The notes beneath the pieces are model-generated. The model was not told the DNA's origin. It worked only from the letters and a program-made list of their open reading frames with translations, and did no database searches. Positions 1 to 64,000 of a DNA stretch of 64,000 bases are shown piece after piece. This DNA comes from Chloroflexota bacterium (GTDB lineage Bacteria > Chloroflexota > Limnocylindria > Limnocylindrales > CSP1-4). The position numbers and the translations under genes were made by a program. Location of the stretch: positions 62,001-126,000 of the forward strand of contig JADMIG010000004.1 of assembly GCA_015478725.1 (NCBI GenBank). The letters are read 5' to 3'. Positions within the stretch are counted from its first letter, which is position 1. Each line of letters begins with the position of its first letter.

Positions 1-1
1 C

Positions 2-361
2 GTCGTCTTCGTCTCGTCCGTCACCGGCCCGCTCGTCAGCAATCCGGCCTCGACCGTGTACAGCGCGGCGAAGGCCGGCATCATGGGGCTGGTCCGCGGG
101 CTCGCCATCGAGATGGGGCCGCAGGGCGTGACGGTGAACGCCGTCCTCCCCGGCTGGATCGCGTCCGGTTCGCAGCTCCCCGAAGAGGCGGTCGGCGGCG
201 AGCACACCCCGCTCGGCCGGTCCGGGACCCCGGACGAGGTCGCCTCGGCCATCGTGTTCCTCGCCTCCACGGGGGCGAGCTACATCACCGGCCAGGGCAT
301 CGTCGTGGACGGCGGGAACACGATCCAGGAGTTCAAGGGGCCGAAGGCGGCGTGGTACTGA
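2..361 (+). CDS. SDR-family oxidoreductase, C-terminal part (cut by window edge)
   Basis: The open frame enters from the left edge and ends at TGA 359-361. It shows the C-terminal half of a classical short-chain dehydrogenase/reductase: a VSS stretch, the catalytic YSAAK (Tyr and Lys of the YxxxK pair), the NAVLPGWI segment after it, and a terminal ITGQGIVVDGG typical of FabG-like enzymes. It should be an NAD(P)H-dependent oxidoreductase acting on a hydroxyl/carbonyl substrate; the substrate cannot be read from sequence. The N-terminal Rossmann glycine motif lies outside the window. Its stop overlaps the next start (TGATG at 359-363), so it is coupled to a second SDR gene. Confidence 0.9.
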   Translation, partial: VVFVSSVTGPLVSNPASTVYSAAKAGIMGLVRGLAIEMGPQGVTVNAVLPGWIASGSQLPEEAVGGEHTPLGRSGTPDEVASAIVFLASTGASYITGQGIVVDGGNTIQEFKGPKAAWY

Positions 362-1224
362 TGCCCGGCGGCACGACACGACCCGGCGGACCGGCGACGG
401 ACAGACCGAGGCCGTCGGCGGAGAGACCGGGACCGGGACCGTCGGCCGACGGATCGACGCCCGGCCGGGTCGTCATCGTCACCGGCGGCGCGTCCGGGAT
501 CGGGCTCGCGACCGCGGAGCGATTCGCCGCGGACGAAGCCGCCGTCGCGCTCGTCGACCGCGACGCGGCCGGTCTGGACGTCGCCGTGGCCACGATCTCC
601 GCCGCCGGAGGCACGGCGCTCGGGATCGTGGCGGACGTTCGGGTCGTGGCGGACTGCGAGCGGTCCGTCGCCGCAGCCGTCGACCGGTTCGGGCGGCTCG
701 ACGCCCTCGTCAACTCCGCTGGCGTCTGGGTCGAGGGACCGTCGGACACGATGACCGAGGACGATTGGGATCGCGTCGTCGACGTGAACCTCAAGGGCAC
801 ATTCTTCATGTGCCGGCATGCGATCCCGGCGCTCGAGCGGACCGGCGGCTGTATCGTCAATGTCTCATCGGACGCCGGACTGTGGGGCAACAGGGAGGCC
901 GCGATCTACTGCGCATCCAAGGGCGGCGTGACGGTCCTCACGAAGGCGCTCGCAGTCGAGCTCGCGCCCCGTGGCATCCGGGCGAACGCGGTCTGCCCGG
1001 GCGACGTCGACTCCCCGATGATCCGGTATCAGGCCGATACGTTCGGCGGGGGCGATCCGGACGCCTATCTCGCCGGCCTCCTCACCGCATATCCGCAGCG
1101 ACCGGCGCGCTTCATCCGCCCGTCGGAGGTCGCCGAGCTCATCCACTACCTCGCTTCGCCGGCGGCGGCACCGATCACCGGCGCGGCGCTCTCGATCGAC
1201 TTCGGGCTCACGGCGGGCTACTGA
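361..1224 (+). CDS. SDR-family oxidoreductase with low-complexity N-terminal extension
   Basis: This 287-residue classical SDR has the cofactor motif VTGGASGIG near residues 39-47, the NSAG motif, then Ser and the catalytic YCASK. The start chosen is ATG 361, which overlaps the upstream stop; a GTG nine bases earlier is possible. The first ~35 residues are a Gly/Pro/Arg/Ser-rich extension encoded by short imperfect repeats and not part of the SDR fold. The enzyme is predicted to be a soluble NAD(P)-dependent dehydrogenase, probably acting with the upstream SDR. Its stop overlaps the next ATG (TGATG at 1222-1226), so three genes are co-translated. Confidence 0.88.
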   Translation: MPGGTTRPGGPATDRPRPSAERPGPGPSADGSTPGRVVIVTGGASGIGLATAERFAADEAAVALVDRDAAGLDVAVATISAAGGTALGIVADVRVVADCERSVAAAVDRFGRLDALVNSAGVWVEGPSDTMTEDDWDRVVDVNLKGTFFMCRHAIPALERTGGCIVNVSSDAGLWGNREAAIYCASKGGVTVLTKALAVELAPRGIRANAVCPGDVDSPMIRYQADTFGGGDPDAYLAGLLTAYPQRPARFIRPSEVAELIHYLASPAAAPITGAALSIDFGLTAGY

Positions 1225-1946
1225 TGACGCTCCGCACCGCCGACCTCGACGTCCGTGCCTGGCGGCCGCAATCCTTCGGACGGTCGCACGTCCGGAAGGT
1301 GGCAGACCCCCTGATCGAGCCCGTCTGGAGCGGCGACCGCGTGCTGCTCGTGGCCGGAGCGATCGTCCGGAGGCTCGACGTTCTCGCCGGCGGGGCCCAC
1401 GCGGTCTTCTTCGACGACGAGGGCGAGGAGCTCGAGGGAGCGGCGCTCGACGCCGTCGCCGCCAACCTGCGCGATGCCCTTCGCGCCGAGTCGGTGATCC
1501 TCGACGGGTACCTGAGCCGGCAGCCGAACGCACCTCGCGACGCGACACCCGGCCTGGGACTGACGATCCCGACGACGACGCAGGTCATGGGCCAGATGCT
1601 CTTCGGCCGGCGGAGCGCCCGCGCCGCGCGAGCCCCGATCCCGGCCGCCGCCACTCCGGTGGACCCGGACGTTCCGCTCGCGTTCGTCGCCGTCGATCTC
1701 CTCGCCATCGACGATGACGCCCTGCTCGGCATCCCGCTGCTCGAACGAAAGCGCATCCTCGACACGGCGTTCGACGAGACGAGCCTGCTCCGCCGAAGTC
1801 CGTACGTTCGCCCGCCGGTGGACAGCTGGCTTGTCGCCTGGAGGGCGCTCGGTTTCCGCGAGCTCGCCTACAAGGCGGCGAACAGCCGCTATACACCGGG
1901 CGCCCCGAACGAGGCCTGGGCGCGGATCGCCATCCCGCTCGACTGA
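1224..1946 (+). CDS. Degenerate ATP-dependent DNA ligase-like protein (probable pseudoenzyme)
   Basis: The 240-residue product resembles the adenylation core of ATP-dependent DNA ligases: a ligase-like stretch LIEPVWSGDRVL near the N-terminus, an ILDGYL element where ligases have motif III (LDGE), a central AVDLLAIDDDALLGIPLLER like the conserved FDLL..dg.dl...Pl.eR segment, and a C-terminal AYKAANSRYTPG followed by WARIAI where ligases have the motif IV-V region. The nucleotidyl-accepting lysine of KxDG is replaced (VWSG), and the motif III glutamate and motif V lysines are also lost. I infer an inactive ligase-fold protein or one with another role. The start ATG 1224 overlaps the SDR stop. 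Family assignment rests on motif order only. Confidence 0.6.
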   Translation: MTLRTADLDVRAWRPQSFGRSHVRKVADPLIEPVWSGDRVLLVAGAIVRRLDVLAGGAHAVFFDDEGEELEGAALDAVAANLRDALRAESVILDGYLSRQPNAPRDATPGLGLTIPTTTQVMGQMLFGRRSARAARAPIPAAATPVDPDVPLAFVAVDLLAIDDDALLGIPLLERKRILDTAFDETSLLRRSPYVRPPVDSWLVAWRALGFRELAYKAANSRYTPGAPNEAWARIAIPLD

Positions 1947-1962
1947 GGACCGAGGGCCGAGG

Positions 1963-2072
1963 GCGGGAGCGGGGCCGACCGCGGGCGGGAGCGGGGCCGA
2001 CCGCGGGCGGGAGCGGGGCCGATCGCGGGCGGGCAGCCGGTCGACCACGGGCGGGAGCAAGGTCGACCGCGG
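1963..2072. repeat. Five tandem copies of a 22-bp GC-rich unit
   Basis: Consecutive 22-bp units begin at 1963, 1985, 2007, 2029 and 2051. The first three differ by one base and the last two are more diverged. The array sits in the 460-bp non-coding stretch between the ligase-like gene and the glycosyltransferase. The rest of that gap (2073-2406) shows no gene or clear promoter to me. A 22-bp period is about two helical turns, but no function is evident. Confidence 0.85.
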
Positions 2073-2406
2073 ATCCTGCCATCCGCTCTCCAGGAGGGCA
2101 CTCGTCGGCGGAACGCTGCCATATGAGCCGTCGCTCGATCAACTGTCACGATCGATGGCGGTCCCCACGCTCGGAGGACCTGATGGCACGCCACCGATCG
2201 CGGACCAGTGCGCGCCTGACGCACATCTGACAGGAACGGCGGTCAGCGGCAGGAATGGCGGTCAGCGGCGCCCCCGCAGTACGCGGGCCGCCTCCGTGGC
2301 CGCACTGCGTCCGCACCTCGCCACAGCGCCACGGCCGCACCGCGGCCGCACCTGCCCACACGCGCCCACGGCACGCTGCGGCCACGCGAGTGGTACGGTG
2401 ACGGCG

Positions 2407-3806
2407 ATGCCCGCGTCCGTCCTCCCGCCGGCCGTTCGCGACGAGATCGCCCGGATCGGCCGTGCCGACATCATGGTCGGCATCCCGAGCTTCAAGAACG
2501 CGGCGACGATCGGTTACGTCGTGCGGGCGGCCCAGGCCGGGCTCGTCCAGTACTTCCCGGACCTCCACCCGATCCTCGTCAACGCGGACGCCGGCTCGCC
2601 CGACGGGACGGCCCGGGTCGTCGTCGAGACGGAACCGCCGGACTACATCGAGGAGATCCTCCTCGTCCAGCCGAGGAATCGGCTCGCCCGGATGAGTCTC
2701 ACCTACCCGGAGATCGACGGCGTCGGCGGCAAGGGCGCGGCGCTCCGGACGATCTTCGAGATCGCGGCCGCGCTGCAGGTCAGCGCCCTCGTCGTCGTGG
2801 ACAGCGACCTCCGCTCGATCCTGCCGGAGTGGGTCGAGCTGCTCGCCGGCCCGATCCTCAAGGGTGGCTACGACTTCGTCGCCCCGCTCTACGCTCGCTA
2901 CAAGTACGACGGCACGATCACGAACACCGTCACCTACCCGCTCACCCGGGCTCTCTATGGGCACCGCATCCGTCAGCCGATCGGTGGCGACTTCGGGGTG
3001 AGCGGCGACCTCGTCCGGCACTACCTCGCCGCGGACGGCTGGACGAGCGACGTGAGCCGCTTCGGCATCGACATCTGGATGACGACGACGGCTCTCACCG
3101 GCGGCTTCGCCGTGTGCCAGGCTCGCCTCGGGGCGAAGGTCCACGACCCGAAGGATCCGGGCGCCGATCTTGGACCGATGTTCCGCCAGGTCGTCGGCAC
3201 GATCCTTCGACTCGCTCGCGCGCATGCCGACGCCTGGCTTCCGATCCGCGGCTCCCATCCGATCCCCGCCTACGGCTTCGAGCGGCTCGCCGATCCGCCG
3301 CCGCTCGAGGTGAACACCCTGCGCCTCCTGTCCGAGTTCCACGCCGGTGCCCTCACGATGGCCGACTCGTGGGCCGCCATGCTCGCGACGATGAATCTCG
3401 AGGCCGTCCTCACGCTCGCCAACGAGGCGGGCGAGCTCGCCGCGGCCACCCAGAACCGCCTCGGCATCGGTGGCGGCGGTGAGGGGACCGGCTCGGCCGC
3501 CGAGGGGACCTCCACGCTCGAGCTCGCCGAGGCGCTCGCTGCGTTCCATTTCCCGGACGACCTCTGGGCCCGCATCGTCTACGACCTCGTGGTCGCCGCC
3601 AGACCGGCCGACGCGCCGATCGAGCGGTTCGTCGCGTCGCTCGTCCCGATCTACTTCGGGCGGGTCGGCAGCTTCATCATCGAGAACCGCCAGCAGACGG
3701 CCGAGCAGGCGGAGGAGCGGGTCGAACACCAGGCCCGCGAGTTCGAGCTGCTCAAGCCGTACCTCGTGGATCGCTGGAGTGGAGCGGACGCAGCCGCCGA
3801 GGGCAC

Positions 3807-3810
<4 letters not shown>
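2407..3810 (+). CDS. GT-A fold glycosyltransferase, mannosylglycerate-synthase-like, in a GpgS operon
   Basis: This 467-residue cytoplasmic glycosyltransferase starts at ATG 2407. An N-terminal nucleotide-binding segment (VGIPSFKNAATIG, then NADAGSPDGT) is followed by GGKGAALRTIFEIA, the metal-binding DSD (VVVDSDLRS), a QPIGGDFG motif and FGIDIWMTT. The order DxD, QPxGG, GID and a later His resembles GT78 mannosylglycerate synthases, and the neighbour is a glucosyl-3-phosphoglycerate synthase. A role in adding a sugar to glycerate or glucosylglycerate to make a compatible solute is therefore likely but inferred. The C-terminal ~130 residues are helical and end in a Glu/Gln-rich, possibly coiled region. 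The stop overlaps the next start by ATGA (3807-3810). Confidence 0.75.
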
Positions 3811-7671
<3,861 letters not shown>

Positions 7672-7733
7672 GCCACCCGCGCGCCGATCCTCGCGCTGGC
7701 GCCGCGAAACGAACCGCGCCGCGGCGACGTCCC

Positions 7734-8510
7734 ATGGACCCGGCGAAGGCGTGGGCACGGAGTCTCGCCCGGCGTCGGCCCGGCCTCGTCCCGTACGTCC
7801 TCGAGGCGCTCACCACGTTCCACGGTCTCCCGACCTGGCAGCGGCGCCTCGATCCGACGAGCGAGCTCGTCCTCACGATCCTCACCCAGAACAGCGCCGA
7901 CATCAACGCCGAGCGAGCCTACGAACGGCTCCGCGAGGCGTACCCGACGGGCGGAGCTGCCGTCGCGACGGAGCTCGGCGGCGGCTGGGGCGGCACGGGC
8001 CTGCGGCCGGGCGTCACTCCCGACTGGCCGGCGGTCGAAGCCGCGCCGCTCCCCGAGTTGGTCGACGTCATCCGGCCTGGCGGCCTCGCGCCGCAGAAGG
8101 CGCCCCGGATCCAGGCCGCCCTCCGCCGGATCCGCGAGGAGCGCGGCGACCATGCCCTCGAGTTCCTCGGCGAGATGACGCCGCTCGACGCCCGCGCCTG
8201 GCTCACCGCGATCGACGGAGTCGGCCCGAAGACCGCCTCGATCGTCCTCCTCTTCGGCTTCGGGATGCCGCTCATGCCCGTCGACCGGCACGTCGAGCGG
8301 GTCTCGAAGCGGATCGGCCTCATCCCACCGAAGGCGACCGCGGACCAGGCGCACGAGCTCTACCTCGCCCTCCTCGGACCGGCCGAGCCATATGCGGCGC
8401 ACGTCCTCCTCATCCGGCACGGTAGGCTCGTCTGCCACGCTCGCAATCCCGAGTGCGGTCGCTGCCCGGTCGCACCCCGCTGCCGCCATGTCGATCGACG
8501 GGCACCATGA
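7734..8510 (+). CDS. Endonuclease III-like HhH-GPD DNA glycosylase with 4Fe-4S cluster
   Basis: A base-excision repair glycosylase/AP lyase of the Nth superfamily. Visible features are the N-terminal LVLTILTQNSADINAERAY segment, the helix-hairpin-helix GVGPKTAS with the catalytic lysine, the catalytic aspartate in MPVDRHVERVSKR, and a C-terminal cluster motif Cys-X6-Cys-X2-Cys-X5-Cys (CHARNPECGRCPVAPRC). From ATG 7734 it is 258 residues. A GTG at 7668 overlapping the PIN stop would add 22 Arg/Ala-rich residues, so the start is uncertain. A Gly-rich insertion near residues 80-95 is longer than in E. coli Nth. Confidence 0.9.
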   Translation: MDPAKAWARSLARRRPGLVPYVLEALTTFHGLPTWQRRLDPTSELVLTILTQNSADINAERAYERLREAYPTGGAAVATELGGGWGGTGLRPGVTPDWPAVEAAPLPELVDVIRPGGLAPQKAPRIQAALRRIREERGDHALEFLGEMTPLDARAWLTAIDGVGPKTASIVLLFGFGMPLMPVDRHVERVSKRIGLIPPKATADQAHELYLALLGPAEPYAAHVLLIRHGRLVCHARNPECGRCPVAPRCRHVDRRAP

Positions 8511-8699
8511 ACGGCCGCCGCTCACGATCTGCGCCCCTGCACCGCCGACCTGCCCTCGTCGTTCCCCCCACCGCCGTGCCCACCAGGCGTTCGACCCTCC
8601 GCCTCCGCCGCCGCGCCCGCCGCGCCGTCCGTCGCCCGCCATGTCCGCCGTCGCGCCACGTCCGAACCGCGGCCGCGAGCCGCTCCTATACTCCGAGCC

Positions 8700-9446
8700 A
8701 TGCTGAGCCCGGGAGCGTCCGGTGCGCGCGGGGCGGTCCAACCGCCGCGGATCCTCATCGTCGACGACGATGCCAATCTTCGCGCCCTTCTTGCCGAGCA
8801 GCTCCGCGACGACGGCTTCGACGTCGCCACCGCCCGTGACGGCGCGGAGGCACTCAAGCGGCTCGAGTCGGGCTGGCCGGACCTTCTCGTGGTCGACATG
8901 ATGATGCCGCGGATGGACGGCCTCTCCCTCGCCCGCGAGGTCAAGGGCCGCGCGGACCTGCCGATCATCGTGCTCTCGGCGATCGACGCCGGCGACAGCA
9001 AGGCGGACCTCCTCGACGAGGTCGCCGAGGACTATGTCACGAAGCCGTACCACTATCCGGAGCTTCGGGCGCGGATCAACCGTGTCCTCCGGCGCCTCGG
9101 CGATCGGGTGCCGCGCGGCCGGCTCGTCCTCGGTCCCGACCTCGCCCTCGAGCTTCACCGGCGCGAGGCGGTCGTCCGCGGGACGACGGTCGCGCTCACG
9201 CCGACCGAATCCCGGCTCCTCTATGCGCTCGCCGCGAATCTGGGTCGGACGGTCGCGACGGAGACACTCCTCGCCCGCGGCTGGGCCGAGACCGAGGATG
9301 CCGACCCTTCGTATGTCTGGGTGACGATGCGCAGGCTCCGCCAGAAGATCGAGGCCGATGCGAACCGGCCGCGGCACCTCATCACCGTGCGCGGTGTGGG
9401 CTATCGGCTCATGACCGGCGACGACGCGGAGACGGACGCCCGATGA
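8700..9446 (+). CDS. OmpR/PhoB-family response regulator
   Basis: The 248-residue protein has an N-terminal receiver domain (acidic pair in LIVDDD, phospho-acceptor Asp66 in VVDMMMP, Lys115 in YVTKPY). A C-terminal winged-helix domain ends in WVTMRRLRQKIE and HLITVRGVGYRL, typical of OmpR/PhoB. It is a DNA-binding transcription regulator controlled by phosphorylation. The histidine kinase starts 22 bp downstream, so they form a cognate pair. The 190 bp before it (8511-8699) hold no gene I recognise. Confidence 0.95.
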   Translation: MLSPGASGARGAVQPPRILIVDDDANLRALLAEQLRDDGFDVATARDGAEALKRLESGWPDLLVVDMMMPRMDGLSLAREVKGRADLPIIVLSAIDAGDSKADLLDEVAEDYVTKPYHYPELRARINRVLRRLGDRVPRGRLVLGPDLALELHRREAVVRGTTVALTPTESRLLYALAANLGRTVATETLLARGWAETEDADPSYVWVTMRRLRQKIEADANRPRHLITVRGVGYRLMTGDDAETDAR

Positions 9447-9468
9447 GCCGGCCAGGGTCGAAGGCCGG

Positions 9469-11034
9469 ATGATCCCCGGCGACACCCCCACGGATCGCAT
9501 CGACACCCTCGGGGATCGGCTCGACGCCCTCGACGATCGCATCGACGCCCTCGACACCCTGGAGGATCGGTCCGAGCGGATCGGCTCGCGGCTCGCGCTC
9601 CGGACCCGGCTGACCATCGCCCTCATCGGTGCCTCGGTCCTCCCGCTGGCGATCTTCGGCCTGTTCCTCGTGGTGGCTTCGCGGTTGCCGGACCCGGTCT
9701 CGACGATCCCGCGCCTCCTCCTCCTCGCCGTCGTGTTCGCGGCGCTCATCGCCGTCCTCGCCTCGTACCTCCTCGCGACCGGTCTCACCGCCCCCCTCCG
9801 GGCGATCGCATCCGCCGTGGACCGGGTCAAGTCCGGCGATCTCTCGACTCGCATCGTCGTCGAGGGCGACGACGAGCTCGCCCGCCTCGCGGAGAGCCAC
9901 AACCTCCTCACCGCAGCGCTCGAGCGGCGGAACCGTGAGCTCGGGCGGATCCTCGCCGGCATCGTCCACGGCTCGCCCAGGGCGGGCGTCGACTGGCTCG
10001 TCGGTTCGGCCTCCAACGATGCCCGGGAGGCCTTCGGCCTCATCGACGCGGAGATCCACCTCGTCGATCCGGCGACCGTGCCGGTCGAGGAGCGCGTGCC
10101 CGCCGATCCGCTGCCGGTCCGCGCGGAGCTTCGAGCGGGCGACGAGAAGCTCGGTGTCCTCGTCGGCCACCTGCCGGCGACGCGGACCTGGGAACGGGCC
10201 GACCAGGATCTCCTCGAGGTGTTCGCCGCCGAGGTGGGCGCCTCCCTGCGGAACGCCGAGCTGTTCGCCCGCGTCGAAGCCCAGAACGTCCAGCTCCTCG
10301 AGCTCGATGCGGCGAAGGACGACTTCCTCCGGGGCGTGAGTCACAACCTCCAGACACCGCTCACGAGCATCCGGGCCTACGCCGATCAGCTCGCCGCCAA
10401 GAACCCGGATCGGCGCCTGGAGATCATCGGCGAGCAGGCCGATCGACTCTCGCGGATGGTCCGCCAGCTCCTCACCGTGACCCGCCTCGACTCCGGAGCA
10501 CTGCGGCCGCAGGTGGAGGTGGTGGCGCTCGGGTCCCGAGTCCGGCGGGCCTGGGAGGCGCTCGCCGCGGACGACGTGCCGTTCACCATCGACGATCGAA
10601 GTGATGGATGGCTCGCGGTGACGGACGTCGATCAGCTCGACCAGGTCCTCTGGGCGCTCCTCGACAACGCCGTGAAGTATGGCGCGCGGGGACCGGTTCA
10701 GGTCGAGCTCGACCTGGAGCCCGCCGCGGGCGACGCACCGCTCGACCCGGGCTCGCCAGGGGCGCGCCCGGGCATCGGAGTGGTCGAGGGTCGGCTCCGC
10801 CTGACGATCGCCGACCACGGGCCGGGCGTGGCGGAGGCGGACCGCCGGCGCCTGTTCGCCCGCTTCGTGCGCGGCAACTCCCAGCAGGCGGAGGACGGCA
10901 GCGGCCTCGGCCTCTACGTCTCCCGCGAACTGTGTCGCGCCATGGCGGGCGACCTCGTTCTCGAGCCTGCGGTCCCCGGCCGCGGCGCGGCGTTCAGCAT
11001 CTGGCTCCCCGCTGAATCGGGCCACGAGGGATAG
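9469..11034 (+). CDS. Sensor histidine kinase (2 TM, HAMP, HisKA, HATPase)
   Basis: The order is: a cytoplasmic N-terminus with an Asp/Leu heptad-like stretch (~residues 7-35), two transmembrane helices (about 45-70 and 78-105) joined by a loop of only about ten residues, a HAMP segment (APLRAIASAVDRVKSGDL), a GAF-like middle region, HisKA with His292 in SHNLQTPLTS, and an ATPase domain with N box (LWALLDNAVKYGA), G1 (IADHGPGV), F (RLFARF) and G2 (GSGLGLYVS). With almost no extracellular loop it probably senses membrane or cytoplasmic signals. The residue after His is Asn rather than the usual Glu/Asp. It pairs with the response regulator upstream. Confidence 0.92.
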   Translation: MIPGDTPTDRIDTLGDRLDALDDRIDALDTLEDRSERIGSRLALRTRLTIALIGASVLPLAIFGLFLVVASRLPDPVSTIPRLLLLAVVFAALIAVLASYLLATGLTAPLRAIASAVDRVKSGDLSTRIVVEGDDELARLAESHNLLTAALERRNRELGRILAGIVHGSPRAGVDWLVGSASNDAREAFGLIDAEIHLVDPATVPVEERVPADPLPVRAELRAGDEKLGVLVGHLPATRTWERADQDLLEVFAAEVGASLRNAELFARVEAQNVQLLELDAAKDDFLRGVSHNLQTPLTSIRAYADQLAAKNPDRRLEIIGEQADRLSRMVRQLLTVTRLDSGALRPQVEVVALGSRVRRAWEALAADDVPFTIDDRSDGWLAVTDVDQLDQVLWALLDNAVKYGARGPVQVELDLEPAAGDAPLDPGSPGARPGIGVVEGRLRLTIADHGPGVAEADRRRLFARFVRGNSQQAEDGSGLGLYVSRELCRAMAGDLVLEPAVPGRGAAFSIWLPAESGHEG

Positions 11035-11042
11035 GGCCCTCG
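11025..11042. terminator. Short hairpin between convergent genes
   Basis: CGAGGG at 11025-11030 pairs with CCCTCG at 11037-11042 around a 6-nt loop, overlapping the TAG of the histidine kinase and facing the convergent nitrilase gene. There is no U-tract, so terminator function is only a possibility. Confidence 0.3.
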
Positions 11043-11067
11043 CATCGTCTCCGTTCGCGAGGCGACG

Positions 11068-11883
11068 TCAGCGATACGCCTCCGGCCGGCGGTTCGCGAG
11101 GACGGGGATCTGTCGGCGGACCGACGCGACGCGATCCGTGTCGAGCTGCGCGGTGACGATGCCGACGCGGTCCGGTGCCTGGGCGACGATCGTGCCCCAC
11201 GGGTCCACGACCATCGTCCGGCCGTAGGCGGGCGCTCCCGGCGGACCGTTGATCTGCGCAGGCGCGAGAACGTACGCGCCGTTCTCGATCGCACGAGCCC
11301 GGAGGAGGACCTCCCAATGGTCGCGGCCGGTCCGCTCGGTGAAGTTCGCCGGGACAGTGAAGACCTCGGCGCCGGCCAGTGCGAGCGTCCGGTAGAGCTC
11401 CGGGAAGCGAACGTCATAACAGATCGTGAGACCGAGTCTCACACCGTCGACGTCGGCAGTCACCACCCGGTCGCCGGGGCTCACCCGGGAAGACTCGGTG
11501 TCGACGGGCCCCGCCTCCACCGCGACATCGAACAGGTGGACCTTGCGATACGTCGCGGCGATCGAACCGTCCGGCGCGATGAGGACGCTCGTGTTGTACG
11601 GGCGATCCGGATCCGCACTCGTCTCGGCGAGCGATCCGACGAGGATCCAGCAGCCTCGACTCCGCGCGACCTCGGTGAATGGCGCAGTGAACGGGCCTGG
11701 GACCGGACGGGCCGAAGCGCGAAAGCCCGCATCCGGGCCGCGGAACTGGAGGTACTCCGGCAGCGCGACGAGCTGCGCGCCGCCGGCTGCGGCTTCGTTC
11801 GTGAGCGCGGCGGCGGTCGCGACGTTCGTGTCGGCCTCGGCGCCGGCATCGAGCTGGACCAGGGCGACGCGAAGGCGGGTCAT
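11068..11883 (-). CDS. Carbon-nitrogen hydrolase (nitrilase superfamily, Nit/omega-amidase-like)
   Basis: The 271-residue enzyme has the Glu-Lys-Cys triad in order: Glu in VALPEYLQF, Lys in YRKVHLFD and Cys in LTICYDVRFPELYR, followed by VPANFTERTGRDHWEVLLRARAIEN. The YDVRFPELYR context is characteristic of Nit1/Nit2-like amidases, which hydrolyse omega-amides or deaminated glutathione, so a cytoplasmic amidase role in metabolite repair is likely. ATG 11883 (MTRLRVALVQLD) is chosen because family members begin there. An ATG at 11901 would add six residues. Confidence 0.9.
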   Translation of the reverse strand: MTRLRVALVQLDAGAEADTNVATAAALTNEAAAGGAQLVALPEYLQFRGPDAGFRASARPVPGPFTAPFTEVARSRGCWILVGSLAETSADPDRPYNTSVLIAPDGSIAATYRKVHLFDVAVEAGPVDTESSRVSPGDRVVTADVDGVRLGLTICYDVRFPELYRTLALAGAEVFTVPANFTERTGRDHWEVLLRARAIENGAYVLAPAQINGPPGAPAYGRTMVVDPWGTIVAQAPDRVGIVTAQLDTDRVASVRRQIPVLANRRPEAYR

Positions 11884-11900
11884 GCGCGGAGGATGCCACA

Positions 11901-11972
11901 TCGCGTCGGCCGGTCATCGCGGGGGGCGAAGGGCCGTCGCGTCGGCCGGTCATCGCGGGGGCGAAAGGGCGT
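11901..11972. repeat. Two-copy ~36-bp direct repeat
   Basis: Two near-identical ~36-bp units (starting about 11901 and 11937, sharing GTCGGCCGGTCATCGCGGGG) lie upstream of the nitrilase gene start. They differ by a base or two in a G-run. Function unknown. Confidence 0.75.
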
Positions 11973-12024
11973 CGTCGCCATCGACTTCGGGGCATAGGGG
12001 TCGATGTGTGCCCCCGGCAGACCT

Positions 12025-12474
12025 TCAGCGGATGCCGGTGTCGTAGCGCACGTCAAGCGCCGACGCAGCCCCGGCCGCGGCGACGGAGAACGCGAGTGGA
12101 CGAGGCGTGATCATGAGCCCGGCCACGGGCTGCGGCACGAGGAGATAGTCGCCCGGCGCGAGCGAGAGGCTGAACGCTCCACCCGCGTCGCTCGTGACCC
12201 TGGCGATCTCAGTGCCGGACGGCGTCGTCACTACGAGGACCGCACCGGCGACCGGCCGATCCGCACACCCCGAGTCGCCGACGCGTTGCACCGGACACGT
12301 CGGTCCGGCGAGGACCGTCCCCGGGACCGTGCGGCCACCGGCGATCGATCCGCCCGCCCCGGGGCCTACGGTGCACGCGCCGACGACCAGGGCGAGTGCG
12401 ACGGCTATGAAGGCGACTACCGCGGCACGCGATCGAAGGTCCACCCCGATCTGGCGACGACTCAGTTCCCGCAT
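12025..12474 (-). CDS. Lipoprotein with carboxypeptidase-regulatory-like (Ig-fold) domain
   Basis: From ATG 12474 (149 residues) there is a basic N-terminus, a hydrophobic helix (AAVVAFIAVALALVV) and a lipobox (VVGAC), so the protein should be an exported, lipid-anchored lipoprotein. After a Gly-rich linker, the segment PVAGAVLVVTTPSGTEIARVTSDAGGAFSLSLAPGDYLLVP has the pattern of carboxypeptidase-D regulatory/CarboxypepD_reg-like beta sandwiches. Two cysteines (ACT..., CPVQR...GCAD) precede it. No enzymatic domain is seen and the function is unknown. It lies just downstream of the MazF-like gene on the same strand. Confidence 0.7.
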   Translation of the reverse strand: MRELSRRQIGVDLRSRAAVVAFIAVALALVVGACTVGPGAGGSIAGGRTVPGTVLAGPTCPVQRVGDSGCADRPVAGAVLVVTTPSGTEIARVTSDAGGAFSLSLAPGDYLLVPQPVAGLMITPRPLAFSVAAAGAASALDVRYDTGIR

Positions 12475-12532
12475 CGTGGCGCCGAGACGTCGAGCGACGG
12501 TCACTGGTTCCCGTTCGGTGAGGTGAACGCCG

Positions 12533-12883
12533 TCACAGGGCAAGATGCAGGCGCAGCGCTTCGTCGATGTCGATCATGATCGCGTTGGGAACGGCACCCA
12601 GCCGGTCACCCACCCGCTCGACGGCGATCGATCTGACCTGCTCCGCCTGCGCCTTGGAGTCGTCGGCGAGCCCTGTCTCCGCGGCTGGAAGCAGAACCTG
12701 GAACGGGTAGACCCGTTCGCCATTCGACGTCACGGGAACAACGGTGATGACGCCGCGACCCAGCCGTTCGGCCGTCGCGTTGGCTGCGTCGTTGCTGACG
12801 ATGACCGCCGGCCGCCGCTTGTTCGCCTCGGAGCCGCGGGCGGGATCGAGGTCCACGGAATGGATGGAGCCGCGGCGCATCAT
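12533..12883 (-). CDS. mazF: MazF/PemK-family endoribonuclease toxin
   Basis: The 116-residue protein has the MazF fold markers: RRGSIHSVDLDPARGSEANKRRPAVIVSND, with the Arg and Pro-Ala-Val-Ile strand, then ITVVPVTSN with the conserved Thr/Ser, and AEQVRSIAVERVG. MazF toxins are sequence-specific mRNA interferases. ATG 12883 overlaps the antitoxin stop (ATGA), a typical mazEF arrangement; ATG 12880 is also possible. Confidence 0.93.
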   Translation of the reverse strand: MMRRGSIHSVDLDPARGSEANKRRPAVIVSNDAANATAERLGRGVITVVPVTSNGERVYPFQVLLPAAETGLADDSKAQAEQVRSIAVERVGDRLGAVPNAIMIDIDEALRLHLAL

Positions 12884-13101
12884 GACCCAAGTCCGTCGCC
12901 GGTGGTCGTCTCCCAGAGGCTGGCCCCGCCCTCAACTGCCCACTCCTCCCACGCCCCTTCGTAGGAGCCGCTCAGTTCTGCCGTGCGAAGGAGGCGCACG
13001 GCTCGATGGACGGCGGCCGATCGAGATTCAAGCCCCTGTTCCTTCGCGTATTCGTCGAGGAAGTGGACGTCCTCGCCGGGCAGGCTCACACTGACCTTCA
13101 T
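12880..13101 (-). CDS. mazE: Ribbon-helix-helix MazE-type antitoxin
   Basis: The 73-residue protein begins MKVSVSLPGEDVHFLDEYAKEQGLESRSAAVHRAVRLL, a ribbon-helix-helix DNA-binding domain. An acidic, Trp-containing tail (YEGAWEEWAVEGG) suits toxin neutralisation. It is coupled to the MazF-like gene by a 4-bp overlap. The promoter immediately upstream contains a perfect inverted repeat (13111-13134), which fits negative autoregulation by an RHH dimer. Confidence 0.9.
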   Translation of the reverse strand: MKVSVSLPGEDVHFLDEYAKEQGLESRSAAVHRAVRLLRTAELSGSYEGAWEEWAVEGGASLWETTTGDGLGS

Positions 13102-13107
13102 ACGACG

Positions 13108-13137
13108 ATACTACCCGAGGTAGGACTCGGGTAGCAA
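13108..13137 (-). promoter_or_regulatory. mazEF promoter with embedded perfect palindrome, leaderless start
   Basis: On the minus strand, -35 TTGCTA (13137-13132) and -10 TAGTAT (13113-13108) are separated by 18 bp. The interval holds a perfect inverted repeat, CTACCCGAG at 13111-13119 and CTCGGGTAG at 13126-13134, with a 6-nt spacer. The predicted +1 falls at or next to the ATG (13101), so the mRNA would be leaderless. The palindrome is the expected site for the RHH antitoxin. Confidence 0.6.
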
Positions 13138-13220
13138 TGGGCGTGGCCCACCGCTGACGCCGTCTTCGCAGAGCGACCGTGTACTGGGCCGGCAATGCGA
13201 ACCCACCACCGGGCGCCGCC

Positions 13221-13475
13221 TCAGTACACCTGGTCGTGAGAGCCAAGGTTGACGAGGAACGCGTCGTCGCCGGCCCAGCGGAACAGGACGCGGAGGTCGT
13301 CGTCAACGCTGAACGCCCAGTAGGCGTCGAGGTCGCCCTTCAGCTTGTGCGTTCGAAGAAGCGGATCCTTCGGGTCGGCTGCCAAACGGCGGAGTGCGGC
13401 ACGCAGCATCGACGCCTGCGGTTCTCGGAGCTTCCTGGCCGTTCGAAGGAAGCGACTGGAGGCCGTGAGCCGCAA
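13221..13475 (-). CDS. RelE/ParE-superfamily toxin (YafQ/YoeB-like)
   Basis: An 84-residue basic protein with a RelE-fold pattern: RFLRTARKL, then LLRTHKLKGDLDAYWAFSVDDDLRVLFRWAGDDAFLVNLGSHDQVY. The conserved Lys/Arg and aromatic positions and the C-terminal strand (LVNLGSHDQVY) match ribosome-dependent mRNA interferases. The start is TTG 13475, one base after the antitoxin stop; a weak start following a coupled antitoxin is common in TA pairs. Confidence 0.85.
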   Translation of the reverse strand: MRLTASSRFLRTARKLREPQASMLRAALRRLAADPKDPLLRTHKLKGDLDAYWAFSVDDDLRVLFRWAGDDAFLVNLGSHDQVY

Positions 13476-13476
13476 G

Positions 13477-13752
13477 TCAGCTCCGTAGCTCGTTGAGCAG
13501 CTGCTCGACGTCGTCGAAACGTGACGCCTCGCCGGCCTGATGCTCAGCCTCTGCCTCGCGGACCTCGGCCAGGAAGATCGTCCGGCGAAGCGCGCTCAAT
13601 TCGGCTTGATCACGTTCATATCGCTCGGGGTTCACGATGTACGCCGCTTTCCGCGAGCGCTGCAGGACGACCGTCGGCTCCTCGGTCGACTGGACGTCGT
13701 CGATGACGTCGGCCACCCGCTTCCGCAGATCGCTGATCGGAATGCTCTTCAT
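13477..13752 (-). CDS. Phd/YefM-family antitoxin
   Basis: The 91-residue protein starts MKSIPISDLRKRVADVIDDVQSTEEPTVVLQRSRKAAYIV, the YefM/Phd DNA-binding domain, and ends in a charged helical tail (EAEHQAGEASRFDDVEQLLNEL) that should bind the toxin. It lies one base upstream of the RelE-like toxin. A strong promoter with an inverted repeat immediately upstream fits autoregulation. Confidence 0.9.
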   Translation of the reverse strand: MKSIPISDLRKRVADVIDDVQSTEEPTVVLQRSRKAAYIVNPERYERDQAELSALRRTIFLAEVREAEAEHQAGEASRFDDVEQLLNELRS

Positions 13753-13756
13753 GACA

Positions 13757-13790
13757 CGGACAAGTGTACGGTCCGATGTACTCCTGTCAA
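13757..13790 (-). promoter_or_regulatory. Promoter of the Phd/RelE-like pair, with operator
   Basis: A perfect -35 (TTGACA, 13790-13785) and a -10 TACACT (13768-13763) are separated by 16 bp on the minus strand. An inverted repeat CGGAC (13757-13761) and GTCCG (13771-13775) with a 9-nt spacer overlaps the -10. The predicted +1 near 13756 is about four bases from the ATG (13752), so the transcript is essentially leaderless. Confidence 0.7.
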
Positions 13791-13832
13791 TGCGATCATC
13801 GTCTGTTCGGCTGCGGGCCAGCGCGCAAACCG

Positions 13833-13859
13833 TTGCTGCCGGACCTCATCGCCTATACT
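13833..13859 (+). promoter_or_regulatory. Probable tRNA promoter
   Basis: A clear -10 TATACT (13854-13859) lies ten bases before the tRNA 5' end. A TTGCTG -35-like element (13833-13838) has a short 15-bp spacing. Confidence 0.5.
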
Positions 13860-13868
13860 CGCGCCCGC

Positions 13869-13943
13869 GCCGACATAGCTCAGCGGTAGAGCAGCTGTTT
13901 CGTAAACAGCAGGTCCTCGGTTCAAATCCGAGTGTCGGCTCCA
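13869..13943 (+). tRNA. tRNA-Thr (anticodon CGT), CCA encoded
   Basis: A cloverleaf is readable: acceptor stem GCCGACA/TGTCGGC, D-loop AGCTCAGCGGTAGAGC, anticodon stem GCTGT/ACAGC with loop TTCGTAA (anticodon CGT, reading ACG threonine codons), T-arm TCGGTTCAAATCCGA, discriminator T and a genomic CCA. Its 3' part from the anticodon loop onward is duplicated exactly at 58071-58118, marking it as an integration site. Confidence 0.95.
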
Positions 13944-13945
13944 CC
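13898..13945 (+). repeat. Left attachment site (attL), inside tRNA-Thr
   Basis: This 48-bp block runs from the anticodon loop through the CCA plus two flanking bases and is identical to 58071-58118. Similarity continues for another ~13 bp with scattered mismatches (shared TTTCACGC, then CGAA). Confidence 0.85.
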
Positions 13946-14053
13946 CTTTCACGCGCGAATTGCCCCACGGCTTGGTCGAGCTCGCAACGCGTCGGAATCG
14001 GCTTGAGTTATGCGGATCGCCTTTGCGAGGATCCCGTCGGTTGACTTGAGGTC

Positions 14054-14554
14054 TCAGGTCAACCGCGGTGGCGCGTCGGTGGGCGCGAGAAAGGCGAGCT
14101 GATAGTCGACGGGTGGAATGACGATCCGAAGGCCGCCGACGTCGGCCGACCCGTTCAAGCGCACCAGGTCCGTCTGGTCGTACGTGTACAGGGTCTCGGA
14201 TCCCGTCACGAGGGCCGTCGCGAGGATCATGGCGTCCGGTGTCTTCAGCCACCGGACATGCCGGCGCAGGTCACGAGCTCGCGCGGCGACGACCGGATCA
14301 ACGGAGACGAGCGTGATGAACGGGTTGTCCATGTAATCGACGAGGACGCTCTCCTGCTCGTCCGTCAGCAGCGGATCGCCTGCCGCCGGGCCCTTCACCG
14401 TCTCGGTGATCGTGACCGTAGAGACGAACACCTTGATCTCGCCGCGCTCGGCCTGCTCGAGCAACCGAAGGACGTGTTCGGCGCGGTCCACCTCCTTAGC
14501 CAGGAGCGCGATCCACGGGCTCGTGTCGATGGTGACCACGGGCTTGTCAGGCAT
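14054..14554 (-). CDS. PIN-domain protein (VapC-like nuclease)
   Basis: The 166-residue PIN protein has VVTIDTSPWIALL (first Asp), VSTVTITETVKGP (Glu), TPDAMILATALVTGSETLYTYDQTDLVRL (later Asp residues). It is probably a Mg-dependent RNase. ATG 14554 is used; it overlaps the end of the upstream 269-residue gene by eight bases, so the two are co-translated. The partner is not a recognisable antitoxin. This is the first gene inside the left att site. Confidence 0.85.
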   Translation of the reverse strand: MPDKPVVTIDTSPWIALLAKEVDRAEHVLRLLEQAERGEIKVFVSTVTITETVKGPAAGDPLLTDEQESVLVDYMDNPFITLVSVDPVVAARARDLRRHVRWLKTPDAMILATALVTGSETLYTYDQTDLVRLNGSADVGGLRIVIPPVDYQLAFLAPTDAPPRLT

Positions 14555-15356
14555 CGCGAATCCGACGCACCCAGACCTCAGACGGCACCCCGCCCGTGAG
14601 ATTGGGGGCAAGGCCGAGCAGCGCCGCGGCACGCGGACGCTGGCGGTCGTGCCGGAGCACCTGGATGGACCGCACCTGAACCCGCTCCGGGCGGCCCAGT
14701 CGGTCGAACGTTACGAGCCCGTGGACGCGCACCCGCTCTTGCACGCCAGCCTTCACGTCGTCCCACATGGAGGCGGGGAAGTCGCACCGGACGCGGTGAC
14801 CGTACAGCGTGTCCCAGATCGCGAAGCTCGGCTGCTTCTTGTCGTGGCCGAACACGTCCTCAAGCGGCCCCTCGACGGTGCTCATGGCGGTCTGGGTCCC
14901 GATCTCGACGGGGGCCGTCGTCAACGCCTCGTCCTCGTCAGACAGCTGCACTGCGCTCGTGAGGACGACCGACTGCTCCTCAGCGTCGATGGACACTCGG
15001 CTGATGCCGTCGTGCAGCACGCGGACGATGGCTCTGTAGTCAGACCAGGCGGTGTCGGAGATCCCCTCGGGCCGCTCGCCCTGATCGCGGACCGTTGTCA
15101 TACCTGTGGCGAACTGACTGACCACGTACGCACTGCGATCGTAGAGCGGGTTGATTGGGGCCGCCTCGAGCCCGACCTGCGCGCTGCCAACTTCGAGGTT
15201 CCGGATCACCCACCGCATGGTCGGCTGGCCGGTAGTCGCCGCGTCAAGCTCAGCGAGGATACTCGCGAAGTGGCCGACCATCTCCGCGAAGGCATCGAAC
15301 GGTACGGGCTCGCGAGGGTCCTGCGTTTCGACCTTGAACGTGAACTTGGTTGGCAT
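14547..15356 (-). CDS. Uncharacterised 269-residue protein coupled to a PIN nuclease
   Basis: I do not recognise this family. The sequence is soluble, with mixed alpha/beta character and no signal or membrane segment. It opens with a strand (KFTFKVETQDP), then an amphipathic helix (FAEMVGHFASILAELDAA) and later a beta-rich region ending in RVQVRSIQVL. ATG 15356 has a good ribosome site (GGGAG, 7-nt spacing). It overlaps the PIN gene and may be its antitoxin-like or sensor partner. A near-perfect 19-bp palindrome stands ~35 bp upstream of its start. Confidence 0.75.
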   Translation of the reverse strand: MPTKFTFKVETQDPREPVPFDAFAEMVGHFASILAELDAATTGQPTMRWVIRNLEVGSAQVGLEAAPINPLYDRSAYVVSQFATGMTTVRDQGERPEGISDTAWSDYRAIVRVLHDGISRVSIDAEEQSVVLTSAVQLSDEDEALTTAPVEIGTQTAMSTVEGPLEDVFGHDKKQPSFAIWDTLYGHRVRCDFPASMWDDVKAGVQERVRVHGLVTFDRLGRPERVQVRSIQVLRHDRQRPRAAALLGLAPNLTGGVPSEVWVRRIRDA

Positions 15357-15390
15357 CGGCGGACTCCCATGCCGAGGTTCGCGCGGGCTC

Positions 15391-15409
15391 GTGTCACCTT
15401 AGGCGACAC
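15391..15409. promoter_or_regulatory. 19-bp near-perfect palindrome upstream of the PIN operon
   Basis: GTGTCaCCT-T-AGGcGACAC reads as an inverted repeat with one mismatched pair around a central T. It lies between the divergent PIN operon (start 15356) and the defence methylase gene (start 15611), positioned as an operator. The remainder of the 254-bp gap shows no other structure to me. Confidence 0.5.
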
Positions 15410-15610
15410 GTACGCGAGAGTACACGCCGCCGGTCGACACGTGGATCCGACGGCGGCACCCCGTCCCAATTGCCGAGGACGCGGGCGCCGCGCGCGCCGG
15501 CCGGGTGATGTCGGGCCGTACAATCCGATCCAGGTTGTCACCTGAGGGGGCGTGGGCGTGGAGGCACGTGGCTGCGCGCTCGTGGCACCGCCAAGCCGGG
15601 AGTTCCAACA

Positions 15611-18600
15611 GTGGCGCCGGAGAACGATCCGTTCGCGACCCTTCGCGCGCCACGCGCTGCGATCCCGTGGGATCGGCCGGCTCAGTCACCGCGAGACGCC
15701 ACGACGGAGCGGGTCTGGATCGGCGCCGATCCCCACGGGCTGGGCTTCGAGGTAGCCGTCGCGTCATGGTCGGGCGCCAACCCGCCGACTCAGGAGGCGA
15801 TGCGAACCCTCCACGCCGCCCGGCTCCGCAACCGGGCGATCCCGCTGACCGTCGTGGCGCGACGTGTCGGTGGACATGCCTGGCTCTTTGGGCCACTGGC
15901 GAACGCGCCTGTACTTGGTCCGCTGCCGGCAAGGCACGCTGCCCGGATCGTTCAGGCGGCACTCGACGAACCCACAGCGGGGGCCGCGCGCGCCCGGATC
16001 ATCCAGGCTCGCGACGCCCTCGAGACGGCCGACATCCCGGGGTTCGACTCCCAGGGCCTGTTCGCGATCCGCGAGCTGACATGGGGCGTCCCGCGACGGC
16101 CTGACTGGGGGGCCGCCTCGGCGCGGAGCCGCGCGCTCATGGCGACGAGCCCGCGCGGTGCGGCGCTGGTGCAGGGACTCGGGTTCGACAGCCGCACGAT
16201 CCCCGGCAACGCGCTGCTGCTGAGCGTCCACGGGGAACCGCCGCGCGCGGTCGCGATCCTTCTCCGGGACGACGAGTCGTTCGACGCCGAGAGTGCGCGA
16301 TTCGCGAAGTCGCCCATCTACCATGGCCTCGAGATCGCCCGCCAGAACAACGTTCGCTGGCTCGTCGTCGCTCGGGGGCCGCAGCTCCGGCTCTACCCGA
16401 CGGCGCCCGACATCGGCGTCGGTCGGCGCGGGGCGACGCAGACGTACTTCGGCCTCGACCTCGCCCTCCTCGACGACCAGCACGCCGGGTATCTCGAGCT
16501 CGCGTTTGGCGCCGCGGCCCTGGCACCCGGCGGGTCAGTCGACCAACTCCTCGATGCCAGCCGCGACTACGCGGTGTCGCTCGGCGAGCGCCTCCGCGAA
16601 CGGATCTACGACAGGGTAGTCGACTCCTTGTCGACCGCGATCGCCCGCGCGCTCGCGACCGACGCTCGTCTTGACGACCAGCGGCTCGCCCTCGCCTACC
16701 GCCTCACCCTGCGGATCCTCTTCCGGCTCCTCTTCCAGGCGTACGCCGAGGACACCCGGCTCCTCCCTCTCCATCGCAACGAGCGATACACGCGGGCCTC
16801 GCTCAAGGAGCTGGCCCGCGACCTCGCCGCCCATCCCGACCGGCCAAACGACCCGCGCAGCACCTCGCTCTGGGACGGCCTCGCCCAGGTCTGGCGCGTC
16901 ATCGACACCGGCGACGAAGCATGGGGTGTCCCGGCCTACAACGGCGGCCTCTTCGGCGCCGATCCCGAGCTCCATCCCGACGGCGCCGCGGTCGCGCGAC
17001 TTGTCCTCCACAATGACGCCGTCGGCCCGGCGCTGGCCGGCCTACTCGTCGACGTGGCGGTGGATGGTGACCGCGGCCCCGTCGACTTCCGCTCCCTCGA
17101 TGTCCGTGACTTCGGCACGATCTACGAGGGGCTCCTCGAGTCGGGTCTCTCGCTCGCAACCGAAGACCTCGCAATCGACGCATCGGGCGCATGGCGACCG
17201 GCGAGGGCAGGCGAGCGGATCGACGCGGCCACAGGCGCACCGTATTTCCACACGAAGTCGGGCGACCGCAAAGCGACCGGCTCGTACTTCACGAAGCCCT
17301 TCGCGGTCGAGCACTTGCTCGGGCGCGCGCTCGATCCGGCGCTCGACGCTCACCTGGAGAAGGTCGCCGTGCTCGTCGGGCGGGGCGATCAGGTCGGCGC
17401 GGCACGACTCTTCTTCGACTTCCGCGTCGCCGATCTCGCGATGGGCAGCGGCCACTTCCTCGTGGGCGCGATCGGGCACATCGAGGGGAAGTTCGGTGCG
17501 TTCCTCGAGCGCAACGCGATCCCGGGGGTGGAACGGGAGCTCCTCGAACTTCGCGACGCCGCTCTCGCCGCCCTTCGGCGGGTTGGCGTCGAGGAGCCGG
17601 AGATCGACCGCTCCGCGCTGCTTGGCCGGCAGATCGCCCGCCGCTGTGTTTATGGCCTCGACATCAACGACATCGCCGTCGAACTGGCGCGCCTCGCGAT
17701 CTGGGTCCGGACGTTCGTGCCGGGCCTGCCGATGTCGAGCCTCGACCACCAGCTCGTCTGCGGCAACTCGCTCACCGGCATCGGCACTATCGAGGAGGCG
17801 ATCGAGGCGCTCGATCCCGATGCCCGGACGGGCGCGATGACCTTCTCCGGGGCCGCGATCCGGGCTGCCCTTGACCAGGCGCGGGTCGTGCTGGAGGATG
17901 CCGCCGCGCTCAAGGAGTCGACGAGCGACGAGGCGCGCGCCGCCCAGGAGGCGTCACGCCGCGCGCTCGAGGCGGCCGAGCCGGCGCGCCTGCTCTTCGA
18001 TGCGGCGGTCGCCGTGCGACTCGGGGTGCTGCCGGCCCCGGCCGACTTCGATGCCGAGGGGATCGCCCGGAGTGCTGCCGCCGCCCGGGTACGGGACTCG
18101 CTGCGCGACCTCGACCCGGTCCACTTTCCGGTGCGGTTCCCGGAGGTGTTCTTGCGGGAACCGAGCGGCTTCGATGTGCTCGTTGGCAATCCTCCCTGGG
18201 AGAAGGTGAAGGTCGAGGCCGACAAGTGGTGGGGTGCGCGCATTCCTGGCCTGTTCCATCTTCCGGTCGGCGCCCGCGATGCTGCTATCGAACGGGCCAA
18301 GGGCGACCGGTCCGACCTTGCCCAGCAGTTCGCGGCCGAGATCTCGCAGAACGACGGTCTGCGTGACGCGTTGAGACTCGGCCCATATCCGGGCCTTGGT
18401 ACCGGCGACATCGACCTCTATCAGGCATTTGCCTGGCGCAACTGGCACCTCGTGTGCTCCGGTGGTCGAATCGGAATGGTCGCCCCACGGAGTCTCGTTG
18501 CAGAGGCCGGTGCTGCCGACTGGCGCGAGCTTGTCTTCGACGACGGCGAGTTCGACGAAGTGACACTCCTCCTGAACACAGCGCGCTGGGCGTTTGACAT

Positions 18601-19672
18601 GGAAGCGCGCTACAGCATCGCTCTCGTATCCCTTCGGAGACTGGGACAGGCGGGCGGCCAGGTCACCCTTCGGGGACCCTTCGCGTCGCGCGCTGAGTTT
18701 GAAGCTGGCGCACATCGGGCTCCTGCGCGGTTCCCAGCAGCTGAGTTCAGAACGTGGGGAACGGGGGCCTCTTTTCCGATCCTTTCCACCGCGGAAGACG
18801 GCGGGGTGTACGTTCAGATGCGGTCTCATCCACGGCTCGATGCGGACATCGGCGACTGGCGCGTTCGCGCCTACGCCGAGTTCCATGCGACCGCGGACAA
18901 GCCGCTATTCCACTTGGATACTGTCCCGTCGGGATGGTGGCCGCTCTATAAAGGCGAGTCGTTCGACCTGTGGAATCCCGACACGGGCCGGTACTACGGC
19001 GGGGTCGATCCGGAGGTCGTGTTGCCCGTGCTGCTCGAGAAGCGCCGACGAGCCGGCAGGCTGGCCGCCTCTCCCTTCTCAGAGTTCCCGCCTGCCGTCA
19101 TCGACGACGACTCAACACTCCCCATCCGCGGGGCGCGGATCGCGGTTCGCCTGGTCGCGCGATCGACCGACACGCGTACCGTCCGCGCGGCCCTCGTGCC
19201 GCCGCGCGTCGCGCTGACTCATGGCGCCCCATATCTGCTCTTTCCACGTGGCAACCCGGAGGCCGTTGCGTATCTCCTGGCCGTTCTCAGCTCGATCCCG
19301 CTGGACTGGATGGCCCGTCGCGCCGTTGAGATGAACCTCACCTATCACGTCATGTACGGGTTCGCGATCCCGCGACCAGCGCCAGGTGACTCCCTCCGCC
19401 AGCGAGCGGTGGTCATCGCCGGTCGCCTCGCCGCGATCGACGCCCGCTTCTCAATCTGGGCCGCTGCCGTTGGCGTGCCGGTCGGATCGGTGGGCGACAC
19501 CGACCGCCCGGATCTCATCGCCGAGCTCGACGCCGTCACCTCGCACCTCTACGGTCTCTCGCGCGAGCAGGTCGAACACGTATTCGCAACGTTCCACCGC
19601 GGCTGGGACTACGCTCCCCGCCTGGCTCGCGTCCTCGCCCACTATGACCGCTGGGCGGCAGCTGGCCGATGA
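15611..19672 (+). CDS. Large Eco57I/PglX-type N6-adenine DNA methyltransferase (defence)
   Basis: This 1353-residue class I adenine methylase starts at GTG 15611 with GGGAG eight bases upstream. It has an N-terminal ~500-residue region of restriction-subunit type (LTLRILFRLLFQAYAED, FGTIYEGLLE), the GSYFT motif (residues 557-561), SAM-binding motif DLAMGSGHF (608-616), VYGLDINDIAVELARLAIW, and the catalytic NPPW (860-863). The C-terminal part is a probable target-recognition region. Such proteins (type IIG, BREX PglX, DISARM DrmMI) methylate host DNA for self-recognition. The helicase gene overlaps its stop by ATGA, so they are one system. The exact class cannot be fixed from two genes. Confidence 0.88.
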   Translation: MAPENDPFATLRAPRAAIPWDRPAQSPRDATTERVWIGADPHGLGFEVAVASWSGANPPTQEAMRTLHAARLRNRAIPLTVVARRVGGHAWLFGPLANAPVLGPLPARHAARIVQAALDEPTAGAARARIIQARDALETADIPGFDSQGLFAIRELTWGVPRRPDWGAASARSRALMATSPRGAALVQGLGFDSRTIPGNALLLSVHGEPPRAVAILLRDDESFDAESARFAKSPIYHGLEIARQNNVRWLVVARGPQLRLYPTAPDIGVGRRGATQTYFGLDLALLDDQHAGYLELAFGAAALAPGGSVDQLLDASRDYAVSLGERLRERIYDRVVDSLSTAIARALATDARLDDQRLALAYRLTLRILFRLLFQAYAEDTRLLPLHRNERYTRASLKELARDLAAHPDRPNDPRSTSLWDGLAQVWRVIDTGDEAWGVPAYNGGLFGADPELHPDGAAVARLVLHNDAVGPALAGLLVDVAVDGDRGPVDFRSLDVRDFGTIYEGLLESGLSLATEDLAIDASGAWRPARAGERIDAATGAPYFHTKSGDRKATGSYFTKPFAVEHLLGRALDPALDAHLEKVAVLVGRGDQVGAARLFFDFRVADLAMGSGHFLVGAIGHIEGKFGAFLERNAIPGVERELLELRDAALAALRRVGVEEPEIDRSALLGRQIARRCVYGLDINDIAVELARLAIWVRTFVPGLPMSSLDHQLVCGNSLTGIGTIEEAIEALDPDARTGAMTFSGAAIRAALDQARVVLEDAAALKESTSDEARAAQEASRRALEAAEPARLLFDAAVAVRLGVLPAPADFDAEGIARSAAAARVRDSLRDLDPVHFPVRFPEVFLREPSGFDVLVGNPPWEKVKVEADKWWGARIPGLFHLPVGARDAAIERAKGDRSDLAQQFAAEISQNDGLRDALRLGPYPGLGTGDIDLYQAFAWRNWHLVCSGGRIGMVAPRSLVAEAGAADWRELVFDDGEFDEVTLLLNTARWAFDMEARYSIALVSLRRLGQAGGQVTLRGPFASRAEFEAGAHRAPARFPAAEFRTWGTGASFPILSTAEDGGVYVQMRSHPRLDADIGDWRVRAYAEFHATADKPLFHLDTVPSGWWPLYKGESFDLWNPDTGRYYGGVDPEVVLPVLLEKRRRAGRLAASPFSEFPPAVIDDDSTLPIRGARIAVRLVARSTDTRTVRAALVPPRVALTHGAPYLLFPRGNPEAVAYLLAVLSSIPLDWMARRAVEMNLTYHVMYGFAIPRPAPGDSLRQRAVVIAGRLAAIDARFSIWAAAVGVPVGSVGDTDRPDLIAELDAVTSHLYGLSREQVEHVFATFHRGWDYAPRLARVLAHYDRWAAAGR

Positions 19673-22600
19673 TCAACCGCCCGTTTCCTCCGGTCTTCGC
19701 GACGAACCGTCTCGATCGGGGCGAGAGCGTCGCGGACGAGATCAACCGGCTCTTGCGCGGCCTGCGCGAACAGCTCGCGGTCGCGCCGACGGTCGCGATC
19801 GCGACCGCCTACCTCAACGCTCAGGGCTTCGAGCTGCTCGCGGACGAGCTTGAGCGGGCGCCTCGCGTCCGGCTGATGATCGGGGCCGAGCCACAGCAAC
19901 CGGAAGAGCGCCTCTTCGCCCGGCGCCCGACCGACGAGGAGCTGCTCGAGAAGGCGATCGCAGACCACGAGGCGGGCCTGCGTGACGAACGCGACCTCGC
20001 CGGGTTCACCGTCGCGCGGGATGCCGCCGAGCGTCGCATCGTCGCCTGGCTGCGCATGACCGACGCGACGGGCACGCCGCGGGTCGAGGTCCGGCGCTAC
20101 ACAAAGGGCTTCCTCCACGGCAAGGCCTACATCCCCGAGAACGACCTCGCGGGCATCCTGGCTGGCTCGTCGAACCTGACCTACGCCGGGCTGCGCCTCA
20201 ACAAAGAGCTCAATCTCGGCTACGAGACCGGCACCCACAAGCGCCTCGTCCGCGACTGGTTCGAGGAGCTCTGGGCGGATGCCGAGCCCTACGACCTCGC
20301 GGCGATGTACGAGGCCCGGTTCCTGCTCCACGACCCGTGGGTCGTGTTCCTCCGGATGCTTGTCACGATGTACGGGTACCCCGGCGACGACGATGCGGGA
20401 TACGAGCCCGTCCTGCGGCTGACCGGTTTCCAGCGCGATGGAGTCGCCCGCATCCGGCGCATCGTCGACAAGTGGGGCGGGGTCCTTGTCGCCGACGAGG
20501 TCGGGCTCGGCAAGACGTTCCTCGCCGGCGAGCTCATCGCGGAGGCAACGAAGCGCGATCGCCAGCGTGCGCTCGTCATCGTCCCGGCTGCCCTCAAGGA
20601 GTCCACCTGGAAGCCATTTCTGGACACATGGGACCTGACCTCGGCCCGCGTCCGGGTGATGAGCTACGACGAACTGCGCCTCGCGAGCGGCGACGACCTC
20701 GAACGGCTCGACGAGTACGCGCTGGTCGTGATCGACGAGGCGCACAACCTGCGAAACCCCGCCACCGCCAGGGCAGACGTGGTCCGCAAGCTTCTCTCGG
20801 GCGCATATCCCAAGCAGCTCGTCCTCATGACCGCGACCCCGGTCAACAACTCGCTCCTGGACCTGCACACGCTCGTCGGTTACTTCGTCAAGAACGACGC
20901 GGCGTTCGCGAGCCGCGGGATCCCGAGCCTGTTCCGGTACATCCGGGAGGCGCAGGCCCAGGACCCGGAGACGCTTTCGCCGGCGCACCTGTTCGCACTT
21001 CTCGACGAGGTTGCCGTCCGGCGAACTCGGGGCTTCGTCAAGCGCCACTACGCGGGCTCGACGATCCGCAACCCGGCCGGCCGCGACGTCCCGATCGAGT
21101 TCCCGACCCCGCGCGTCGAGCGCATCGACTATGAGCTCGACGCCGCCGGCCACGAGCTCCTCGACGCGGTGATCACCGCCCTCGAGCCCACCGACACCGA
21201 CGCGGAGAAGTGGCGGCCCGGACAGGCGCCGATGCCCGGCCGCCTCACGATGGCCCGCTACATGCCGAGCCGCTACGCGATCACGGATAAGGTCGAGGCC
21301 GTTCAGGTGGTGAATGCGGGCTTCCTCCGGTCCGCGTTGCTAAAGCGGCTCGAGTCGAGACCACGTGCCTTGGCGAACACGCTGGGCGTCCTCATAGACA
21401 ACCACCTGGACTTCTTGAGCGGGCTCGCGAACGGCAAGGTCCTGCGCGGGAAGGCGCTGACGGCATGGGGCGAAGCCGAAGACGACACCTCGATCGAGGA
21501 AGTGCTCGCCGCCCTCGAGGAAGACGGCGCTGAATCCATCAGCGAGCTGAGCGATTACCACGCAGCAGAGCTTCGCGCGGACGTCGAGGCGGACTTGCTC
21601 CTCATCCGCGAACTCAAGGCGATCGCCGAGCGTGTCGCGACCGGGCGCGACCCGAAGGCCGACAAGCTGCTGGCCAAGCTCTCGGAGATCGCCGAGGCGG
21701 CAAGCCGTCCGTCCCGCGACGGAGACCTGTCGGAGGCCGACCGCCGGAAGGTCATCGTGTTCTCCGCGTTCGCGGATACGATCGAGGACCTCCACCGCCG
21801 CGTGAAGGACACCGTTGAGCGCGCTCCTGCGGGGTCACCGCTCGCGGCGTACAAGGACCGGATCCCGGAGCCGGTCCGCGGCCGGAAGCAGGGCATCGAC
21901 CAGACGTCCCGGGCACGCATCCTCGCGGGCTTCGCTCCCGCGACGGCGGGGCCGCTCACGGCCGCGGGCGTTCCAACCGCGATCGACCGCTACGACATCC
22001 TGCTCACCACGGACGTCCTGTCGGAGGGCGTGAACCTCCAGCAGGCCGGGCGCATCCTCAACTACGACCTGCCCTGGAATCCGATGCGGCTGGTGCAGCG
22101 ACACGGCCGGATCGACCGGATCGGCAGCCGTCATCGCGAGGTCCACCTCGGGTGCTTCTTCCCGGCGACCAACCTCGACGAGCTGCTCGGGCTCGAGGAG
22201 ACGATCCAGCGGAAGATCGCCTACGCCGCCGTCTCGATCGGCATCGGTGACGTCATTCCGGGCCAGCGCGCGAAGCGGATCGAGGTCGTCCTGGCCGACA
22301 ACCGCGAGCAGATCGAGAAACTCCGCGAAGAGCGACCCGAGCTGTTCGAGTCCGGAGGCGATTCCGCCGCGTTGTCCGGGGAGGAGTACCGGCGGCGGCT
22401 GGCGATCGCGCTCGAGGACGGGCTTATCCGCAGCAGGGTCGAGGACCTGCCGATGGCCTCCGGCACCGGCTTCCGGTCGACGCTGGCAACGGAGCACGGC
22501 TGGGTGTTCGCCACCGAGGTGGGTCCCGATCGAGAGGCGCGGTTTGCGTTCGTGGCGGCAACGGCGTTCTGGGGCGTCCGGCGTGACAGCGCCGGCGCCG

Positions 22601-23091
22601 CTGAGGTCGACGAGAGCCCGCTGCGATGCCTCAGTGACGCCGATCCGGGCGACCGATCGACCTACGCCGAACTTCCGGCACCCGCGTATGACGGAGTGTT
22701 CGATGCCTGGCCGGAGGCGCGCGCGGCCATCTGGCGCTCGTGGATGCGCCTGACCGATCCCGCGAACCTCCAGCCCGACGTCCGCGGCGTTCTGCGGCGC
22801 GCGGCCGACCTCGTTCGAGACGGCACGTCGGGCCTCAGCATGAACGAGCGAACCCGTGTCGCCGTCGCCCTGGCCCAGCGGTGGCCGCTCCGCATCTCGA
22901 GAGAGGTCGGGTGGATCCTCGAGGACGAGCACGCCCCGATCGCCTCGCGCATCGAGACTCTCCGGGCGCTCGTCGACGCCGAGGGTCTCCAGGCGCCTCC
23001 GCCGCCCACGCCGCTCCCGCTCATCACCGAGGACGACATCCGGCTGGCAGCATGGATGGCGATCATCCCGGCCCGAGATAGCCGGAGATGA
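19669..23091 (+). CDS. PLD-nuclease / SNF2-family helicase fusion (defence)
   Basis: The 1140-residue protein has an N-terminal phospholipase-D-like domain with H150-x-K152 (FLHGKAYI) and GSSN (166-169). A superfamily 2 SNF2/HepA-type helicase follows: Walker A DEVGLGKT (276-283), DEAH (356-359), motif III TATPVNN, and C-terminal motifs TDVLSEGVNLQQ and QRHGRIDRIGS. The architecture suggests DNA translocation coupled to a single HKD-like nuclease site, like the helicases of DISARM (DrmD) and related phage-defence systems; DISARM uses a separate PLD protein (DrmC). It is co-translated with the methylase upstream. A broken ubiquitin-like gene begins 27 bp after its stop. Confidence 0.88.
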   Translation: MINRPFPPVFATNRLDRGESVADEINRLLRGLREQLAVAPTVAIATAYLNAQGFELLADELERAPRVRLMIGAEPQQPEERLFARRPTDEELLEKAIADHEAGLRDERDLAGFTVARDAAERRIVAWLRMTDATGTPRVEVRRYTKGFLHGKAYIPENDLAGILAGSSNLTYAGLRLNKELNLGYETGTHKRLVRDWFEELWADAEPYDLAAMYEARFLLHDPWVVFLRMLVTMYGYPGDDDAGYEPVLRLTGFQRDGVARIRRIVDKWGGVLVADEVGLGKTFLAGELIAEATKRDRQRALVIVPAALKESTWKPFLDTWDLTSARVRVMSYDELRLASGDDLERLDEYALVVIDEAHNLRNPATARADVVRKLLSGAYPKQLVLMTATPVNNSLLDLHTLVGYFVKNDAAFASRGIPSLFRYIREAQAQDPETLSPAHLFALLDEVAVRRTRGFVKRHYAGSTIRNPAGRDVPIEFPTPRVERIDYELDAAGHELLDAVITALEPTDTDAEKWRPGQAPMPGRLTMARYMPSRYAITDKVEAVQVVNAGFLRSALLKRLESRPRALANTLGVLIDNHLDFLSGLANGKVLRGKALTAWGEAEDDTSIEEVLAALEEDGAESISELSDYHAAELRADVEADLLLIRELKAIAERVATGRDPKADKLLAKLSEIAEAASRPSRDGDLSEADRRKVIVFSAFADTIEDLHRRVKDTVERAPAGSPLAAYKDRIPEPVRGRKQGIDQTSRARILAGFAPATAGPLTAAGVPTAIDRYDILLTTDVLSEGVNLQQAGRILNYDLPWNPMRLVQRHGRIDRIGSRHREVHLGCFFPATNLDELLGLEETIQRKIAYAAVSIGIGDVIPGQRAKRIEVVLADNREQIEKLREERPELFESGGDSAALSGEEYRRRLAIALEDGLIRSRVEDLPMASGTGFRSTLATEHGWVFATEVGPDREARFAFVAATAFWGVRRDSAGAAEVDESPLRCLSDADPGDRSTYAELPAPAYDGVFDAWPEARAAIWRSWMRLTDPANLQPDVRGVLRRAADLVRDGTSGLSMNERTRVAVALAQRWPLRISREVGWILEDEHAPIASRIETLRALVDAEGLQAPPPPTPLPLITEDDIRLAAWMAIIPARDSRR

Positions 23092-23118
23092 GGACACGCG
23101 TAAGATTAGGAGCAGGAC

Positions 23119-23274
23119 ATGAACGACACCGAGCACGGTAAGAGCGGCGAGCAGCATCCGACCGAGATCCCGATCACGATCGACAAGAAGCCGTACAAGG
23201 CTCCTAAGCGGCTGATGACTTCTAGGTGGTCGGCGAGCATGGCCAACCTCTCGCGGGTCTCGGGGTACGGGTAG
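23119..23274 (+). pseudogene. Truncated prokaryotic ubiquitin-like (multiubiquitin-type) gene
   Basis: ATG 23119 has a strong ribosome site (AGGAG, 6-8 bases upstream) and opens a 51-codon frame. Residues 17-34 (IPITIDKKPYKAPKRLMT) match the start of the bacterial multiubiquitin/ubiquitin-like fold, where families continue with T-G-x-E-L; here homology stops at Thr34. The remaining 17 residues are antisense of a luciferase-like monooxygenase gene and end at TAG 23272-23274. In other genomes such genes precede E1/E2-like conjugation enzymes; none is present here. It follows the helicase gene by 27 bp and was probably part of the same operon before truncation. Confidence 0.6.
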
Positions 23275-23645
23275 CCGAAGGAGACGTACTCGTCGCGCTT
23301 CCATCCGGCGCCGATTCCAAGATCAATCCGACCCCCGCTGATCACGTCCATCGTGCTGATCATCTTGGCCGTGAGGGCCGGATTTCGATACGCCGTGCAG
23401 GTCACGATCTGGCCCAGCCGGACGCGCGTGGTGACCGAAGTGAGTGCACCGAGGGACGAGAAGCACTCGAAGGTGATCTCGTTGGTCGGCTCTGGCACGG
23501 TTGTGAAGTGATCGAACATCCAGATCGATTCGAAGCCGAGTTGCTCGGCCTGTTTGGCGACCTCGACCGTTTGTTGCCATGCCGAGGCGGGTGGCCAGCC
23601 GTCGTATTTGCCGGTCCAGCCCTGCGGCACGATGACCCCAAAAAG
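23212..23645 (-). pseudogene. Truncated LLM-class (luciferase-like) flavin oxidoreductase
   Basis: The minus-strand frame encodes only the N-terminal half of an F420/FMN-dependent LLM oxidoreductase: VIVPQGWTGKYDGW, LGFESIWMFDHF, VRLGQIVTCTAYRNPALTAKM, DLGIGAGWKRDEYVSFGYPYP and MLADHLEVISR. Homology then ends at the junction with the ubiquitin-like fragment (about 23205-23222). No ATG is visible at the 5' end, where an in-frame TGA precedes LFGVIVPQGW; only GTG 23630 is available. The full-length paralog at 51740-52636 shows what is missing (~150 residues). The 200 bp beyond it (23646-23841) hold nothing I recognise. Confidence 0.8.
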
Positions 23646-23841
23646 TCAGTGCGGTTCACCCTTGCTTGGAAGGCGCGCGCGCGTGGGCGAGCGGTTGCGG
23701 TGGTATGAGACACCGGAAGAGGTCGGCCACCAGGACTAGGTTCCTGGCGCGAGACCGGCAAGCCTTGGTGCGTTGTTGGCGTGCCAGCCCGACTCACCGG
23801 GCGGAGAAGTCTGGGCTGACCGGCGAACCGACGTGCCCGCG

Positions 23842-24753
23842 CTACTCCTTGATCGAGCCGGTGAGCGCTCCTCGCACGACGTAGCGCTGAGCCGCGACGA
23901 AGACCAGCGCCAGGGGCAGCACCATGAGGAGCCCGATGAGCGCCCCCTCGGGTCGCTTCAGGAGGGTGTCCGTCCCAGAGTTGTTCGGGGCAACCATCGG
24001 CGTCCCCACCACCAGCGCCTGCAGGCCGACCGCGAGCGTGTAGGACTTGTCGTCGCTCAGCATCACGTAGGGCAGGAAGTAGTTGTTCCAGTTCGCGACG
24101 AAGCTGAGGAACGTCAGCAGGCCGATCAGCGTGCCCGAGAGCGGCAGGCACACGTACCGGAAGAGCTGCCATTCAGAAGCGCCGTCCGTTCGCCCGGCCG
24201 CCAGCAGATCCTTGGGCAGCGCCGTCGCGTAGAACACGTACGCGAGGTAGACGCCGAACGGGAAGAAGGCCTCGGGCAGGATCACCGACCACGGGCTGCC
24301 CACGAGCCCGACGACGTTCAGCTCGAGGAAGAGCGGCAGCACGAGGGCGGAAGTCGGGACGATTAGGGTGATCAGGGTGAGCCAGAGGATCGGGCGCCGT
24401 CCGCGGAACCTGGCCGTGGCGAGCGCGTAGCCGGCCGGGATCGCGATCACCTGGCCGAGCACCACAGACGCGACCGTGTACCACACGGAGTTCCCGACCC
24501 AGGTGAGGATCTGACCGTGATTGTAGCTCAGTAGGTTCCCCAGGGCGCGCCCGTAGTTGTCGAACACGCCGAACGCCAGCGGCGGCAGGTTTGTGATCTC
24601 GTTGTTGAGCTTGCTGGGCGCAAGGGTGAGCCAGACGAGCGGTACGCCGAAGAACAGGGCACAGATGACGAGGAGGCCGACCCGGATCAACCCTGCGACC
24701 GACGGGGCTCGGCGTGCGCGGGTGTTGGACGTGCTGCGAACTGCCTGGCTCAT
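23842..24753 (-). CDS. ABC sugar transporter permease, MalG/CUT1 type
   Basis: This 303-residue inner-membrane protein has about six transmembrane segments, beginning VGLLVICALFFGVPLVWLTL. Its EAA loop (LPKDLLAAGRTDGASEWQLFRYVCLPLSG) contacts the ATPase. The C-terminal position and the RYVVRGALTGSIKE ending match the MalG/YcjP class. It is the last gene of a binding protein, permease, permease operon (27178 to 23842). No dedicated ATPase is present, so a shared MsiK-like ATPase elsewhere is implied. Confidence 0.92.
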   Translation of the reverse strand: MSQAVRSTSNTRARRAPSVAGLIRVGLLVICALFFGVPLVWLTLAPSKLNNEITNLPPLAFGVFDNYGRALGNLLSYNHGQILTWVGNSVWYTVASVVLGQVIAIPAGYALATARFRGRRPILWLTLITLIVPTSALVLPLFLELNVVGLVGSPWSVILPEAFFPFGVYLAYVFYATALPKDLLAAGRTDGASEWQLFRYVCLPLSGTLIGLLTFLSFVANWNNYFLPYVMLSDDKSYTLAVGLQALVVGTPMVAPNNSGTDTLLKRPEGALIGLLMVLPLALVFVAAQRYVVRGALTGSIKE

Positions 24754-24847
24754 GCGATGGACCTCTGCCTCGTGAGGCGCGACGTGGAGAAGCCTCGGCG
24801 CCGACCGTCAGGCCGTGTGGCAGGTCGTGGGACGATCGTGACCACGG

Positions 24848-25747
24848 CTATTCGTCGGTCGCGTCGGTGCGGAAGAAGCTGGTCGTCTTGATCACCAGGA
24901 TCGCGGCCACCAGGCCGATCGCCAGCATCACCAGGGAGATCGCGGCCGCGCCCCCAAAATCGCCGAGCTCGAACGCGAATGCGTAGCTGAGCTGGTTCGG
25001 CGACCAGTACTTGCCGATCGCAGCTCCTGGTGCGCGCGCGAGGAGCTGCGGCTCCACGAACAGCTGGACGTTGCCCGCGAAGGTGAGGATGAACATGTAG
25101 ATGATGTACGGGCGGACGAGCGGCAGCTTGATGGACCACCCCATCCGTATGGGACCGCAGCCGTCCATGGTCGCGGCCTCGGTGATCTCGCTCGAGATGC
25201 CGTTGAACGCACCGTAGAAGATCGCGATCCATCCCCCGGCCCCGGCGAAGAAGAACATGACCGAGAAGACGAACGGGAGGCGATCGCCGCTCGCGATCTG
25301 CCCCATCGACCGAAGGCCGAGCGCCTGCAGCAGGGGGGCGAACGGGCTGATGTTCGGGTCGAACATGAAGATGGCGAGCAGGGCGAGGATCGGCCCTGCG
25401 ACGGCGCCCGGGATGAAGTAGAGGGTGCGCATACCAGCCCCGAGACGATCGTGTCGCGCGTGCACCAGCAGCGAGATCGCCATCACGCCGACGACCCCGA
25501 GGGGCACTGAGATCGCCAGGAACTGGCCGATGCGCCAGAACGAGGGCAGGAACCTGAAGTCCGTATAGGCCCGGACGTAGTTGTCCAGCCCTGCCGCGAA
25601 GAGCTGCGGCGTCCCGGATCTGAACGAGGCGAAGCTGATCACGAGGGCATACAGCGCCGGACCGATGCCGAACACGACGAGCGTCAGCACGTAGGGCAGC
25701 GCAAACAGATGTGCGGGGTGAAGGGCACGCCGGATGCGTTCTTTCAT
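24848..25747 (-). CDS. ABC sugar transporter permease, MalF/CUT1 type
   Basis: A 299-residue permease with six predicted helices (first: LFALPYVLTLVVFGIGPALYALVISF) and an EAA loop (SEITEAATMDGCGPIRMGWSIKLPLVRP). ATG 25747 has GAGG just upstream; GTG 25753 would add two residues. It partners the MalG-type permease downstream and the lipoprotein binding protein upstream. Confidence 0.92.
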   Translation of the reverse strand: MKERIRRALHPAHLFALPYVLTLVVFGIGPALYALVISFASFRSGTPQLFAAGLDNYVRAYTDFRFLPSFWRIGQFLAISVPLGVVGVMAISLLVHARHDRLGAGMRTLYFIPGAVAGPILALLAIFMFDPNISPFAPLLQALGLRSMGQIASGDRLPFVFSVMFFFAGAGGWIAIFYGAFNGISSEITEAATMDGCGPIRMGWSIKLPLVRPYIIYMFILTFAGNVQLFVEPQLLARAPGAAIGKYWSPNQLSYAFAFELGDFGGAAAISLVMLAIGLVAAILVIKTTSFFRTDATDE

Positions 25748-25813
25748 CGCCACCTCGGTGCGATCGGGCGACGGGACCTGCTGGCCCTGTCGCCCGATCG
25801 CGCTACGGATCGA

Positions 25814-27178
25814 CTACGGAGTGGTCACAACGTCGTAGCCCTGCGCCTTGGCCCCCTGGACAAGCGCGTCCTGGAAGGCAGGTAGCGACGACTCGATGGT
25901 CCCCCCATTGTTCAGGGCCGCGATGACGGTCGACGAGAAGATACTCGCCGTGTCGTAGGTGACGATCCCGAACTTCGGGTCCTCGTACGTGGCGGACTGG
26001 ATGAGCACCGGGCCCGGGTCGTTGGCGTACAACGGGTTTGCGGCGATCTTCTTGACCCAGAGGGCCGCAGCAGGCTTGTAGGCCGGATACGTCGGGGAGA
26101 CGTCGACCTGGTAGGCGTTCGAAGTGGCCATCCAGATAGCCAGCTCCGTGGCCAACTTCGGGTTCTTGGTGTGGCGGGAAACGGCCCAGGCCGCTCCGCC
26201 CTGGCCCCCGAAGTACGGCTGTGAGTCGGCCGCCCACTTCGGCGGCAGGGCGACGCCGAGCTGACCGGTCGCCGACGTGTAGTACGTGCCGTCCTTCTTG
26301 CCGCTGAAGACGAACTCGCCAAACCAGCTCGGTGCCGTGAGTACGAGCAGCTTGTTGTCGTTCGCCGCCTTGATGAAGGCTGGGTCGAACGTGCCGACCT
26401 TCGTTACCACGCCGAGCGCGATCATCTTGTCGACCCACTGCGCCGCCCGGACGCACTCGGGAGCGAGGACGTTGATGTAGACCTTGTTGACGCCCAGCAG
26501 CTGGCCCGTGGCGCAGCGGCTCGTCCAGAAGTACATGTCCAGGCTGAGCGCATCGCCGAACGTCCCGATGAGGTAACCGGGATGCTCCTTCGCGACCCGC
26601 TCGCCGAGGGCCGCGAGGTCCTCCCACGTGGTGGGCACGGAGTAGCCGAACTGGTCCATGAGCGGCTTGTTGTAGTACGTGATGCTCTGAGCCACGTCAT
26701 TCGACAGACACATGACGCGACCGTCCGGCAGGATGCACTCGGCGATCACGTGCGGATCGAAGCCGTCGAGGATGTCCTTCGACACATAGGGGCGCAGGTC
26801 CAACGCCCAGTCGACCTGCGTGGTGGCCGTCATCGCGATGAGATTGGCACCGTTGAAGACGACGTCCGGCCAGCCCTTGTTCACGTTGTTGGCGAGGATG
26901 GTCTTGGCTGGGATCTGCGTCAGATCGACGAGCACACCAGTGACGAGGCTGGCCTGGGCCGGGTGGGCCTTCTTCCAGGCCTCCAGGGCCGGCTCGCGCG
27001 CGCTGTCGTACCAGATCGTGATCGGAGCGTTGTCGTCGCCGGCGAGCATGCTCGCCGATGGCTGGGCCGCGACCGCGCTCGACCCCGACGTCGCGGCCGG
27101 CGCTGACGCGGTCGGAGACGACGACCCGCACGCTCCGAGGATCAGGGCCGTCACCGCGACGGCGAGTAGTCTCTTCAT
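25814..27178 (-). CDS. Extracellular sugar-binding lipoprotein of the ABC transporter
   Basis: From ATG 27178 (454 residues; ribosome site GGGAG, 7 nt away) the protein has a short signal peptide and lipobox (ALILGAC), a Ser/Ala/Pro/Thr linker, and a type 1 solute-binding domain (ITIWYDSAREPALEAWKKAHP, later PTTWEDLAALGERVAKEHPGY). This is the MalE/UgpB-like CUT1 class, capturing a sugar or glycoside outside the membrane. The ligand cannot be predicted. It is the first gene of the three-gene transporter operon. Confidence 0.92.
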   Translation of the reverse strand: MKRLLAVAVTALILGACGSSSPTASAPAATSGSSAVAAQPSASMLAGDDNAPITIWYDSAREPALEAWKKAHPAQASLVTGVLVDLTQIPAKTILANNVNKGWPDVVFNGANLIAMTATTQVDWALDLRPYVSKDILDGFDPHVIAECILPDGRVMCLSNDVAQSITYYNKPLMDQFGYSVPTTWEDLAALGERVAKEHPGYLIGTFGDALSLDMYFWTSRCATGQLLGVNKVYINVLAPECVRAAQWVDKMIALGVVTKVGTFDPAFIKAANDNKLLVLTAPSWFGEFVFSGKKDGTYYTSATGQLGVALPPKWAADSQPYFGGQGGAAWAVSRHTKNPKLATELAIWMATSNAYQVDVSPTYPAYKPAAALWVKKIAANPLYANDPGPVLIQSATYEDPKFGIVTYDTASIFSSTVIAALNNGGTIESSLPAFQDALVQGAKAQGYDVVTTP

Positions 27179-27525
27179 GACCAGACTCCCTTCCAATCAG
27201 ACCTGCCCATTCGCCCTAGTCGGGGCCTCGGTTGTTACCGGCACCTCGAGTTGTCCGACCCTCTCGGGGGTCGCCGATCGTGGCCCGGCACGCCCGGACC
27301 GTGAGGTGGGCCTCACCTCGGCACGCACCGCTGGTCAACCCCAGATGCCACCCCCTCCTGCTGGTAGCCGCCTCATCGTTTGAAGGCCGTTGGGCCAGGC
27401 CTCGGTGCCGAATCGGCGGGTCCCAAGACCGCCAGCGCCTTGCGATGGACCGGTCTCGCGCGCTCGGCGCGTGCGCGTGAGTTCGCCCCGGTCACTTGGA
27501 CCCGGCCCTCCCGCCGTTCCCGGAG
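27179..27525. other. Intergenic region upstream of the sugar transporter
   Basis: The ~350 bp between the binding-protein start and the MBL-hydrolase stop, both on the minus strand, must contain the transporter promoter. I see only a short inverted repeat (CGGT-tgtt-ACCG near 27230) and no convincing sigma-70 pair or gene. Confidence 0.4.
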
Positions 27526-28266
27526 TCAGCCCCATAGCGGAGGTATGGCGCCCCGTCGCAAGGCGTCGAGTGCCACACGCAGGTGGCGCTCGCCGTCGGT
27601 GACGGAGAACGCAAGATGGCTGGGGAAGAAGCCGTCGAACCGGTGCTCGCCGAGCCGACGAAGCGACTCGATCTGCGCGGTCAGGTCGCAGTCCCACGTG
27701 TTCTGGAGGATGATCTCGCCCCCGAAGAGCAGGGCGTCGCCGCTGAAGAGATCCGTCCGGTCGCCGGCGTGGACCAGGAAGCTCAGGTGGCCTGCCGAGT
27801 GGCCGGGCGTGCGGATGACCTCGACGACGAGGTTCCCGACCTGGATCCGCTCGCCGTCGGTGAGCTCCCCATCGACGGGCGTCGCCTCGTACCGGTAGCT
27901 CCGGTCGTAGCTCCCCTGCTCCTTGCCAATGTCGACGCCCGCCCGCGCCTCGTCACCCGACCGAAGGATGTCCGCCACCTCAGGCGAAGTGACCAGCTCG
28001 AGCCCGAGCGCGACTCGGAGCTTCGCTGATCCGCCGGCGTGGTCCGCGTGGGCGTGGCTGATGAACAGCTTGCGCGCGCGATCGAGGCGCGCGCCCGTTC
28101 GCTCGAGACGCTCCATCAGCGGCGGCAGGTCGATGCCGGCGCCGGCTTCGATCAGGGCCAGCTCGGTGCCGCCGTCGAGGAGGAAGATATGCGAGTCCGA
28201 GGGATGGGTGAGGCTGAAGCCATGTCGCCCGCTCCCGACCAGATGGAGGTAGGCCGTCAGCTGCAT
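27526..28266 (-). CDS. MBL-fold metallo-hydrolase
   Basis: The 246-residue metallo-beta-lactamase fold protein has the metal motif HAHADHAGG, a downstream His in RTPGHSAGHLSF, Asp in FSGDALLFGG and a late His (FPSHLAF). It would bind two zinc or iron ions and hydrolyse a thioester, ester or lactone, probably detoxifying or completing the pathway of its operon. ATG 28266 (MQLTAYLHLVGSG) is chosen over a GTG at 28287. It is the last gene of the operon running from 33240. Confidence 0.88.
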   Translation of the reverse strand: MQLTAYLHLVGSGRHGFSLTHPSDSHIFLLDGGTELALIEAGAGIDLPPLMERLERTGARLDRARKLFISHAHADHAGGSAKLRVALGLELVTSPEVADILRSGDEARAGVDIGKEQGSYDRSYRYEATPVDGELTDGERIQVGNLVVEVIRTPGHSAGHLSFLVHAGDRTDLFSGDALLFGGEIILQNTWDCDLTAQIESLRRLGEHRFDGFFPSHLAFSVTDGERHLRVALDALRRGAIPPLWG

Positions 28267-28320
28267 CGCGGCCGCTCCATCGCCCACTCGTCCGATCCTC
28301 TGGGCCCGCGCCGACCGAGG

Positions 28321-29307
28321 CTACAGCCAGACATCGCTTCCGCCCGCCTCCGCCGACCGTACGATCGCGTCCGCCACGCTGATCCCCTCGACCGCCTCGT
28401 CGACGGACACGACGTCCGAAGGCCGCCTGCTCCGGAGGCAGTCGCAGAAGTGGGCGATCTCGGCCCCGAAAGCTCCCAACCCGTCCGGAGGCTCGAGGAG
28501 CCAGTCCGGTGCAGTCGTGGTCTCCCCTCGAACGGTCGCCAGGGGAAGAGACAGGTCGACGACGGCCACGCCCGCGGAGCCATACACCTCGATCCGGTCG
28601 GAGTTGTACGGCAGGGAGCCCTCGGGGTGCACCTGCGCGACGGAGACCGACGCGATCGCGCTCGACGCGAGCTCCCCCTGCGCCCATGCCAGATCCACCT
28701 GACCGCGGCCCGAATCGCGATGTTGGAGCGCGCGGATCCGGACGAAGCGCGAACCCGTCAGCCAAAGGATGAGGTCGATGTCGTGGACGGCCGTCAGGAA
28801 GGCCGGGTGGACGTGAGCGTAGTGGTGTGCGATCGCCACGGTCCGGTCGCGTCGCGTCGAGACCGCGATGACGTCCCCGATGTCGCCGGCGGCGACCCGG
28901 GCCTTCAGCGCCCGATACGGAGGAGCGAACCGCAGGAGGTGCGCGGGCACCAGGATTGAGCCCGTCGCATGGACGAGGTCGGCGATCAGCCGGGCGTCCG
29001 CGAGGCTGCTCGCGATCGGCTTCTCGAGGAGCACGCCGACGCCATGCTCGAGCGCGTAACGGGTCGGCTCGACGTGATCGTGCTCCCCGGTCGTGACGCT
29101 GACGCCGTCTGGCTGGGTCGCGTCGATCAGGCTGCGGGCGTCCGGGAAGATCGCCTCGGCCCCGTAGCGTTCGGCGAGCTCGCGCGCTCGCTCGGCCGTG
29201 CGGCTCGCCACCCCCACGATCTGCGCGCCGACGGCGCGGTACGAGCGCAAGTGGGCCTCGCCCATCGCTCCGGCACCGATGACCCCAACGCGAAGACGGT
29301 CGGTCAT
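28321..29307 (-). CDS. Gfo/Idh/MocA-family NAD(P)-dependent oxidoreductase
   Basis: The 328-residue protein has the N-terminal Rossmann motif VGVIGAGAMGEAHLR, the EKP motif (LLEKPIASS) carrying the catalytic lysine, and the HDIDLILWL segment with the conserved Asp/His. Family members oxidise or reduce sugars, cyclitols or their acids. The start overlaps the M20 gene stop by four bases. Confidence 0.92.
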   Translation of the reverse strand: MTDRLRVGVIGAGAMGEAHLRSYRAVGAQIVGVASRTAERARELAERYGAEAIFPDARSLIDATQPDGVSVTTGEHDHVEPTRYALEHGVGVLLEKPIASSLADARLIADLVHATGSILVPAHLLRFAPPYRALKARVAAGDIGDVIAVSTRRDRTVAIAHHYAHVHPAFLTAVHDIDLILWLTGSRFVRIRALQHRDSGRGQVDLAWAQGELASSAIASVSVAQVHPEGSLPYNSDRIEVYGSAGVAVVDLSLPLATVRGETTTAPDWLLEPPDGLGAFGAEIAHFCDCLRSRRPSDVVSVDEAVEGISVADAIVRSAEAGGSDVWL

Positions 29308-30512
29308 CGCCGCCCGCCCCCCGGCGCGGCGTCGGACAGCAGCGCGAGCGCGATCCGATGCATCACCGCGACGCCGACCCCGATCGAGCGCTCGTCCACG
29401 TCGAACGCGCCGTTGTGGAGCGGGACGGGCGTGCCGTCACCCGAGATGCCGAGCTTCAGGTAGAGGGCCGGCGCCCGGCTGGCGAGCAGCGCGAAGTCGT
29501 CGACCGTCATCGGCGGTTCGGTCAGCCGTCGAGCCTGTTCGGACCCGAGGACCTCGGTCGCGACCTCCTCAGCGAGGCGAACGAGCGCCGGGTCGTTGAG
29601 GATCGGCGGCATCTCGTCGGCCCAGGTGAGCTCGGTCTCGAGGGCGAACGTCGCGGCCACGCCGGCCGCCACCCGCTCGATCCTCCCGCGGAGCCGCTCG
29701 CGAACCTCCGGGTCGATCGTCCGCAGGGTCCCGGTGATCTCGGCCCGATCGGGCACGACGCTCTGTGTTGCGCCGCCCCGCACCGTTCCGATGTTCAGGC
29801 TCGCGCGCTCGCCCGGATCGAGGCTGCGGGCGAAGGTCTCATAGAGCGCCGTGATGAGTCGGGCGATTCCGAGCACTGCGTCACGCCCGCGGCTCGGAGC
29901 CGCCGCGTGTGCCCCGTTGCCGACATAGACGACGCGGAAGGCATCCTTGGCGCCCATCGCGATGCGCTCGTCGATCCCGACGGTCCCGGCCGGCAGATCC
30001 GGCCAGCAGTGGAAGGCGAGGATCGAATCCGGGGCCGGATTGTCGAGGACGCCCGTCTCGAGGACCGCCCGCGCGCCGCTCGGCTCGCCGAACGGACGCT
30101 CCTCGGCTGGCTGGAACAGGAAGCTGATCCGTCCTCCGGGCAGCGGACCCGACGCGAGTCGCTCGGCGACCCCGAGCGCCACGACGATGTGGACGTCGTG
30201 CCCGCAGGCGTGCGCCACCCCGTCCACGGTCGAGGCGTAGTCGACCGCCTTGAGGTCGCTCACCGGGAGCGCGTCGAGGTCGGCGCGGATGACGACATGA
30301 CGCCCGGGCAGGCCGCTGTCCCGCGAGGCGAGGATGCCGGTCCCGCCGATGCCTGCCCGCACCTCGTAGCCAGCGTCTCGGAGCCGAGCTGCCACGATCC
30401 CCGCCGTCCGATGCTCCGCGAACCGGAGCTCGGGATGGGCGTGAAGGTCGCGTCTCAAGGCCACGAGTCCGGGCGGAGTCGCCGGGATCGAGCGAACGGC
30501 CGCGAGCGTCAT
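29304..30512 (-). CDS. M20-family amidohydrolase (HipO/IAA-amino-acid hydrolase type)
   Basis: This 402-residue M20D peptidase-like enzyme has LRRDLHAHPELRFAEHRTA at the N-terminus, metal ligands in ACGHDVHIVVALGVA, the catalytic/metal Glu pair in FQPAEERPFG and HNGAFDVDE near the C-terminus. Such enzymes hydrolyse N-acyl or amide-linked amino acids. It lies between an SDR and a Gfo-type dehydrogenase in one operon, so it may liberate the substrate those enzymes oxidise. Confidence 0.9.
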   Translation of the reverse strand: MTLAAVRSIPATPPGLVALRRDLHAHPELRFAEHRTAGIVAARLRDAGYEVRAGIGGTGILASRDSGLPGRHVVIRADLDALPVSDLKAVDYASTVDGVAHACGHDVHIVVALGVAERLASGPLPGGRISFLFQPAEERPFGEPSGARAVLETGVLDNPAPDSILAFHCWPDLPAGTVGIDERIAMGAKDAFRVVYVGNGAHAAAPSRGRDAVLGIARLITALYETFARSLDPGERASLNIGTVRGGATQSVVPDRAEITGTLRTIDPEVRERLRGRIERVAAGVAATFALETELTWADEMPPILNDPALVRLAEEVATEVLGSEQARRLTEPPMTVDDFALLASRAPALYLKLGISGDGTPVPLHNGAFDVDERSIGVGVAVMHRIALALLSDAAPGGGRR

Positions 30513-30520
30513 CCCACCCC

Positions 30521-31294
30521 CTACGTCGTGAAGATCGTGCCGCGGATGGCCGATGCGGAATCGCTGGCGAGGAACGCGAGCACCTCGGCGATGGTCGTCG
30601 GGGCCGTCAGGGTCCGCAGCGCCTCCTCGATCGCGCCCGGGTCGGCTCCCTGCGCCAAGGCCTCGGCCAGCGAAGCGCGATAGAGCGGCGTGTCGATGTC
30701 TCCCGGGCAGACCTCGTTCACACGGATCCCCTTCGGTGAGAGATGGCGTTCGAGGGTCAGGACCAGTCCGTGCATCCCGCCCTTGCTCGCCCCATACGGG
30801 AACGAGCCGCTCCCGACGGCGACGCCGGCCTTGGACGAGACGAGGACGATCGCGCCAGACCCGGCGTCGAGCATCTCGGCTGCGACGTGCTTCGCGACGA
30901 GGAACGCCCCCTTGAGGTTCACGTCGACGACGCGGTCCCAGGTGGCCTCGGACAGGCTCCGGATGTCCTCGAGTTGGCCCGCCATGATCCCGGCCGCATG
31001 GAGCAGCACGTCCACGCCGCCGAGGCGCGTGACGGCGCCAGCTACCGCGACCTTCACCTCCGCCTCGATCGAGACGTCGACGTGCTCGAAGCCCAGCGCG
31101 CGACCCGTCGTGATACCGACTTCGGCGATCAGCTGCGCCGCTGCCGCGTCGTCGCGGTCGAGCACGACGACCCGCGCACCCCGAGCCGCCAGCAGCGACG
31201 CGGTTGCCCGGCCGATCCCCGACGCACCGCCGGTCACGATGACGCGTTTGCCCGCCACGATGGCCCCGGCGGGCACGGCCTGCTCGTCCGTCAC
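30521..31294 (-). CDS. SDR-family oxidoreductase
   Basis: A 257-residue classical SDR: VIVTGGASGIGRATAS cofactor motif, LLHAAG in place of NNAG, catalytic Ser in VLVSSKAG, YGASKGG with Tyr/Lys, and NEVCPGDIDTPLY. It is a predicted NAD(P)-dependent alcohol/ketone dehydrogenase. It starts 7 bp after the E1-beta gene and ends 8 bp before the M20 gene, within the same operon. Confidence 0.92.
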   Translation of the reverse strand: MTDEQAVPAGAIVAGKRVIVTGGASGIGRATASLLAARGARVVVLDRDDAAAAQLIAEVGITTGRALGFEHVDVSIEAEVKVAVAGAVTRLGGVDVLLHAAGIMAGQLEDIRSLSEATWDRVVDVNLKGAFLVAKHVAAEMLDAGSGAIVLVSSKAGVAVGSGSFPYGASKGGMHGLVLTLERHLSPKGIRVNEVCPGDIDTPLYRASLAEALAQGADPGAIEEALRTLTAPTTIAEVLAFLASDSASAIRGTIFTT

Positions 31295-31301
31295 GACCCG
31301 A

Positions 31302-32297
31302 CTACCGCTTCGGCTCGGCGAGGATGCGATCGACGGCGGCCACGACGGCGCCGGCGGCCGGGACGACCACGGCCTGGAGGACCGGGGCGGCCGGAATCCG
31401 GACGTCCGGCGCGCCGACCCGGCCGACGGGGGCGTCGAGGTCCCAGAAGCATTCGTCTGCGACGCGTGCGGCGATCTCCGCTCCGAACCCGCCAGTCACA
31501 TTCGCCTCGTGGGCGACGACGATGCGCCCGGTCCGATGCACCGACGCCGCAACCGGGGCGAAATCGAGGGGCGAGAGCCAGCGAAGGTCGATCACCTCGG
31601 CGCTGACGCCGCGTTCCGCGAGCGTCTGCGCGGCCTTCAGCGACTCGCCGACCATCCGCGACCAGGCGACGATCGTCACGTCGCGGCCGTCGCGGATGAC
31701 CCGCGACCCGCCGATCGGCTCGACCGGCCCATCGAGGGCGAACTGCGCCGAGTCCGGGTAGAGCAGTCGGTGCTCCATGATCAGCGTCGGGTCGTCCGAG
31801 GCGATCGCCGAGCGCAGCATCTCGTAGGCGTCCCGCGGGTTTGACGGCAGCCCGACGCGCAGGCCCGGGGTGTGGGCGAACCAGGCTTCGAGGCTTTGCG
31901 AATGCTGGGCGCAGGCCCCGGGCGAGTTGCCCTGCTGGGTCCGGATCGTGAGCGGCGCGCGCCAGCCGCCGCGCGACACGTACCGCGTGTTCGCAACCTG
32001 ATTGATGATCTGATCCATGGCGACCGCGATGAAGTCGCCGTACATGATCTCGATGATCGGTCGCCGTCCACGCATCGCTGCTCCGAGCGCGGCGCCCACG
32101 ATCGCCGATTCCGAGATCGGGGTGTCGAAGACCCTCGTGCCGAAGGCGTCGTGGAGACCCTTCGTCGCACCGAACGGACCGTTCGGGAGCGCCACGTCCT
32201 CGCCGAAGACGAGAGCTTCGGGGTACGTCGCGAGAGCCCAGAAATGGGCTGCATTGACGGCCTGGATGTAGCGGAGAGTGGCGACGGGCTCAAGCAT
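31302..32297 (-). CDS. Thiamine-dependent 2-oxoacid dehydrogenase E1 beta subunit
   Basis: The 331-residue protein matches PdhB/AcoB: FGEDVALPNGPFGATKGL, the ESAIVGAALGAAMRG segment, a FIAVAMDQIINQ region and the C-terminal transketolase-like domain (VTIVAWSRMVGESLKAA, RTGRIVVAHEAN). With the alpha subunit it forms the ThDP-dependent E1 heterotetramer that decarboxylates a 2-oxoacid or acetoin-like compound. Its start overlaps the E1-alpha stop by eight bases. No E2 or E3 gene is nearby. Confidence 0.93.
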   Translation of the reverse strand: MLEPVATLRYIQAVNAAHFWALATYPEALVFGEDVALPNGPFGATKGLHDAFGTRVFDTPISESAIVGAALGAAMRGRRPIIEIMYGDFIAVAMDQIINQVANTRYVSRGGWRAPLTIRTQQGNSPGACAQHSQSLEAWFAHTPGLRVGLPSNPRDAYEMLRSAIASDDPTLIMEHRLLYPDSAQFALDGPVEPIGGSRVIRDGRDVTIVAWSRMVGESLKAAQTLAERGVSAEVIDLRWLSPLDFAPVAASVHRTGRIVVAHEANVTGGFGAEIAARVADECFWDLDAPVGRVGAPDVRIPAAPVLQAVVVPAAGAVVAAVDRILAEPKR

Positions 32298-33240
32298 AGA
32301 GATGCTCCCGGACGGTCGCCGGGTCCGGGTAGGGGACTGCGCGGGCGCCCTTCACGGCGGCGTCGATCAGCGCGGACACCTCGAGGTCGATCGCGTCGAG
32401 CCGGGCCACCGCATCCGGCCCCTCCTCGGCTGCGGCTCGCCGTATTCGCGCGAGCGGCTCTCGCTCGCGGGCCGACGCGACCTCGCCGGACGGTCGGTAC
32501 GCCTGCAGGTCACCGCTGTAGTGGCCGACGAGGCGTTCCGTATCGGCCTCGATCAGTGTCGGGCCGCCACCCGCCCGTGCCCGCGCGACCGCGTCGTGCA
32601 CGGCCTTCTCGACGATCGCGGCGTCGTTCCCGTCGATCGTCACGCCGGGCATCCCGTACGCCGCGGCCCGGTCGGCGAGCCGCTCGACGCGGACCATGTC
32701 GCGGATCGGGGTCATCTCCGAGTAGCGGTTGTTCTCGACGACGAGGACGAGCGGCAGCGAGAAGACCGACGCGAAGTTGAGCGCCTCGTGCGCCGCCCCC
32801 TGGTTGAGCGCACCGTCGCCCACCGAGACGATGCTCACGGCCCCGCTCCCGTCGTGGGCGGCCGCGAGGGCCGCGCCGACGGCCATCGGCATCCCGCCGG
32901 CGACGATCGAGTTCTCGCCGAGGAAGCCGTGGGCGGGCGATGAGAAGAACGGCGAGCCGGCGCGACCGCCGTTGAGCTCCGAATCCCGGCCCATAAGCTC
33001 GGAGAACAGGGCCACGAGCGGCAGTCCGCGAGCGATCGCCCAACCGTGCCCGCGGTACGTCACGGTCACCGCGTCGCGCGGCTCGAGTGCCCGACAGGCA
33101 CCGACAGGGATGGCCTCCTGCCCATCGCAGAGGTGGATGGATCCGGGGATCTCACCCGCCGTCTTCAAATTCATGCAGCGTTCCTCGAAGGCGCGGATGG
33201 TCGCGATCGCCCTGTAATCTTCTTCGCGTCCGATCGCCAC
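32290..33240 (-). CDS. Thiamine-dependent 2-oxoacid dehydrogenase E1 alpha subunit
   Basis: The 316-residue PdhA/AcoA-type subunit has the ThDP motif GDGALNQGAAHEALNFA...VVENN, GENSIVAGGMPMAVGAAL and the phosphorylation-loop region YSEMTPIRDM. GTG 33240 has GGGGAGG upstream. It heads the six-gene operon (E1-alpha, E1-beta, SDR, M20, Gfo, MBL) and is preceded by a recognisable promoter. AcoA-like acetoin dehydrogenase is an alternative to pyruvate or branched-chain substrates. Confidence 0.93.
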   Translation of the reverse strand: MAIGREEDYRAIATIRAFEERCMNLKTAGEIPGSIHLCDGQEAIPVGACRALEPRDAVTVTYRGHGWAIARGLPLVALFSELMGRDSELNGGRAGSPFFSSPAHGFLGENSIVAGGMPMAVGAALAAAHDGSGAVSIVSVGDGALNQGAAHEALNFASVFSLPLVLVVENNRYSEMTPIRDMVRVERLADRAAAYGMPGVTIDGNDAAIVEKAVHDAVARARAGGGPTLIEADTERLVGHYSGDLQAYRPSGEVASAREREPLARIRRAAAEEGPDAVARLDAIDLEVSALIDAAVKGARAVPYPDPATVREHLYA

Positions 33241-33272
33241 GCCGCCTCCCCTGCTATCCTTCTAGGACGTGC

Positions 33273-33301
33273 AAGATACCCGTATTGTGGCCTAAACTCA
33301 A
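33273..33301 (-). promoter_or_regulatory. Promoter of the E1 operon with overlapping direct repeats
   Basis: On the minus strand, -35 TTGAGT (33301-33296) and -10 TATCTT (33278-33273) are separated by 17 bp. An exact 8-bp direct repeat AACTCAAC at 33295-33302 and 33307-33314 (12-bp period) covers and flanks the -35, a likely regulator site. The divergent enolase gene starts at 33418. Confidence 0.55.
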
Positions 33302-33417
33302 CCCTGAACTCAACGGCGAAACGGACGGCACCTTCGGAGGCTGACCGGCGGCGTCCGAAAGCGGAATGACCGGATTGGCAGCGCAACGGACGGAACCCCG
33401 TCCCGGAGGGCATGGAC

Positions 33418-34545
33418 ATGAGGATCGAGCAGGTCGAGTCGGTGGTCCTCGGCGATGTCCACCTGGTCAGGATCATCACGGAGGATGGACGGGTCGGCCT
33501 CGGCCAGTCCGGCTGCTGGGGCTACCCGGACGCGGTGCACGCCGTCCTGCAGACGTTCCGGCGCCCCCTGATCGGCCGTGACGCCGACGAGATCGAGCGG
33601 ATCTGGCACTACCTGTACCGGATGGCCCCCTTCCGGGGGAGCATCCTCTCGGCTGCCGTCGCCGCGGTCGACATCGCCCTCTGGGACCTCAAGGGCCAGC
33701 GTCTGGGCGTGCCGATCTGGCAGCTCCTCGGGGGCAAGGTGCGGGACCGGATCCGCCTCCACCTCCTCCTGACCGGTTCCGACCCTGAGGCTATCCTCAC
33801 GTCGGCTCGGGCCGCCGTCTCCGACGGATTCACCGCGGTCAAGTTCGATCCGCTTCCGGCCACCTACTACGACATGGCGCAGGACCGGCTGATCCGCGAG
33901 ACCGTGGACCTGACGGCCGCTGTCCGTGAGACGGTCGGCCCCGACGTCGACCTGCTGCTCGAGCTGCATCGGAAGTTGACCCCGCTCCAGGCGGCCCCGC
34001 TCATCGCGGCGCTCAGTCCGCTCCATCCGCTCTTCGCCGAGGACCCGATCCAGATCGACAGCATCAGCTCGCAGGCAGCACTCGCCCGAGGATCGGACGT
34101 GCCGCTCGGAGAAGGCGAGCGACTCCACACGATCTGGGAGTTCCGGGAGCTCCTCGCGCAGGGGGGCGCCCAGTACGTGCGCCCGGACGTCGGGCTCGCT
34201 GGCGGCCTGACCCACTGTCGCAAGATCGCCGGGATCGCCGAGGCTTACCACGCCGCGGTCGTCACGCACAACTGCCTCGGACCGATCCTGACCGCGGCAT
34301 CGGTCCACCTCGATGCGACGATCCCCAACTTCGTCGTCCAGGAGTACACCCTTCTCGATGAGTCGCCCGAGCTCGCCTGCTTCCGGACCGACGTCCGCAG
34401 GCGGGGCGGCTATCTCGAGCTGCCGGAGACGCCGGGCCTGGGCGTGACGCTCGCCGATGACCTGCCGGACGCGATCCGGGTCGTCGGGCGGGATGTCACG
34501 GTCATCCCGCTCCGGTCGGACGGCTCGGTCGCCTTCGCCGTCTGA
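33418..34545 (+). CDS. Enolase-superfamily sugar-acid dehydratase (mandelate racemase/MLE type)
   Basis: The 375-residue protein begins at ATG 33418, preferred over 33412 because GGAGGG lies seven bases upstream. The N-terminal capping domain is followed by AAVAAVDIALWDLKGQRLGVPIWQLLGG, then metal ligands in LLLELH, LFAEDP and LGEGER, and a late catalytic His in VVTHNCLGPI. This pattern is that of galactonate/rhamnonate-type acid sugar dehydratases. Co-occurrence with RhaM suggests a 6-deoxyhexose or similar sugar-acid pathway, but substrate assignment is inference. Confidence 0.88.
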   Translation: MRIEQVESVVLGDVHLVRIITEDGRVGLGQSGCWGYPDAVHAVLQTFRRPLIGRDADEIERIWHYLYRMAPFRGSILSAAVAAVDIALWDLKGQRLGVPIWQLLGGKVRDRIRLHLLLTGSDPEAILTSARAAVSDGFTAVKFDPLPATYYDMAQDRLIRETVDLTAAVRETVGPDVDLLLELHRKLTPLQAAPLIAALSPLHPLFAEDPIQIDSISSQAALARGSDVPLGEGERLHTIWEFRELLAQGGAQYVRPDVGLAGGLTHCRKIAGIAEAYHAAVVTHNCLGPILTAASVHLDATIPNFVVQEYTLLDESPELACFRTDVRRRGGYLELPETPGLGVTLADDLPDAIRVVGRDVTVIPLRSDGSVAFAV

Positions 34546-34583
34546 GCTCGTTGCGGTTCGGCGAGGCGACGGTGCGTGGGGGC

Positions 34584-34637
34584 TATGATGCGGAAATGAG
34601 ACCCATTACGGTCTTTCCTTTGATCGCGCCCCGATGA
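34584..34637 (+). promoter_or_regulatory. -10 element and leaderless 13-codon ORF before the regulator gene
   Basis: TATGAT at 34584-34589 lies six bases before ATG 34596, so transcription would start at or near that ATG. The ATG opens a 13-codon frame (MRPITVFPLIAPR) ending at TGA 34635-34637, which overlaps the ATG (34634) of the regulator gene. This looks like a translationally coupled leader ORF. No good -35 is visible. Confidence 0.4.
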
Positions 34638-35968
34638 TCGGCGTCATTGGGCCGGCCGACTCCGTCGAGCTGGCGCTGACGATCGCGCGGGAGGAGGGTC
34701 TCGGCGACGCCGTCGTCGGCCGCTCGTACGAGTCGCTCGACGAGTCGCCCGCGCTCGCCCGAGAGCTCGACCAGGTCTGCCAGGTCATCCTCTTCACGGG
34801 TCGAGCGCCGTTCGTGATCGGCACGCACGCCGGACCGCTCCGCGCGACGCTCCAGTTCGTGCCGCACGCCGGGGCGGACCTCTACCGCACGCTCGTCCTC
34901 GTGCTCCGGGAGTTCGATGGCGTCCTCCCCCGCCTCGGCATCGACACGATCGAGGAGCCGATCGTGAACGAGGTGTACGACGACCTCGGGCTCGAGCCGC
35001 CGGCTCGGGTCATCCCGCTCGACGCGGAGGCTGACGAGCCGGCGATCAGGAGCGCGGCGGATCTCTTCGACTCGCACCGCGCCCTGTACGAAGCGGGCGA
35101 GGTCGATCTGTGCCTGACGTGCGTTGGCTCGGTCCATCGCCAGCTGATCGCGGCCGGCGTGCCCGCCGAGCGGATCACGCACACGCGCTCGGCGATGCGC
35201 GAGGCGCTCAGGCAGGCGAGCCTCGCGGCGAGGCTTGCGCTCACCGAGACAACGCAACCGGCCGTCGTGCTCGTCGCCGTCCCGGGTCTCCGGACAGGGA
35301 CCGAGGACGGCGGGCCGTATGAGATCCAGCGTCGGCGACTCCGCGTCCACGAGGCACTTCTGGACGTCGCCGAGCGCCTGCAGGGTCGACTTGCGGATCT
35401 CGACGATGAGCGCTTCATCGTCTACACGAGCCGCGGCGCGATCGAGGAGGCGATCTCCCGCCTCATGGACGGCCACGACGGACCGCTCCGGGCGGAGCGC
35501 TTCCCCCCCGAGGCGCGAATCGGCGTGGGACTCGGCGCGACCGTCGCGGCGGCCGAGGAAAATGCCCAGCGGGCGCTCGTCATGGGCGAGCGCCACGGGG
35601 ACCTGCACGTCGCGTTCCCCGGCGGGGAAGTCATCGGCGCGAGCACCGACCGTCACTCGGCCCGGTACCGGCTGCGCGAGACCGGCGGGACCTCGGTCCG
35701 GCTCGCCCGCGAGCTCGGCCTCGGGCCGCTGGCCCTTGCCCGCCTGACCCGAGCGCTTCGCCAGGTCGATCCGACGGCCGTCACCGCATCGGAGCTCGCG
35801 CGCGCCTACGGCATCGAGCCTCGATCGGCCCGTCGGCTCATCACCTCCCTCCTGCGAGCGGGGGTCGCGACGAAGCTCGGGCGCCAGGGCGGCGCGCGAG
35901 CGGGACGTCCGCAGACCGTGTATCGGATCGACATCGCGCGACTCATCGGGTCGGACGAACCGCCGTGA
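34634..35968 (+). CDS. Putative transcriptional regulator with C-terminal winged helix
   Basis: A 444-residue cytoplasmic protein. The N-terminal ~200 residues (MIGVIGPADSVELAL, FTGRAPFVIGTHAGP) look like a ligand- or nucleotide-binding module. The middle (IGVGLGATVAAAEENAQRALVMGERHG) resembles the degenerate GGDEF-like segment found in some sugar-responsive regulators. The last ~80 residues contain a helix-turn-helix (VTASELARAYGIEPRSARRLITSLLRAGVATKLG) with a wing (GRPQTVYRI). I infer a local regulator of the surrounding catabolic genes. I do not recognise a named family. Confidence 0.65.
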   Translation: MIGVIGPADSVELALTIAREEGLGDAVVGRSYESLDESPALARELDQVCQVILFTGRAPFVIGTHAGPLRATLQFVPHAGADLYRTLVLVLREFDGVLPRLGIDTIEEPIVNEVYDDLGLEPPARVIPLDAEADEPAIRSAADLFDSHRALYEAGEVDLCLTCVGSVHRQLIAAGVPAERITHTRSAMREALRQASLAARLALTETTQPAVVLVAVPGLRTGTEDGGPYEIQRRRLRVHEALLDVAERLQGRLADLDDERFIVYTSRGAIEEAISRLMDGHDGPLRAERFPPEARIGVGLGATVAAAEENAQRALVMGERHGDLHVAFPGGEVIGASTDRHSARYRLRETGGTSVRLARELGLGPLALARLTRALRQVDPTAVTASELARAYGIEPRSARRLITSLLRAGVATKLGRQGGARAGRPQTVYRIDIARLIGSDEPP

Positions 35969-36804
35969 CCGACGACGGATCCGGGGCGCCGCCTGCTCGT
36001 GGCCGATCGATCGCGTTCGGGCACGTCGGGCTCCATGTGAGCGATCTCGATCGGTCGCGCGCGTTCTACGGCGGGATCATCGGCCTCGCCGAGGTCGAGC
36101 GGTTCATCCGCACGGACGCCTATCTGCGTCACGTGACCGGCTATCCGGACGTGACGCTCGACATCGCCCTCTTCGTCGAGCCGGCGTCGGGCGTGCTCCT
36201 CGAGCTCCTCGAGTACCAGGGAGTCGAGCGGCGCCCGGTGGACCCCGCGACGGCCAACCCCGGGACTGGCCACGTCTGTTTCGAGGTGGACGACGTGGAC
36301 GCGATCCACGCACGCGCGATCGGCGGAGGGTACGGGGCCGTGAACGAGCCAGTGACCCCGACGAGCGGCCGCTGGATCGGCGGTCGGAGCGTCTATCTCG
36401 TCGATCCCGATGGCATCCGGGTCGAGCTGGTGCAGCGGGCGCGGCTGGCGCCCGGCAGCACGGGCGCCCCGGCGTCGGCCCCGGCCGGCGAACCCGGGCC
36501 GGCCGTCGAGAGCGAGGCGGTCTATCTCGTCGAGGCCGACTTCGCCCCCGGTGCTGCGGACCGCCGCGTTCCGTACCGCGCGGCTCATCTGCTGCGGATC
36601 GCGCAGCTGAAGCGGGCGGGGGCGATCATCGAGGCCGGCGCCTACCTCGATTCACTGAGCGCCTCGGTGATGCTCATCCGGGCCGCCTCCCCGGAGGACG
36701 CGCGGCGGATCGCGGAGGCCGACATCTACGTGGCGACAGGCGTCTGGCGCGAGATCCGCGTTAGGCCGTTCGGGCGCGTCGTCGGGCGCGCTACGGGAGC
36801 GTAG
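35965..36804 (+). CDS. VOC (glyoxalase-like) domain fused to a YCII-like domain
   Basis: GTG 35965 overlaps the regulator stop (GTGA). Residues ~15-155 form a vicinal-oxygen-chelate module (FGHVGLHVSDLDRSRAFYGGIIGL, then GHVCFEVDDVDAIHARA and VYLVDPDGIRVELVQ with a metal-type Glu). After an Ala/Pro linker, residues ~180-275 resemble YCII: AAHLLRIAQLKRAGAIIEAGAY...DIYVATGVWREIRVRPF. VOC enzymes are metal-dependent isomerases, epimerases or lyases; YCII domains are small catalytic or dimerising modules. The fused function is unknown, and the context points to sugar metabolism. Confidence 0.8.
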   Translation: MTDDGSGAPPARGRSIAFGHVGLHVSDLDRSRAFYGGIIGLAEVERFIRTDAYLRHVTGYPDVTLDIALFVEPASGVLLELLEYQGVERRPVDPATANPGTGHVCFEVDDVDAIHARAIGGGYGAVNEPVTPTSGRWIGGRSVYLVDPDGIRVELVQRARLAPGSTGAPASAPAGEPGPAVESEAVYLVEADFAPGAADRRVPYRAAHLLRIAQLKRAGAIIEAGAYLDSLSASVMLIRAASPEDARRIAEADIYVATGVWREIRVRPFGRVVGRATGA

Positions 36805-36806
36805 CG

Positions 36807-37115
36807 ATGGCACGAGTAGCCTGGACGGCGCGGCTGCGAGCCGACAGGATCGACGACTACGTCCGCGAGCACGCCAACGTCTGGCCGGAGGTCCTCGCGG
36901 CGATCACGGCCGCAGGGATCCGGAACTACTCGATCTATCGCTTCGGCAACCGAGTCTTTGCCTACTACGAGTGCGACGACCCGGACGAGGCAGCCGCCCT
37001 CGAGGCCGCGGCCGAGGCGACGCAGCGCTGGCGGAAGCGGATGCTCGAGTTCTGGGAGCCGGAGGTCGCGACCGAGGGCGTCGTCTTCCTCCCGGAGATC
37101 TTCCGCCTCGACTGA
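36807..37115 (+). CDS. rhaM: L-rhamnose mutarotase family protein
   Basis: The 102-residue DUF718/RhaM protein has RIDDYVREHANVWPEVLAAITAAGIRNYSIYRFGNRVFAYYECDD and a terminal RMLEFWEPEV. The family's active-site His (REHANVWPE), Tyr and Trp positions are present. RhaM interconverts alpha and beta anomers of L-rhamnose; related members act on L-fucose. It is the last gene of the 33418-37115 operon and converges with the amidohydrolase operon (7 bp apart). Confidence 0.9.
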   Translation: MARVAWTARLRADRIDDYVREHANVWPEVLAAITAAGIRNYSIYRFGNRVFAYYECDDPDEAAALEAAAEATQRWRKRMLEFWEPEVATEGVVFLPEIFRLD

Positions 37116-37122
37116 GCCCGCC

Positions 37123-38565
37123 TCACGAGGGCCGGCGGTTCACCTCCACGGTGTGGCCCATCCGCCGGAGCAGCGCGCGCGAGCCCTCGGTGATCTGCGC
37201 GAGCAGGGCGTCCTCGTCGAGACCCGGGAATTCCCCGCGGTCGAGGATGACGCGGCCGTCGATGATGACCGTGCTCAGGGACTTCGAGCCCGCCGAGTAC
37301 ATGAGGTTCCGGACGAGGTCGGTGATCGGCAGCAGTTCCGGCCGGCGGAGCGTGTGGATCACGATGTCGGCGCGCTTGCCGGCCTCAAGCGAGCCGATCT
37401 GAGCCTCCAGGCCGACCGCTTGTGCCCCGCCACGGGTCGCCATCGAGAGGACATCCTCGGCCAGGAGGTAGGTGCGGTCCTGGTGCGCCTCCCGGGCCGT
37501 GAGGAGCGCCAGGTTGGCTTGGCGAAACAGGTCGAAGTCATTCGACCAGTTCGCCGAGTCCGATCCGAGGGCCACGTTCACACCCCGGCGCCAGAGTTCC
37601 GCGTGGCGCCCGTGGATCGTCCCCCCGTGCCCCCACATCATCGAGCCAGCTGGGGCCCAGGCAAGGTTGGCTCCGCTCCCGACCAGCACGTCGCACTCGG
37701 CGTCCGTGAGGTAGTTGGCGTGCGAGAGCGTGAGGTTGCGGTCAAGGATCCCGATCTCCGCGAAATGCAGGAGCGGATCCTTCCCGTAGCGCACCCGGTC
37801 GGCCTCCGTGTCGGCGGGACTATAGGCGTGGTGCATGTTCAGGACCACTCCCGCCGCGTCCGCCTGCCGCTTCGCCTCGAGGAGGAGCTCCTCGCTCGCT
37901 GTTCCGAGTCCGAGCAGCGCGACGTGGCCGGTGACGAGCGCGTCGGGATCGGCGTTGCGACGCAGCTCGTGGCCCAGATGTGCGAGCGCCTCATCGAGGT
38001 TTCGGGGCGCTCGGTCGATGGCGCCCTTGACCCGAACCGGCCCCTGGTCGGGCGTCTCCTTACCCTGCGCGAGGCCAGCGGGCCGGTCCCAGATGAACGG
38101 GTCCCCCAGGAGGGCACGGATGCCGACTTCCCGGGCCGCGCGGGCAGCAGCGTCGGGCTCCAGGACGGTCCCGGCTTCCATGAAGCAGGTCGTGCCGTTG
38201 CGGACCATCTCGAGCGAGGCGAGCAGGACCCCGAGGTACTCCTCCTCATCGTTCACCGTGTTGTAGAAGACGCGCTCGATCGCGTCGAAGACCTCGTCCT
38301 CGGGGATGTGGTCCGGAATGACGCCGCGATAGGTCTGGAACGAGGCGTGCATGTGGGTCTCCACCAAGCCCGGATGGACCGGGGCGCCGCCCGCGTCGAT
38401 CGTCCGCGCCGGCGCGTACCGCGCTGCGAGCTCCCCGTCCTTCCCGACCTCCACGATCCGTCGGCCGACGACGGCGATCGCGCCATCGGGGACGATGCGG
38501 CGCGTGGCGTCCAGCGTCAGGACGTGGCCATGGCGGATCAGGAGATCGACCGATCGAGGATTCAC
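37123..38565 (-). CDS. Amidohydrolase-superfamily deaminase/chlorohydrolase-like (paralog B)
   Basis: The 480-residue enzyme of the AtzA/TrzA/SsnA type has the HxH metal pair in GLVETHMHASFQ, His in VLNMHHAYSPADTE, His in LTLSHANYL and Asp in VALGSDSANWSN, flanked by the beta-sandwich ends (VDLLIRHGHVLTLD...VIIDGRVILD). Such enzymes deaminate or dechlorinate N-heterocycles or guanidine compounds. The GTG start overlaps the M20 gene stop. It is 60-70% alike to the enzyme at 40598-42058, and a central 384-bp block is almost identical at DNA level. Confidence 0.9.
   Translation of the reverse strand: MNPRSVDLLIRHGHVLTLDATRRIVPDGAIAVVGRRIVEVGKDGELAARYAPARTIDAGGAPVHPGLVETHMHASFQTYRGVIPDHIPEDEVFDAIERVFYNTVNDEEEYLGVLLASLEMVRNGTTCFMEAGTVLEPDAAARAAREVGIRALLGDPFIWDRPAGLAQGKETPDQGPVRVKGAIDRAPRNLDEALAHLGHELRRNADPDALVTGHVALLGLGTASEELLLEAKRQADAAGVVLNMHHAYSPADTEADRVRYGKDPLLHFAEIGILDRNLTLSHANYLTDAECDVLVGSGANLAWAPAGSMMWGHGGTIHGRHAELWRRGVNVALGSDSANWSNDFDLFRQANLALLTAREAHQDRTYLLAEDVLSMATRGGAQAVGLEAQIGSLEAGKRADIVIHTLRRPELLPITDLVRNLMYSAGSKSLSTVIIDGRVILDRGEFPGLDEDALLAQITEGSRALLRRMGHTVEVNRRPS
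37497..37880. repeat. Gene-conversion tract copy 1 (384 bp)
   Basis: This block is identical to 40984-41367 except for one base (T at 37519 versus C at 41006), while both sides diverge abruptly in otherwise homologous genes. It codes for the SHANY to GSDSANWSN active-site core of both amidohydrolases. Confidence 0.9.
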
Positions 38566-39707
38566 GCCCCTACCTCCTTGCCCATGTCCGCGAACTCGTC
38601 GACGATCCGCTCATAGAGGTCCACGGCGCGCTCGACCTCGCGGAGATCGACCCACTCGTCGGCGCTGTGCGCCTGGTCGATGGATCCCGGGCCCAGCACG
38701 ACGCACGGGATCCCGCCGATCCCCGCCAGGTTTGCCGCGTCGGTCCCGAACGGCACGCCGCGGGCCCGCTCCGGACGGCCGAGGACCTCGCCCGCCGCCC
38801 GTTCGGTGGCCCGCACGAGCGGGTGATCCGACCGCATGTCAAGACCCAGCTGTGCGGCCGTCGGCTCTTCCCGCACGATGTCGTCGCCGTTGGCCCGGAG
38901 CGTGTCGAGTAGCGCATCGATCTCGCGCAGCGCCGCACCGGGGTCCTCGCCTGGGGCCAACCGACGGTCGACCTCGATCTCGCACCAATCGGGCACCAGG
39001 TTCACGGCACTCCCGCCATGGATCACCGCGGGGGTCACGAGCGCCGGTCCACTGAGCGGATGCACCCGAGCCGCAAGGCGCGGTCCGAGGTCGTTCTCGA
39101 TCGCGAGCACCACGCGAGCCGCTGCCGCGATTGCGTTGACCCCGAGGTTCGCGCGCGACGTATGTGCCGCTCGACCGCGGGCCACGATCCGGAAGCGCAC
39201 GAGCCCGTTGTGGGTCCGGGCCGGCCCAAGCGATGTCGGCTCCCCGACGATCGCCCCATGCACTGATGGCAGCTGCGCGAGGAGGGCACGCGACCCGCCC
39301 ATGAGCGCCTCCTCGTCGGCGACTCCCGCGAACACCACCGCCGGCCGGCGCGCCCGGTCCGCAAGCCGAGCCATCGTCGCGACCATCGCAGCGACCGATC
39401 CCTTGGCGTCACAGGCGCCGCGTCCGTGCAGCCGACCGTCCGTGCGTCGCACGAGGATCGGCTCCCTCGGCTGGGGCACGGTGTCCAGGTGGCCCTCCAG
39501 CAGCAGGCGCGGGCCCGGGGACGCCTCATCGAACCAGGCGACGACGTTCGGGCGCCCGGGAGCGACTTCGTGCACCCTCACGGTGCAGCCGAGGTCCGCC
39601 AGCACCGAGGCGACTCGCTCCGCTACCTCGGCCTCGCCCGGTCCGCCGAACGTCGTATTGACGGAGTCGATCGAGACGAGCATCTCGAGCAGCCCGATGA
39701 CATCCAT
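38562..39707 (-). CDS. M20-family deacylase (ArgE/DapE type)
   Basis: The 381-residue protein has LEGHLDTVP (metal His and catalytic Asp), GRGACDAKGSVAAMVATMARL (bridging Asp), catalytic Glu pair in ADEEALMGGSRA, VGEPTSLGPA and a dimerisation-lid domain beginning RFRIVARGRAAHTSRA. It is a zinc-dependent amide hydrolase of acetylornithine-deacetylase/succinyl-DAP-desuccinylase type. Inside the amidohydrolase operon it probably cleaves an N-acyl or N-carbamoyl amino acid intermediate. Confidence 0.9.
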   Translation of the reverse strand: MDVIGLLEMLVSIDSVNTTFGGPGEAEVAERVASVLADLGCTVRVHEVAPGRPNVVAWFDEASPGPRLLLEGHLDTVPQPREPILVRRTDGRLHGRGACDAKGSVAAMVATMARLADRARRPAVVFAGVADEEALMGGSRALLAQLPSVHGAIVGEPTSLGPARTHNGLVRFRIVARGRAAHTSRANLGVNAIAAAARVVLAIENDLGPRLAARVHPLSGPALVTPAVIHGGSAVNLVPDWCEIEVDRRLAPGEDPGAALREIDALLDTLRANGDDIVREEPTAAQLGLDMRSDHPLVRATERAAGEVLGRPERARGVPFGTDAANLAGIGGIPCVVLGPGSIDQAHSADEWVDLREVERAVDLYERIVDEFADMGKEVGA

Positions 39708-39710
39708 CGC

Positions 39711-40601
39711 TCAGGCCCGGATCGGGTCCGCCCCATGGCGGCCCGCCTGATCGAGGCGGAACAGGCGGATCGCTGTCCCGCCGAGGATCTGCTGCCGGTC
39801 CGCATCGTCGAGGAACGGGAGCTTGGCGACGAGGTCTCGCTGCGCCCGATACGGGGCCGACTCGGTCGAGAGGGGCCAGTCCGACGCCCAGAGCGTCCGC
39901 GACGAACCGAACGCTGCGACCACTCCCTCGGCCCATGACCAGGTGTCCGAATACGGGTACCCAGCCCGGCTCATCGCGTAGAACCCGGAGAGCTTGACGT
40001 GCAGGCCCGGCAGTGTGGCGAGTTCCCGGACGACGGCGAGCCCCGCGAGGTCGTCGGCCCGCTCCGGCAGCCCGAGGTGGTCGAGGACGTGCCTAAGTCC
40101 GGAGCGCAGTCCACCGGCGAAGGCGATCGGCTCGGTGCTCGCCAGCGGGACTGTCCACTGAACGACAAGGTCGAGGTCGACGGCGGCGTCGATCACGTCC
40201 GCCAGCGGACCGCGCTCGGCCGCGAACTCCCCGGCGAGCGACCTCGGAGCGATGCGGACGCCCAGCGCTCCGGCCTCCGCGCAGCGGCGGAGCTCCGTCA
40301 CGGCCTCGGTCCGCCACGGGTCGATCGCGACGACGGCCGCCTGGCGATCGCGGGACCGCACTGCGGCGCGGAGCACGAAGTCGTTGTCCTCGTGGACGCT
40401 CGCGGGGAGGACGATGGCGACGTCGACGTCGGCCGCCGTCGTCGCGCGCCGAAGATCTTCAGGCTCGGCGGCGAGCGGCGACGGGCTGCGCTGGCTCGGA
40501 TGGACGATCCCATGCGGCCAGATGTGGGCGTGCGCGTCGACGCACAGCGCCGCTCGTTCGGCGCTCGGCGCTCCCCCCGGCTCGTCGGACGCGCCGGTCA
40601 C
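39711..40601 (-). CDS. Amidohydrolase 2 (PF04909-like TIM-barrel hydrolase/decarboxylase)
   Basis: The 296-residue protein begins at GTG 40601 overlapping the upstream stop. It has CVDAHAHIWPH (HxH motif), IAIDPW-like strands (VVAIDPWRTEAV), LHVKLSGFYAMSRA and LWASDWPLST with the metal Asp, typical of amidohydrolase family 2 (lactonases such as PDC/fuconolactonase, and decarboxylases). It may open a lactone or ring in the operon's pathway. Confidence 0.88.
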   Translation of the reverse strand: MTGASDEPGGAPSAERAALCVDAHAHIWPHGIVHPSQRSPSPLAAEPEDLRRATTAADVDVAIVLPASVHEDNDFVLRAAVRSRDRQAAVVAIDPWRTEAVTELRRCAEAGALGVRIAPRSLAGEFAAERGPLADVIDAAVDLDLVVQWTVPLASTEPIAFAGGLRSGLRHVLDHLGLPERADDLAGLAVVRELATLPGLHVKLSGFYAMSRAGYPYSDTWSWAEGVVAAFGSSRTLWASDWPLSTESAPYRAQRDLVAKLPFLDDADRQQILGGTAIRLFRLDQAGRHGADPIRA

Positions 40602-42058
40602 ATCGACCGCCGCCCGGCGACCCGGTTACGTTCCACTGGCTGACCCATGCGTCGGAGCATCGCCTTGGCGGCCTCGTCGATCCGCGCGAGTAAGCGTGGC
40701 TCGTCGAGCCCGGCGAAGATGCCGTCTTCGAGGATCACCCTACCGTCAACGATCACCGTCCTGATCGACTTCGAGCGACTCGAGTAGATCAGGTTGCGGA
40801 CGAGGTCGAGCGCCGGGATCATCTCGGGACGGTCGAGGGTATGGATAACCAGGTCCGCACGCTTGCCGACCTCGAGCGAGCCGATCCTGTCGTCGAGACC
40901 CACGGCGCGCGCGCCGCCGCGCGTCGCCATCCAGAGGACATCCTCGGCCAGGAGGTAGGTGCGGTCCTGATGGACATCCCGCGCCGTGAGGAGCGCCAGG
41001 TTGGCCTGGCGAAACAGGTCGAAGTCATTCGACCAGTTCGCCGAGTCCGATCCGAGGGCCACGTTCACACCCCGGCGCCAGAGTTCCGCGTGGCGCCCGT
41101 GGATCGTCCCCCCGTGCCCCCACATCATCGAGCCAGCTGGGGCCCAGGCAAGGTTGGCTCCGCTCCCGACCAGCACGTCGCACTCGGCGTCCGTGAGGTA
41201 GTTGGCGTGCGAGAGCGTGAGGTTGCGGTCAAGGATCCCGATCTCCGCGAAATGCAGGAGCGGATCCTTCCCGTAGCGCACCCGGTCGGCCTCCGTGTCG
41301 GCGGGACTATAGGCGTGGTGCATGTTCAGGACCACTCCCGCCGCGTCCGCCTGCCGCTTCGCCTCGACGATCAATGCCCCCGTCGCCGTCCCGAGGCCCA
41401 ACAGTGCGATGTGGCCCCGGACGAGTGCGTCCGGGTCGGCGTTCCGACGCAGCTCCTGGCCCATCCGCTGGAGAGCCTCGTCGAGGTTCCGGGGCGCTCG
41501 GTCGATGAGCCCCGGGGCGATGTCGTCAGGGGAGCCGGGGATCCGGTTTCCTTGGGCGATCCCCAGTGGATCGTCCTGCAGGCACGCGTCGCTGATCAGG
41601 GCCCTGATGCCGACAAGCTCTGCGGCCTCGGCGGCCGCGGACGGCTCGAGGACGGTGCCCGCTTCCATGAAGCAGGTCGTCCCGTTGCGGATCATCTCCA
41701 GGCAGGACAGGACGACGCCCAGGTACTCCTCCTCGTCGGTAACCTGGTTGTAGAAGACGCGGTCGATCGCGCTCGGGTCGAACAGGTCGTCCTCGACGAC
41801 GTGGTCCGCCATGAACCCGCGCATCGTCTGGTAGGACGCGTGCAGGTGGGTCTCGATGAGCCCGGGATGGACCGGTGCGCCGCGCGCGTCGATCGTCCGG
41901 ACCGCGTGGTAACGCTCCGCGACGATCCGATCGTCATCGATCGCGACCAATCGTCGCCCCGTGATGGCAAGCGCACCGTCCGGGATGATCCGGCCCGAGT
42001 CGTCCATCGTGATCACATGGGCATGCCGGATGAGGAGGTCAGCCGTCTGCAACTCCAT
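40598..42058 (-). CDS. Amidohydrolase-superfamily deaminase/chlorohydrolase-like (paralog A)
   Basis: From ATG 42058 (486 residues) the same SsnA/AtzA layout as paralog B appears: GLIETHLHASYQ, NMHHAYSPADTE, LTLSHANYL, VALGSDSANWSN and the beta-sandwich ends. It follows the ABC ATPase gene by 29 bp in the transporter operon, so it probably acts first on the imported compound. Paralog B may act on a second amine or have been duplicated for a related substrate. Confidence 0.9.
   Translation of the reverse strand: MELQTADLLIRHAHVITMDDSGRIIPDGALAITGRRLVAIDDDRIVAERYHAVRTIDARGAPVHPGLIETHLHASYQTMRGFMADHVVEDDLFDPSAIDRVFYNQVTDEEEYLGVVLSCLEMIRNGTTCFMEAGTVLEPSAAAEAAELVGIRALISDACLQDDPLGIAQGNRIPGSPDDIAPGLIDRAPRNLDEALQRMGQELRRNADPDALVRGHIALLGLGTATGALIVEAKRQADAAGVVLNMHHAYSPADTEADRVRYGKDPLLHFAEIGILDRNLTLSHANYLTDAECDVLVGSGANLAWAPAGSMMWGHGGTIHGRHAELWRRGVNVALGSDSANWSNDFDLFRQANLALLTARDVHQDRTYLLAEDVLWMATRGGARAVGLDDRIGSLEVGKRADLVIHTLDRPEMIPALDLVRNLIYSSRSKSIRTVIVDGRVILEDGIFAGLDEPRLLARIDEAAKAMLRRMGQPVERNRVAGRRSM
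40984..41367. repeat. Gene-conversion tract copy 2 (384 bp)
   Basis: Second copy of the block described at 37497-37880, offset 3487 bp, with one mismatch. Both copies have the same orientation and reading frame. Confidence 0.9.
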
Positions 42059-42087
42059 CGCGTTCTCCTCGAGATCCGAGCCGCGTG

Positions 42088-43212
42088 TCATGCGTCGTCG
42101 GGGGCGGGCAGAGACAGGGCCTCGTCGGCCGTGTCAGCCCACGTGGTCGACGCCGCAGTAGACCAGCTGAGCGAGACCGAGTCGCCGGTCGCGAGGCCCT
42201 CTGTTTCCGCGTCGCGCAGGTCGGCCCACACGACCGATCCGTCCGTCGTCGCGGTTCCGATGCGGACGCGGCTTCCCAGATAGACGATCTCGGCGATCGT
42301 GCCCCGGAGACCGGCATCCATCCCCGCCCGTTCGGCACCAGCGAGGAGTCGGATCGACTCCGGTCTGACCGACAGTGTCGCCGAGGCACCGCCTGTGATG
42401 GGATCCGGGGCGTGCGCCGGGACGATCGTGCCGTCCGAAAGAGCGATCGTGATGGATGGGCCATCAACCGTCGCGACCGTGCCGCGGAACAGGTTGGTCT
42501 CGCCGATGAAGTCGGATGCGAACACCGAGGTCGGTCGCGAGTAGATCTCGCGGGGCGTGCCCTCCTGGAGGATCCGGCCTTCGTTCATTACCGCGATGCG
42601 GTCGGACATCGCCAGGGCTTCGGTCTGGTCGTGAGTGACGTACAGGAACGTCGCGCCGAGCTTGCGTTGGATCGCGCGGAGCTCGAGCTGCATGTGCTGA
42701 CGCAGCTTGAGGTCGAGCGCCGACAGCGGCTCGTCCAGCAGGAGCACGGTCGGCTCCGGTGCCAGGGCGCGTGCCAGCGCGGCCCGCTGGATCTGTCCGC
42801 CGCTCAGCTCTGTCGGGCCGCGTTGACCGAGGCCGGTCAGGCGGACCAGGTCGAGCATCTCCTCGACGCGCGCCGCGATCCGAACCTTCGACCACTTCCT
42901 CAGGCGGAGGCTGTAGGCGATGTTGTCGAAGACGTTCATGTGCGGGAACAACGCCCCGCGCTGGAAGACGATGTTCGTTGGCCGCCGCTCGGGCGGCACC
43001 GACGACACGTCGGTGCCGTGGATCAGCACCTGGCCCACCGTCTGCTGCTCGAAGCCCGAGACGATCCGCAACAGCGTGGTCTTGCCGCAGCCGCTCGGCC
43101 CGAGGAGCGACACGAACTCGCCTTCGCTGACCGTCAGGTCGATCCGATGCAGGGCGACGTGGTCACCGAAGCGCTTGCCAACGCCGACGATCTCGACTGC
43201 CGGGCGGGTCAC
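42088..43212 (-). CDS. ABC transporter ATPase, PotA/FbpC-like
   Basis: This 374-residue ATPase has Walker A (LLGPSGCGKTTLLR), Q-loop (VFQRGALFPHMNVFDN), signature (ELSGGQIQRAALARAL), Walker B (VLLLDEPLSALD), H-loop (LYVTHDQTEALAMSD) and a C-terminal TOBE regulatory domain (LFRGTVATVDG...LSVRPESIRLL). It energises the two permeases downstream in gene order (43209-44905). The class is polyamine/iron/opine importers. Confidence 0.95.
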   Translation of the reverse strand: MTRPAVEIVGVGKRFGDHVALHRIDLTVSEGEFVSLLGPSGCGKTTLLRIVSGFEQQTVGQVLIHGTDVSSVPPERRPTNIVFQRGALFPHMNVFDNIAYSLRLRKWSKVRIAARVEEMLDLVRLTGLGQRGPTELSGGQIQRAALARALAPEPTVLLLDEPLSALDLKLRQHMQLELRAIQRKLGATFLYVTHDQTEALAMSDRIAVMNEGRILQEGTPREIYSRPTSVFASDFIGETNLFRGTVATVDGPSITIALSDGTIVPAHAPDPITGGASATLSVRPESIRLLAGAERAGMDAGLRGTIAEIVYLGSRVRIGTATTDGSVVWADLRDAETEGLATGDSVSLSWSTAASTTWADTADEALSLPAPDDA

Positions 43213-44030
43213 AGGAGCCTCCGATTCACGCGGCTCGACAGGACGGTGAGCACGACGAGGGATGCAAGGACCACCGTCGCGAGGGCATTGATCGTTGGGC
43301 TGATCCCTCGCCGGAGCAACCCCCAGATCAGGACCGGCAGGGTCATGTCGTTGCCGATGTTGAACCAGGTCACGACGAACTCATCGAGCGACTGGGCCAT
43401 GGCGAGGAGCACCGCGCCGATCACCGAAGCCCGGATGAGCGGCAGCGTGATGTCGATGAACGTGCGCCACGGCGAAGCGCCGAGGTCGCGGGCAGCCTCG
43501 AGCGTCGTGAAGTCGAACGTCTCGAGGCGCGCATTCATGGTCAGGACCACGAACGGAAGCGCGATCACGATGTGGCCGATCGCGGCGTTCCGCAGCCCTT
43601 GCGTTACCCCAAGGGCGTTGAACAGGACGGCGAGCGCGATCCCGAGCACGAGACCGGGAACGACTGCGGGCACCAGGCTCGCCGTGAGCAGCGCTCCGCG
43701 GGCCCGCCGCTGCAGTCGGACGAGACCGAACGAGAATGCGACGCCGAGGGCGCCGGCGACGATCCCGGTCACCACGGCAAGCACCAGCGTGTGGGTGAGC
43801 GCATCGGGAAACAACGGGTCGCTAAACGCGATCGCGTACCAGTTGAGCGTGAAGCCTTCGATCGGGAGGCTGAGCCTCGGCGAGGTCGTGAAGGAGAAGA
43901 GGACCGTGACTGCGACCGGCGCAAAGAGATAGACGAGCACGACGACGAGGAACAGACGGGCCAGGAGGTGGCTCGGCAGGAAACGACGCCGGCGCGCGGG
44001 TGCTGCGCCGGTCGCGAACGAGTCGATCAT
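43209..44030 (-). CDS. ABC transporter permease, PotC-like
   Basis: The 273-residue permease starts at ATG 44030, overlapping the PotB-like stop. First helix LARLFLVVVLVYLFAPVAVTVLFSF; EAA loop TLEAARDLGASPWRTFIDITLPLIR; ending RVNRRLL. It forms the membrane channel with the PotB-like subunit. Confidence 0.93.
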   Translation of the reverse strand: MIDSFATGAAPARRRRFLPSHLLARLFLVVVLVYLFAPVAVTVLFSFTTSPRLSLPIEGFTLNWYAIAFSDPLFPDALTHTLVLAVVTGIVAGALGVAFSFGLVRLQRRARGALLTASLVPAVVPGLVLGIALAVLFNALGVTQGLRNAAIGHIVIALPFVVLTMNARLETFDFTTLEAARDLGASPWRTFIDITLPLIRASVIGAVLLAMAQSLDEFVVTWFNIGNDMTLPVLIWGLLRRGISPTINALATVVLASLVVLTVLSSRVNRRLL

Positions 44031-44905
44031 CGCGTCGCGAGCCTGACGAGGCGGATGAGCCCGAGGTACACGGCGATCACGATCCCCATGACGAGGAAGG
44101 CGAGCGCTGATCCGAGCGGCCAGTTGTAGCCGAGACCCTTGAACTGGTCGGCGATGATGTTCCCGACCATGATCCCCTGGCTCCCCCCGATCAGCTGGGG
44201 CACGACGAAGTCGCCGGCGGCGAGGATGAACGACAGGGCGAAGGCCACGCTCAGTCCCGGGAGCACCATGGGCACAAGAATGGTCCGATGCAGCCGGAAG
44301 CCTGAGGAGCCGAGGTCTCGGGCGACCTCCACATGCTCCTTGGAAACGTTGGACATCGCGGAGAAGACCGGGAGGAGGGCGAGGGGGATCAGCAGCTCGA
44401 CGAGCGTGATGATCACCGCCCAACTGCTGAAGATCAGGAACGTGAGTGGCTCCTTGACTACGCCCAGCTGGATGAGGATGGCGTTGAGGAGCCCGTCCCT
44501 GCCGAGGATCGTCCGCCACGCGTAGATCCGCACGAGATAGCCACTGAACATCGAGACGAGCACGAGGTTCAGCAGGAACTGCGCTCGTCGGCTGAACACG
44601 AAGAGCATGAGGTAGGAGAGGACGTAGGCGATCGGCACGACCACGGACGCCGTGGCGATCCCGACGAGCAGTGTCCTGACCAGAACGGCCGCATACGACG
44701 CCGTCGTGACCCCGGTGAGGTAGTTCGACAGGGTGACGTCTGGGACGACGTTGAATCCCTGTTGCTGGAACAGGCTGTAGGCGAAGAGAATCAGAATGGG
44801 TGCGACGAAGAACGCCAGGTAGAACGCCGCCGCGGGCCCGAGCAGCCGCCGCGACGCCGTCCTTCGTCGAACCCCTGGGCGGCGCGCGACCGCTAACGAA
44901 GTCAC
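44027..44905 (-). CDS. ABC transporter permease, PotB-like
   Basis: A 292-residue permease. First helix LGPAAAFYLAFFVAPILILFAYSLF; EAA loop EHVEVARDLGSSGFRLHRTILVPMVLPG. It is followed by the PotC-like gene with a 4-bp overlap and preceded by the binding protein (24-bp gap). Confidence 0.93.
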   Translation of the reverse strand: MTSLAVARRPGVRRRTASRRLLGPAAAFYLAFFVAPILILFAYSLFQQQGFNVVPDVTLSNYLTGVTTASYAAVLVRTLLVGIATASVVVPIAYVLSYLMLFVFSRRAQFLLNLVLVSMFSGYLVRIYAWRTILGRDGLLNAILIQLGVVKEPLTFLIFSSWAVIITLVELLIPLALLPVFSAMSNVSKEHVEVARDLGSSGFRLHRTILVPMVLPGLSVAFALSFILAAGDFVVPQLIGGSQGIMVGNIIADQFKGLGYNWPLGSALAFLVMGIVIAVYLGLIRLVRLATR

Positions 44906-44929
44906 CGACCGCTGCGCCGTGGCTGCAGC

Positions 44930-46186
44930 CTACGCGAGCTTGTAGTCCTGCCAGGCCTTCTGCCACTTCACGACGCCGACCACGTCGCCCTCATCGTTCT
45001 GTGGGGGCGAGACCACCTGCGTGGCCAGGATCCCGCCCGGCTGGGCGACGAGGTCGTAGTGGTAAAGGGCCTTCGTCGCGGCGTCCATCTGGTCGACGGC
45101 CTTGGCGATCGTCGCCCCGGACCCGAGCGCGATGGCGATCGCGCTGTTGTTCTCGGGCGCCATCATGAAGTTCATGAAGGCGTATGCGTTATCGACGTTC
45201 GGAGCGCCGACCGCGATCGCGTAGGCGTCCGACCAGTAGTAGGTCCCGTCGGTCGCGGGGCTGGCGGTCACAAGCGTGACCCCCTTCTGCTTGGCGAGAA
45301 CGACCTGGTACGCCCATCCGCCGATCCCCATCGAGGCGTCGCCGCGGATCAGGACGTCGGCCTGATCGCCGAGCGTGGCGCTGAAGGTGACGACGTTCGG
45401 CTTGATGGTCTTCATCGCCGTCATCGTCTGATCGAGCTGGGCCTGAGTCAGGCGGTTCGGTTGGGGCATTCCCAGCGACTGCGCGAACAACCAGGTATTG
45501 GCGATCGGATCGTCGACGAGGACGAGCTCACCCTTGTACTTCGCGGCGGCGAAGTCGGTGTACTTCGCCGGAACGCCGTTCCACTTCTTCGGGTTGTAGA
45601 TGCACGGTTCGTCGCCCCAGATGAGGGGGATCCCGTACATCTGGCCGTTCTTGGTGAGCCACGCTGCCTGCTGGAACGCCGGGAAGAGGCCCGCGGCGTT
45701 CGGGATCCGGCTGAGGTCGAGCGGCTGGAAGAGCTCGACGCCGGCGGCCAGGATGGCGCGCTGGAAGTCCTTGTTGTCCGAGATGATGTCCATCTGCCCC
45801 TTGCCGCCGGTGTTGAACTTGGTGAGCGGCTCGAAGGCATCGGCGATGAAGGTAGGGTTCATCTTTATGTTGTTCTGCTGGAAGAACGACTTCGCGACGT
45901 CCTTGGCGTCCTCTCCGTCATATCCGATGAAGTTCAGGGCTCCGCCAAGCTTCACGCTCGCGGCAGCCGTCGGGGCCGCAGCCGATGCGGCAGCAGCCGT
46001 CGGGGCTACGGTCGCCGGGGCTACGCTCGCCGACGATGCGGCCTGATTGCACGCGGCAAGGAAGGCTGAGACGCCCCCGAGGAGCGCCACGCCGCCGAGA
46101 CCACCCGCCCCGCGCATAAAGGTTCGTCGGGTCAGCAGCTGCCTCCGGAGCTTCGCAGCCAACAGGTCTTCGACGGGGTCGCCCAT
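44930..46186 (-). CDS. Periplasmic-type substrate-binding lipoprotein, PotD-like, Tat signal
   Basis: From ATG 46186 (418 residues; GGAGGAG six bases upstream) there is a twin-arginine signal (LTRRTFMRGAGGLGGVALLGG) with a lipobox (AFLAAC), an Ala/Thr/Ser/Pro repeat linker, and a type 2 solute-binding domain (LGGALNFIGYDGEDAKDVAKSFFQQN, IPLIWGDEPCIYNPKKW). Tat export implies folding before secretion. PotD-like proteins bind polyamines and other cationic or N-rich ligands, which agrees with the deaminase-type enzymes in this operon. It is the first gene of an eight-gene operon ending at 37123. Confidence 0.93.
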   Translation of the reverse strand: MGDPVEDLLAAKLRRQLLTRRTFMRGAGGLGGVALLGGVSAFLAACNQAASSASVAPATVAPTAAAASAAAPTAAASVKLGGALNFIGYDGEDAKDVAKSFFQQNNIKMNPTFIADAFEPLTKFNTGGKGQMDIISDNKDFQRAILAAGVELFQPLDLSRIPNAAGLFPAFQQAAWLTKNGQMYGIPLIWGDEPCIYNPKKWNGVPAKYTDFAAAKYKGELVLVDDPIANTWLFAQSLGMPQPNRLTQAQLDQTMTAMKTIKPNVVTFSATLGDQADVLIRGDASMGIGGWAYQVVLAKQKGVTLVTASPATDGTYYWSDAYAIAVGAPNVDNAYAFMNFMMAPENNSAIAIALGSGATIAKAVDQMDAATKALYHYDLVAQPGGILATQVVSPPQNDEGDVVGVVKWQKAWQDYKLA

Positions 46187-46274
46187 GACGCACTCCTCCG
46201 CTCTATCAGTTGCCCCGCACTGGTCAGGTCGGGGGGATCCTGGCTGGCCAGTTCCGGTCACAATCGTAGCAGAA

Positions 46275-46293
46275 CCAATCGTAACATCATTGG
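46275..46293. promoter_or_regulatory. Candidate GntR operator 1 (CCAAT-N9-ATTGG)
   Basis: An inverted repeat CCAAT (46275-46279) and ATTGG (46289-46293) lies in the divergent promoter region between the PotD-like gene and the GntR gene. It shares 15 of 19 positions with 49448-49466 before another operon. A direct repeat CAATCGTA (46261-46268 and 46276-46283) overlaps it. Confidence 0.55.
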
Positions 46294-46376
46294 ATACGCT
46301 AGAGTCAACGCCGGGCGTCTGCGCTGGCAGCGATGTCCCGCATGCTCCGTCTCGCACCACAGGAGGGAATTCGTCC

Positions 46377-47174
46377 GTGACGCCGCCTGATCGCAGGTTG
46401 GCCCGCAGCGCCGCAGGCGATGCACGCGCGGTCGGCGCCCCAGCGCACGGTCATCGGCGCCCGTCGGGTCGGCGGAAGCTCGCGACTCTCGTGCGCGAGC
46501 GACTCCTCGCGGACATCCTGTCGGGTCGATGGCGACCCGGCGACCGGCTGCCCACGGAGCCGGAGCTGACGGCCCTGTTCGGGGTGAGTCGAACGCCGAT
46601 CCGTGAAGCCATGCAGTCGCTGAGCCTGCTTGGCGTCGTCGACATCGCGCCGCGGCGCGGCGCCATCGTCAAGGCGCTGCCGCTCGAATCTGTCGTCGAC
46701 ATGGCGATCCTCTCGGGCGCCATGGCCCCCGAGCGGTCGGTCGGCGACTTCTTCGACTTTAGGTTCGAGACCGAGAGCGCGACCGCGCGGCTCGCCGCCA
46801 TCAACGCGACGCCCGAACAGGTCGCGGCGATCCGGGTCGTGCTGCGGGAGAACGAGGCGGCGGTCCGCGGCGGCGACCGAGAACTCGCGCGGTCGGTCGA
46901 CGTCCGCTTCCACGCGGCGATCGCCGAGGCCTCGGGCAACGTGGTCTTCGAGGCGCTCGCCCACGCCCTTAATGGACTGCTCGTCGATCTCCGCCGGGTC
47001 ACCGGCGGGATCCCCGGCGCCTCGGAGGCCTCCTACGCCGAGCACGTCGAGATCCTCGCGGCGATTACGGCCCAAGACGGTACCGCGGCACAGCGGGCCT
47101 CAGAAGCCCACATCCGTAAGACGCGGGCCCGGTTCGAGGCCGCGAGGCCCTCTGGCCGGCTGTCCTCGCGATAG
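46377..47174 (+). CDS. GntR-family transcription regulator (FadR/FCD subfamily)
   Basis: GTG 46377 with AGGAGG upstream gives 265 residues. The first ~30 residues are basic and unstructured. A winged helix follows (LVRERLLADILSGRWRPGDRLPTEPELTALFGVSRTPIREAMQSLSLLGVVDIAPRRGAIV). An all-helical FCD effector domain carries the metal-type residues DVRFHAAIAEASGN and HVEILAAI. It is divergent from the PotABCD-hydrolase operon and probably represses it, binding the inverted repeat at 46275-46293; a sugar-acid or amino-acid-like effector is typical. Confidence 0.92.
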   Translation: MTPPDRRLARSAAGDARAVGAPAHGHRRPSGRRKLATLVRERLLADILSGRWRPGDRLPTEPELTALFGVSRTPIREAMQSLSLLGVVDIAPRRGAIVKALPLESVVDMAILSGAMAPERSVGDFFDFRFETESATARLAAINATPEQVAAIRVVLRENEAAVRGGDRELARSVDVRFHAAIAEASGNVVFEALAHALNGLLVDLRRVTGGIPGASEASYAEHVEILAAITAQDGTAAQRASEAHIRKTRARFEAARPSGRLSSR

Positions 47175-47221
47175 CCTGGCGGACGGAGGGACCGACGGAC
47201 CACGCTCGGGTCGCCCCGCGG

Positions 47222-48409
47222 TCAGCGGGTCGCGGTGAATCGCCCCGGTGGACGACGCACCGGGGCGTCGTCGAGCAGGCTCGCTCCGAGCCCCGGCCGC
47301 TCGGTCAGGCGCAGGACGCCGCGGTCGATCTCAGGCGGGTAGTCCACGAGCTCCGCGAACATCGCGAGATCCGCCTCCGAGCCCACCGTCTCGAGGACCA
47401 GGGCGTTCGGAATGGCTGCCATCAGATGGGATGACGCGAGCGTCGCGATCGGGCCGTTCGGATTGTGGGGGGCATAAGGGACGAAGTACGACTCGGCCAG
47501 CGCTGCGATCTTCTTGGCGCCCGTGAGGCCGCCACAGTTGACGACGTCGCACTGGAGGACGCCGAGGCTCCCGGCCTCGAGGAAGGGACGCACGTCCCAG
47601 AGGCTCACCAGACGCTCCCCGGCCGCGATCGGGATCGAGCTGCGCGCACTGAGGCGGGCGTATTCCGTGGCCGACTCGGGTGGCAGCGGTTCCTCGAGGA
47701 ACAGCAGGCGGTAGGGCACGAGCGCTTCGACGAGGCGGACCGCGTTCGGCAAGTTGAGCCGCCCGTGGCAGTCGAGCATCAACTCGAACTCCCATCCGAC
47801 CTCTTCCCGGGCGGCTGCGAACCAGCCAGCGATCTTCTCGATGACGCTCGTCGGCAGATACTCGGTCTCCTTCAGCGATGGGTCGAGGGAGCCCGGTGTG
47901 CCGAAGTAGCCGCTCTCGGTGATCGTCGGATCGGACTTTTCCCCATAGAAGAGCGGGAGCCCGGTCTTGGCGCCGCGGTAGCCCCGGTCGGCGAGTCGAC
48001 GAAGGCCGGCGGCGAACTCGTCCGGCGTCGATCCGCACGCGACGTGGGCATATGTGAGGATCGAGTCACGGGTCGGTCCGCCGAGCATCTGGTAGATCGG
48101 GGCGTTGTAGTACTGGCCCTTGAGGTCCCACAAAGCGATGTCCACCGCGCTGCGACCGGCCGCGTGGAGCGGCCCACCGACCCAGAACGTGTCGCGGTAG
48201 AGCTTCTCGAAGTGGTCCTCGGTCGCCAGCGCGTCCTTCCCCACCAGGTACTCGCCAATCTCGATCAGGTTCGCTCTGACCGAACCGTCACGACGCTTCA
48301 GCACCGTCTCGCCCGTCCCGGTGAGGCCGCGGTCCGTGTCGATCCTCACGTAGACCGCGTTGGCGCGGCCCATGCTCACGACATCCACCCTCACCCCCGT
48401 GATTCGCAT
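47222..48409 (-). CDS. Enolase-superfamily sugar-acid dehydratase (galactonate dehydratase-like)
   Basis: The 395-residue protein starts at ATG 48409 (MRITGVRVDVVSMGR). It has SAVDIALWDLKGQYYNAPIYQMLGG, LMLDCHGRLNLPNAVRL (first metal Asp), LLFLEEPLPPE, AAGERL and a late PHNPNGPIATLAS. The DCHGR/EEPLPPE/GER pattern is that of DgoD/ManD-type acid sugar dehydratases, which form a 2-keto-3-deoxy acid. The DapA-family aldolase encoded 52 bp upstream could cleave that product, giving a short non-phosphorylated Entner-Doudoroff-type module. Confidence 0.9.
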   Translation of the reverse strand: MRITGVRVDVVSMGRANAVYVRIDTDRGLTGTGETVLKRRDGSVRANLIEIGEYLVGKDALATEDHFEKLYRDTFWVGGPLHAAGRSAVDIALWDLKGQYYNAPIYQMLGGPTRDSILTYAHVACGSTPDEFAAGLRRLADRGYRGAKTGLPLFYGEKSDPTITESGYFGTPGSLDPSLKETEYLPTSVIEKIAGWFAAAREEVGWEFELMLDCHGRLNLPNAVRLVEALVPYRLLFLEEPLPPESATEYARLSARSSIPIAAGERLVSLWDVRPFLEAGSLGVLQCDVVNCGGLTGAKKIAALAESYFVPYAPHNPNGPIATLASSHLMAAIPNALVLETVGSEADLAMFAELVDYPPEIDRGVLRLTERPGLGASLLDDAPVRRPPGRFTATR

Positions 48410-48461
48410 CGCACCCTCCGAGCGGTCACAGCGCCGGGACGCCTCGACGAAGTGGTCGTTG

Positions 48462-49373
48462 TCATGGCACCAATCCGATCGGGTGAAGCAGCTCCCGGAC
48501 CACGCGCACCTGGTCGGTCGAGAGGTCGTGGACGGGCGACCGCGACGCTCCACCCTCGAGGCCTCGGAGGTGCAGGATCGCCCGGTAGATCGGGAGATCG
48601 CCGGCCGGCCCGACCTGCTGGCGGGTGTAGAGCAGCTTGATCGGGAGGATCCTCCTCCAGGCCGCCCGGGCACCGTCGAGGTCGCCGACGCACATCGCCC
48701 GGCGCATCGCGACGGCGTCCGGCGTGGCGACGTTCAGGATCCCGCTGATCCATCCGTCCGCCCCGCCGGCGAGCGCCTCGAGCGGGGCCATGAAGCTGCC
48801 GTAGAAGACCCTGAACTCGGGCGGCAGTTCGGCCCGCAGCTCGTGCACCTCATGGACGGTCGGAAAGGTGCTCTTGACGGCCTGGAGGAGCCCCGCGGCG
48901 AAGAGCGCATGGATCCGCGGGACCTCTAGCGCGGGTGCCGCCGAGTTGGCCGGATTGTTGTAGAGCATGACCGGGATCGGGGAGGCACGGCCTACCGCAG
49001 CGAAGTGGTCCATGACCTCCGGCTCCGTCGGACGGAGGAAGTACGGCAGGATGACGATCGCCCCGTCGGCACCGATCGCGGCCGCTCGCCGCGTGACGGA
49101 GACCGTCTGGGCGGTCGACGCATAGCCGGTGCCCGCGATGACCGGCACGCGGCCGCCCGCCGCGGCGACGGCGATCTCGATGACCCGAACGCGCTCGACA
49201 TCGTCGAGCAGGATGAACTCGCCACTCGTGCCCCCGACCACCAGGCCCGTCGCACCCTCGTTGACGAGCCGGTCGATGTGTGTCGCCATCGCCGTGTCGT
49301 CGATCCGACCCGACCGGTCGAAGATCGTCAGGACCGCGGGGAAGATCCCTTGCCAGTCGACTTGGCGTTGCAC
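48462..49373 (-). CDS. DapA-family aldolase (2-keto-3-deoxy sugar acid aldolase-like)
   Basis: The 303-residue TIM-barrel lyase has GLVVGGTSGEFILLDDVERVRVIE, the Tyr of VMLYNNPANS and the Schiff-base Lys in LLQAVKSTFPTV. DHDPS itself is less likely because the gene is next to a sugar-acid dehydratase; KDG/KDGal-type aldolase or dehydratase is inferred. It is the first gene of a two-gene operon, with a probable GntR site upstream (49448-49466). Confidence 0.88.
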   Translation of the reverse strand: MQRQVDWQGIFPAVLTIFDRSGRIDDTAMATHIDRLVNEGATGLVVGGTSGEFILLDDVERVRVIEIAVAAAGGRVPVIAGTGYASTAQTVSVTRRAAAIGADGAIVILPYFLRPTEPEVMDHFAAVGRASPIPVMLYNNPANSAAPALEVPRIHALFAAGLLQAVKSTFPTVHEVHELRAELPPEFRVFYGSFMAPLEALAGGADGWISGILNVATPDAVAMRRAMCVGDLDGARAAWRRILPIKLLYTRQQVGPAGDLPIYRAILHLRGLEGGASRSPVHDLSTDQVRVVRELLHPIGLVP

Positions 49374-49447
49374 GTCCGGCTCCAGATGGGTGGCTCACCT
49401 TCCCGGCGCCGATGCGCTCATATGCCTGTGGGCTCGGCGGTCCGTTG

Positions 49448-49466
49448 CCAATCATCATATCATTGC
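49448..49466. promoter_or_regulatory. Candidate GntR operator 2 (CCAAT-N9-ATTGC)
   Basis: CCAAT (49448-49452) and ATTGC (49462-49466) with a 9-bp spacer lie ~75 bp upstream of the DapA-family gene and before the divergent pseudogene. Fifteen of nineteen bases match the site at 46275-46293. Confidence 0.5.
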
Positions 49467-49522
49467 GCCGCGGGCCAGCTCCGGCCAAGTCCGGCAGGGT
49501 CTGCTCGCGGTGAGGGAGTCGC

Positions 49523-49915
49523 GTGGCGCGCATCGGTTGGATCGGGACCGGCGTGATGGGAGGCCGGATGGTTTGGCACGTGATGGCTGGGGTCCATCCG
49601 GTTGTCGTCCACGATCGCAACCCGACCGCCATCCGCGAGCGTGGCTTGACGACGATCGGCGCGGGCATCGCCGACTCGGCGCCCGCTCGGTACACCTGGC
49701 CGCGGATGACAGACGGCGACATAGCGCGGGGCTTCGGGGTGGAGCTCATGATCACGGACCTCGGAATGGCGCTCGAGGCCGCACACGAGGTGGGGGCCGC
49801 ACTCCCCGGCATCGCCCTAGTCAAGGAGCTCTACCATCTCGTGCCTGCGGCCGGCCATGGGGGGACGGGATCACAAGCGCTCGTCATCGGCCTCGATCGG
49901 ACAGGGCCCTGCGCG
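49523..49915 (+). pseudogene. 3-hydroxyisobutyrate dehydrogenase-like gene with internal deletion
   Basis: The N-terminal ~45 residues (ARIGWIGTGVMGGRMVWHVMAGVHPVVVHDRNP) are the Rossmann start of a beta-hydroxyacid dehydrogenase. They are followed directly by the C-terminal part (RYTWPRMTDGDIARGFGVELMITDLGMALEAAHEVG...KELYHLVPAAGHGGTGSQALVIGLDR). About 150 central residues, including the catalytic lysine region, are absent without a frameshift. Beyond ~49915 the frame runs into unrelated sequence and overlaps the next gene. It is almost certainly non-functional. Confidence 0.8.
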
Positions 49916-49983
49916 GGGGAGGGGCCGCGTCGTCGGAGCGGAGTTGACCCACAACGGGTGCAGGAGCAAGGGAAGGGGAGCGG

Positions 49984-50778
49984 GTGGACACGAGTTCAAG
50001 CCTGCAGCTGACCGGGCGGTACTGGCGCGCCTTCCCACCGGCGGATCCGCTCGGTCCGGCTGAGGAGCCCCTCAGCCTCCCGGTCGACGAGACGGTGTTC
50101 CTCCTCATCGACGTCTACGGCAAGCGCTACGATGACCCGGTCACCCTGCCTGACGGCATGCCAGACTTCTATCGACCGGGCCTTGTCGATCCGTTCCGGG
50201 AGATCGTCCGCCACCGCATCGTGCCGGCGAAGGCGGCCGCGAAGCGAGCGGGTATCCGAGTCGTCTACACGACCAACTACCTCTCGCCCGGTCTCTCCGA
50301 GGCGAACGAGTGGCGCCGGATGTCGGTTCGGACATGCGGCGTCGATGTCCTCGAGGCGTGGCGTCCTCCGACCCCGATCCTCGAGCACGCGTCGGTCATC
50401 GCGCCGGGGCCCCACGAACCGGTCATCCTCAAGCAGCAGTACTCGGGCTTCTTCGAGACGAACCTCGACTCGGTCCTCCGAGGCTACGGCGCCAAGTCGC
50501 TCGTCGCCGTGGGGTTCGACAGCCGGATCTGCCTGGCGGCGACCCTCACGGACGCCCTCTTCCGCGACTACCGCGTCGTGGCGCTCCGAGATGCGATCGG
50601 GACCGTCGAGTACCCCGAGACGGCGCACGAAGGCTGGGCGTCATTCATGGCGGTCCGGTTCATCGAGTCGAACATCGGCTACACGGCGACGACCGATGAC
50701 TTCATCGCCGCGTGCGACGCGATCGCCGACGGTCGAGCTGCATCGGGGGCGCCGCGGAGAGGTCGTCCTAAGGGATGA
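49984..50778 (+). CDS. Isochorismatase-family cysteine hydrolase
   Basis: The 264-residue protein starts at GTG 49984 with AAGGGGAG upstream. The Asp-Lys-Cys triad is readable: Asp in VFLLIDVYG, Lys in VILKQQYSGFFETNLDSVLRGYG and Cys in VAVGFDSRICLAATLTDALFRDY. The family includes N-carbamoyl amide hydrolases (RutB, N-carbamoylsarcosine amidase) and nicotinamidase. Given nearby amidohydrolases, a carbamoyl or amide substrate is plausible. The next gene overlaps its stop (ATGA). Confidence 0.88.
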   Translation: MDTSSSLQLTGRYWRAFPPADPLGPAEEPLSLPVDETVFLLIDVYGKRYDDPVTLPDGMPDFYRPGLVDPFREIVRHRIVPAKAAAKRAGIRVVYTTNYLSPGLSEANEWRRMSVRTCGVDVLEAWRPPTPILEHASVIAPGPHEPVILKQQYSGFFETNLDSVLRGYGAKSLVAVGFDSRICLAATLTDALFRDYRVVALRDAIGTVEYPETAHEGWASFMAVRFIESNIGYTATTDDFIAACDAIADGRAASGAPRRGRPKG

Positions 50779-51740
50779 GCGGCGTGCGTTCCGGACCCGG
50801 CGTGGCGCTCCTCGGCTACGGCGCGATCGCGGAGCTCCATGCGCCTGCGCTCGCCGCTGCGGGCGCGAAGTTGCGGGTCGTTGCGGGCCCGGACCGTAGC
50901 CAATTGGAGTCGTTTGCCTCTCGCCTCGGCGTCGAAGAGATGACGGTCGACGCGGAGGCCGCGATCGCTGCAGACGGCGTTGATGTTGTGGTTGTCGCAT
51001 CGCCGAGCCCGCTGCATGTCGCGCAGGCTCGGTCTGCGCTCCGTGCCGGGCGGCAGGTGCTCGTCGAGGTCCCGCTCGCCATGTCGCTCGGCGACGGCGA
51101 GGAGTTGGTGGGTCTGGCCGCCTCACGTGGGCTCCTGCTGGGCGTCTGCCACACGCTGCGGTTCTGGGAGCCCCTCATGCGCGCCCGGGCGGCGACCGCC
51201 GCAACACCTGACTCCCCGGCACTGGTCGTTGCTCGCTGCCTGCAGCGGCGGCACGAGAACGTGGGCTGGACCGGTCGCGCGCGCAGCTGGACGGACGACC
51301 TGCTCTGGCATCACGGCGGGCACGTCATCGATCTCGTACTGACCCTCCTCGATTCGCCGGTTGCTGAGGTTCGGGCGGTCGCGGGTCGCTCGCTCGACCG
51401 CTCGGGCGCGCCGATGGACTACGCGATCTCCATCCGCACCCTGGTGGGAGGCATCGGATCGATCGCGCTCTCGTACGACTCCCTCGTCGATGCCGCGGAC
51501 TACACCATCGTCTACCCGGAGGAGACGCTCGTGATCGACGGCGCGCGGGTCCGCACATCCGGTGGCCTCCTGTACGACGGCGACTCGCGGGAAGCGGAGG
51601 CCCAGGCGATCGCAGCGCAGGATGCGGCCTTCCTGGCGGCGGTCCGCGGCGGTCCGACGTTTGCGGCTGAGGCGTCGACGCTCCTGCCAACACTTCGCGT
51701 CCAGGAGGCGGTCGCCCGGTTGGCGGCCGAGATGCGCTGA
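50775..51740 (+). CDS. Gfo/Idh/MocA-family oxidoreductase with altered EKP motif
   Basis: The 321-residue protein has the Rossmann start VALLGYGAIAELHAPAL, VVVVASPSPLHVAQARSAL and the DLLWHHGGHVIDLVLTLL helix. Where family enzymes have the catalytic EKP lysine it reads VEVPLAMSLG, so lysine is replaced by valine. It may have a different catalytic residue or be non-catalytic. ATG 50775 overlaps the upstream stop, and its TGA overlaps the LLM gene start. Confidence 0.85.
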   Translation: MSGVRSGPGVALLGYGAIAELHAPALAAAGAKLRVVAGPDRSQLESFASRLGVEEMTVDAEAAIAADGVDVVVVASPSPLHVAQARSALRAGRQVLVEVPLAMSLGDGEELVGLAASRGLLLGVCHTLRFWEPLMRARAATAATPDSPALVVARCLQRRHENVGWTGRARSWTDDLLWHHGGHVIDLVLTLLDSPVAEVRAVAGRSLDRSGAPMDYAISIRTLVGGIGSIALSYDSLVDAADYTIVYPEETLVIDGARVRTSGGLLYDGDSREAEAQAIAAQDAAFLAAVRGGPTFAAEASTLLPTLRVQEAVARLAAEMR

Positions 51741-52636
51741 TGCGCCTCGGGGTCGTCATCCCGCAGGGCTGGGTCGGTGAGTTCCACGGCACAACGCCCG
51801 GCAACGCTTGGGCGCGGGTCCTGGAGGTCGCGGAGCGGGCCGAGCGGCTCGGGTTCGATTCCCTGTGGACCTTCGACCATTTCCAGACGTTCTCACAGCC
51901 ATCCGACGAGCTGACCTTCGAGTCGTTCGTCGCCCTGTCCGCACTGGCGTCCGTCACAAGCCGTGTGCGTCTCGGCCACCTCGTTCTCTCCGCGGGGTTC
52001 CGCAACCCGGCCCTCGTGGCGAAGATGATCGCCACCCTCGACGTCGCCAGCAGTGGCCGAGCGGAGCTCGGGATCGGCGCCGGGTGGAAGGAAGATGAGT
52101 GGCGGGCGTACGGGTACGAGTTTCCGCCGCTCGCCGAGCGCCTCGAGGTGCTCGGCGATCAGCTCGAGGTGGTGACCCGGATGCTCGGACCTGGTCGCGC
52201 CACGTATCACGGGGCACATGCCGGGGTTGTGGACGCTATCAACCTCCCGAAGGGCATCCAGGAACCTCGGGTGCCGGTCATGGTGGGCGGGAACGGCCCG
52301 AAGGTCACCTGGCGCTTGGCGGCGCGTTACGCCGATGAGCTGAACCTTGACTCACTGACCCCCGACGAGGTCGCCGGCGCTCTGCCCGTGATCCGCGCAC
52401 GATGTGAGGAGATCGGTCGAGACCCCGGGTCACTTCGCGTGAGCGTCCATGCATGGTGGGAGTACGTTCCGGAAGCTGGACCCGCACGCGCAGAGATGCT
52501 CGCCCGCTATGCCGCGCTCGGCCTGTCACGCGCGATGCTTCTCGTCCCCGGCTCGGCGACCGACCCTGACGCATTGGATGCGCTCGCACGCGACGCGGGC
52601 GACGCCGGACTCCAACTCGAACCAGGGGATCCATAG
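51740..52636 (+). CDS. LLM-class F420/FMN-dependent oxidoreductase
   Basis: A 298-residue luciferase-like monooxygenase-family TIM barrel: MRLGVVIPQGWVGEFHG, LGFDSLWTFDHFQTF, SRVRLGHLVLSAGFRNPALVAKMIATLDVASSGR, ELGIGAGWKEDEWRAYGYEFP and VMVGGNGPKVTWRLAARYADELNL. These features suggest an F420-dependent reductase subgroup. It is the last gene of the 49984-52636 operon and the intact paralog of the fragment at 23212-23645. Confidence 0.9.
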   Translation: MRLGVVIPQGWVGEFHGTTPGNAWARVLEVAERAERLGFDSLWTFDHFQTFSQPSDELTFESFVALSALASVTSRVRLGHLVLSAGFRNPALVAKMIATLDVASSGRAELGIGAGWKEDEWRAYGYEFPPLAERLEVLGDQLEVVTRMLGPGRATYHGAHAGVVDAINLPKGIQEPRVPVMVGGNGPKVTWRLAARYADELNLDSLTPDEVAGALPVIRARCEEIGRDPGSLRVSVHAWWEYVPEAGPARAEMLARYAALGLSRAMLLVPGSATDPDALDALARDAGDAGLQLEPGDP

Positions 52637-53000
52637 GTCCTCCGGACCGCGCCGTGTGAGATTACGCGTGTCAAGTCCGTCGACGGGTGCTGGCAGACGT
52701 GCGCAGCCAAGCGAACGGACGCCAGGGACCCCGTCGAGTCGTGTCCCTAATGATGTGGCGCCCGTGGGGTCAGAAACCCGGATTCGATCGCGGAGCGACG
52801 CCGTGGCACTTGTGCATGGGCCCACCGAGTAGGTTCCGCCGGCGAACAGCGCGCCCGGTGACCGGGCCCTCGCCGTCCGCCATCGGTGTCCCGAGGGCGA
52901 GCCCGCGATGGGACAGCCCCCGGTTCAGGATCACCTGTTGCTATCTGGCCACATCCGAGTGATGTATGTGTGGACACCACTCGATGAGGAGCCCGCCGCC
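52637..53000. other. Intergenic region before the integrase
   Basis: These 364 bp separate the LLM operon from the integrase gene and should hold the integrase promoter. I see no gene, tRNA or convincing -35/-10 pair. Confidence 0.4.
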
Positions 53001-54110
53001 ATGCCGCCACCGACCCTCGCGCTCGAGCCCGCGCCGTACGGTCGACCGGCTGGCGAGCCCGCCGCACCCTCGCGCTTGGGGCGCACGCGGTCGGCGATGC
53101 GCGACCGACTCCGCGTCGCTCTTGGCCCCGGTGCCCCCGGCCCGCCCGGGACGAGAGGCGGCCTCACGGTCGGGCGCTTCCTCGAGACCTGGCTGACCGA
53201 CGTCGTCCGTCTCGGAGTGCGGCCCCGGACGTATGCCTCGTACCGCTACATCGTCCGCCTCCATCTCGCGCCGGGCCTCGGGGCCCTCCCGCTCTCCACG
53301 CTCTCACCCGCCGATGTTCAGGCCTTCCTCAACGCGAAGGCGGCGTCGGGCCTCTCGCCGCGGACGGTCGGCTATCTCCGCGGCGTCCTCCGCGGGGCCC
53401 TCGGCCACGCCGAACGGACCGATCTCGTCAACCGCAACGTCGCCCGCCTCGCACGGCCGCCGCGCATCCCCCGCCGGCAGGTATCGCCCCTCACGGTCGA
53501 GCAGGCACGGACCTTCCTCGGAGCGATCGTCACTGACCGACTGCGGGCGCTCTATCTCGTCGCTCTCGGGGTCGGCCTCCGCCAGGGCGAGATCCTCGGC
53601 CTGCGCTGGCGTGACCTCGACCTCGCCGCCGGCACCCTCACCGTCCGCCACGCCCTCGCCCGGATCGACGGCCGGCTCGTCCTCGTCGAGCCGAAGTCCG
53701 CCACGAGTCGGCGGGTCGTGCCACTGCCGGCACTCGTCCGCGACGCCCTCGTCGCCCATCGAGCCCGCCAGATGGAGGAGCCAGGGCCGCTCCGCCCGGA
53801 GTCAGCGGACGAGTTCGCGGACCTCGTGTTCACGACGACGCTCGGTACGCCGCTCGACGGGATCACCGTCACCCGCCGCTTCCAGCGCATCCTCGCCGCG
53901 GCCGATCTGCCGAAGCAGCGGTTCCATGACCTGCGCCATGCCTGCGCCTCGCTCCTGCTCGCCCAGGGCGTGCCGGCGCGGGTCGTCATGGAGACGCTCG
54001 GGCATTCCGAGATCAGCCTCACCCTCAACACGTACAGTCACGTCCTGCCCTCGCTCGGCCGCGAGGCCGCCGATCGGATGGACGCGGTGCTCAGTGGGGT
54101 GCGCGGGTAG
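53001..54110 (+). CDS. int: Tyrosine-recombinase integrase
   Basis: The start is ATG 53001 (GAGGAG about nine bases upstream), giving 369 residues. An N-terminal SAM-like core-binding domain (TVGRFLETWLTDVVRLGVRPRTYASYRYIVRLHL) is followed by the catalytic domain with Arg194 in GVGLRQGEILGLRW, His309-x-x-Arg312 in FHDLRHACAS, GHSEISLTLNTYSHV and the nucleophile Tyr345. It would catalyse integration and excision at the 48-bp tRNA-Thr repeats, 4 kb from its gene. No excisionase gene is evident. It converges with the terminase gene. Confidence 0.95.
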   Translation: MPPPTLALEPAPYGRPAGEPAAPSRLGRTRSAMRDRLRVALGPGAPGPPGTRGGLTVGRFLETWLTDVVRLGVRPRTYASYRYIVRLHLAPGLGALPLSTLSPADVQAFLNAKAASGLSPRTVGYLRGVLRGALGHAERTDLVNRNVARLARPPRIPRRQVSPLTVEQARTFLGAIVTDRLRALYLVALGVGLRQGEILGLRWRDLDLAAGTLTVRHALARIDGRLVLVEPKSATSRRVVPLPALVRDALVAHRARQMEEPGPLRPESADEFADLVFTTTLGTPLDGITVTRRFQRILAAADLPKQRFHDLRHACASLLLAQGVPARVVMETLGHSEISLTLNTYSHVLPSLGREAADRMDAVLSGVRG

Positions 54111-54155
54111 GGCGGGACGGCGAGTCCGGCGATCGTACCCCGCGTGACCGACGAT

Positions 54156-54175
54156 GGCCCGCACGCCGGCGGGCC
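54156..54175. terminator. Hairpin between convergent integrase and terminase genes
   Basis: GGCCCGC (54156-54162) pairs perfectly with GCGGGCC (54169-54175) around a 6-nt loop, directly abutting the terminase stop. There is no U-run, so it may act as a bidirectional or factor-assisted terminator. Confidence 0.4.
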
Positions 54176-55579
54176 TCAGGCGAAGCTGAAATCGACCCGC
54201 CCGAGGTCGGTCGCATAGACGAGGGCGTCGACGAGGTCGTCGTGCTCGGCGTTGGGAAAGCCGACCAACTCGGCCTCGAGTTCGGCGAGTCCGGGCGCAC
54301 CGCGGAGGTGGACGACCTTGCCGCCCTCGTAGCGCGCGGCAAGGGCCCGCGCGCGGGTGACCTTGTCAGCGTCGGGCCTGATCGACCGGGCCGGGAGCAG
54401 CGTCCGAGCGAGGAGCTCGCCGACGAACGTGCTCTGGTAGGCGACCGCCTCGATGTTGACCGACTCGAGTGGCCGGGGTCGATCGAGGGCGACCGCACCA
54501 CCGATGAGGTGCGGCGGCAGGAGCCGCTCCGGCCAGAGGAGGCGGGGGCCATCGGAGCGCACCGGCGCGCCGGCCTCGTCGAATCCAGTGAGCCACGCCC
54601 GATGGCCCTCATCGAGACGAGCCCGCCAGGCGCCGACGACATAGAGGGTGTGGTCGTCGTCCTCGAGGAGCTCGACCGCCGCGGTGTAGTCGGCCCGCTC
54701 AGCGGCCGACGCGGCGAGGTCGACCCCGACCCGATGGGCACCCGCCGGGGCCGTGTCGGTGGAGCGGAACCACTCGCGTTTGACGATGTTGCCGCCCATG
54801 CCGGCCGGATCGTTCTGGTACTGCAGATCGAAGATCGCGGAGCCGAGCTCCTCGCGCTTGGCCGCGAGGCGCCGCGCCGGCCAGTACGTCGGCCACAATG
54901 CCTGTCCATCGGGGGTGAGCGCCGGGCGGAGGAGGAGCGGCCAGCCCTTCGCGGTGAGTTCAGCATACAGATCGTCCTCATGCCAGCGAGTGCCCAAGAC
55001 GATGATCTGGCCCGTCGGCGTGAGCATCGGCTCGATGACCGCCCAGAACCGCTCGGCGGTCTTGCGCCGCTGCGCGGCGGTCGTACATTCGGCGGGACCG
55101 ATGAGATCATCGGCGAGGAGGAGATCGAACCGTGGACCGGGGCGCAGGCCATGGAGCGAGCCCGCGGCGACGGTGGCGTCCTTCTCGGCGTAGTCCTCGG
55201 CACCGCGGACGGTCCAGGTGGCCTCGGTCCACTTGGCCGATGCGACACCGCACCGGGCCCACGGAAAGACCTCGGCGAACCGGGGGCTCTCGACGAGCGC
55301 GCGGACCGCCCGCGAGCGCTTCACGGCGTCGGTCTCCGATGCGGTGGCGATCCCGATCTTGAGCCTGCCGGCAGATGCCCCGATGCGGCGCGCGAGATGG
55401 TGGATCGCCCCGGTCGTCTTGGCATGGCCGCGCGGCAGGAGGACGACCGCTCGGGGATGGCGGGCGGCGAACCGATACGCCTCGCGGAGGTGCTCGGGGA
55501 AGCGCAGGTCGGACACGTACTCGGCGAACGCGCCGTCGTCGGCGGCTGCGAGATCGCGGAGGAACGTGCGGTACGTCAT
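54176..55579 (-). CDS. Phage terminase large subunit
   Basis: The 467-residue TerL starts at ATG 55579 (MTYRTFLRDLAAAD). The ATPase part has Walker A VLLPRGHAKTTG and Walker B FDLLLADDLIG, then a coupling-type IIVLGTRWHEDDLY. The nuclease part has Asp residues in RVGVDLAAS and a late HDDLVDALVYA. It packages DNA into proheads. The start overlaps the TerS-like gene. No portal, protease or capsid gene follows, because the integrase gene lies directly beyond. Confidence 0.92.
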   Translation of the reverse strand: MTYRTFLRDLAAADDGAFAEYVSDLRFPEHLREAYRFAARHPRAVVLLPRGHAKTTGAIHHLARRIGASAGRLKIGIATASETDAVKRSRAVRALVESPRFAEVFPWARCGVASAKWTEATWTVRGAEDYAEKDATVAAGSLHGLRPGPRFDLLLADDLIGPAECTTAAQRRKTAERFWAVIEPMLTPTGQIIVLGTRWHEDDLYAELTAKGWPLLLRPALTPDGQALWPTYWPARRLAAKREELGSAIFDLQYQNDPAGMGGNIVKREWFRSTDTAPAGAHRVGVDLAASAAERADYTAAVELLEDDDHTLYVVGAWRARLDEGHRAWLTGFDEAGAPVRSDGPRLLWPERLLPPHLIGGAVALDRPRPLESVNIEAVAYQSTFVGELLARTLLPARSIRPDADKVTRARALAARYEGGKVVHLRGAPGLAELEAELVGFPNAEHDDLVDALVYATDLGRVDFSFA

Positions 55580-56025
55580 GCGGGTGTGATCTCGCCATCG
55601 ACGAGGACCGGCGCCGCAGCCTCGGCGGCAAGCCGTTCCGCCCATTCCCGGGCGAGCCGGGCCCCTTCCGCCGGTGAGAGGTCGTCGAGCGGGTGCGGCG
55701 GGGCGACCGTGGACGCTCCAGCGGCAGCGGCTGCCTGCATCTGGCTGCGGCCATACGACGCCGACCGGCGCCGCTCGAGCAACCAGGCGGACGCGCGCCA
55801 GTCGTCGGCCGCCGCCTGGGCGATCTGCGCCACGGAGCGGACCTCGAAGTCGGCCTCGGCCTGCTCGACCCGGGCACGGAGGCGCGCGTCCCCCGCGAGC
55901 CAGCGATAGAGGGTCGTGCGGTCGATGCCCGCGTGACCGGCGGCGCCCTCGCGGGTGCTGCCGGCGCGCAGGGCGCTCAGGAGCGCCTCGATCCGCGTCT
56001 CGGTGGCCTTCGAGCGACGGCCCAT
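55576..56025 (-). CDS. Terminase small subunit-like HTH protein
   Basis: The 149-residue protein begins with a helix-turn-helix (TREGAAGHAGIDRTTLYRWLAGDARLRARVEQAEADFEVRSVAQIAQAA) in the style of phage small terminases that recognise pac sites, followed by a charged C-terminal tail. It is coupled to TerL by a 4-bp overlap. Confidence 0.75.
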   Translation of the reverse strand: MGRRSKATETRIEALLSALRAGSTREGAAGHAGIDRTTLYRWLAGDARLRARVEQAEADFEVRSVAQIAQAAADDWRASAWLLERRRSASYGRSQMQAAAAAGASTVAPPHPLDDLSPAEGARLAREWAERLAAEAAAPVLVDGEITPA

Positions 56026-56234
56026 CAGCGCCGTCCGACTCGTTCGCCCGCCGGGGTGGGGCGGCGCGCGATGGCGTCCTCCGCGTCTCCGAACGAGGCC
56101 TGCTCGACAGCGCTGCGTCGCTCGAGGAGCTCGGCCGCGAAGACGGCGGCGCCGTCAGAGCAGCGCTCGTTCCGGTCGCTGCCTGGCCGGACTGCGGCGT
56201 TACAACGCTCGTCGGTCGGCGCTTGTGGAGTCAT
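56025..56234 (-). CDS. Small hypothetical protein in the packaging operon
   Basis: This frame of up to 69 residues (MTPQAPTDERC...) ends in TGA that overlaps the TerS start (TGATG at 56023-56027), which argues for translation. It contains two Cys-rich short stretches (DERCNAAV, NERCSDGA), possibly a truncated zinc-finger-like unit. There are no database-style matches I can name. Confidence 0.45.
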   Translation of the reverse strand: MTPQAPTDERCNAAVRPGSDRNERCSDGAAVFAAELLERRSAVEQASFGDAEDAIARRPTPAGERVGRR

Positions 56235-56365
56235 GTTGTTTCCTATCACTCAAGCGAAGCGCCGCTCGTGCCGCGCGTGCCCCAACAATCTCGGCTGGCC
56301 CGATTCCTGTCGATAGGTCGCGCTTCTACGGCGCGGCGGGCAATCACCGCAGCCCCGGGCATCGG

Positions 56366-57607
56366 TCAGCCATCGGTGCGCAGCGCTGTCTGCCCGGTGA
56401 AGCGCTCCCAGCGAGCGAGCGCCACCTCGACATACACCGGATCGAGCTCGATCCCCGCGCACACGCGGCCGCTGCGCTCCGCCGCGATGAGCGTGCTGCC
56501 GGAACCGATGAACGCATCAAGGACGAGGTCGCCGATGGTGCTGCTGTTGGCGATCGCGCGCTCGATGAGGGCGAGTGGCTTCATGGTCGGGTGGAGCGGC
56601 GACTCGGCCGGTCGTGCAATCTGCCAGACGTCGCTCTGGTCGCGGTCGCCGCACCAGCGATGCGCTGACCCTTCCCGCCAGCCATACCAGAGCGGTTCAT
56701 AGGCGCGCTGGTAGTCGGCTCGCCCGAGGACGAAGCGATCCTTCGCCCAGATGATCGTGTCGGACCAGTGCCCACCCTCGTCAGCGAGGATCCGGGCGAC
56801 GGTCGGCCACTCCTTGCTGCTCATGCAGACATAGAGGGCACCATCGGTGGCGGCGAGGAGATTGCGGGCCCAAGCGTGGACGAACGCCATCCAAGCCGCC
56901 GGCTCGAGGGCGTCGTTGGCGATGCGCCTGCGGCGCCGCGCCGCGGGCTGCTGACCGCCGTGGTCACCGAGCCGGACGTTGTAGGGCGGATCGACAAAGG
57001 TCAGCCCGGCGCGCCTTCCGTCAAGGACCCGCTCAAGGTCGTCCGCCTTCGTCGCATCACCGACGAGGAGGCGATGCTCCCCGAGACTCCACAGCTCGCC
57101 CGGCTTCGCCCGGACTCTCCGCCGTGCCGCATCGAGCGCCTCGTCGAGGTCGAAGTCCTCCGGGCGATCCCGGAGCTCGCGGCTCTCGAGGTTCCGGAGG
57201 AGGTCCTTCACCTCGCCTGCACCGAAGCCCGAGAGGGTCAGGTCGACCGACGGCGCTGCCTGAAGGTCGGCGAGGAGTCGCGCGAGGAGCGGCTCGTCCC
57301 AGGCTCCCGAGATCTTGTTGAGGGCGAGGCCGAGCAGCCGGGCCTCCTCGACACCGAGGTCGAGCCACATCACCGGGACGCTCGTGAGGCCGAGTCGGCG
57401 CGCCGCCACGAGCCGTTGGTGGCCGCCGATGACGACGCGGTCAGCTCGTCGCGCGAGGACCGGCTGCACGAAGCCCCACTCGCGGATGCTCCGCTCGAGC
57501 GCGTCGAGCTCGCTGGCCTCGATGCGGCGCGGGTTGGCCGGATCGGGTCGGAGGGTCGCGAGGTCGACCTCCTCGACGGTGAGGAGCGGCAGGGTGGTCG
57601 TGGTCAT
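56366..57607 (-). CDS. ParB-domain DNA methyltransferase (N4/N6, DPPY type)
   Basis: The 413-residue protein starts at ATG 57607 (GGAG nine bases upstream; ATG 57622 possible). A ParB/Srx-like N-terminal domain (LRPDPANPRRIEASELDALERSIREWG, VVIGGHQRLVAARRLG) is joined to a DNA methylase with DPPYN (TFVDPPYNVRLG), LHPTMKPLALIERAI and the SAM motif VLDAFIGSGSTLIAAERSGR. Such fusions are common in phages and mobile elements next to terminases and probably methylate element DNA. It is the first gene of the packaging operon. Confidence 0.92.
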   Translation of the reverse strand: MTTTTLPLLTVEEVDLATLRPDPANPRRIEASELDALERSIREWGFVQPVLARRADRVVIGGHQRLVAARRLGLTSVPVMWLDLGVEEARLLGLALNKISGAWDEPLLARLLADLQAAPSVDLTLSGFGAGEVKDLLRNLESRELRDRPEDFDLDEALDAARRRVRAKPGELWSLGEHRLLVGDATKADDLERVLDGRRAGLTFVDPPYNVRLGDHGGQQPAARRRRRIANDALEPAAWMAFVHAWARNLLAATDGALYVCMSSKEWPTVARILADEGGHWSDTIIWAKDRFVLGRADYQRAYEPLWYGWREGSAHRWCGDRDQSDVWQIARPAESPLHPTMKPLALIERAIANSSTIGDLVLDAFIGSGSTLIAAERSGRVCAGIELDPVYVEVALARWERFTGQTALRTDG

Positions 57608-58070
57608 CGGTTCGGTCTCCATGGCGGTCGGTCGGTGCCCGCCATTCCGCGGGCGCTTGCACAACGATCTTCGCCACCCGGGTCGAGAGCCCACCGATCT
57701 ACGCGGGGAAGGTCGGGCCTGACGAACGCTTCGTCGGGCGCCGAACTCGTCGACCAGAACAGCCATACCGCCACCCTCTCAGAGCGGCGCAATGGGGTCG
57801 ACTTCTACGCGCCGGAGCGAAGCCTCGGGCCTGACGATCGAGTCGCAGCCCCCACGGCGCTGGCGGCGCGAGGGATCCATGAGGCGACCGTGCGGGAGGA
57901 GGCCTTCCGATCTAGATTGGGGCGCTCGCGCATCGTGCTCAGGACGGCAGGCGCTTCGTCTCGTGTAGACGATTGCGTACGCAACTCCCTACCCTCGAGC
58001 GGGGCCAGAATCCGTGCTGGAGGACGTTGCAAAACGTTGCAGAATCCTGCCGTCCAGAGCGGACCTCGGA
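57608..58070. other. Non-coding right end of the island with a palindrome and paired repeats
   Basis: No gene is supported. A perfect 12-bp palindrome TTGCGTACGCAA lies at 57973-57984. The octamer ACGTTGCA occurs at 58024-58031 and 58034-58041, exactly ten bases apart, thirty bases inside the right att core. These look like protein-binding sites, possibly integrase arm or excision-factor sites. Confidence 0.5.
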
Positions 58071-58118
58071 TTTCGTAAACAGCAGGTCCTCGGTTCAAAT
58101 CCGAGTGTCGGCTCCACC
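58071..58118 (+). repeat. Right attachment site (attR), tRNA-Thr 3' fragment
   Basis: An exact 48-bp copy of 13898-13945. The bases 5' of it (CTCGGA...) are unrelated to the tRNA, so no acceptor or D arm exists and it is not a tRNA gene. The flank at 58119-58660 is non-coding. Confidence 0.88.
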
Positions 58119-58450
58119 TTTTCACGCACGAAATCGTCGACCGCGGCCGGAAGCTGCGGCGTTCGGACTCGCTGTGACCCCGATCTGACCCCTAATGAAA
58201 TCAGGCCGCGCCAGGGTCGACGTGCGCCTGGGGGATCAGCTGGGAAACGACCCGAGCACCGTTCCGGCGATCGTCGGCCCTGCACGCCGGCGGGTAGACT
58301 TCGGCACGAGAGTCCTCCTCTGATGATGTCTGAACACCACCAGCGTAGCGAGGGCTCTCGCTCCCTTGTCAGGCCCGGACCCGTCTCACTCCCCGCCCAG
58401 GCCCGGTGTCACGAACGTATCTGGACGAGATCGGAAGCGGCGCGCGTATT

Positions 58451-58489
58451 GCTGCGTCTGTTGACGCAGCCGATGAGCCGATGCTAGCG
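58451..58489 (+). promoter_or_regulatory. Perfect palindrome overlapping a putative promoter
   Basis: GCTGCGTC (58451-58458) and GACGCAGC (58463-58470) form a perfect 8-bp inverted repeat with a TGTT spacer. A TTGACG -35-like element (58461-58466) lies inside it, with a weak CTAGCG -10 (58484-58489) 17 bp on. It is a probable operator for the Gfo-P450 operon ~180 bp downstream. Confidence 0.45.
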
Positions 58490-58670
58490 TCTGTGCAATC
58501 GATTAGGCGGGACGGTCCCAACTGAGCCGTCTCGCCCCACGCCTCAATGCCATCGACGGGCATCGGGCGTGGGCTCAAGGAGATGCGGCTCATCAGCGGT
58601 TCCCGACGGGCGATGGTCGGGAGCGGGAGAGCAGCCCCGGAGGTTGGGGAATAGCGATCGGGACGACTGC

Positions 58671-59696
58671 ATGACATCACGGATCGGCCTGGCGGTCATC
58701 GGAGCCGGGCGCATGGGCAGCAACCACGCCCGTCTCATCGCCGCGGGGGCGCCCGAGGTGCGGATCGTCGCGATCGGCGACGTCGACGGCCCTGCCGCAC
58801 GTCGCCTGGCCGACGAGATCGGCGGGGTGATGGCGTTCGCCGACCCGCTCGAGGCGATCTCCGCGTCCGGTGTCGACGCCGTTCTCATCGCCGTCTCGTC
58901 CATCCATCACCGCGCGATGGTGGAAGCTGCCGCGGCCGCCGGGCGGGACATCCTGTGCGAGAAACCACTGGCGCTCGACCTTGGCGCCACGGACGCGATG
59001 CTGGCAGCAGTCGATCGGGCCGGCGTGCGCCTCCAGGTCGGGCTGATGCGACGCCACGATCCCGACCACGTCCGTGCGCGGGCGCGGATCGTCGCCGGCG
59101 AGCTCGGCCGGCCGTTGCTCTTCACCAGCCGGCAGTACGACACGGACGTGCCACCGCCCGGCTTCCTCGACCCCCGAGTCAGCGGCGGGATCATGCTCGA
59201 CATGGGCATCCACGAGTTCGATTCGGCCCGGTTCCTCATGGGCTCCGAGGTCGTAGAGGTTCAGGCGACCGGCTCGGTCCAGATCTTCCGGGAGGTCGCC
59301 ACGTACGGCGATGTCGACACGGCCGTGGTGAACCTCAAGTTCGCCTCGGGCGCCATCGGCAGCGTCGAGCTCAGCCGGCGCGTGGCGTTCGGCGAGGATG
59401 TCCGCACGGAGGTCCACGGCACCGACGGGAGTGCGTTCATCGGCGGCCTGCCGATCGTCGGCGGATCTGCGTTCGGTGGCAAGGGCGGCGTCCGCTGGGA
59501 CGCGACACCACCGTCGATGCCGCGCTTCGCAGCCGCGTACACGAACCAGGTGCGCGCCTTCGGGCGGTCGATCCAGAACGACGAGCCCGTGAGCCCCTCC
59601 GGAGCCGATGGCCGGGCGGCCTTCCTCATAGCGATGGCCGCGGAGGGCGCCATCCAGGACGGTGCGACGATCGGGGTGGCGGCACCGGGGACATGA
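58671..59696 (+). CDS. Gfo/Idh/MocA-family oxidoreductase (inositol dehydrogenase-like)
   Basis: From ATG 58671 (341 residues): Rossmann start LAVIGAGRMGSNHARL, VVDG-type GDVDG turn, catalytic lysine in CEKPLALDLG and the metal/catalytic-type IMLDMGIHEFDSARFLMG. It resembles IolG-like NAD-dependent sugar or cyclitol dehydrogenases. Its stop overlaps the P450 start (ATGA). Confidence 0.9.
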   Translation: MTSRIGLAVIGAGRMGSNHARLIAAGAPEVRIVAIGDVDGPAARRLADEIGGVMAFADPLEAISASGVDAVLIAVSSIHHRAMVEAAAAAGRDILCEKPLALDLGATDAMLAAVDRAGVRLQVGLMRRHDPDHVRARARIVAGELGRPLLFTSRQYDTDVPPPGFLDPRVSGGIMLDMGIHEFDSARFLMGSEVVEVQATGSVQIFREVATYGDVDTAVVNLKFASGAIGSVELSRRVAFGEDVRTEVHGTDGSAFIGGLPIVGGSAFGGKGGVRWDATPPSMPRFAAAYTNQVRAFGRSIQNDEPVSPSGADGRAAFLIAMAAEGAIQDGATIGVAAPGT

Positions 59697-60868
59697 TGGG
59701 CCCGCAGGAGCCCGTCCGGTGGGATCCACTTGTGGTGGTCGACGATCCCTATCCGGTCTATCGTCGGCTCCGCGACGAGGCGCCGCTGCACCACGACGAG
59801 GATCGAGGCATCTGGGCATTCTCCCGGTTCGAGGACGTCCAGCGGGCGGCGCGGGACTGGCAGACGTTCTCGAGGAGCGAAGGCAACGATCACGACGACA
59901 CGTACCAGCTGTTCCAGCCGGCTGGCGACCTCGCCGCCCTTGATCCACCCGAACATACGCGCATGCGCGGCGCCCTCCGTGGAGCGTTTAGCCCATCGGC
60001 GATCAAGGCACGGTTCGAACCCGCGGTGCGCCTCACGGCACGGCGCCTGATCGACCGGTTCGCGGATCGAGGCGCAGCCGACCTGGCGCGCGAACTGGCC
60101 AGACCGCTCCCGGCCGAGATGGTCTGCACGTGGCTGGGCTTCCCAGACGACGATCACCCGGAGCTGCTGGACTGGTTCGGTCACATGCTCGAGCGGGTGC
60201 CGGGCCAGCGGACCCTGCCCGCGTCCGCGCTCGAGGCACGGGACCGGCTGCGGGCCTACATTGAGGAGGTCGCGGCGGACCGCCGAGCCACGCCCCGCGA
60301 CGACCTGCTGAGCGTGCTGGTCCAGGCGCAGGCGAACGGCACTATCAGTCGGGACGAGGTGCTCGGCTGCTGCGTGCTCCTGTTCATGGCCGGCATCACC
60401 ACCACATCCGGCCTGATCTCGAATTCCCTCTTCCACCTGAACCGCTTCCCAGACCAGCGCGAGCTGTTGCGTCTGGAGCCGGAGCGGATCACCGCGGCGA
60501 TCGAGGAGCTCGCGCGCTTCGATGCGCCGATCCAGACCGTCCTCCGGACGGCGACGAGGGATGTCGAGTCGTTCGGCGCGGTGATCCCCGCGGGCGCTCA
60601 CGTGAGCCTCATATGGGCCTCGGCCAACCGCGACGAGCGCCGCTGGCGGGATCCGGATCGCCTCGACATCACGCGAGCGCCGGAACGGCACGTCTCGTTC
60701 GGCGAGGGGATCCACCACTGCATCGGAGCGCCGCTCGCCCGCCTCGAAGCGCGCATCGCCCTCGAGGAGCTGTTCGCGCGAATCCCGACGTATGCCGTCT
60801 CGGGACCGATCAGGCGCGTCACCACGCCGACCGATCGCGCCTTGGAGAGCCTGCCGGTCGAATTCTAA
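59693..60868 (+). CDS. Cytochrome P450
   Basis: The 391-residue bacterial class I type P450 has the I-helix AGITT (233-237), the ExxR pair Glu272/Arg275, and the heme-ligating Cys343 in SFGEGIHHCIGAPLARLEARIALEEL. ATG 59693 overlaps the Gfo stop; ATG 59696 is equally possible. There is no membrane anchor, so it should be a soluble monooxygenase needing ferredoxin and a reductase, neither encoded nearby. The substrate is unknown; neighbours suggest oxidation of a sugar-like or cyclic compound. Confidence 0.95.
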   Translation: MMGPQEPVRWDPLVVVDDPYPVYRRLRDEAPLHHDEDRGIWAFSRFEDVQRAARDWQTFSRSEGNDHDDTYQLFQPAGDLAALDPPEHTRMRGALRGAFSPSAIKARFEPAVRLTARRLIDRFADRGAADLARELARPLPAEMVCTWLGFPDDDHPELLDWFGHMLERVPGQRTLPASALEARDRLRAYIEEVAADRRATPRDDLLSVLVQAQANGTISRDEVLGCCVLLFMAGITTTSGLISNSLFHLNRFPDQRELLRLEPERITAAIEELARFDAPIQTVLRTATRDVESFGAVIPAGAHVSLIWASANRDERRWRDPDRLDITRAPERHVSFGEGIHHCIGAPLARLEARIALEELFARIPTYAVSGPIRRVTTPTDRALESLPVEF

Positions 60869-60896
60869 GCGAACCCCCTGCGACCGACCGCGACGC

Positions 60897-61772
60897 TCAG
60901 CCTTTCGTCGCCTCGGCGCCGAGGTAATGCCTGATCCGCTCGAACATGAAACGCCACGATTCGACGGCACGCTCCTCCCAGGCAAAGACGCAGCTGGTCA
61001 GGATGCCGTCGAAACCGACCCGGCGGAGGGCGCCGAAGCAGGCTTCGAAATCCACCTCGCCCTGACCGATGTCCAGGTGCTGGTGGACCCGGGCCGTGGA
61101 CCCTGGTGGGTTCACGATGTACCGGAGGCCGGACGAGGCTCGATGGTTGAGGACGTCGGCGATGTGGACCTGAGCGAGGACGGGCGCCGAATACTCGATC
61201 ATCGCCGCGATGTCGTCGCCCAGGTAGTAGGTGTGCGGGGCGCAGAAGACGTACCGGACCAGCGGTGAATCGATCCCGCGAACCAGGTCGACCGCCTCCG
61301 TGTTGCGCTCGATGAAGTCATCCGGGTGGGCTTCGAGGTTCAGGCGGATGCCCTCGCGCTCGAAGATCGGCAGGAGCTCCTCCATCGAGCGCCAGAACTG
61401 GGCTTCGCTGCGCGCCGCCTGCTCCGGGCGCCCGTTGAACTCGGAGTTCATCGTGCTGCAGCCGACGTCGACACTGAGCTGGATGGCACGCTTCCAGTAG
61501 CGGACGGCAGCCAGCCGCTCATCCTCGTCCGGGCTGGACCAGCGATACAGGGGCAGGATCGAGGCGAGCTGCATCCCGGTGTCGGAGAGCGCCGTCCGGA
61601 ACTCGGCGACCTTGGCCCAGTCCGCCCGGGGGTGGGTGAAGAACGGGATGAAATCGGGCCGCGGCGACAGCTCGATCGAGTCGTAGCCGATGTCCGCCGC
61701 GATCCGGCAGACCTCCGCGAACGGGCGTTCGCGCAGCATGTACGGATCGAGCGCGATCTTCACGTCAGGCAT
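60897..61772 (-). CDS. Sugar phosphate isomerase/epimerase-like TIM barrel
   Basis: The 291-residue xylose-isomerase-like (AP endonuclease 2) fold has DIGYDSIELSPRPDFIPF, LNLEAHPDDFIERN (metal Glu/Asp), YVFCAPHTYYLGDDI and VHQHLDIGQGEVDFEACFGAL (metal His/Glu). It is a metal-dependent isomerase or epimerase of keto-sugars or inositol derivatives. Its start overlaps the stop of the large gene upstream by eight bases, and it converges with the P450 gene (28 bp apart). Confidence 0.88.
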   Translation of the reverse strand: MPDVKIALDPYMLRERPFAEVCRIAADIGYDSIELSPRPDFIPFFTHPRADWAKVAEFRTALSDTGMQLASILPLYRWSSPDEDERLAAVRYWKRAIQLSVDVGCSTMNSEFNGRPEQAARSEAQFWRSMEELLPIFEREGIRLNLEAHPDDFIERNTEAVDLVRGIDSPLVRYVFCAPHTYYLGDDIAAMIEYSAPVLAQVHIADVLNHRASSGLRYIVNPPGSTARVHQHLDIGQGEVDFEACFGALRRVGFDGILTSCVFAWEERAVESWRFMFERIRHYLGAEATKG

Positions 61773-64000
61773 GCTCCCATGTTGCAGGACCGATGCGCGC
61801 GCGGAGGGTCGCTCCGCTCGCTGCGATCCGCGCGGCCATGCGCGCGCGGAGTGCCGGATCCCCTACCACTGCCATCGTCTCCAGCCATCGTACGGTGCCG
61901 TTGATGACCTGGAGGATGGCCTCCGCATCGCCCCGCGCGAACAGAGGCCGATCCAGTACCTCCACGTACACCGGCGAGGTGTGGGACGCCATGCTGGTGT
62001 TGAACGCCGAGTGGATCTCATGGTCGCTGCGCGATCGTGCGGCAACCCACGCCCCGCCGTCGATCTCGATGACGGTCTCGAGGCGGACGTCATCTGTGGC
62101 CTGCGGCGCATCCCGCCGAGCGACCACGCGGCCGTTCACGATCAGCTCTACTGAGCCGATGATCGGCTGTGCGGCGCGCGCGCGGACGTGCGCCTCGAGG
62201 TGTCCGCCGGACGCCGGAAGGGACAGGACGTCGCCGGGCTCGTGCCCGTCGACGGACAGCTCGATTACCGGTCCGGATGTGGCGAACGTCCGGCCTGCGC
62301 GCACGGCGGCGGACCATGCCTCGAATGTCGGGGGCTCGTCCGGATCGAGCCGGGCGTAGGTGCGGACCGCGCCCACCGGTACCTCAGCGGACATCTTGTC
62401 GGTGCCGCCCAGGACCGGCACCCGGTAGCCGCAGTTGAGGAATCGGTACCACTCGAGGATCGACGGATTATCGAGACCCGGGGCGAAGCACTGCATCTCG
62501 ATGGCGTCGATCCGTCCGGCGACGATGCCGGCAGCGATCTCAGCAAAGGGCAGCGGAAAATGCGCCCCGACGACGAGACCGCCCTCGGCGTGGCAGCGAT
62601 CGGCCCAGTCGCTCAGGAGCTCCGTGATCGCCCCGCCGATGCGACCTTCGGGGGCGCCGCCCGCAGCCAGCGGTACGACCGGGTGCCTCGCCCCGAGCAG
62701 CGCCAGGTGACCGAGCATGTTCTGGCGGTTCTCCGTCCCGACGAACACCATGTGGCGACCGCTCGGATCCTTCTGCGAGCCCCAGGGCAGGTCCGGGATG
62801 CTCGTGAACTCGTCACCCAGTTGCGTCGCAAGCACATGGACGAACGTCAGGTCCTCCGCCGCCGCCTGGAGTAGTGCGGTCGAAGGGGCCAGGAAATGGA
62901 CGTGCGAGTCCGACGAACGCCAGCCTGCGGCGCGCAGGTCGATCGGCCGATCGAGCGCGATGACGAGGTCACGGGTGTCGGGACCCACCACCACCGACTT
63001 CCGCACGGGCCGGTGATCGAATCCCTTCACGACTTCGACCGTCACGCCCCCGATCGGGAGGTCGATCTGGAACGTGCCCGGGACATACGCATAGGTGTCC
63101 CGACCCAGGATCAGGCCGGCGCCGCTGTCCTCGCAGATGCCCGGGTTGATCTCCTCGCGGTGGCCGAGCGGCGGCAGGTACCGACCATCCGATGCAACGA
63201 ACCTGACCCGGGCCGGCGTCGCCTCATCGTCGACCGACAGGCGGACGTCTACCCGGACAGCCGCACCGGGAAGTGGCTGGATCGTGATCCGGCCGTCAGG
63301 GCTCACCGCCTCGGTATCGAGATCGGCGACCCCGACCGCCCATCCGATGAAGCTGATCCGGGCGTCGGGGGCCACCGTGAGATCCAGGACCGAGCGCGTC
63401 CCGGTGTCGGCCGGGGTCGGCCCACCACGCCTGGCGGCGTTCGGATGTCCCCAGCCGATCGGACCTTCGGCGCGGGTGCTAGCAGGGGGCTCCCGCAGCG
63501 GGCGGGACTGGATAGCCATCCCGAGGTCCACGTCCGGGAGTCCGCGGGCCGGACCCGTGATCAGGAGCTGCCGGCGTGGTGCCAGCACCAGTGGGTCCGC
63601 CGTACCGCGGAACAGGGTCAGCGCTGCGATGACGACGTCCGTGCCCGCCCGCCCATCGCCGAGTGGGACGAGGCGCAGTCTCACGGGCTCCGCATTAGCG
63701 CCCAGCGGTATCGCGTGGAGCCAGTAGGTAGCGTCATCACGGGCGGTCGGGACGAAGTCGGCGACCCCAGTCTGGGCCGCTCCCCACGAACCGGGAAGCA
63801 TCGTTAGTGCCCCTGCGTGGCCGGCCGGGGCGTAGCGGCCGGGCGACTGGCGTGGGTGCGGCCCTCGCCAGTTGATCGTCTCGTCGGAGCGATGGCCGAT
63901 AGCGGCGAAGGGCAGGAAACCCCACCCGATGATCCCGTCGGCGATCTCGAATCGCCGACGCACGTCCACCACCCGGGTGTCACCGTCGGCGAAGGTGATC
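61765..64000 (-). CDS. CehA/McbA-like PHP-fold metallohydrolase, N-terminus outside window
   Basis: The frame is open to the window edge, so at least ~744 residues are encoded and the start is missing. The N-terminal and middle parts are beta-rich (LDLTVAPDARISFIGWAVGV, IPIGG-type Ig-like strands). A PHP-like catalytic region follows: GWRSSDSHVHFLAP (HxH), VGAHFPLPFAEIAAG and a late GTDKMSAEVPVG. This order matches CehA/McbA-family hydrolases, which cleave carbamates or phosphoesters. It is coupled to the isomerase downstream. Confidence 0.75.
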   Translation of the reverse strand, partial: ITFADGDTRVVDVRRRFEIADGIIGWGFLPFAAIGHRSDETINWRGPHPRQSPGRYAPAGHAGALTMLPGSWGAAQTGVADFVPTARDDATYWLHAIPLGANAEPVRLRLVPLGDGRAGTDVVIAALTLFRGTADPLVLAPRRQLLITGPARGLPDVDLGMAIQSRPLREPPASTRAEGPIGWGHPNAARRGGPTPADTGTRSVLDLTVAPDARISFIGWAVGVADLDTEAVSPDGRITIQPLPGAAVRVDVRLSVDDEATPARVRFVASDGRYLPPLGHREEINPGICEDSGAGLILGRDTYAYVPGTFQIDLPIGGVTVEVVKGFDHRPVRKSVVVGPDTRDLVIALDRPIDLRAAGWRSSDSHVHFLAPSTALLQAAAEDLTFVHVLATQLGDEFTSIPDLPWGSQKDPSGRHMVFVGTENRQNMLGHLALLGARHPVVPLAAGGAPEGRIGGAITELLSDWADRCHAEGGLVVGAHFPLPFAEIAAGIVAGRIDAIEMQCFAPGLDNPSILEWYRFLNCGYRVPVLGGTDKMSAEVPVGAVRTYARLDPDEPPTFEAWSAAVRAGRTFATSGPVIELSVDGHEPGDVLSLPASGGHLEAHVRARAAQPIIGSVELIVNGRVVARRDAPQATDDVRLETVIEIDGGAWVAARSRSDHEIHSAFNTSMASHTSPVYVEVLDRPLFARGDAEAILQVINGTVRWLETMAVVGDPALRARMAARIAASGATLRARIGPATWEHA

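What the first reader, a model, noticed from the sequence alone, without database searches (positions are those of the whole stretch)
15611..23274. Candidate defence operon: adenine methylase, PLD-SNF2 helicase and a ubiquitin-like gene
Seen: a 1353-residue adenine methylase and an 1140-residue PLD/SNF2 helicase overlap by 4 bp, and 27 bp later a gene with a strong ribosome site begins with a ubiquitin-like N-terminus. Known: methylase plus SNF2 helicase plus PLD nuclease are the ingredients of DISARM-type systems, and bacterial ubiquitin-like proteins occur with E1/E2-like enzymes in other anti-phage systems. Inference: the intact ancestor may have joined both, a methylation-guided nuclease-helicase with protein conjugation. 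That combination, with PLD and helicase in one chain, is not one I know as a named system.
Basis: partly seen in the sequence, partly recalled or inferred. Interest (0 to 1): 0.82.

Follow-up and report, generated by a model that had tools for sequence, protein, structure and literature searches.

The report
Two-gene restriction module, ubiquitin-gene stub
The region holds an intact, widespread but unnamed two-gene bacterial DNA-defence module (a DNA-marking enzyme plus a DNA-cutting motor), followed by the broken first few codons of what was probably a neighbouring ubiquitin-like gene that is not part of the module.

Summary
The two large genes are real, intact and translationally coupled (ATGA overlap). 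They are a conserved pair found in over 30 genomes of many bacterial phyla and haloarchaea, and on six plasmids: an Eco57I-like adenine methylase that carries the sequence specificity, plus an HKD(PLD)-SNF2 nuclease-motor. It is not DISARM (no drmA or drmB homologue in the window or near relatives) and not a DUF499/BREX-related system. In close relatives the methylase recognition half is swapped while the helicase stays 95-98% identical, and in seven relatives the methylase gene, and nothing around it, carries phase-variation repeats. Both point to restriction-modification in which the methylase supplies specificity.

The 'ubiquitin-like gene' is a stub: about 29-30 codons resemble a Multi_ubiq N-terminus (P about 1e-4), then the sequence runs into an antisense luciferase-like gene fragment. 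None of 33 genomes with the pair has a ubiquitin-like gene beside it, so the proposed fused system is not supported as a conserved unit. However, ubiquitin-like (Bub-type) operons sit beside restriction-type genes in 6 of 18 loci inspected; one lies inside a DISARM locus, between drmMI and drmA. The stub is best read as the remnant of such a neighbour.

The parts
15611..19672 (+). Adenine-specific DNA methylase with target-recognition half (1353 aa, GTG start): apparently inactive nuclease-like N-terminal domain, MTase core (DLAMGSGHFLV about 608-618, NPPW 860-863), C-terminal recognition region about 870-1250
19669..23091 (+). HKD(PLD) nuclease - SNF2 translocase (1140 aa): H150xK152...G166S167xN169, Walker A (about 276-283), DEAH 356-359, QRHGRIDR 810-817
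23119..23207 (+). Stub of a probable Multi_ubiq-type ubiquitin-like gene (codons 1-29/30), preceded by an AGGAG motif; open frame continues as chimera to 23271
23208..23640 (-). Truncated luciferase-like monooxygenase (Bac_luciferase) fragment, joined tail-on to the ubiquitin-like stub; rearrangement junction about 23207/23208

Best explanation
A two-gene, ATP-dependent restriction-modification module. The methylase reads a short DNA sequence through its C-terminal recognition region and methylates adenine to mark self DNA. The HKD-SNF2 protein, which seems to take its specificity from the methylase, moves along DNA bearing unmethylated sites using ATP and cuts it with its PLD-type active site. 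The ubiquitin-like codons downstream are the remnant of an adjacent, modular Bub-type (ubiquitin-like conjugation) operon whose remainder was lost by a rearrangement joining it to an unrelated luciferase-like gene fragment. Shown: gene structure, families, motif conservation, pair conservation, recognition-region swap, repeat tracts, junction in the assembly. Inferred: methylation specificity, complex formation, translocation, cleavage, anti-phage role, and that the stub was once part of a complete operon.
For: (1) The adjacent pair is found in most of about 35 related loci (bacteria and haloarchaea) and on six plasmids, often with a 4-19 bp overlap. No third family recurs. (2) HKD, Walker A, DEAH, QRxGRxxR and methylase motifs I/IV are invariant in 28 and 17 sequences; the nuclease-like N-terminal region of the methylase has no conserved acid-x-lysine signature, so the HKD domain is the likely nuclease. 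(3) L005 versus L006: helicase 95-98% and methylase N-part/core 94-97% identical, recognition region 32%, C-terminus 22%; L032 versus L008: helicase 84-92%, recognition region 51%. (4) Seven relatives carry perfect non-triplet repeats of at least 24 nt inside the methylase gene, against none in 468 kb around. (5) Foldseek places the motor with RapA and lists the PLD-type restriction enzyme SauUSI (7clg). (6) Stub statistics and junction.
Against: No activity data. PADLOC labels the methylase family a self-contained Type IIG enzyme. Cleavage might be absent, as in BREX-like exclusion. The ubiquitin assignment rests on about 20 aligned residues. A chimeric MAG contig at about 23207 cannot be excluded.
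Confidence: 0.72

Rival explanations
1. A single integrated system: methylation-guided nuclease-helicase plus ubiquitin-like conjugation, of which this is a broken copy.
For: Ubiquitin-like ATG 27 bp downstream on the same strand with a ribosome-site motif; elsewhere a Multi_ubiq/ThiF/DUF6527 operon sits inside a DISARM locus (L191) and others adjoin SNF2, DUF499 or R-M genes.
Against: 0 of 33 genomes with the pair have Multi_ubiq beside it; no E1, E2, DUF6527 homologues in the flanks; 0 of 38 in the phylum sample. Six plasmid copies have none annotated.
Confidence: 0.08
2. A degraded DISARM class 1 locus (drmD + drmMI left).
For: Secondary matches to DrmMI (195 bits) and DrmD (117 bits PADLOC, 141 bits NCBIfam).
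Against: NCBIfam DrmD cut-off is 610 bits; best methylase model is PDLC03620 (798 bits); no DrmA/DrmB homologue in the window or near 36 related loci; helicase carries a fused HKD domain; the pair itself is conserved as two genes.
Confidence: 0.05
3. The methylase is a complete Type IIG restriction enzyme and the HKD-SNF2 protein is an accessory (for example modification-dependent, SauUSI-like) nuclease.
For: Full-length PADLOC Type IIG hit; weak fold matches to BpuSI and DrdV; SauUSI among helicase fold matches.
Against: No conserved acid-x-lysine nuclease signature in the methylase N-terminal domain across 17 orthologues; near-universal pairing and gene overlap; fold matches not significant (E 0.05).
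Confidence: 0.15
4. The stub and junction are an assembly artefact of the MAG, so the true downstream neighbour is unknown.
For: Two unrelated truncated genes abut at about 23207; single MAG, no reads available.
Against: No near-identical luciferase copy elsewhere in the genome that would mislead an assembler (best 70%); base composition is continuous.
Confidence: 0.2

Closest known systems
Type-2 DUF499-centred BREX-related (BR/Hma-like) systems (PMC12839542)
   Same: N6-adenine methylase plus N-terminal HKD nuclease fused to SNF2 helicase, proposed R-M-like action
   Different: No DUF499 ATPase within 10 kb of the pair in any of the related genomes examined and no recurring third gene; DUF3780 not searched specifically. 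This genome has a separate DUF499 + SNF2 locus on contig C29
DISARM class 1
   Same: drmMI-like methylase and drmD-like SNF2 helicase; a separate PLD protein drmC is known in DISARM
   Different: drmA and drmB absent; PLD fused to helicase; scores far below family cut-off
PADLOC C3a139 'HKD+Snf2' and REase_MTase_IIG PDLC03620
   Same: Family labels matched by the two proteins (144 and 798 bits)
   Different: Separate family models; the tool output does not present them as one two-gene system
Type I/III/ISP ATP-dependent restriction enzymes; SauUSI
   Same: Motor-nuclease plus methylase/specificity logic; PLD-type nuclease in SauUSI
   Different: Different motor family arrangement; two large polypeptides with the recognition region inside the methylase
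Bub-type ubiquitin-like operons (PMC13373217)
   Same: Stub resembles the first gene (Multi_ubiq); such operons are reported next to R-M systems
   Different: Only about 30 codons remain here; no E1, E2 or DUF6527

Membership tests
DISARM | drmA helicase and drmB (DUF1998) present | tested here: not met
   No DrmA/DrmB homologue in window ORFs or flanks of L004-L039
DISARM | DrmD and DrmMI at family cut-off | tested here: not met
   DrmD 141 bits against NCBIfam cut-off 610; methylase best model is not DrmMI
DUF499 BREX-related Type-2 | DUF499 AAA+ ATPase in the locus | tested here: not met
   PF04465 found in 16 of 34 genomes but never within 10 kb of the pair among the loci held
DUF499 BREX-related Type-2 | DUF3780 protein | not tested
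   Not searched specifically; no recurring third gene family seen
DUF499 BREX-related Type-2 | HKD nuclease fused N-terminal to SNF2 helicase | tested here: met
   PLDc_2 42-202, SNF2 326-453, Helicase_C 773-819; HKD residues invariant
Type IIG restriction enzyme | Active PD-(D/E)XK nuclease in the methylase chain | tested here: inconclusive
   No conserved acid-x-K in 17 orthologues; nuclease-like fold match weak, E 0.05
ATP-dependent R-M (general) | Specificity exchange in the recognition region with conserved motor | tested here: met
   L005/L006 and L032/L008 comparison
ATP-dependent R-M (general) | Methylation and methylation-sensitive cleavage | not testable with these tools
   Needs biochemistry or methylation sequencing
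Bub/ubiquitin-like conjugation operon | Multi_ubiq protein | tested here: inconclusive
   9.6 bits for 30 clean residues, 2 of 20,000 shuffles as good; no Pfam hit
Bub/ubiquitin-like conjugation operon | E1 (ThiF) with E2 or DUF6527 downstream | tested here: not met
   None in the window

The most novel reading that the evidence does not exclude
Bub-type ubiquitin-like conjugation operons are recurrent functional partners of methylase-SNF2 restriction systems (DISARM, BREX-related, this HKD-SNF2 module), for example tagging or switching the restriction machinery; the window holds a broken example and L191 an intact one nested inside DISARM.
Probability: 0.13. Interest if true: 0.82.

Novelty: new variant of a known kind. 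Interest (0 to 1): 0.5.

Why it matters
A compact two-gene methylase + HKD-SNF2 module, spread across bacteria and haloarchaea and annotated as 'hypothetical protein' and 'helicase-related protein' on plasmids, would be a small, clonable ATP-dependent restriction system whose specificity is carried by one exchangeable region. In several relatives that region looks phase-variable. The DISARM locus with a nested ubiquitin-like operon makes the question of whether bacterial ubiquitin-like conjugation cooperates with restriction directly testable.

Tried and rejected
Pfam, PADLOC and NCBIfam scans of the 51-aa ORF: no hit. BLASTP of the stub against a Multi_ubiq protein: no alignment. tblastn of the stub against plasmids: none. 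phmmer against PDB gave only LC3-type ubiquitin folds at E about 1, not counted as evidence. DISARM and DUF499/BR membership rejected. Attempt to find the empty site or luciferase neighbour in relatives: the only close permease homologue lies near a contig end without a recognisable luciferase gene, uninformative. Literature searches found no paper describing this pair or a DISARM-ubiquitin nest in the held library.
Full report
Observation. The window (part of a contig of a 3.4 Mb, 151-contig genome assembly, about 70% GC) contains a 1353-aa GTG-start ORF at 15611-19672 and a 1140-aa ORF at 19669-23091 with an ATGA overlap; 27 bp later, after an AGGAG motif, an ATG opens at 23119. Pfam finds Eco57I methylase in the first and PLDc_2, SNF2 and Helicase_C in the second. 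Motifs are intact: NPPW and DLAMGSGHFLV in the methylase; HxK...GSxN, GLGKT, DEAH and QRHGRIDR in the helicase. So the pair is not a ruin; only the third gene is.

The third gene. The open frame has 51 codons. Downstream of about 23207 the sequence is the antisense of a truncated luciferase-like monooxygenase (PF00296, 105.8 bits, profile 16-137 of 314). Full-length homologues in the same genome continue ...GDQLEVVTRM... and ...GDHLAIISRM..., matching ...ADHLEVISR... here, so the residues read as RLMTS in the ubiquitin frame are luciferase sequence. The remaining MNDTEHGKSGEQHPTEIPITIDKKPYKAPK scores 9.6 bits with a Multi_ubiq HMM built from 15 members, most from the window's phylum; 2 of 20,000 shuffles do as well and no non-ubiquitin ORF start among about 10,000 exceeds 6.6 bits. 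I take it as a probable, not proven, ubiquitin-like start.

Distribution of the pair. The search for related loci gave about 35 relatives of the helicase, most full-length at 37-52% identity, in Actinomycetota, Acidimicrobiia, Chloroflexota, Gemmatimonadota, Planctomycetota, Thermoanaerobaculia, Rhodothermales and haloarchaea. The methylase homologue lies directly upstream in most, often overlapping by 4-19 bp. Six plasmids carry the same arrangement, annotated 'hypothetical protein' + 'helicase-related protein' or 'helicase, SNF2 family'. The own genome has a second, 42% identical pair (L084). All-against-all comparison of neighbours finds no recurring third gene.

Test of the ubiquitin link. 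PF14452 was sought in the 33 genomes that carry the pair: 2 have it, neither within 10 kb of the pair. In a 400-genome phylum sample, 38 genomes have the helicase (many only as more distant relatives) and 14 have Multi_ubiq; none has both on one contig. No E1, E2, DUF6527, DrmA or DrmB homologue is found in the flanks of L004-L039.

Precedents found on the way. Of 18 Multi_ubiq loci read, six have R-M-type neighbours within about 10 kb: L191 (complete drmD-drmMI and drmA-drmB with an M78 peptidase, Multi_ubiq, DUF6791-ThiF and DUF6527 operon between drmMI and drmA), L196 (DrmD-like SNF2 at the contig edge), L192 (DUF499/HmaC), L198 (Type I R-M), L193 (large Type I/IIG-like enzyme) and L194 (Type II methylase). 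A paper reports capK-capS genes immediately downstream of a predicted R-M system in 88 of 443 cases and suggests they coordinate it with a downstream immune operon such as CBASS or Bub (PMC13373217). Co-location is thus real but modular, and could be ordinary defence-island clustering; no background control was run.

Mechanism. Close relatives L005 and L006 share 95-98% identity across the helicase and 94-97% across the methylase N-part and core, but only 32% and 22% in the recognition and C-terminal regions; L032/L008 show the same trend. A helicase that stays constant while the methylase recognition part is exchanged implies that specificity comes from the methylase. The methylase N-terminal part is modelled well (residues 1-690, pLDDT 84.9) with only weak similarity to Type IIG and Holliday-resolvase nuclease folds (E at best 0.05), and no acid-x-lysine signature is conserved, so the HKD domain of the partner is the likely nuclease. 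The helicase model (pLDDT 81) matches RapA best and also lists SauUSI, a PLD-type ATP-dependent restriction enzyme.

Phase variation in relatives. Seven of 28 methylase genes carry perfect tandem repeats of non-triplet unit at least 24 nt long (CAGC x25 and x17, CCGAC x19, TC x28, CAGCACC x5, GTCC x7, GATACTC x4), against none in 468 kb of flanks that include the helicases. In L007, L015, L017, L018 and L028 they lie at one site, aligned to residues about 1076-1089 of the window protein; in L007, L017, L018 and L028 the frame is broken there. Four loci have 65-bp tandem units in the recognition region. The window copy has none. This is inference from assemblies, not shown switching.

Comparison with known systems. 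HKD fused to SNF2 with an N6-methylase is described for Type-2 DUF499 BREX-related systems (PMC12839542), but DUF499 is not near this pair. DISARM fails on drmA/drmB and on score. PADLOC files the two proteins under Type IIG (798 bits) and 'C3a139 HKD+Snf2' (144 bits) as separate families. I therefore call it a new variant of a known kind: a minimal two-gene ATP-dependent R-M module, with a stub of a neighbouring Bub-type operon.

Context. The module sits just downstream of tRNA-Thr (13869-13943) inside an att-bounded region: the 46-bp tRNA end recurs at 58070-58115 next to a tyrosine integrase and terminase, and again at contig position 154468.

Noticed in passing
L191 (G220:C53:28000-47000), 2025-18458: DISARM class 1 locus (drmD, drmMI, drmA, drmB) with a Multi_ubiq - DUF6791/ThiF - DUF6527 operon plus an M78 peptidase gene inserted between drmMI and drmA.
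   Followed up: partly
L007:8555-8584; L010:220-258; L015:7285-7384; L017:8352-8396; L018:6723-6790; L022:5726-5781; L028:8825-8923: Perfect non-triplet repeats inside the methylase gene, five of them at one homologous site in the recognition region and none in flanking DNA: likely phase-variable specificity; 65-bp tandem units in L010, L012, L014, L022.
   Followed up: partly
window 13897-13942 and 58070-58115; G000:C4:154468-154514: tRNA-Thr 3' end repeated as att-like sites bounding tandem islands; tyrosine integrase 52908-54110, terminase-like 54176-55645, ParB-methylase 56366-57766.
   Followed up: partly
G000:C7:115493-115696 (L097): The same genome has an intact Multi_ubiq gene followed by a small E2-like gene and a ThiF E1 gene, far from this pair.
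   Followed up: partly
L085 (G000:C29), 5931-9458 and DUF499 match near 15593-16753: Separate SNF2-NOV_C helicase plus DUF499 ATPase, probably a BREX-related (Hma-like) system in the same genome.
   Followed up: partly
window 14054-14632 (-) and 14547-15356 (-): PIN-domain protein and an overlapping unknown gene between tRNA-Thr and the methylase; possible toxin-antitoxin pair.
   Followed up: no
L222:10285-11133 (Euzebya pacifica plasmid): A phosphorothioated-DNA-binding restriction endonuclease gene overlaps the helicase gene by 4 bp, another accessory neighbour of the pair.
   Followed up: no
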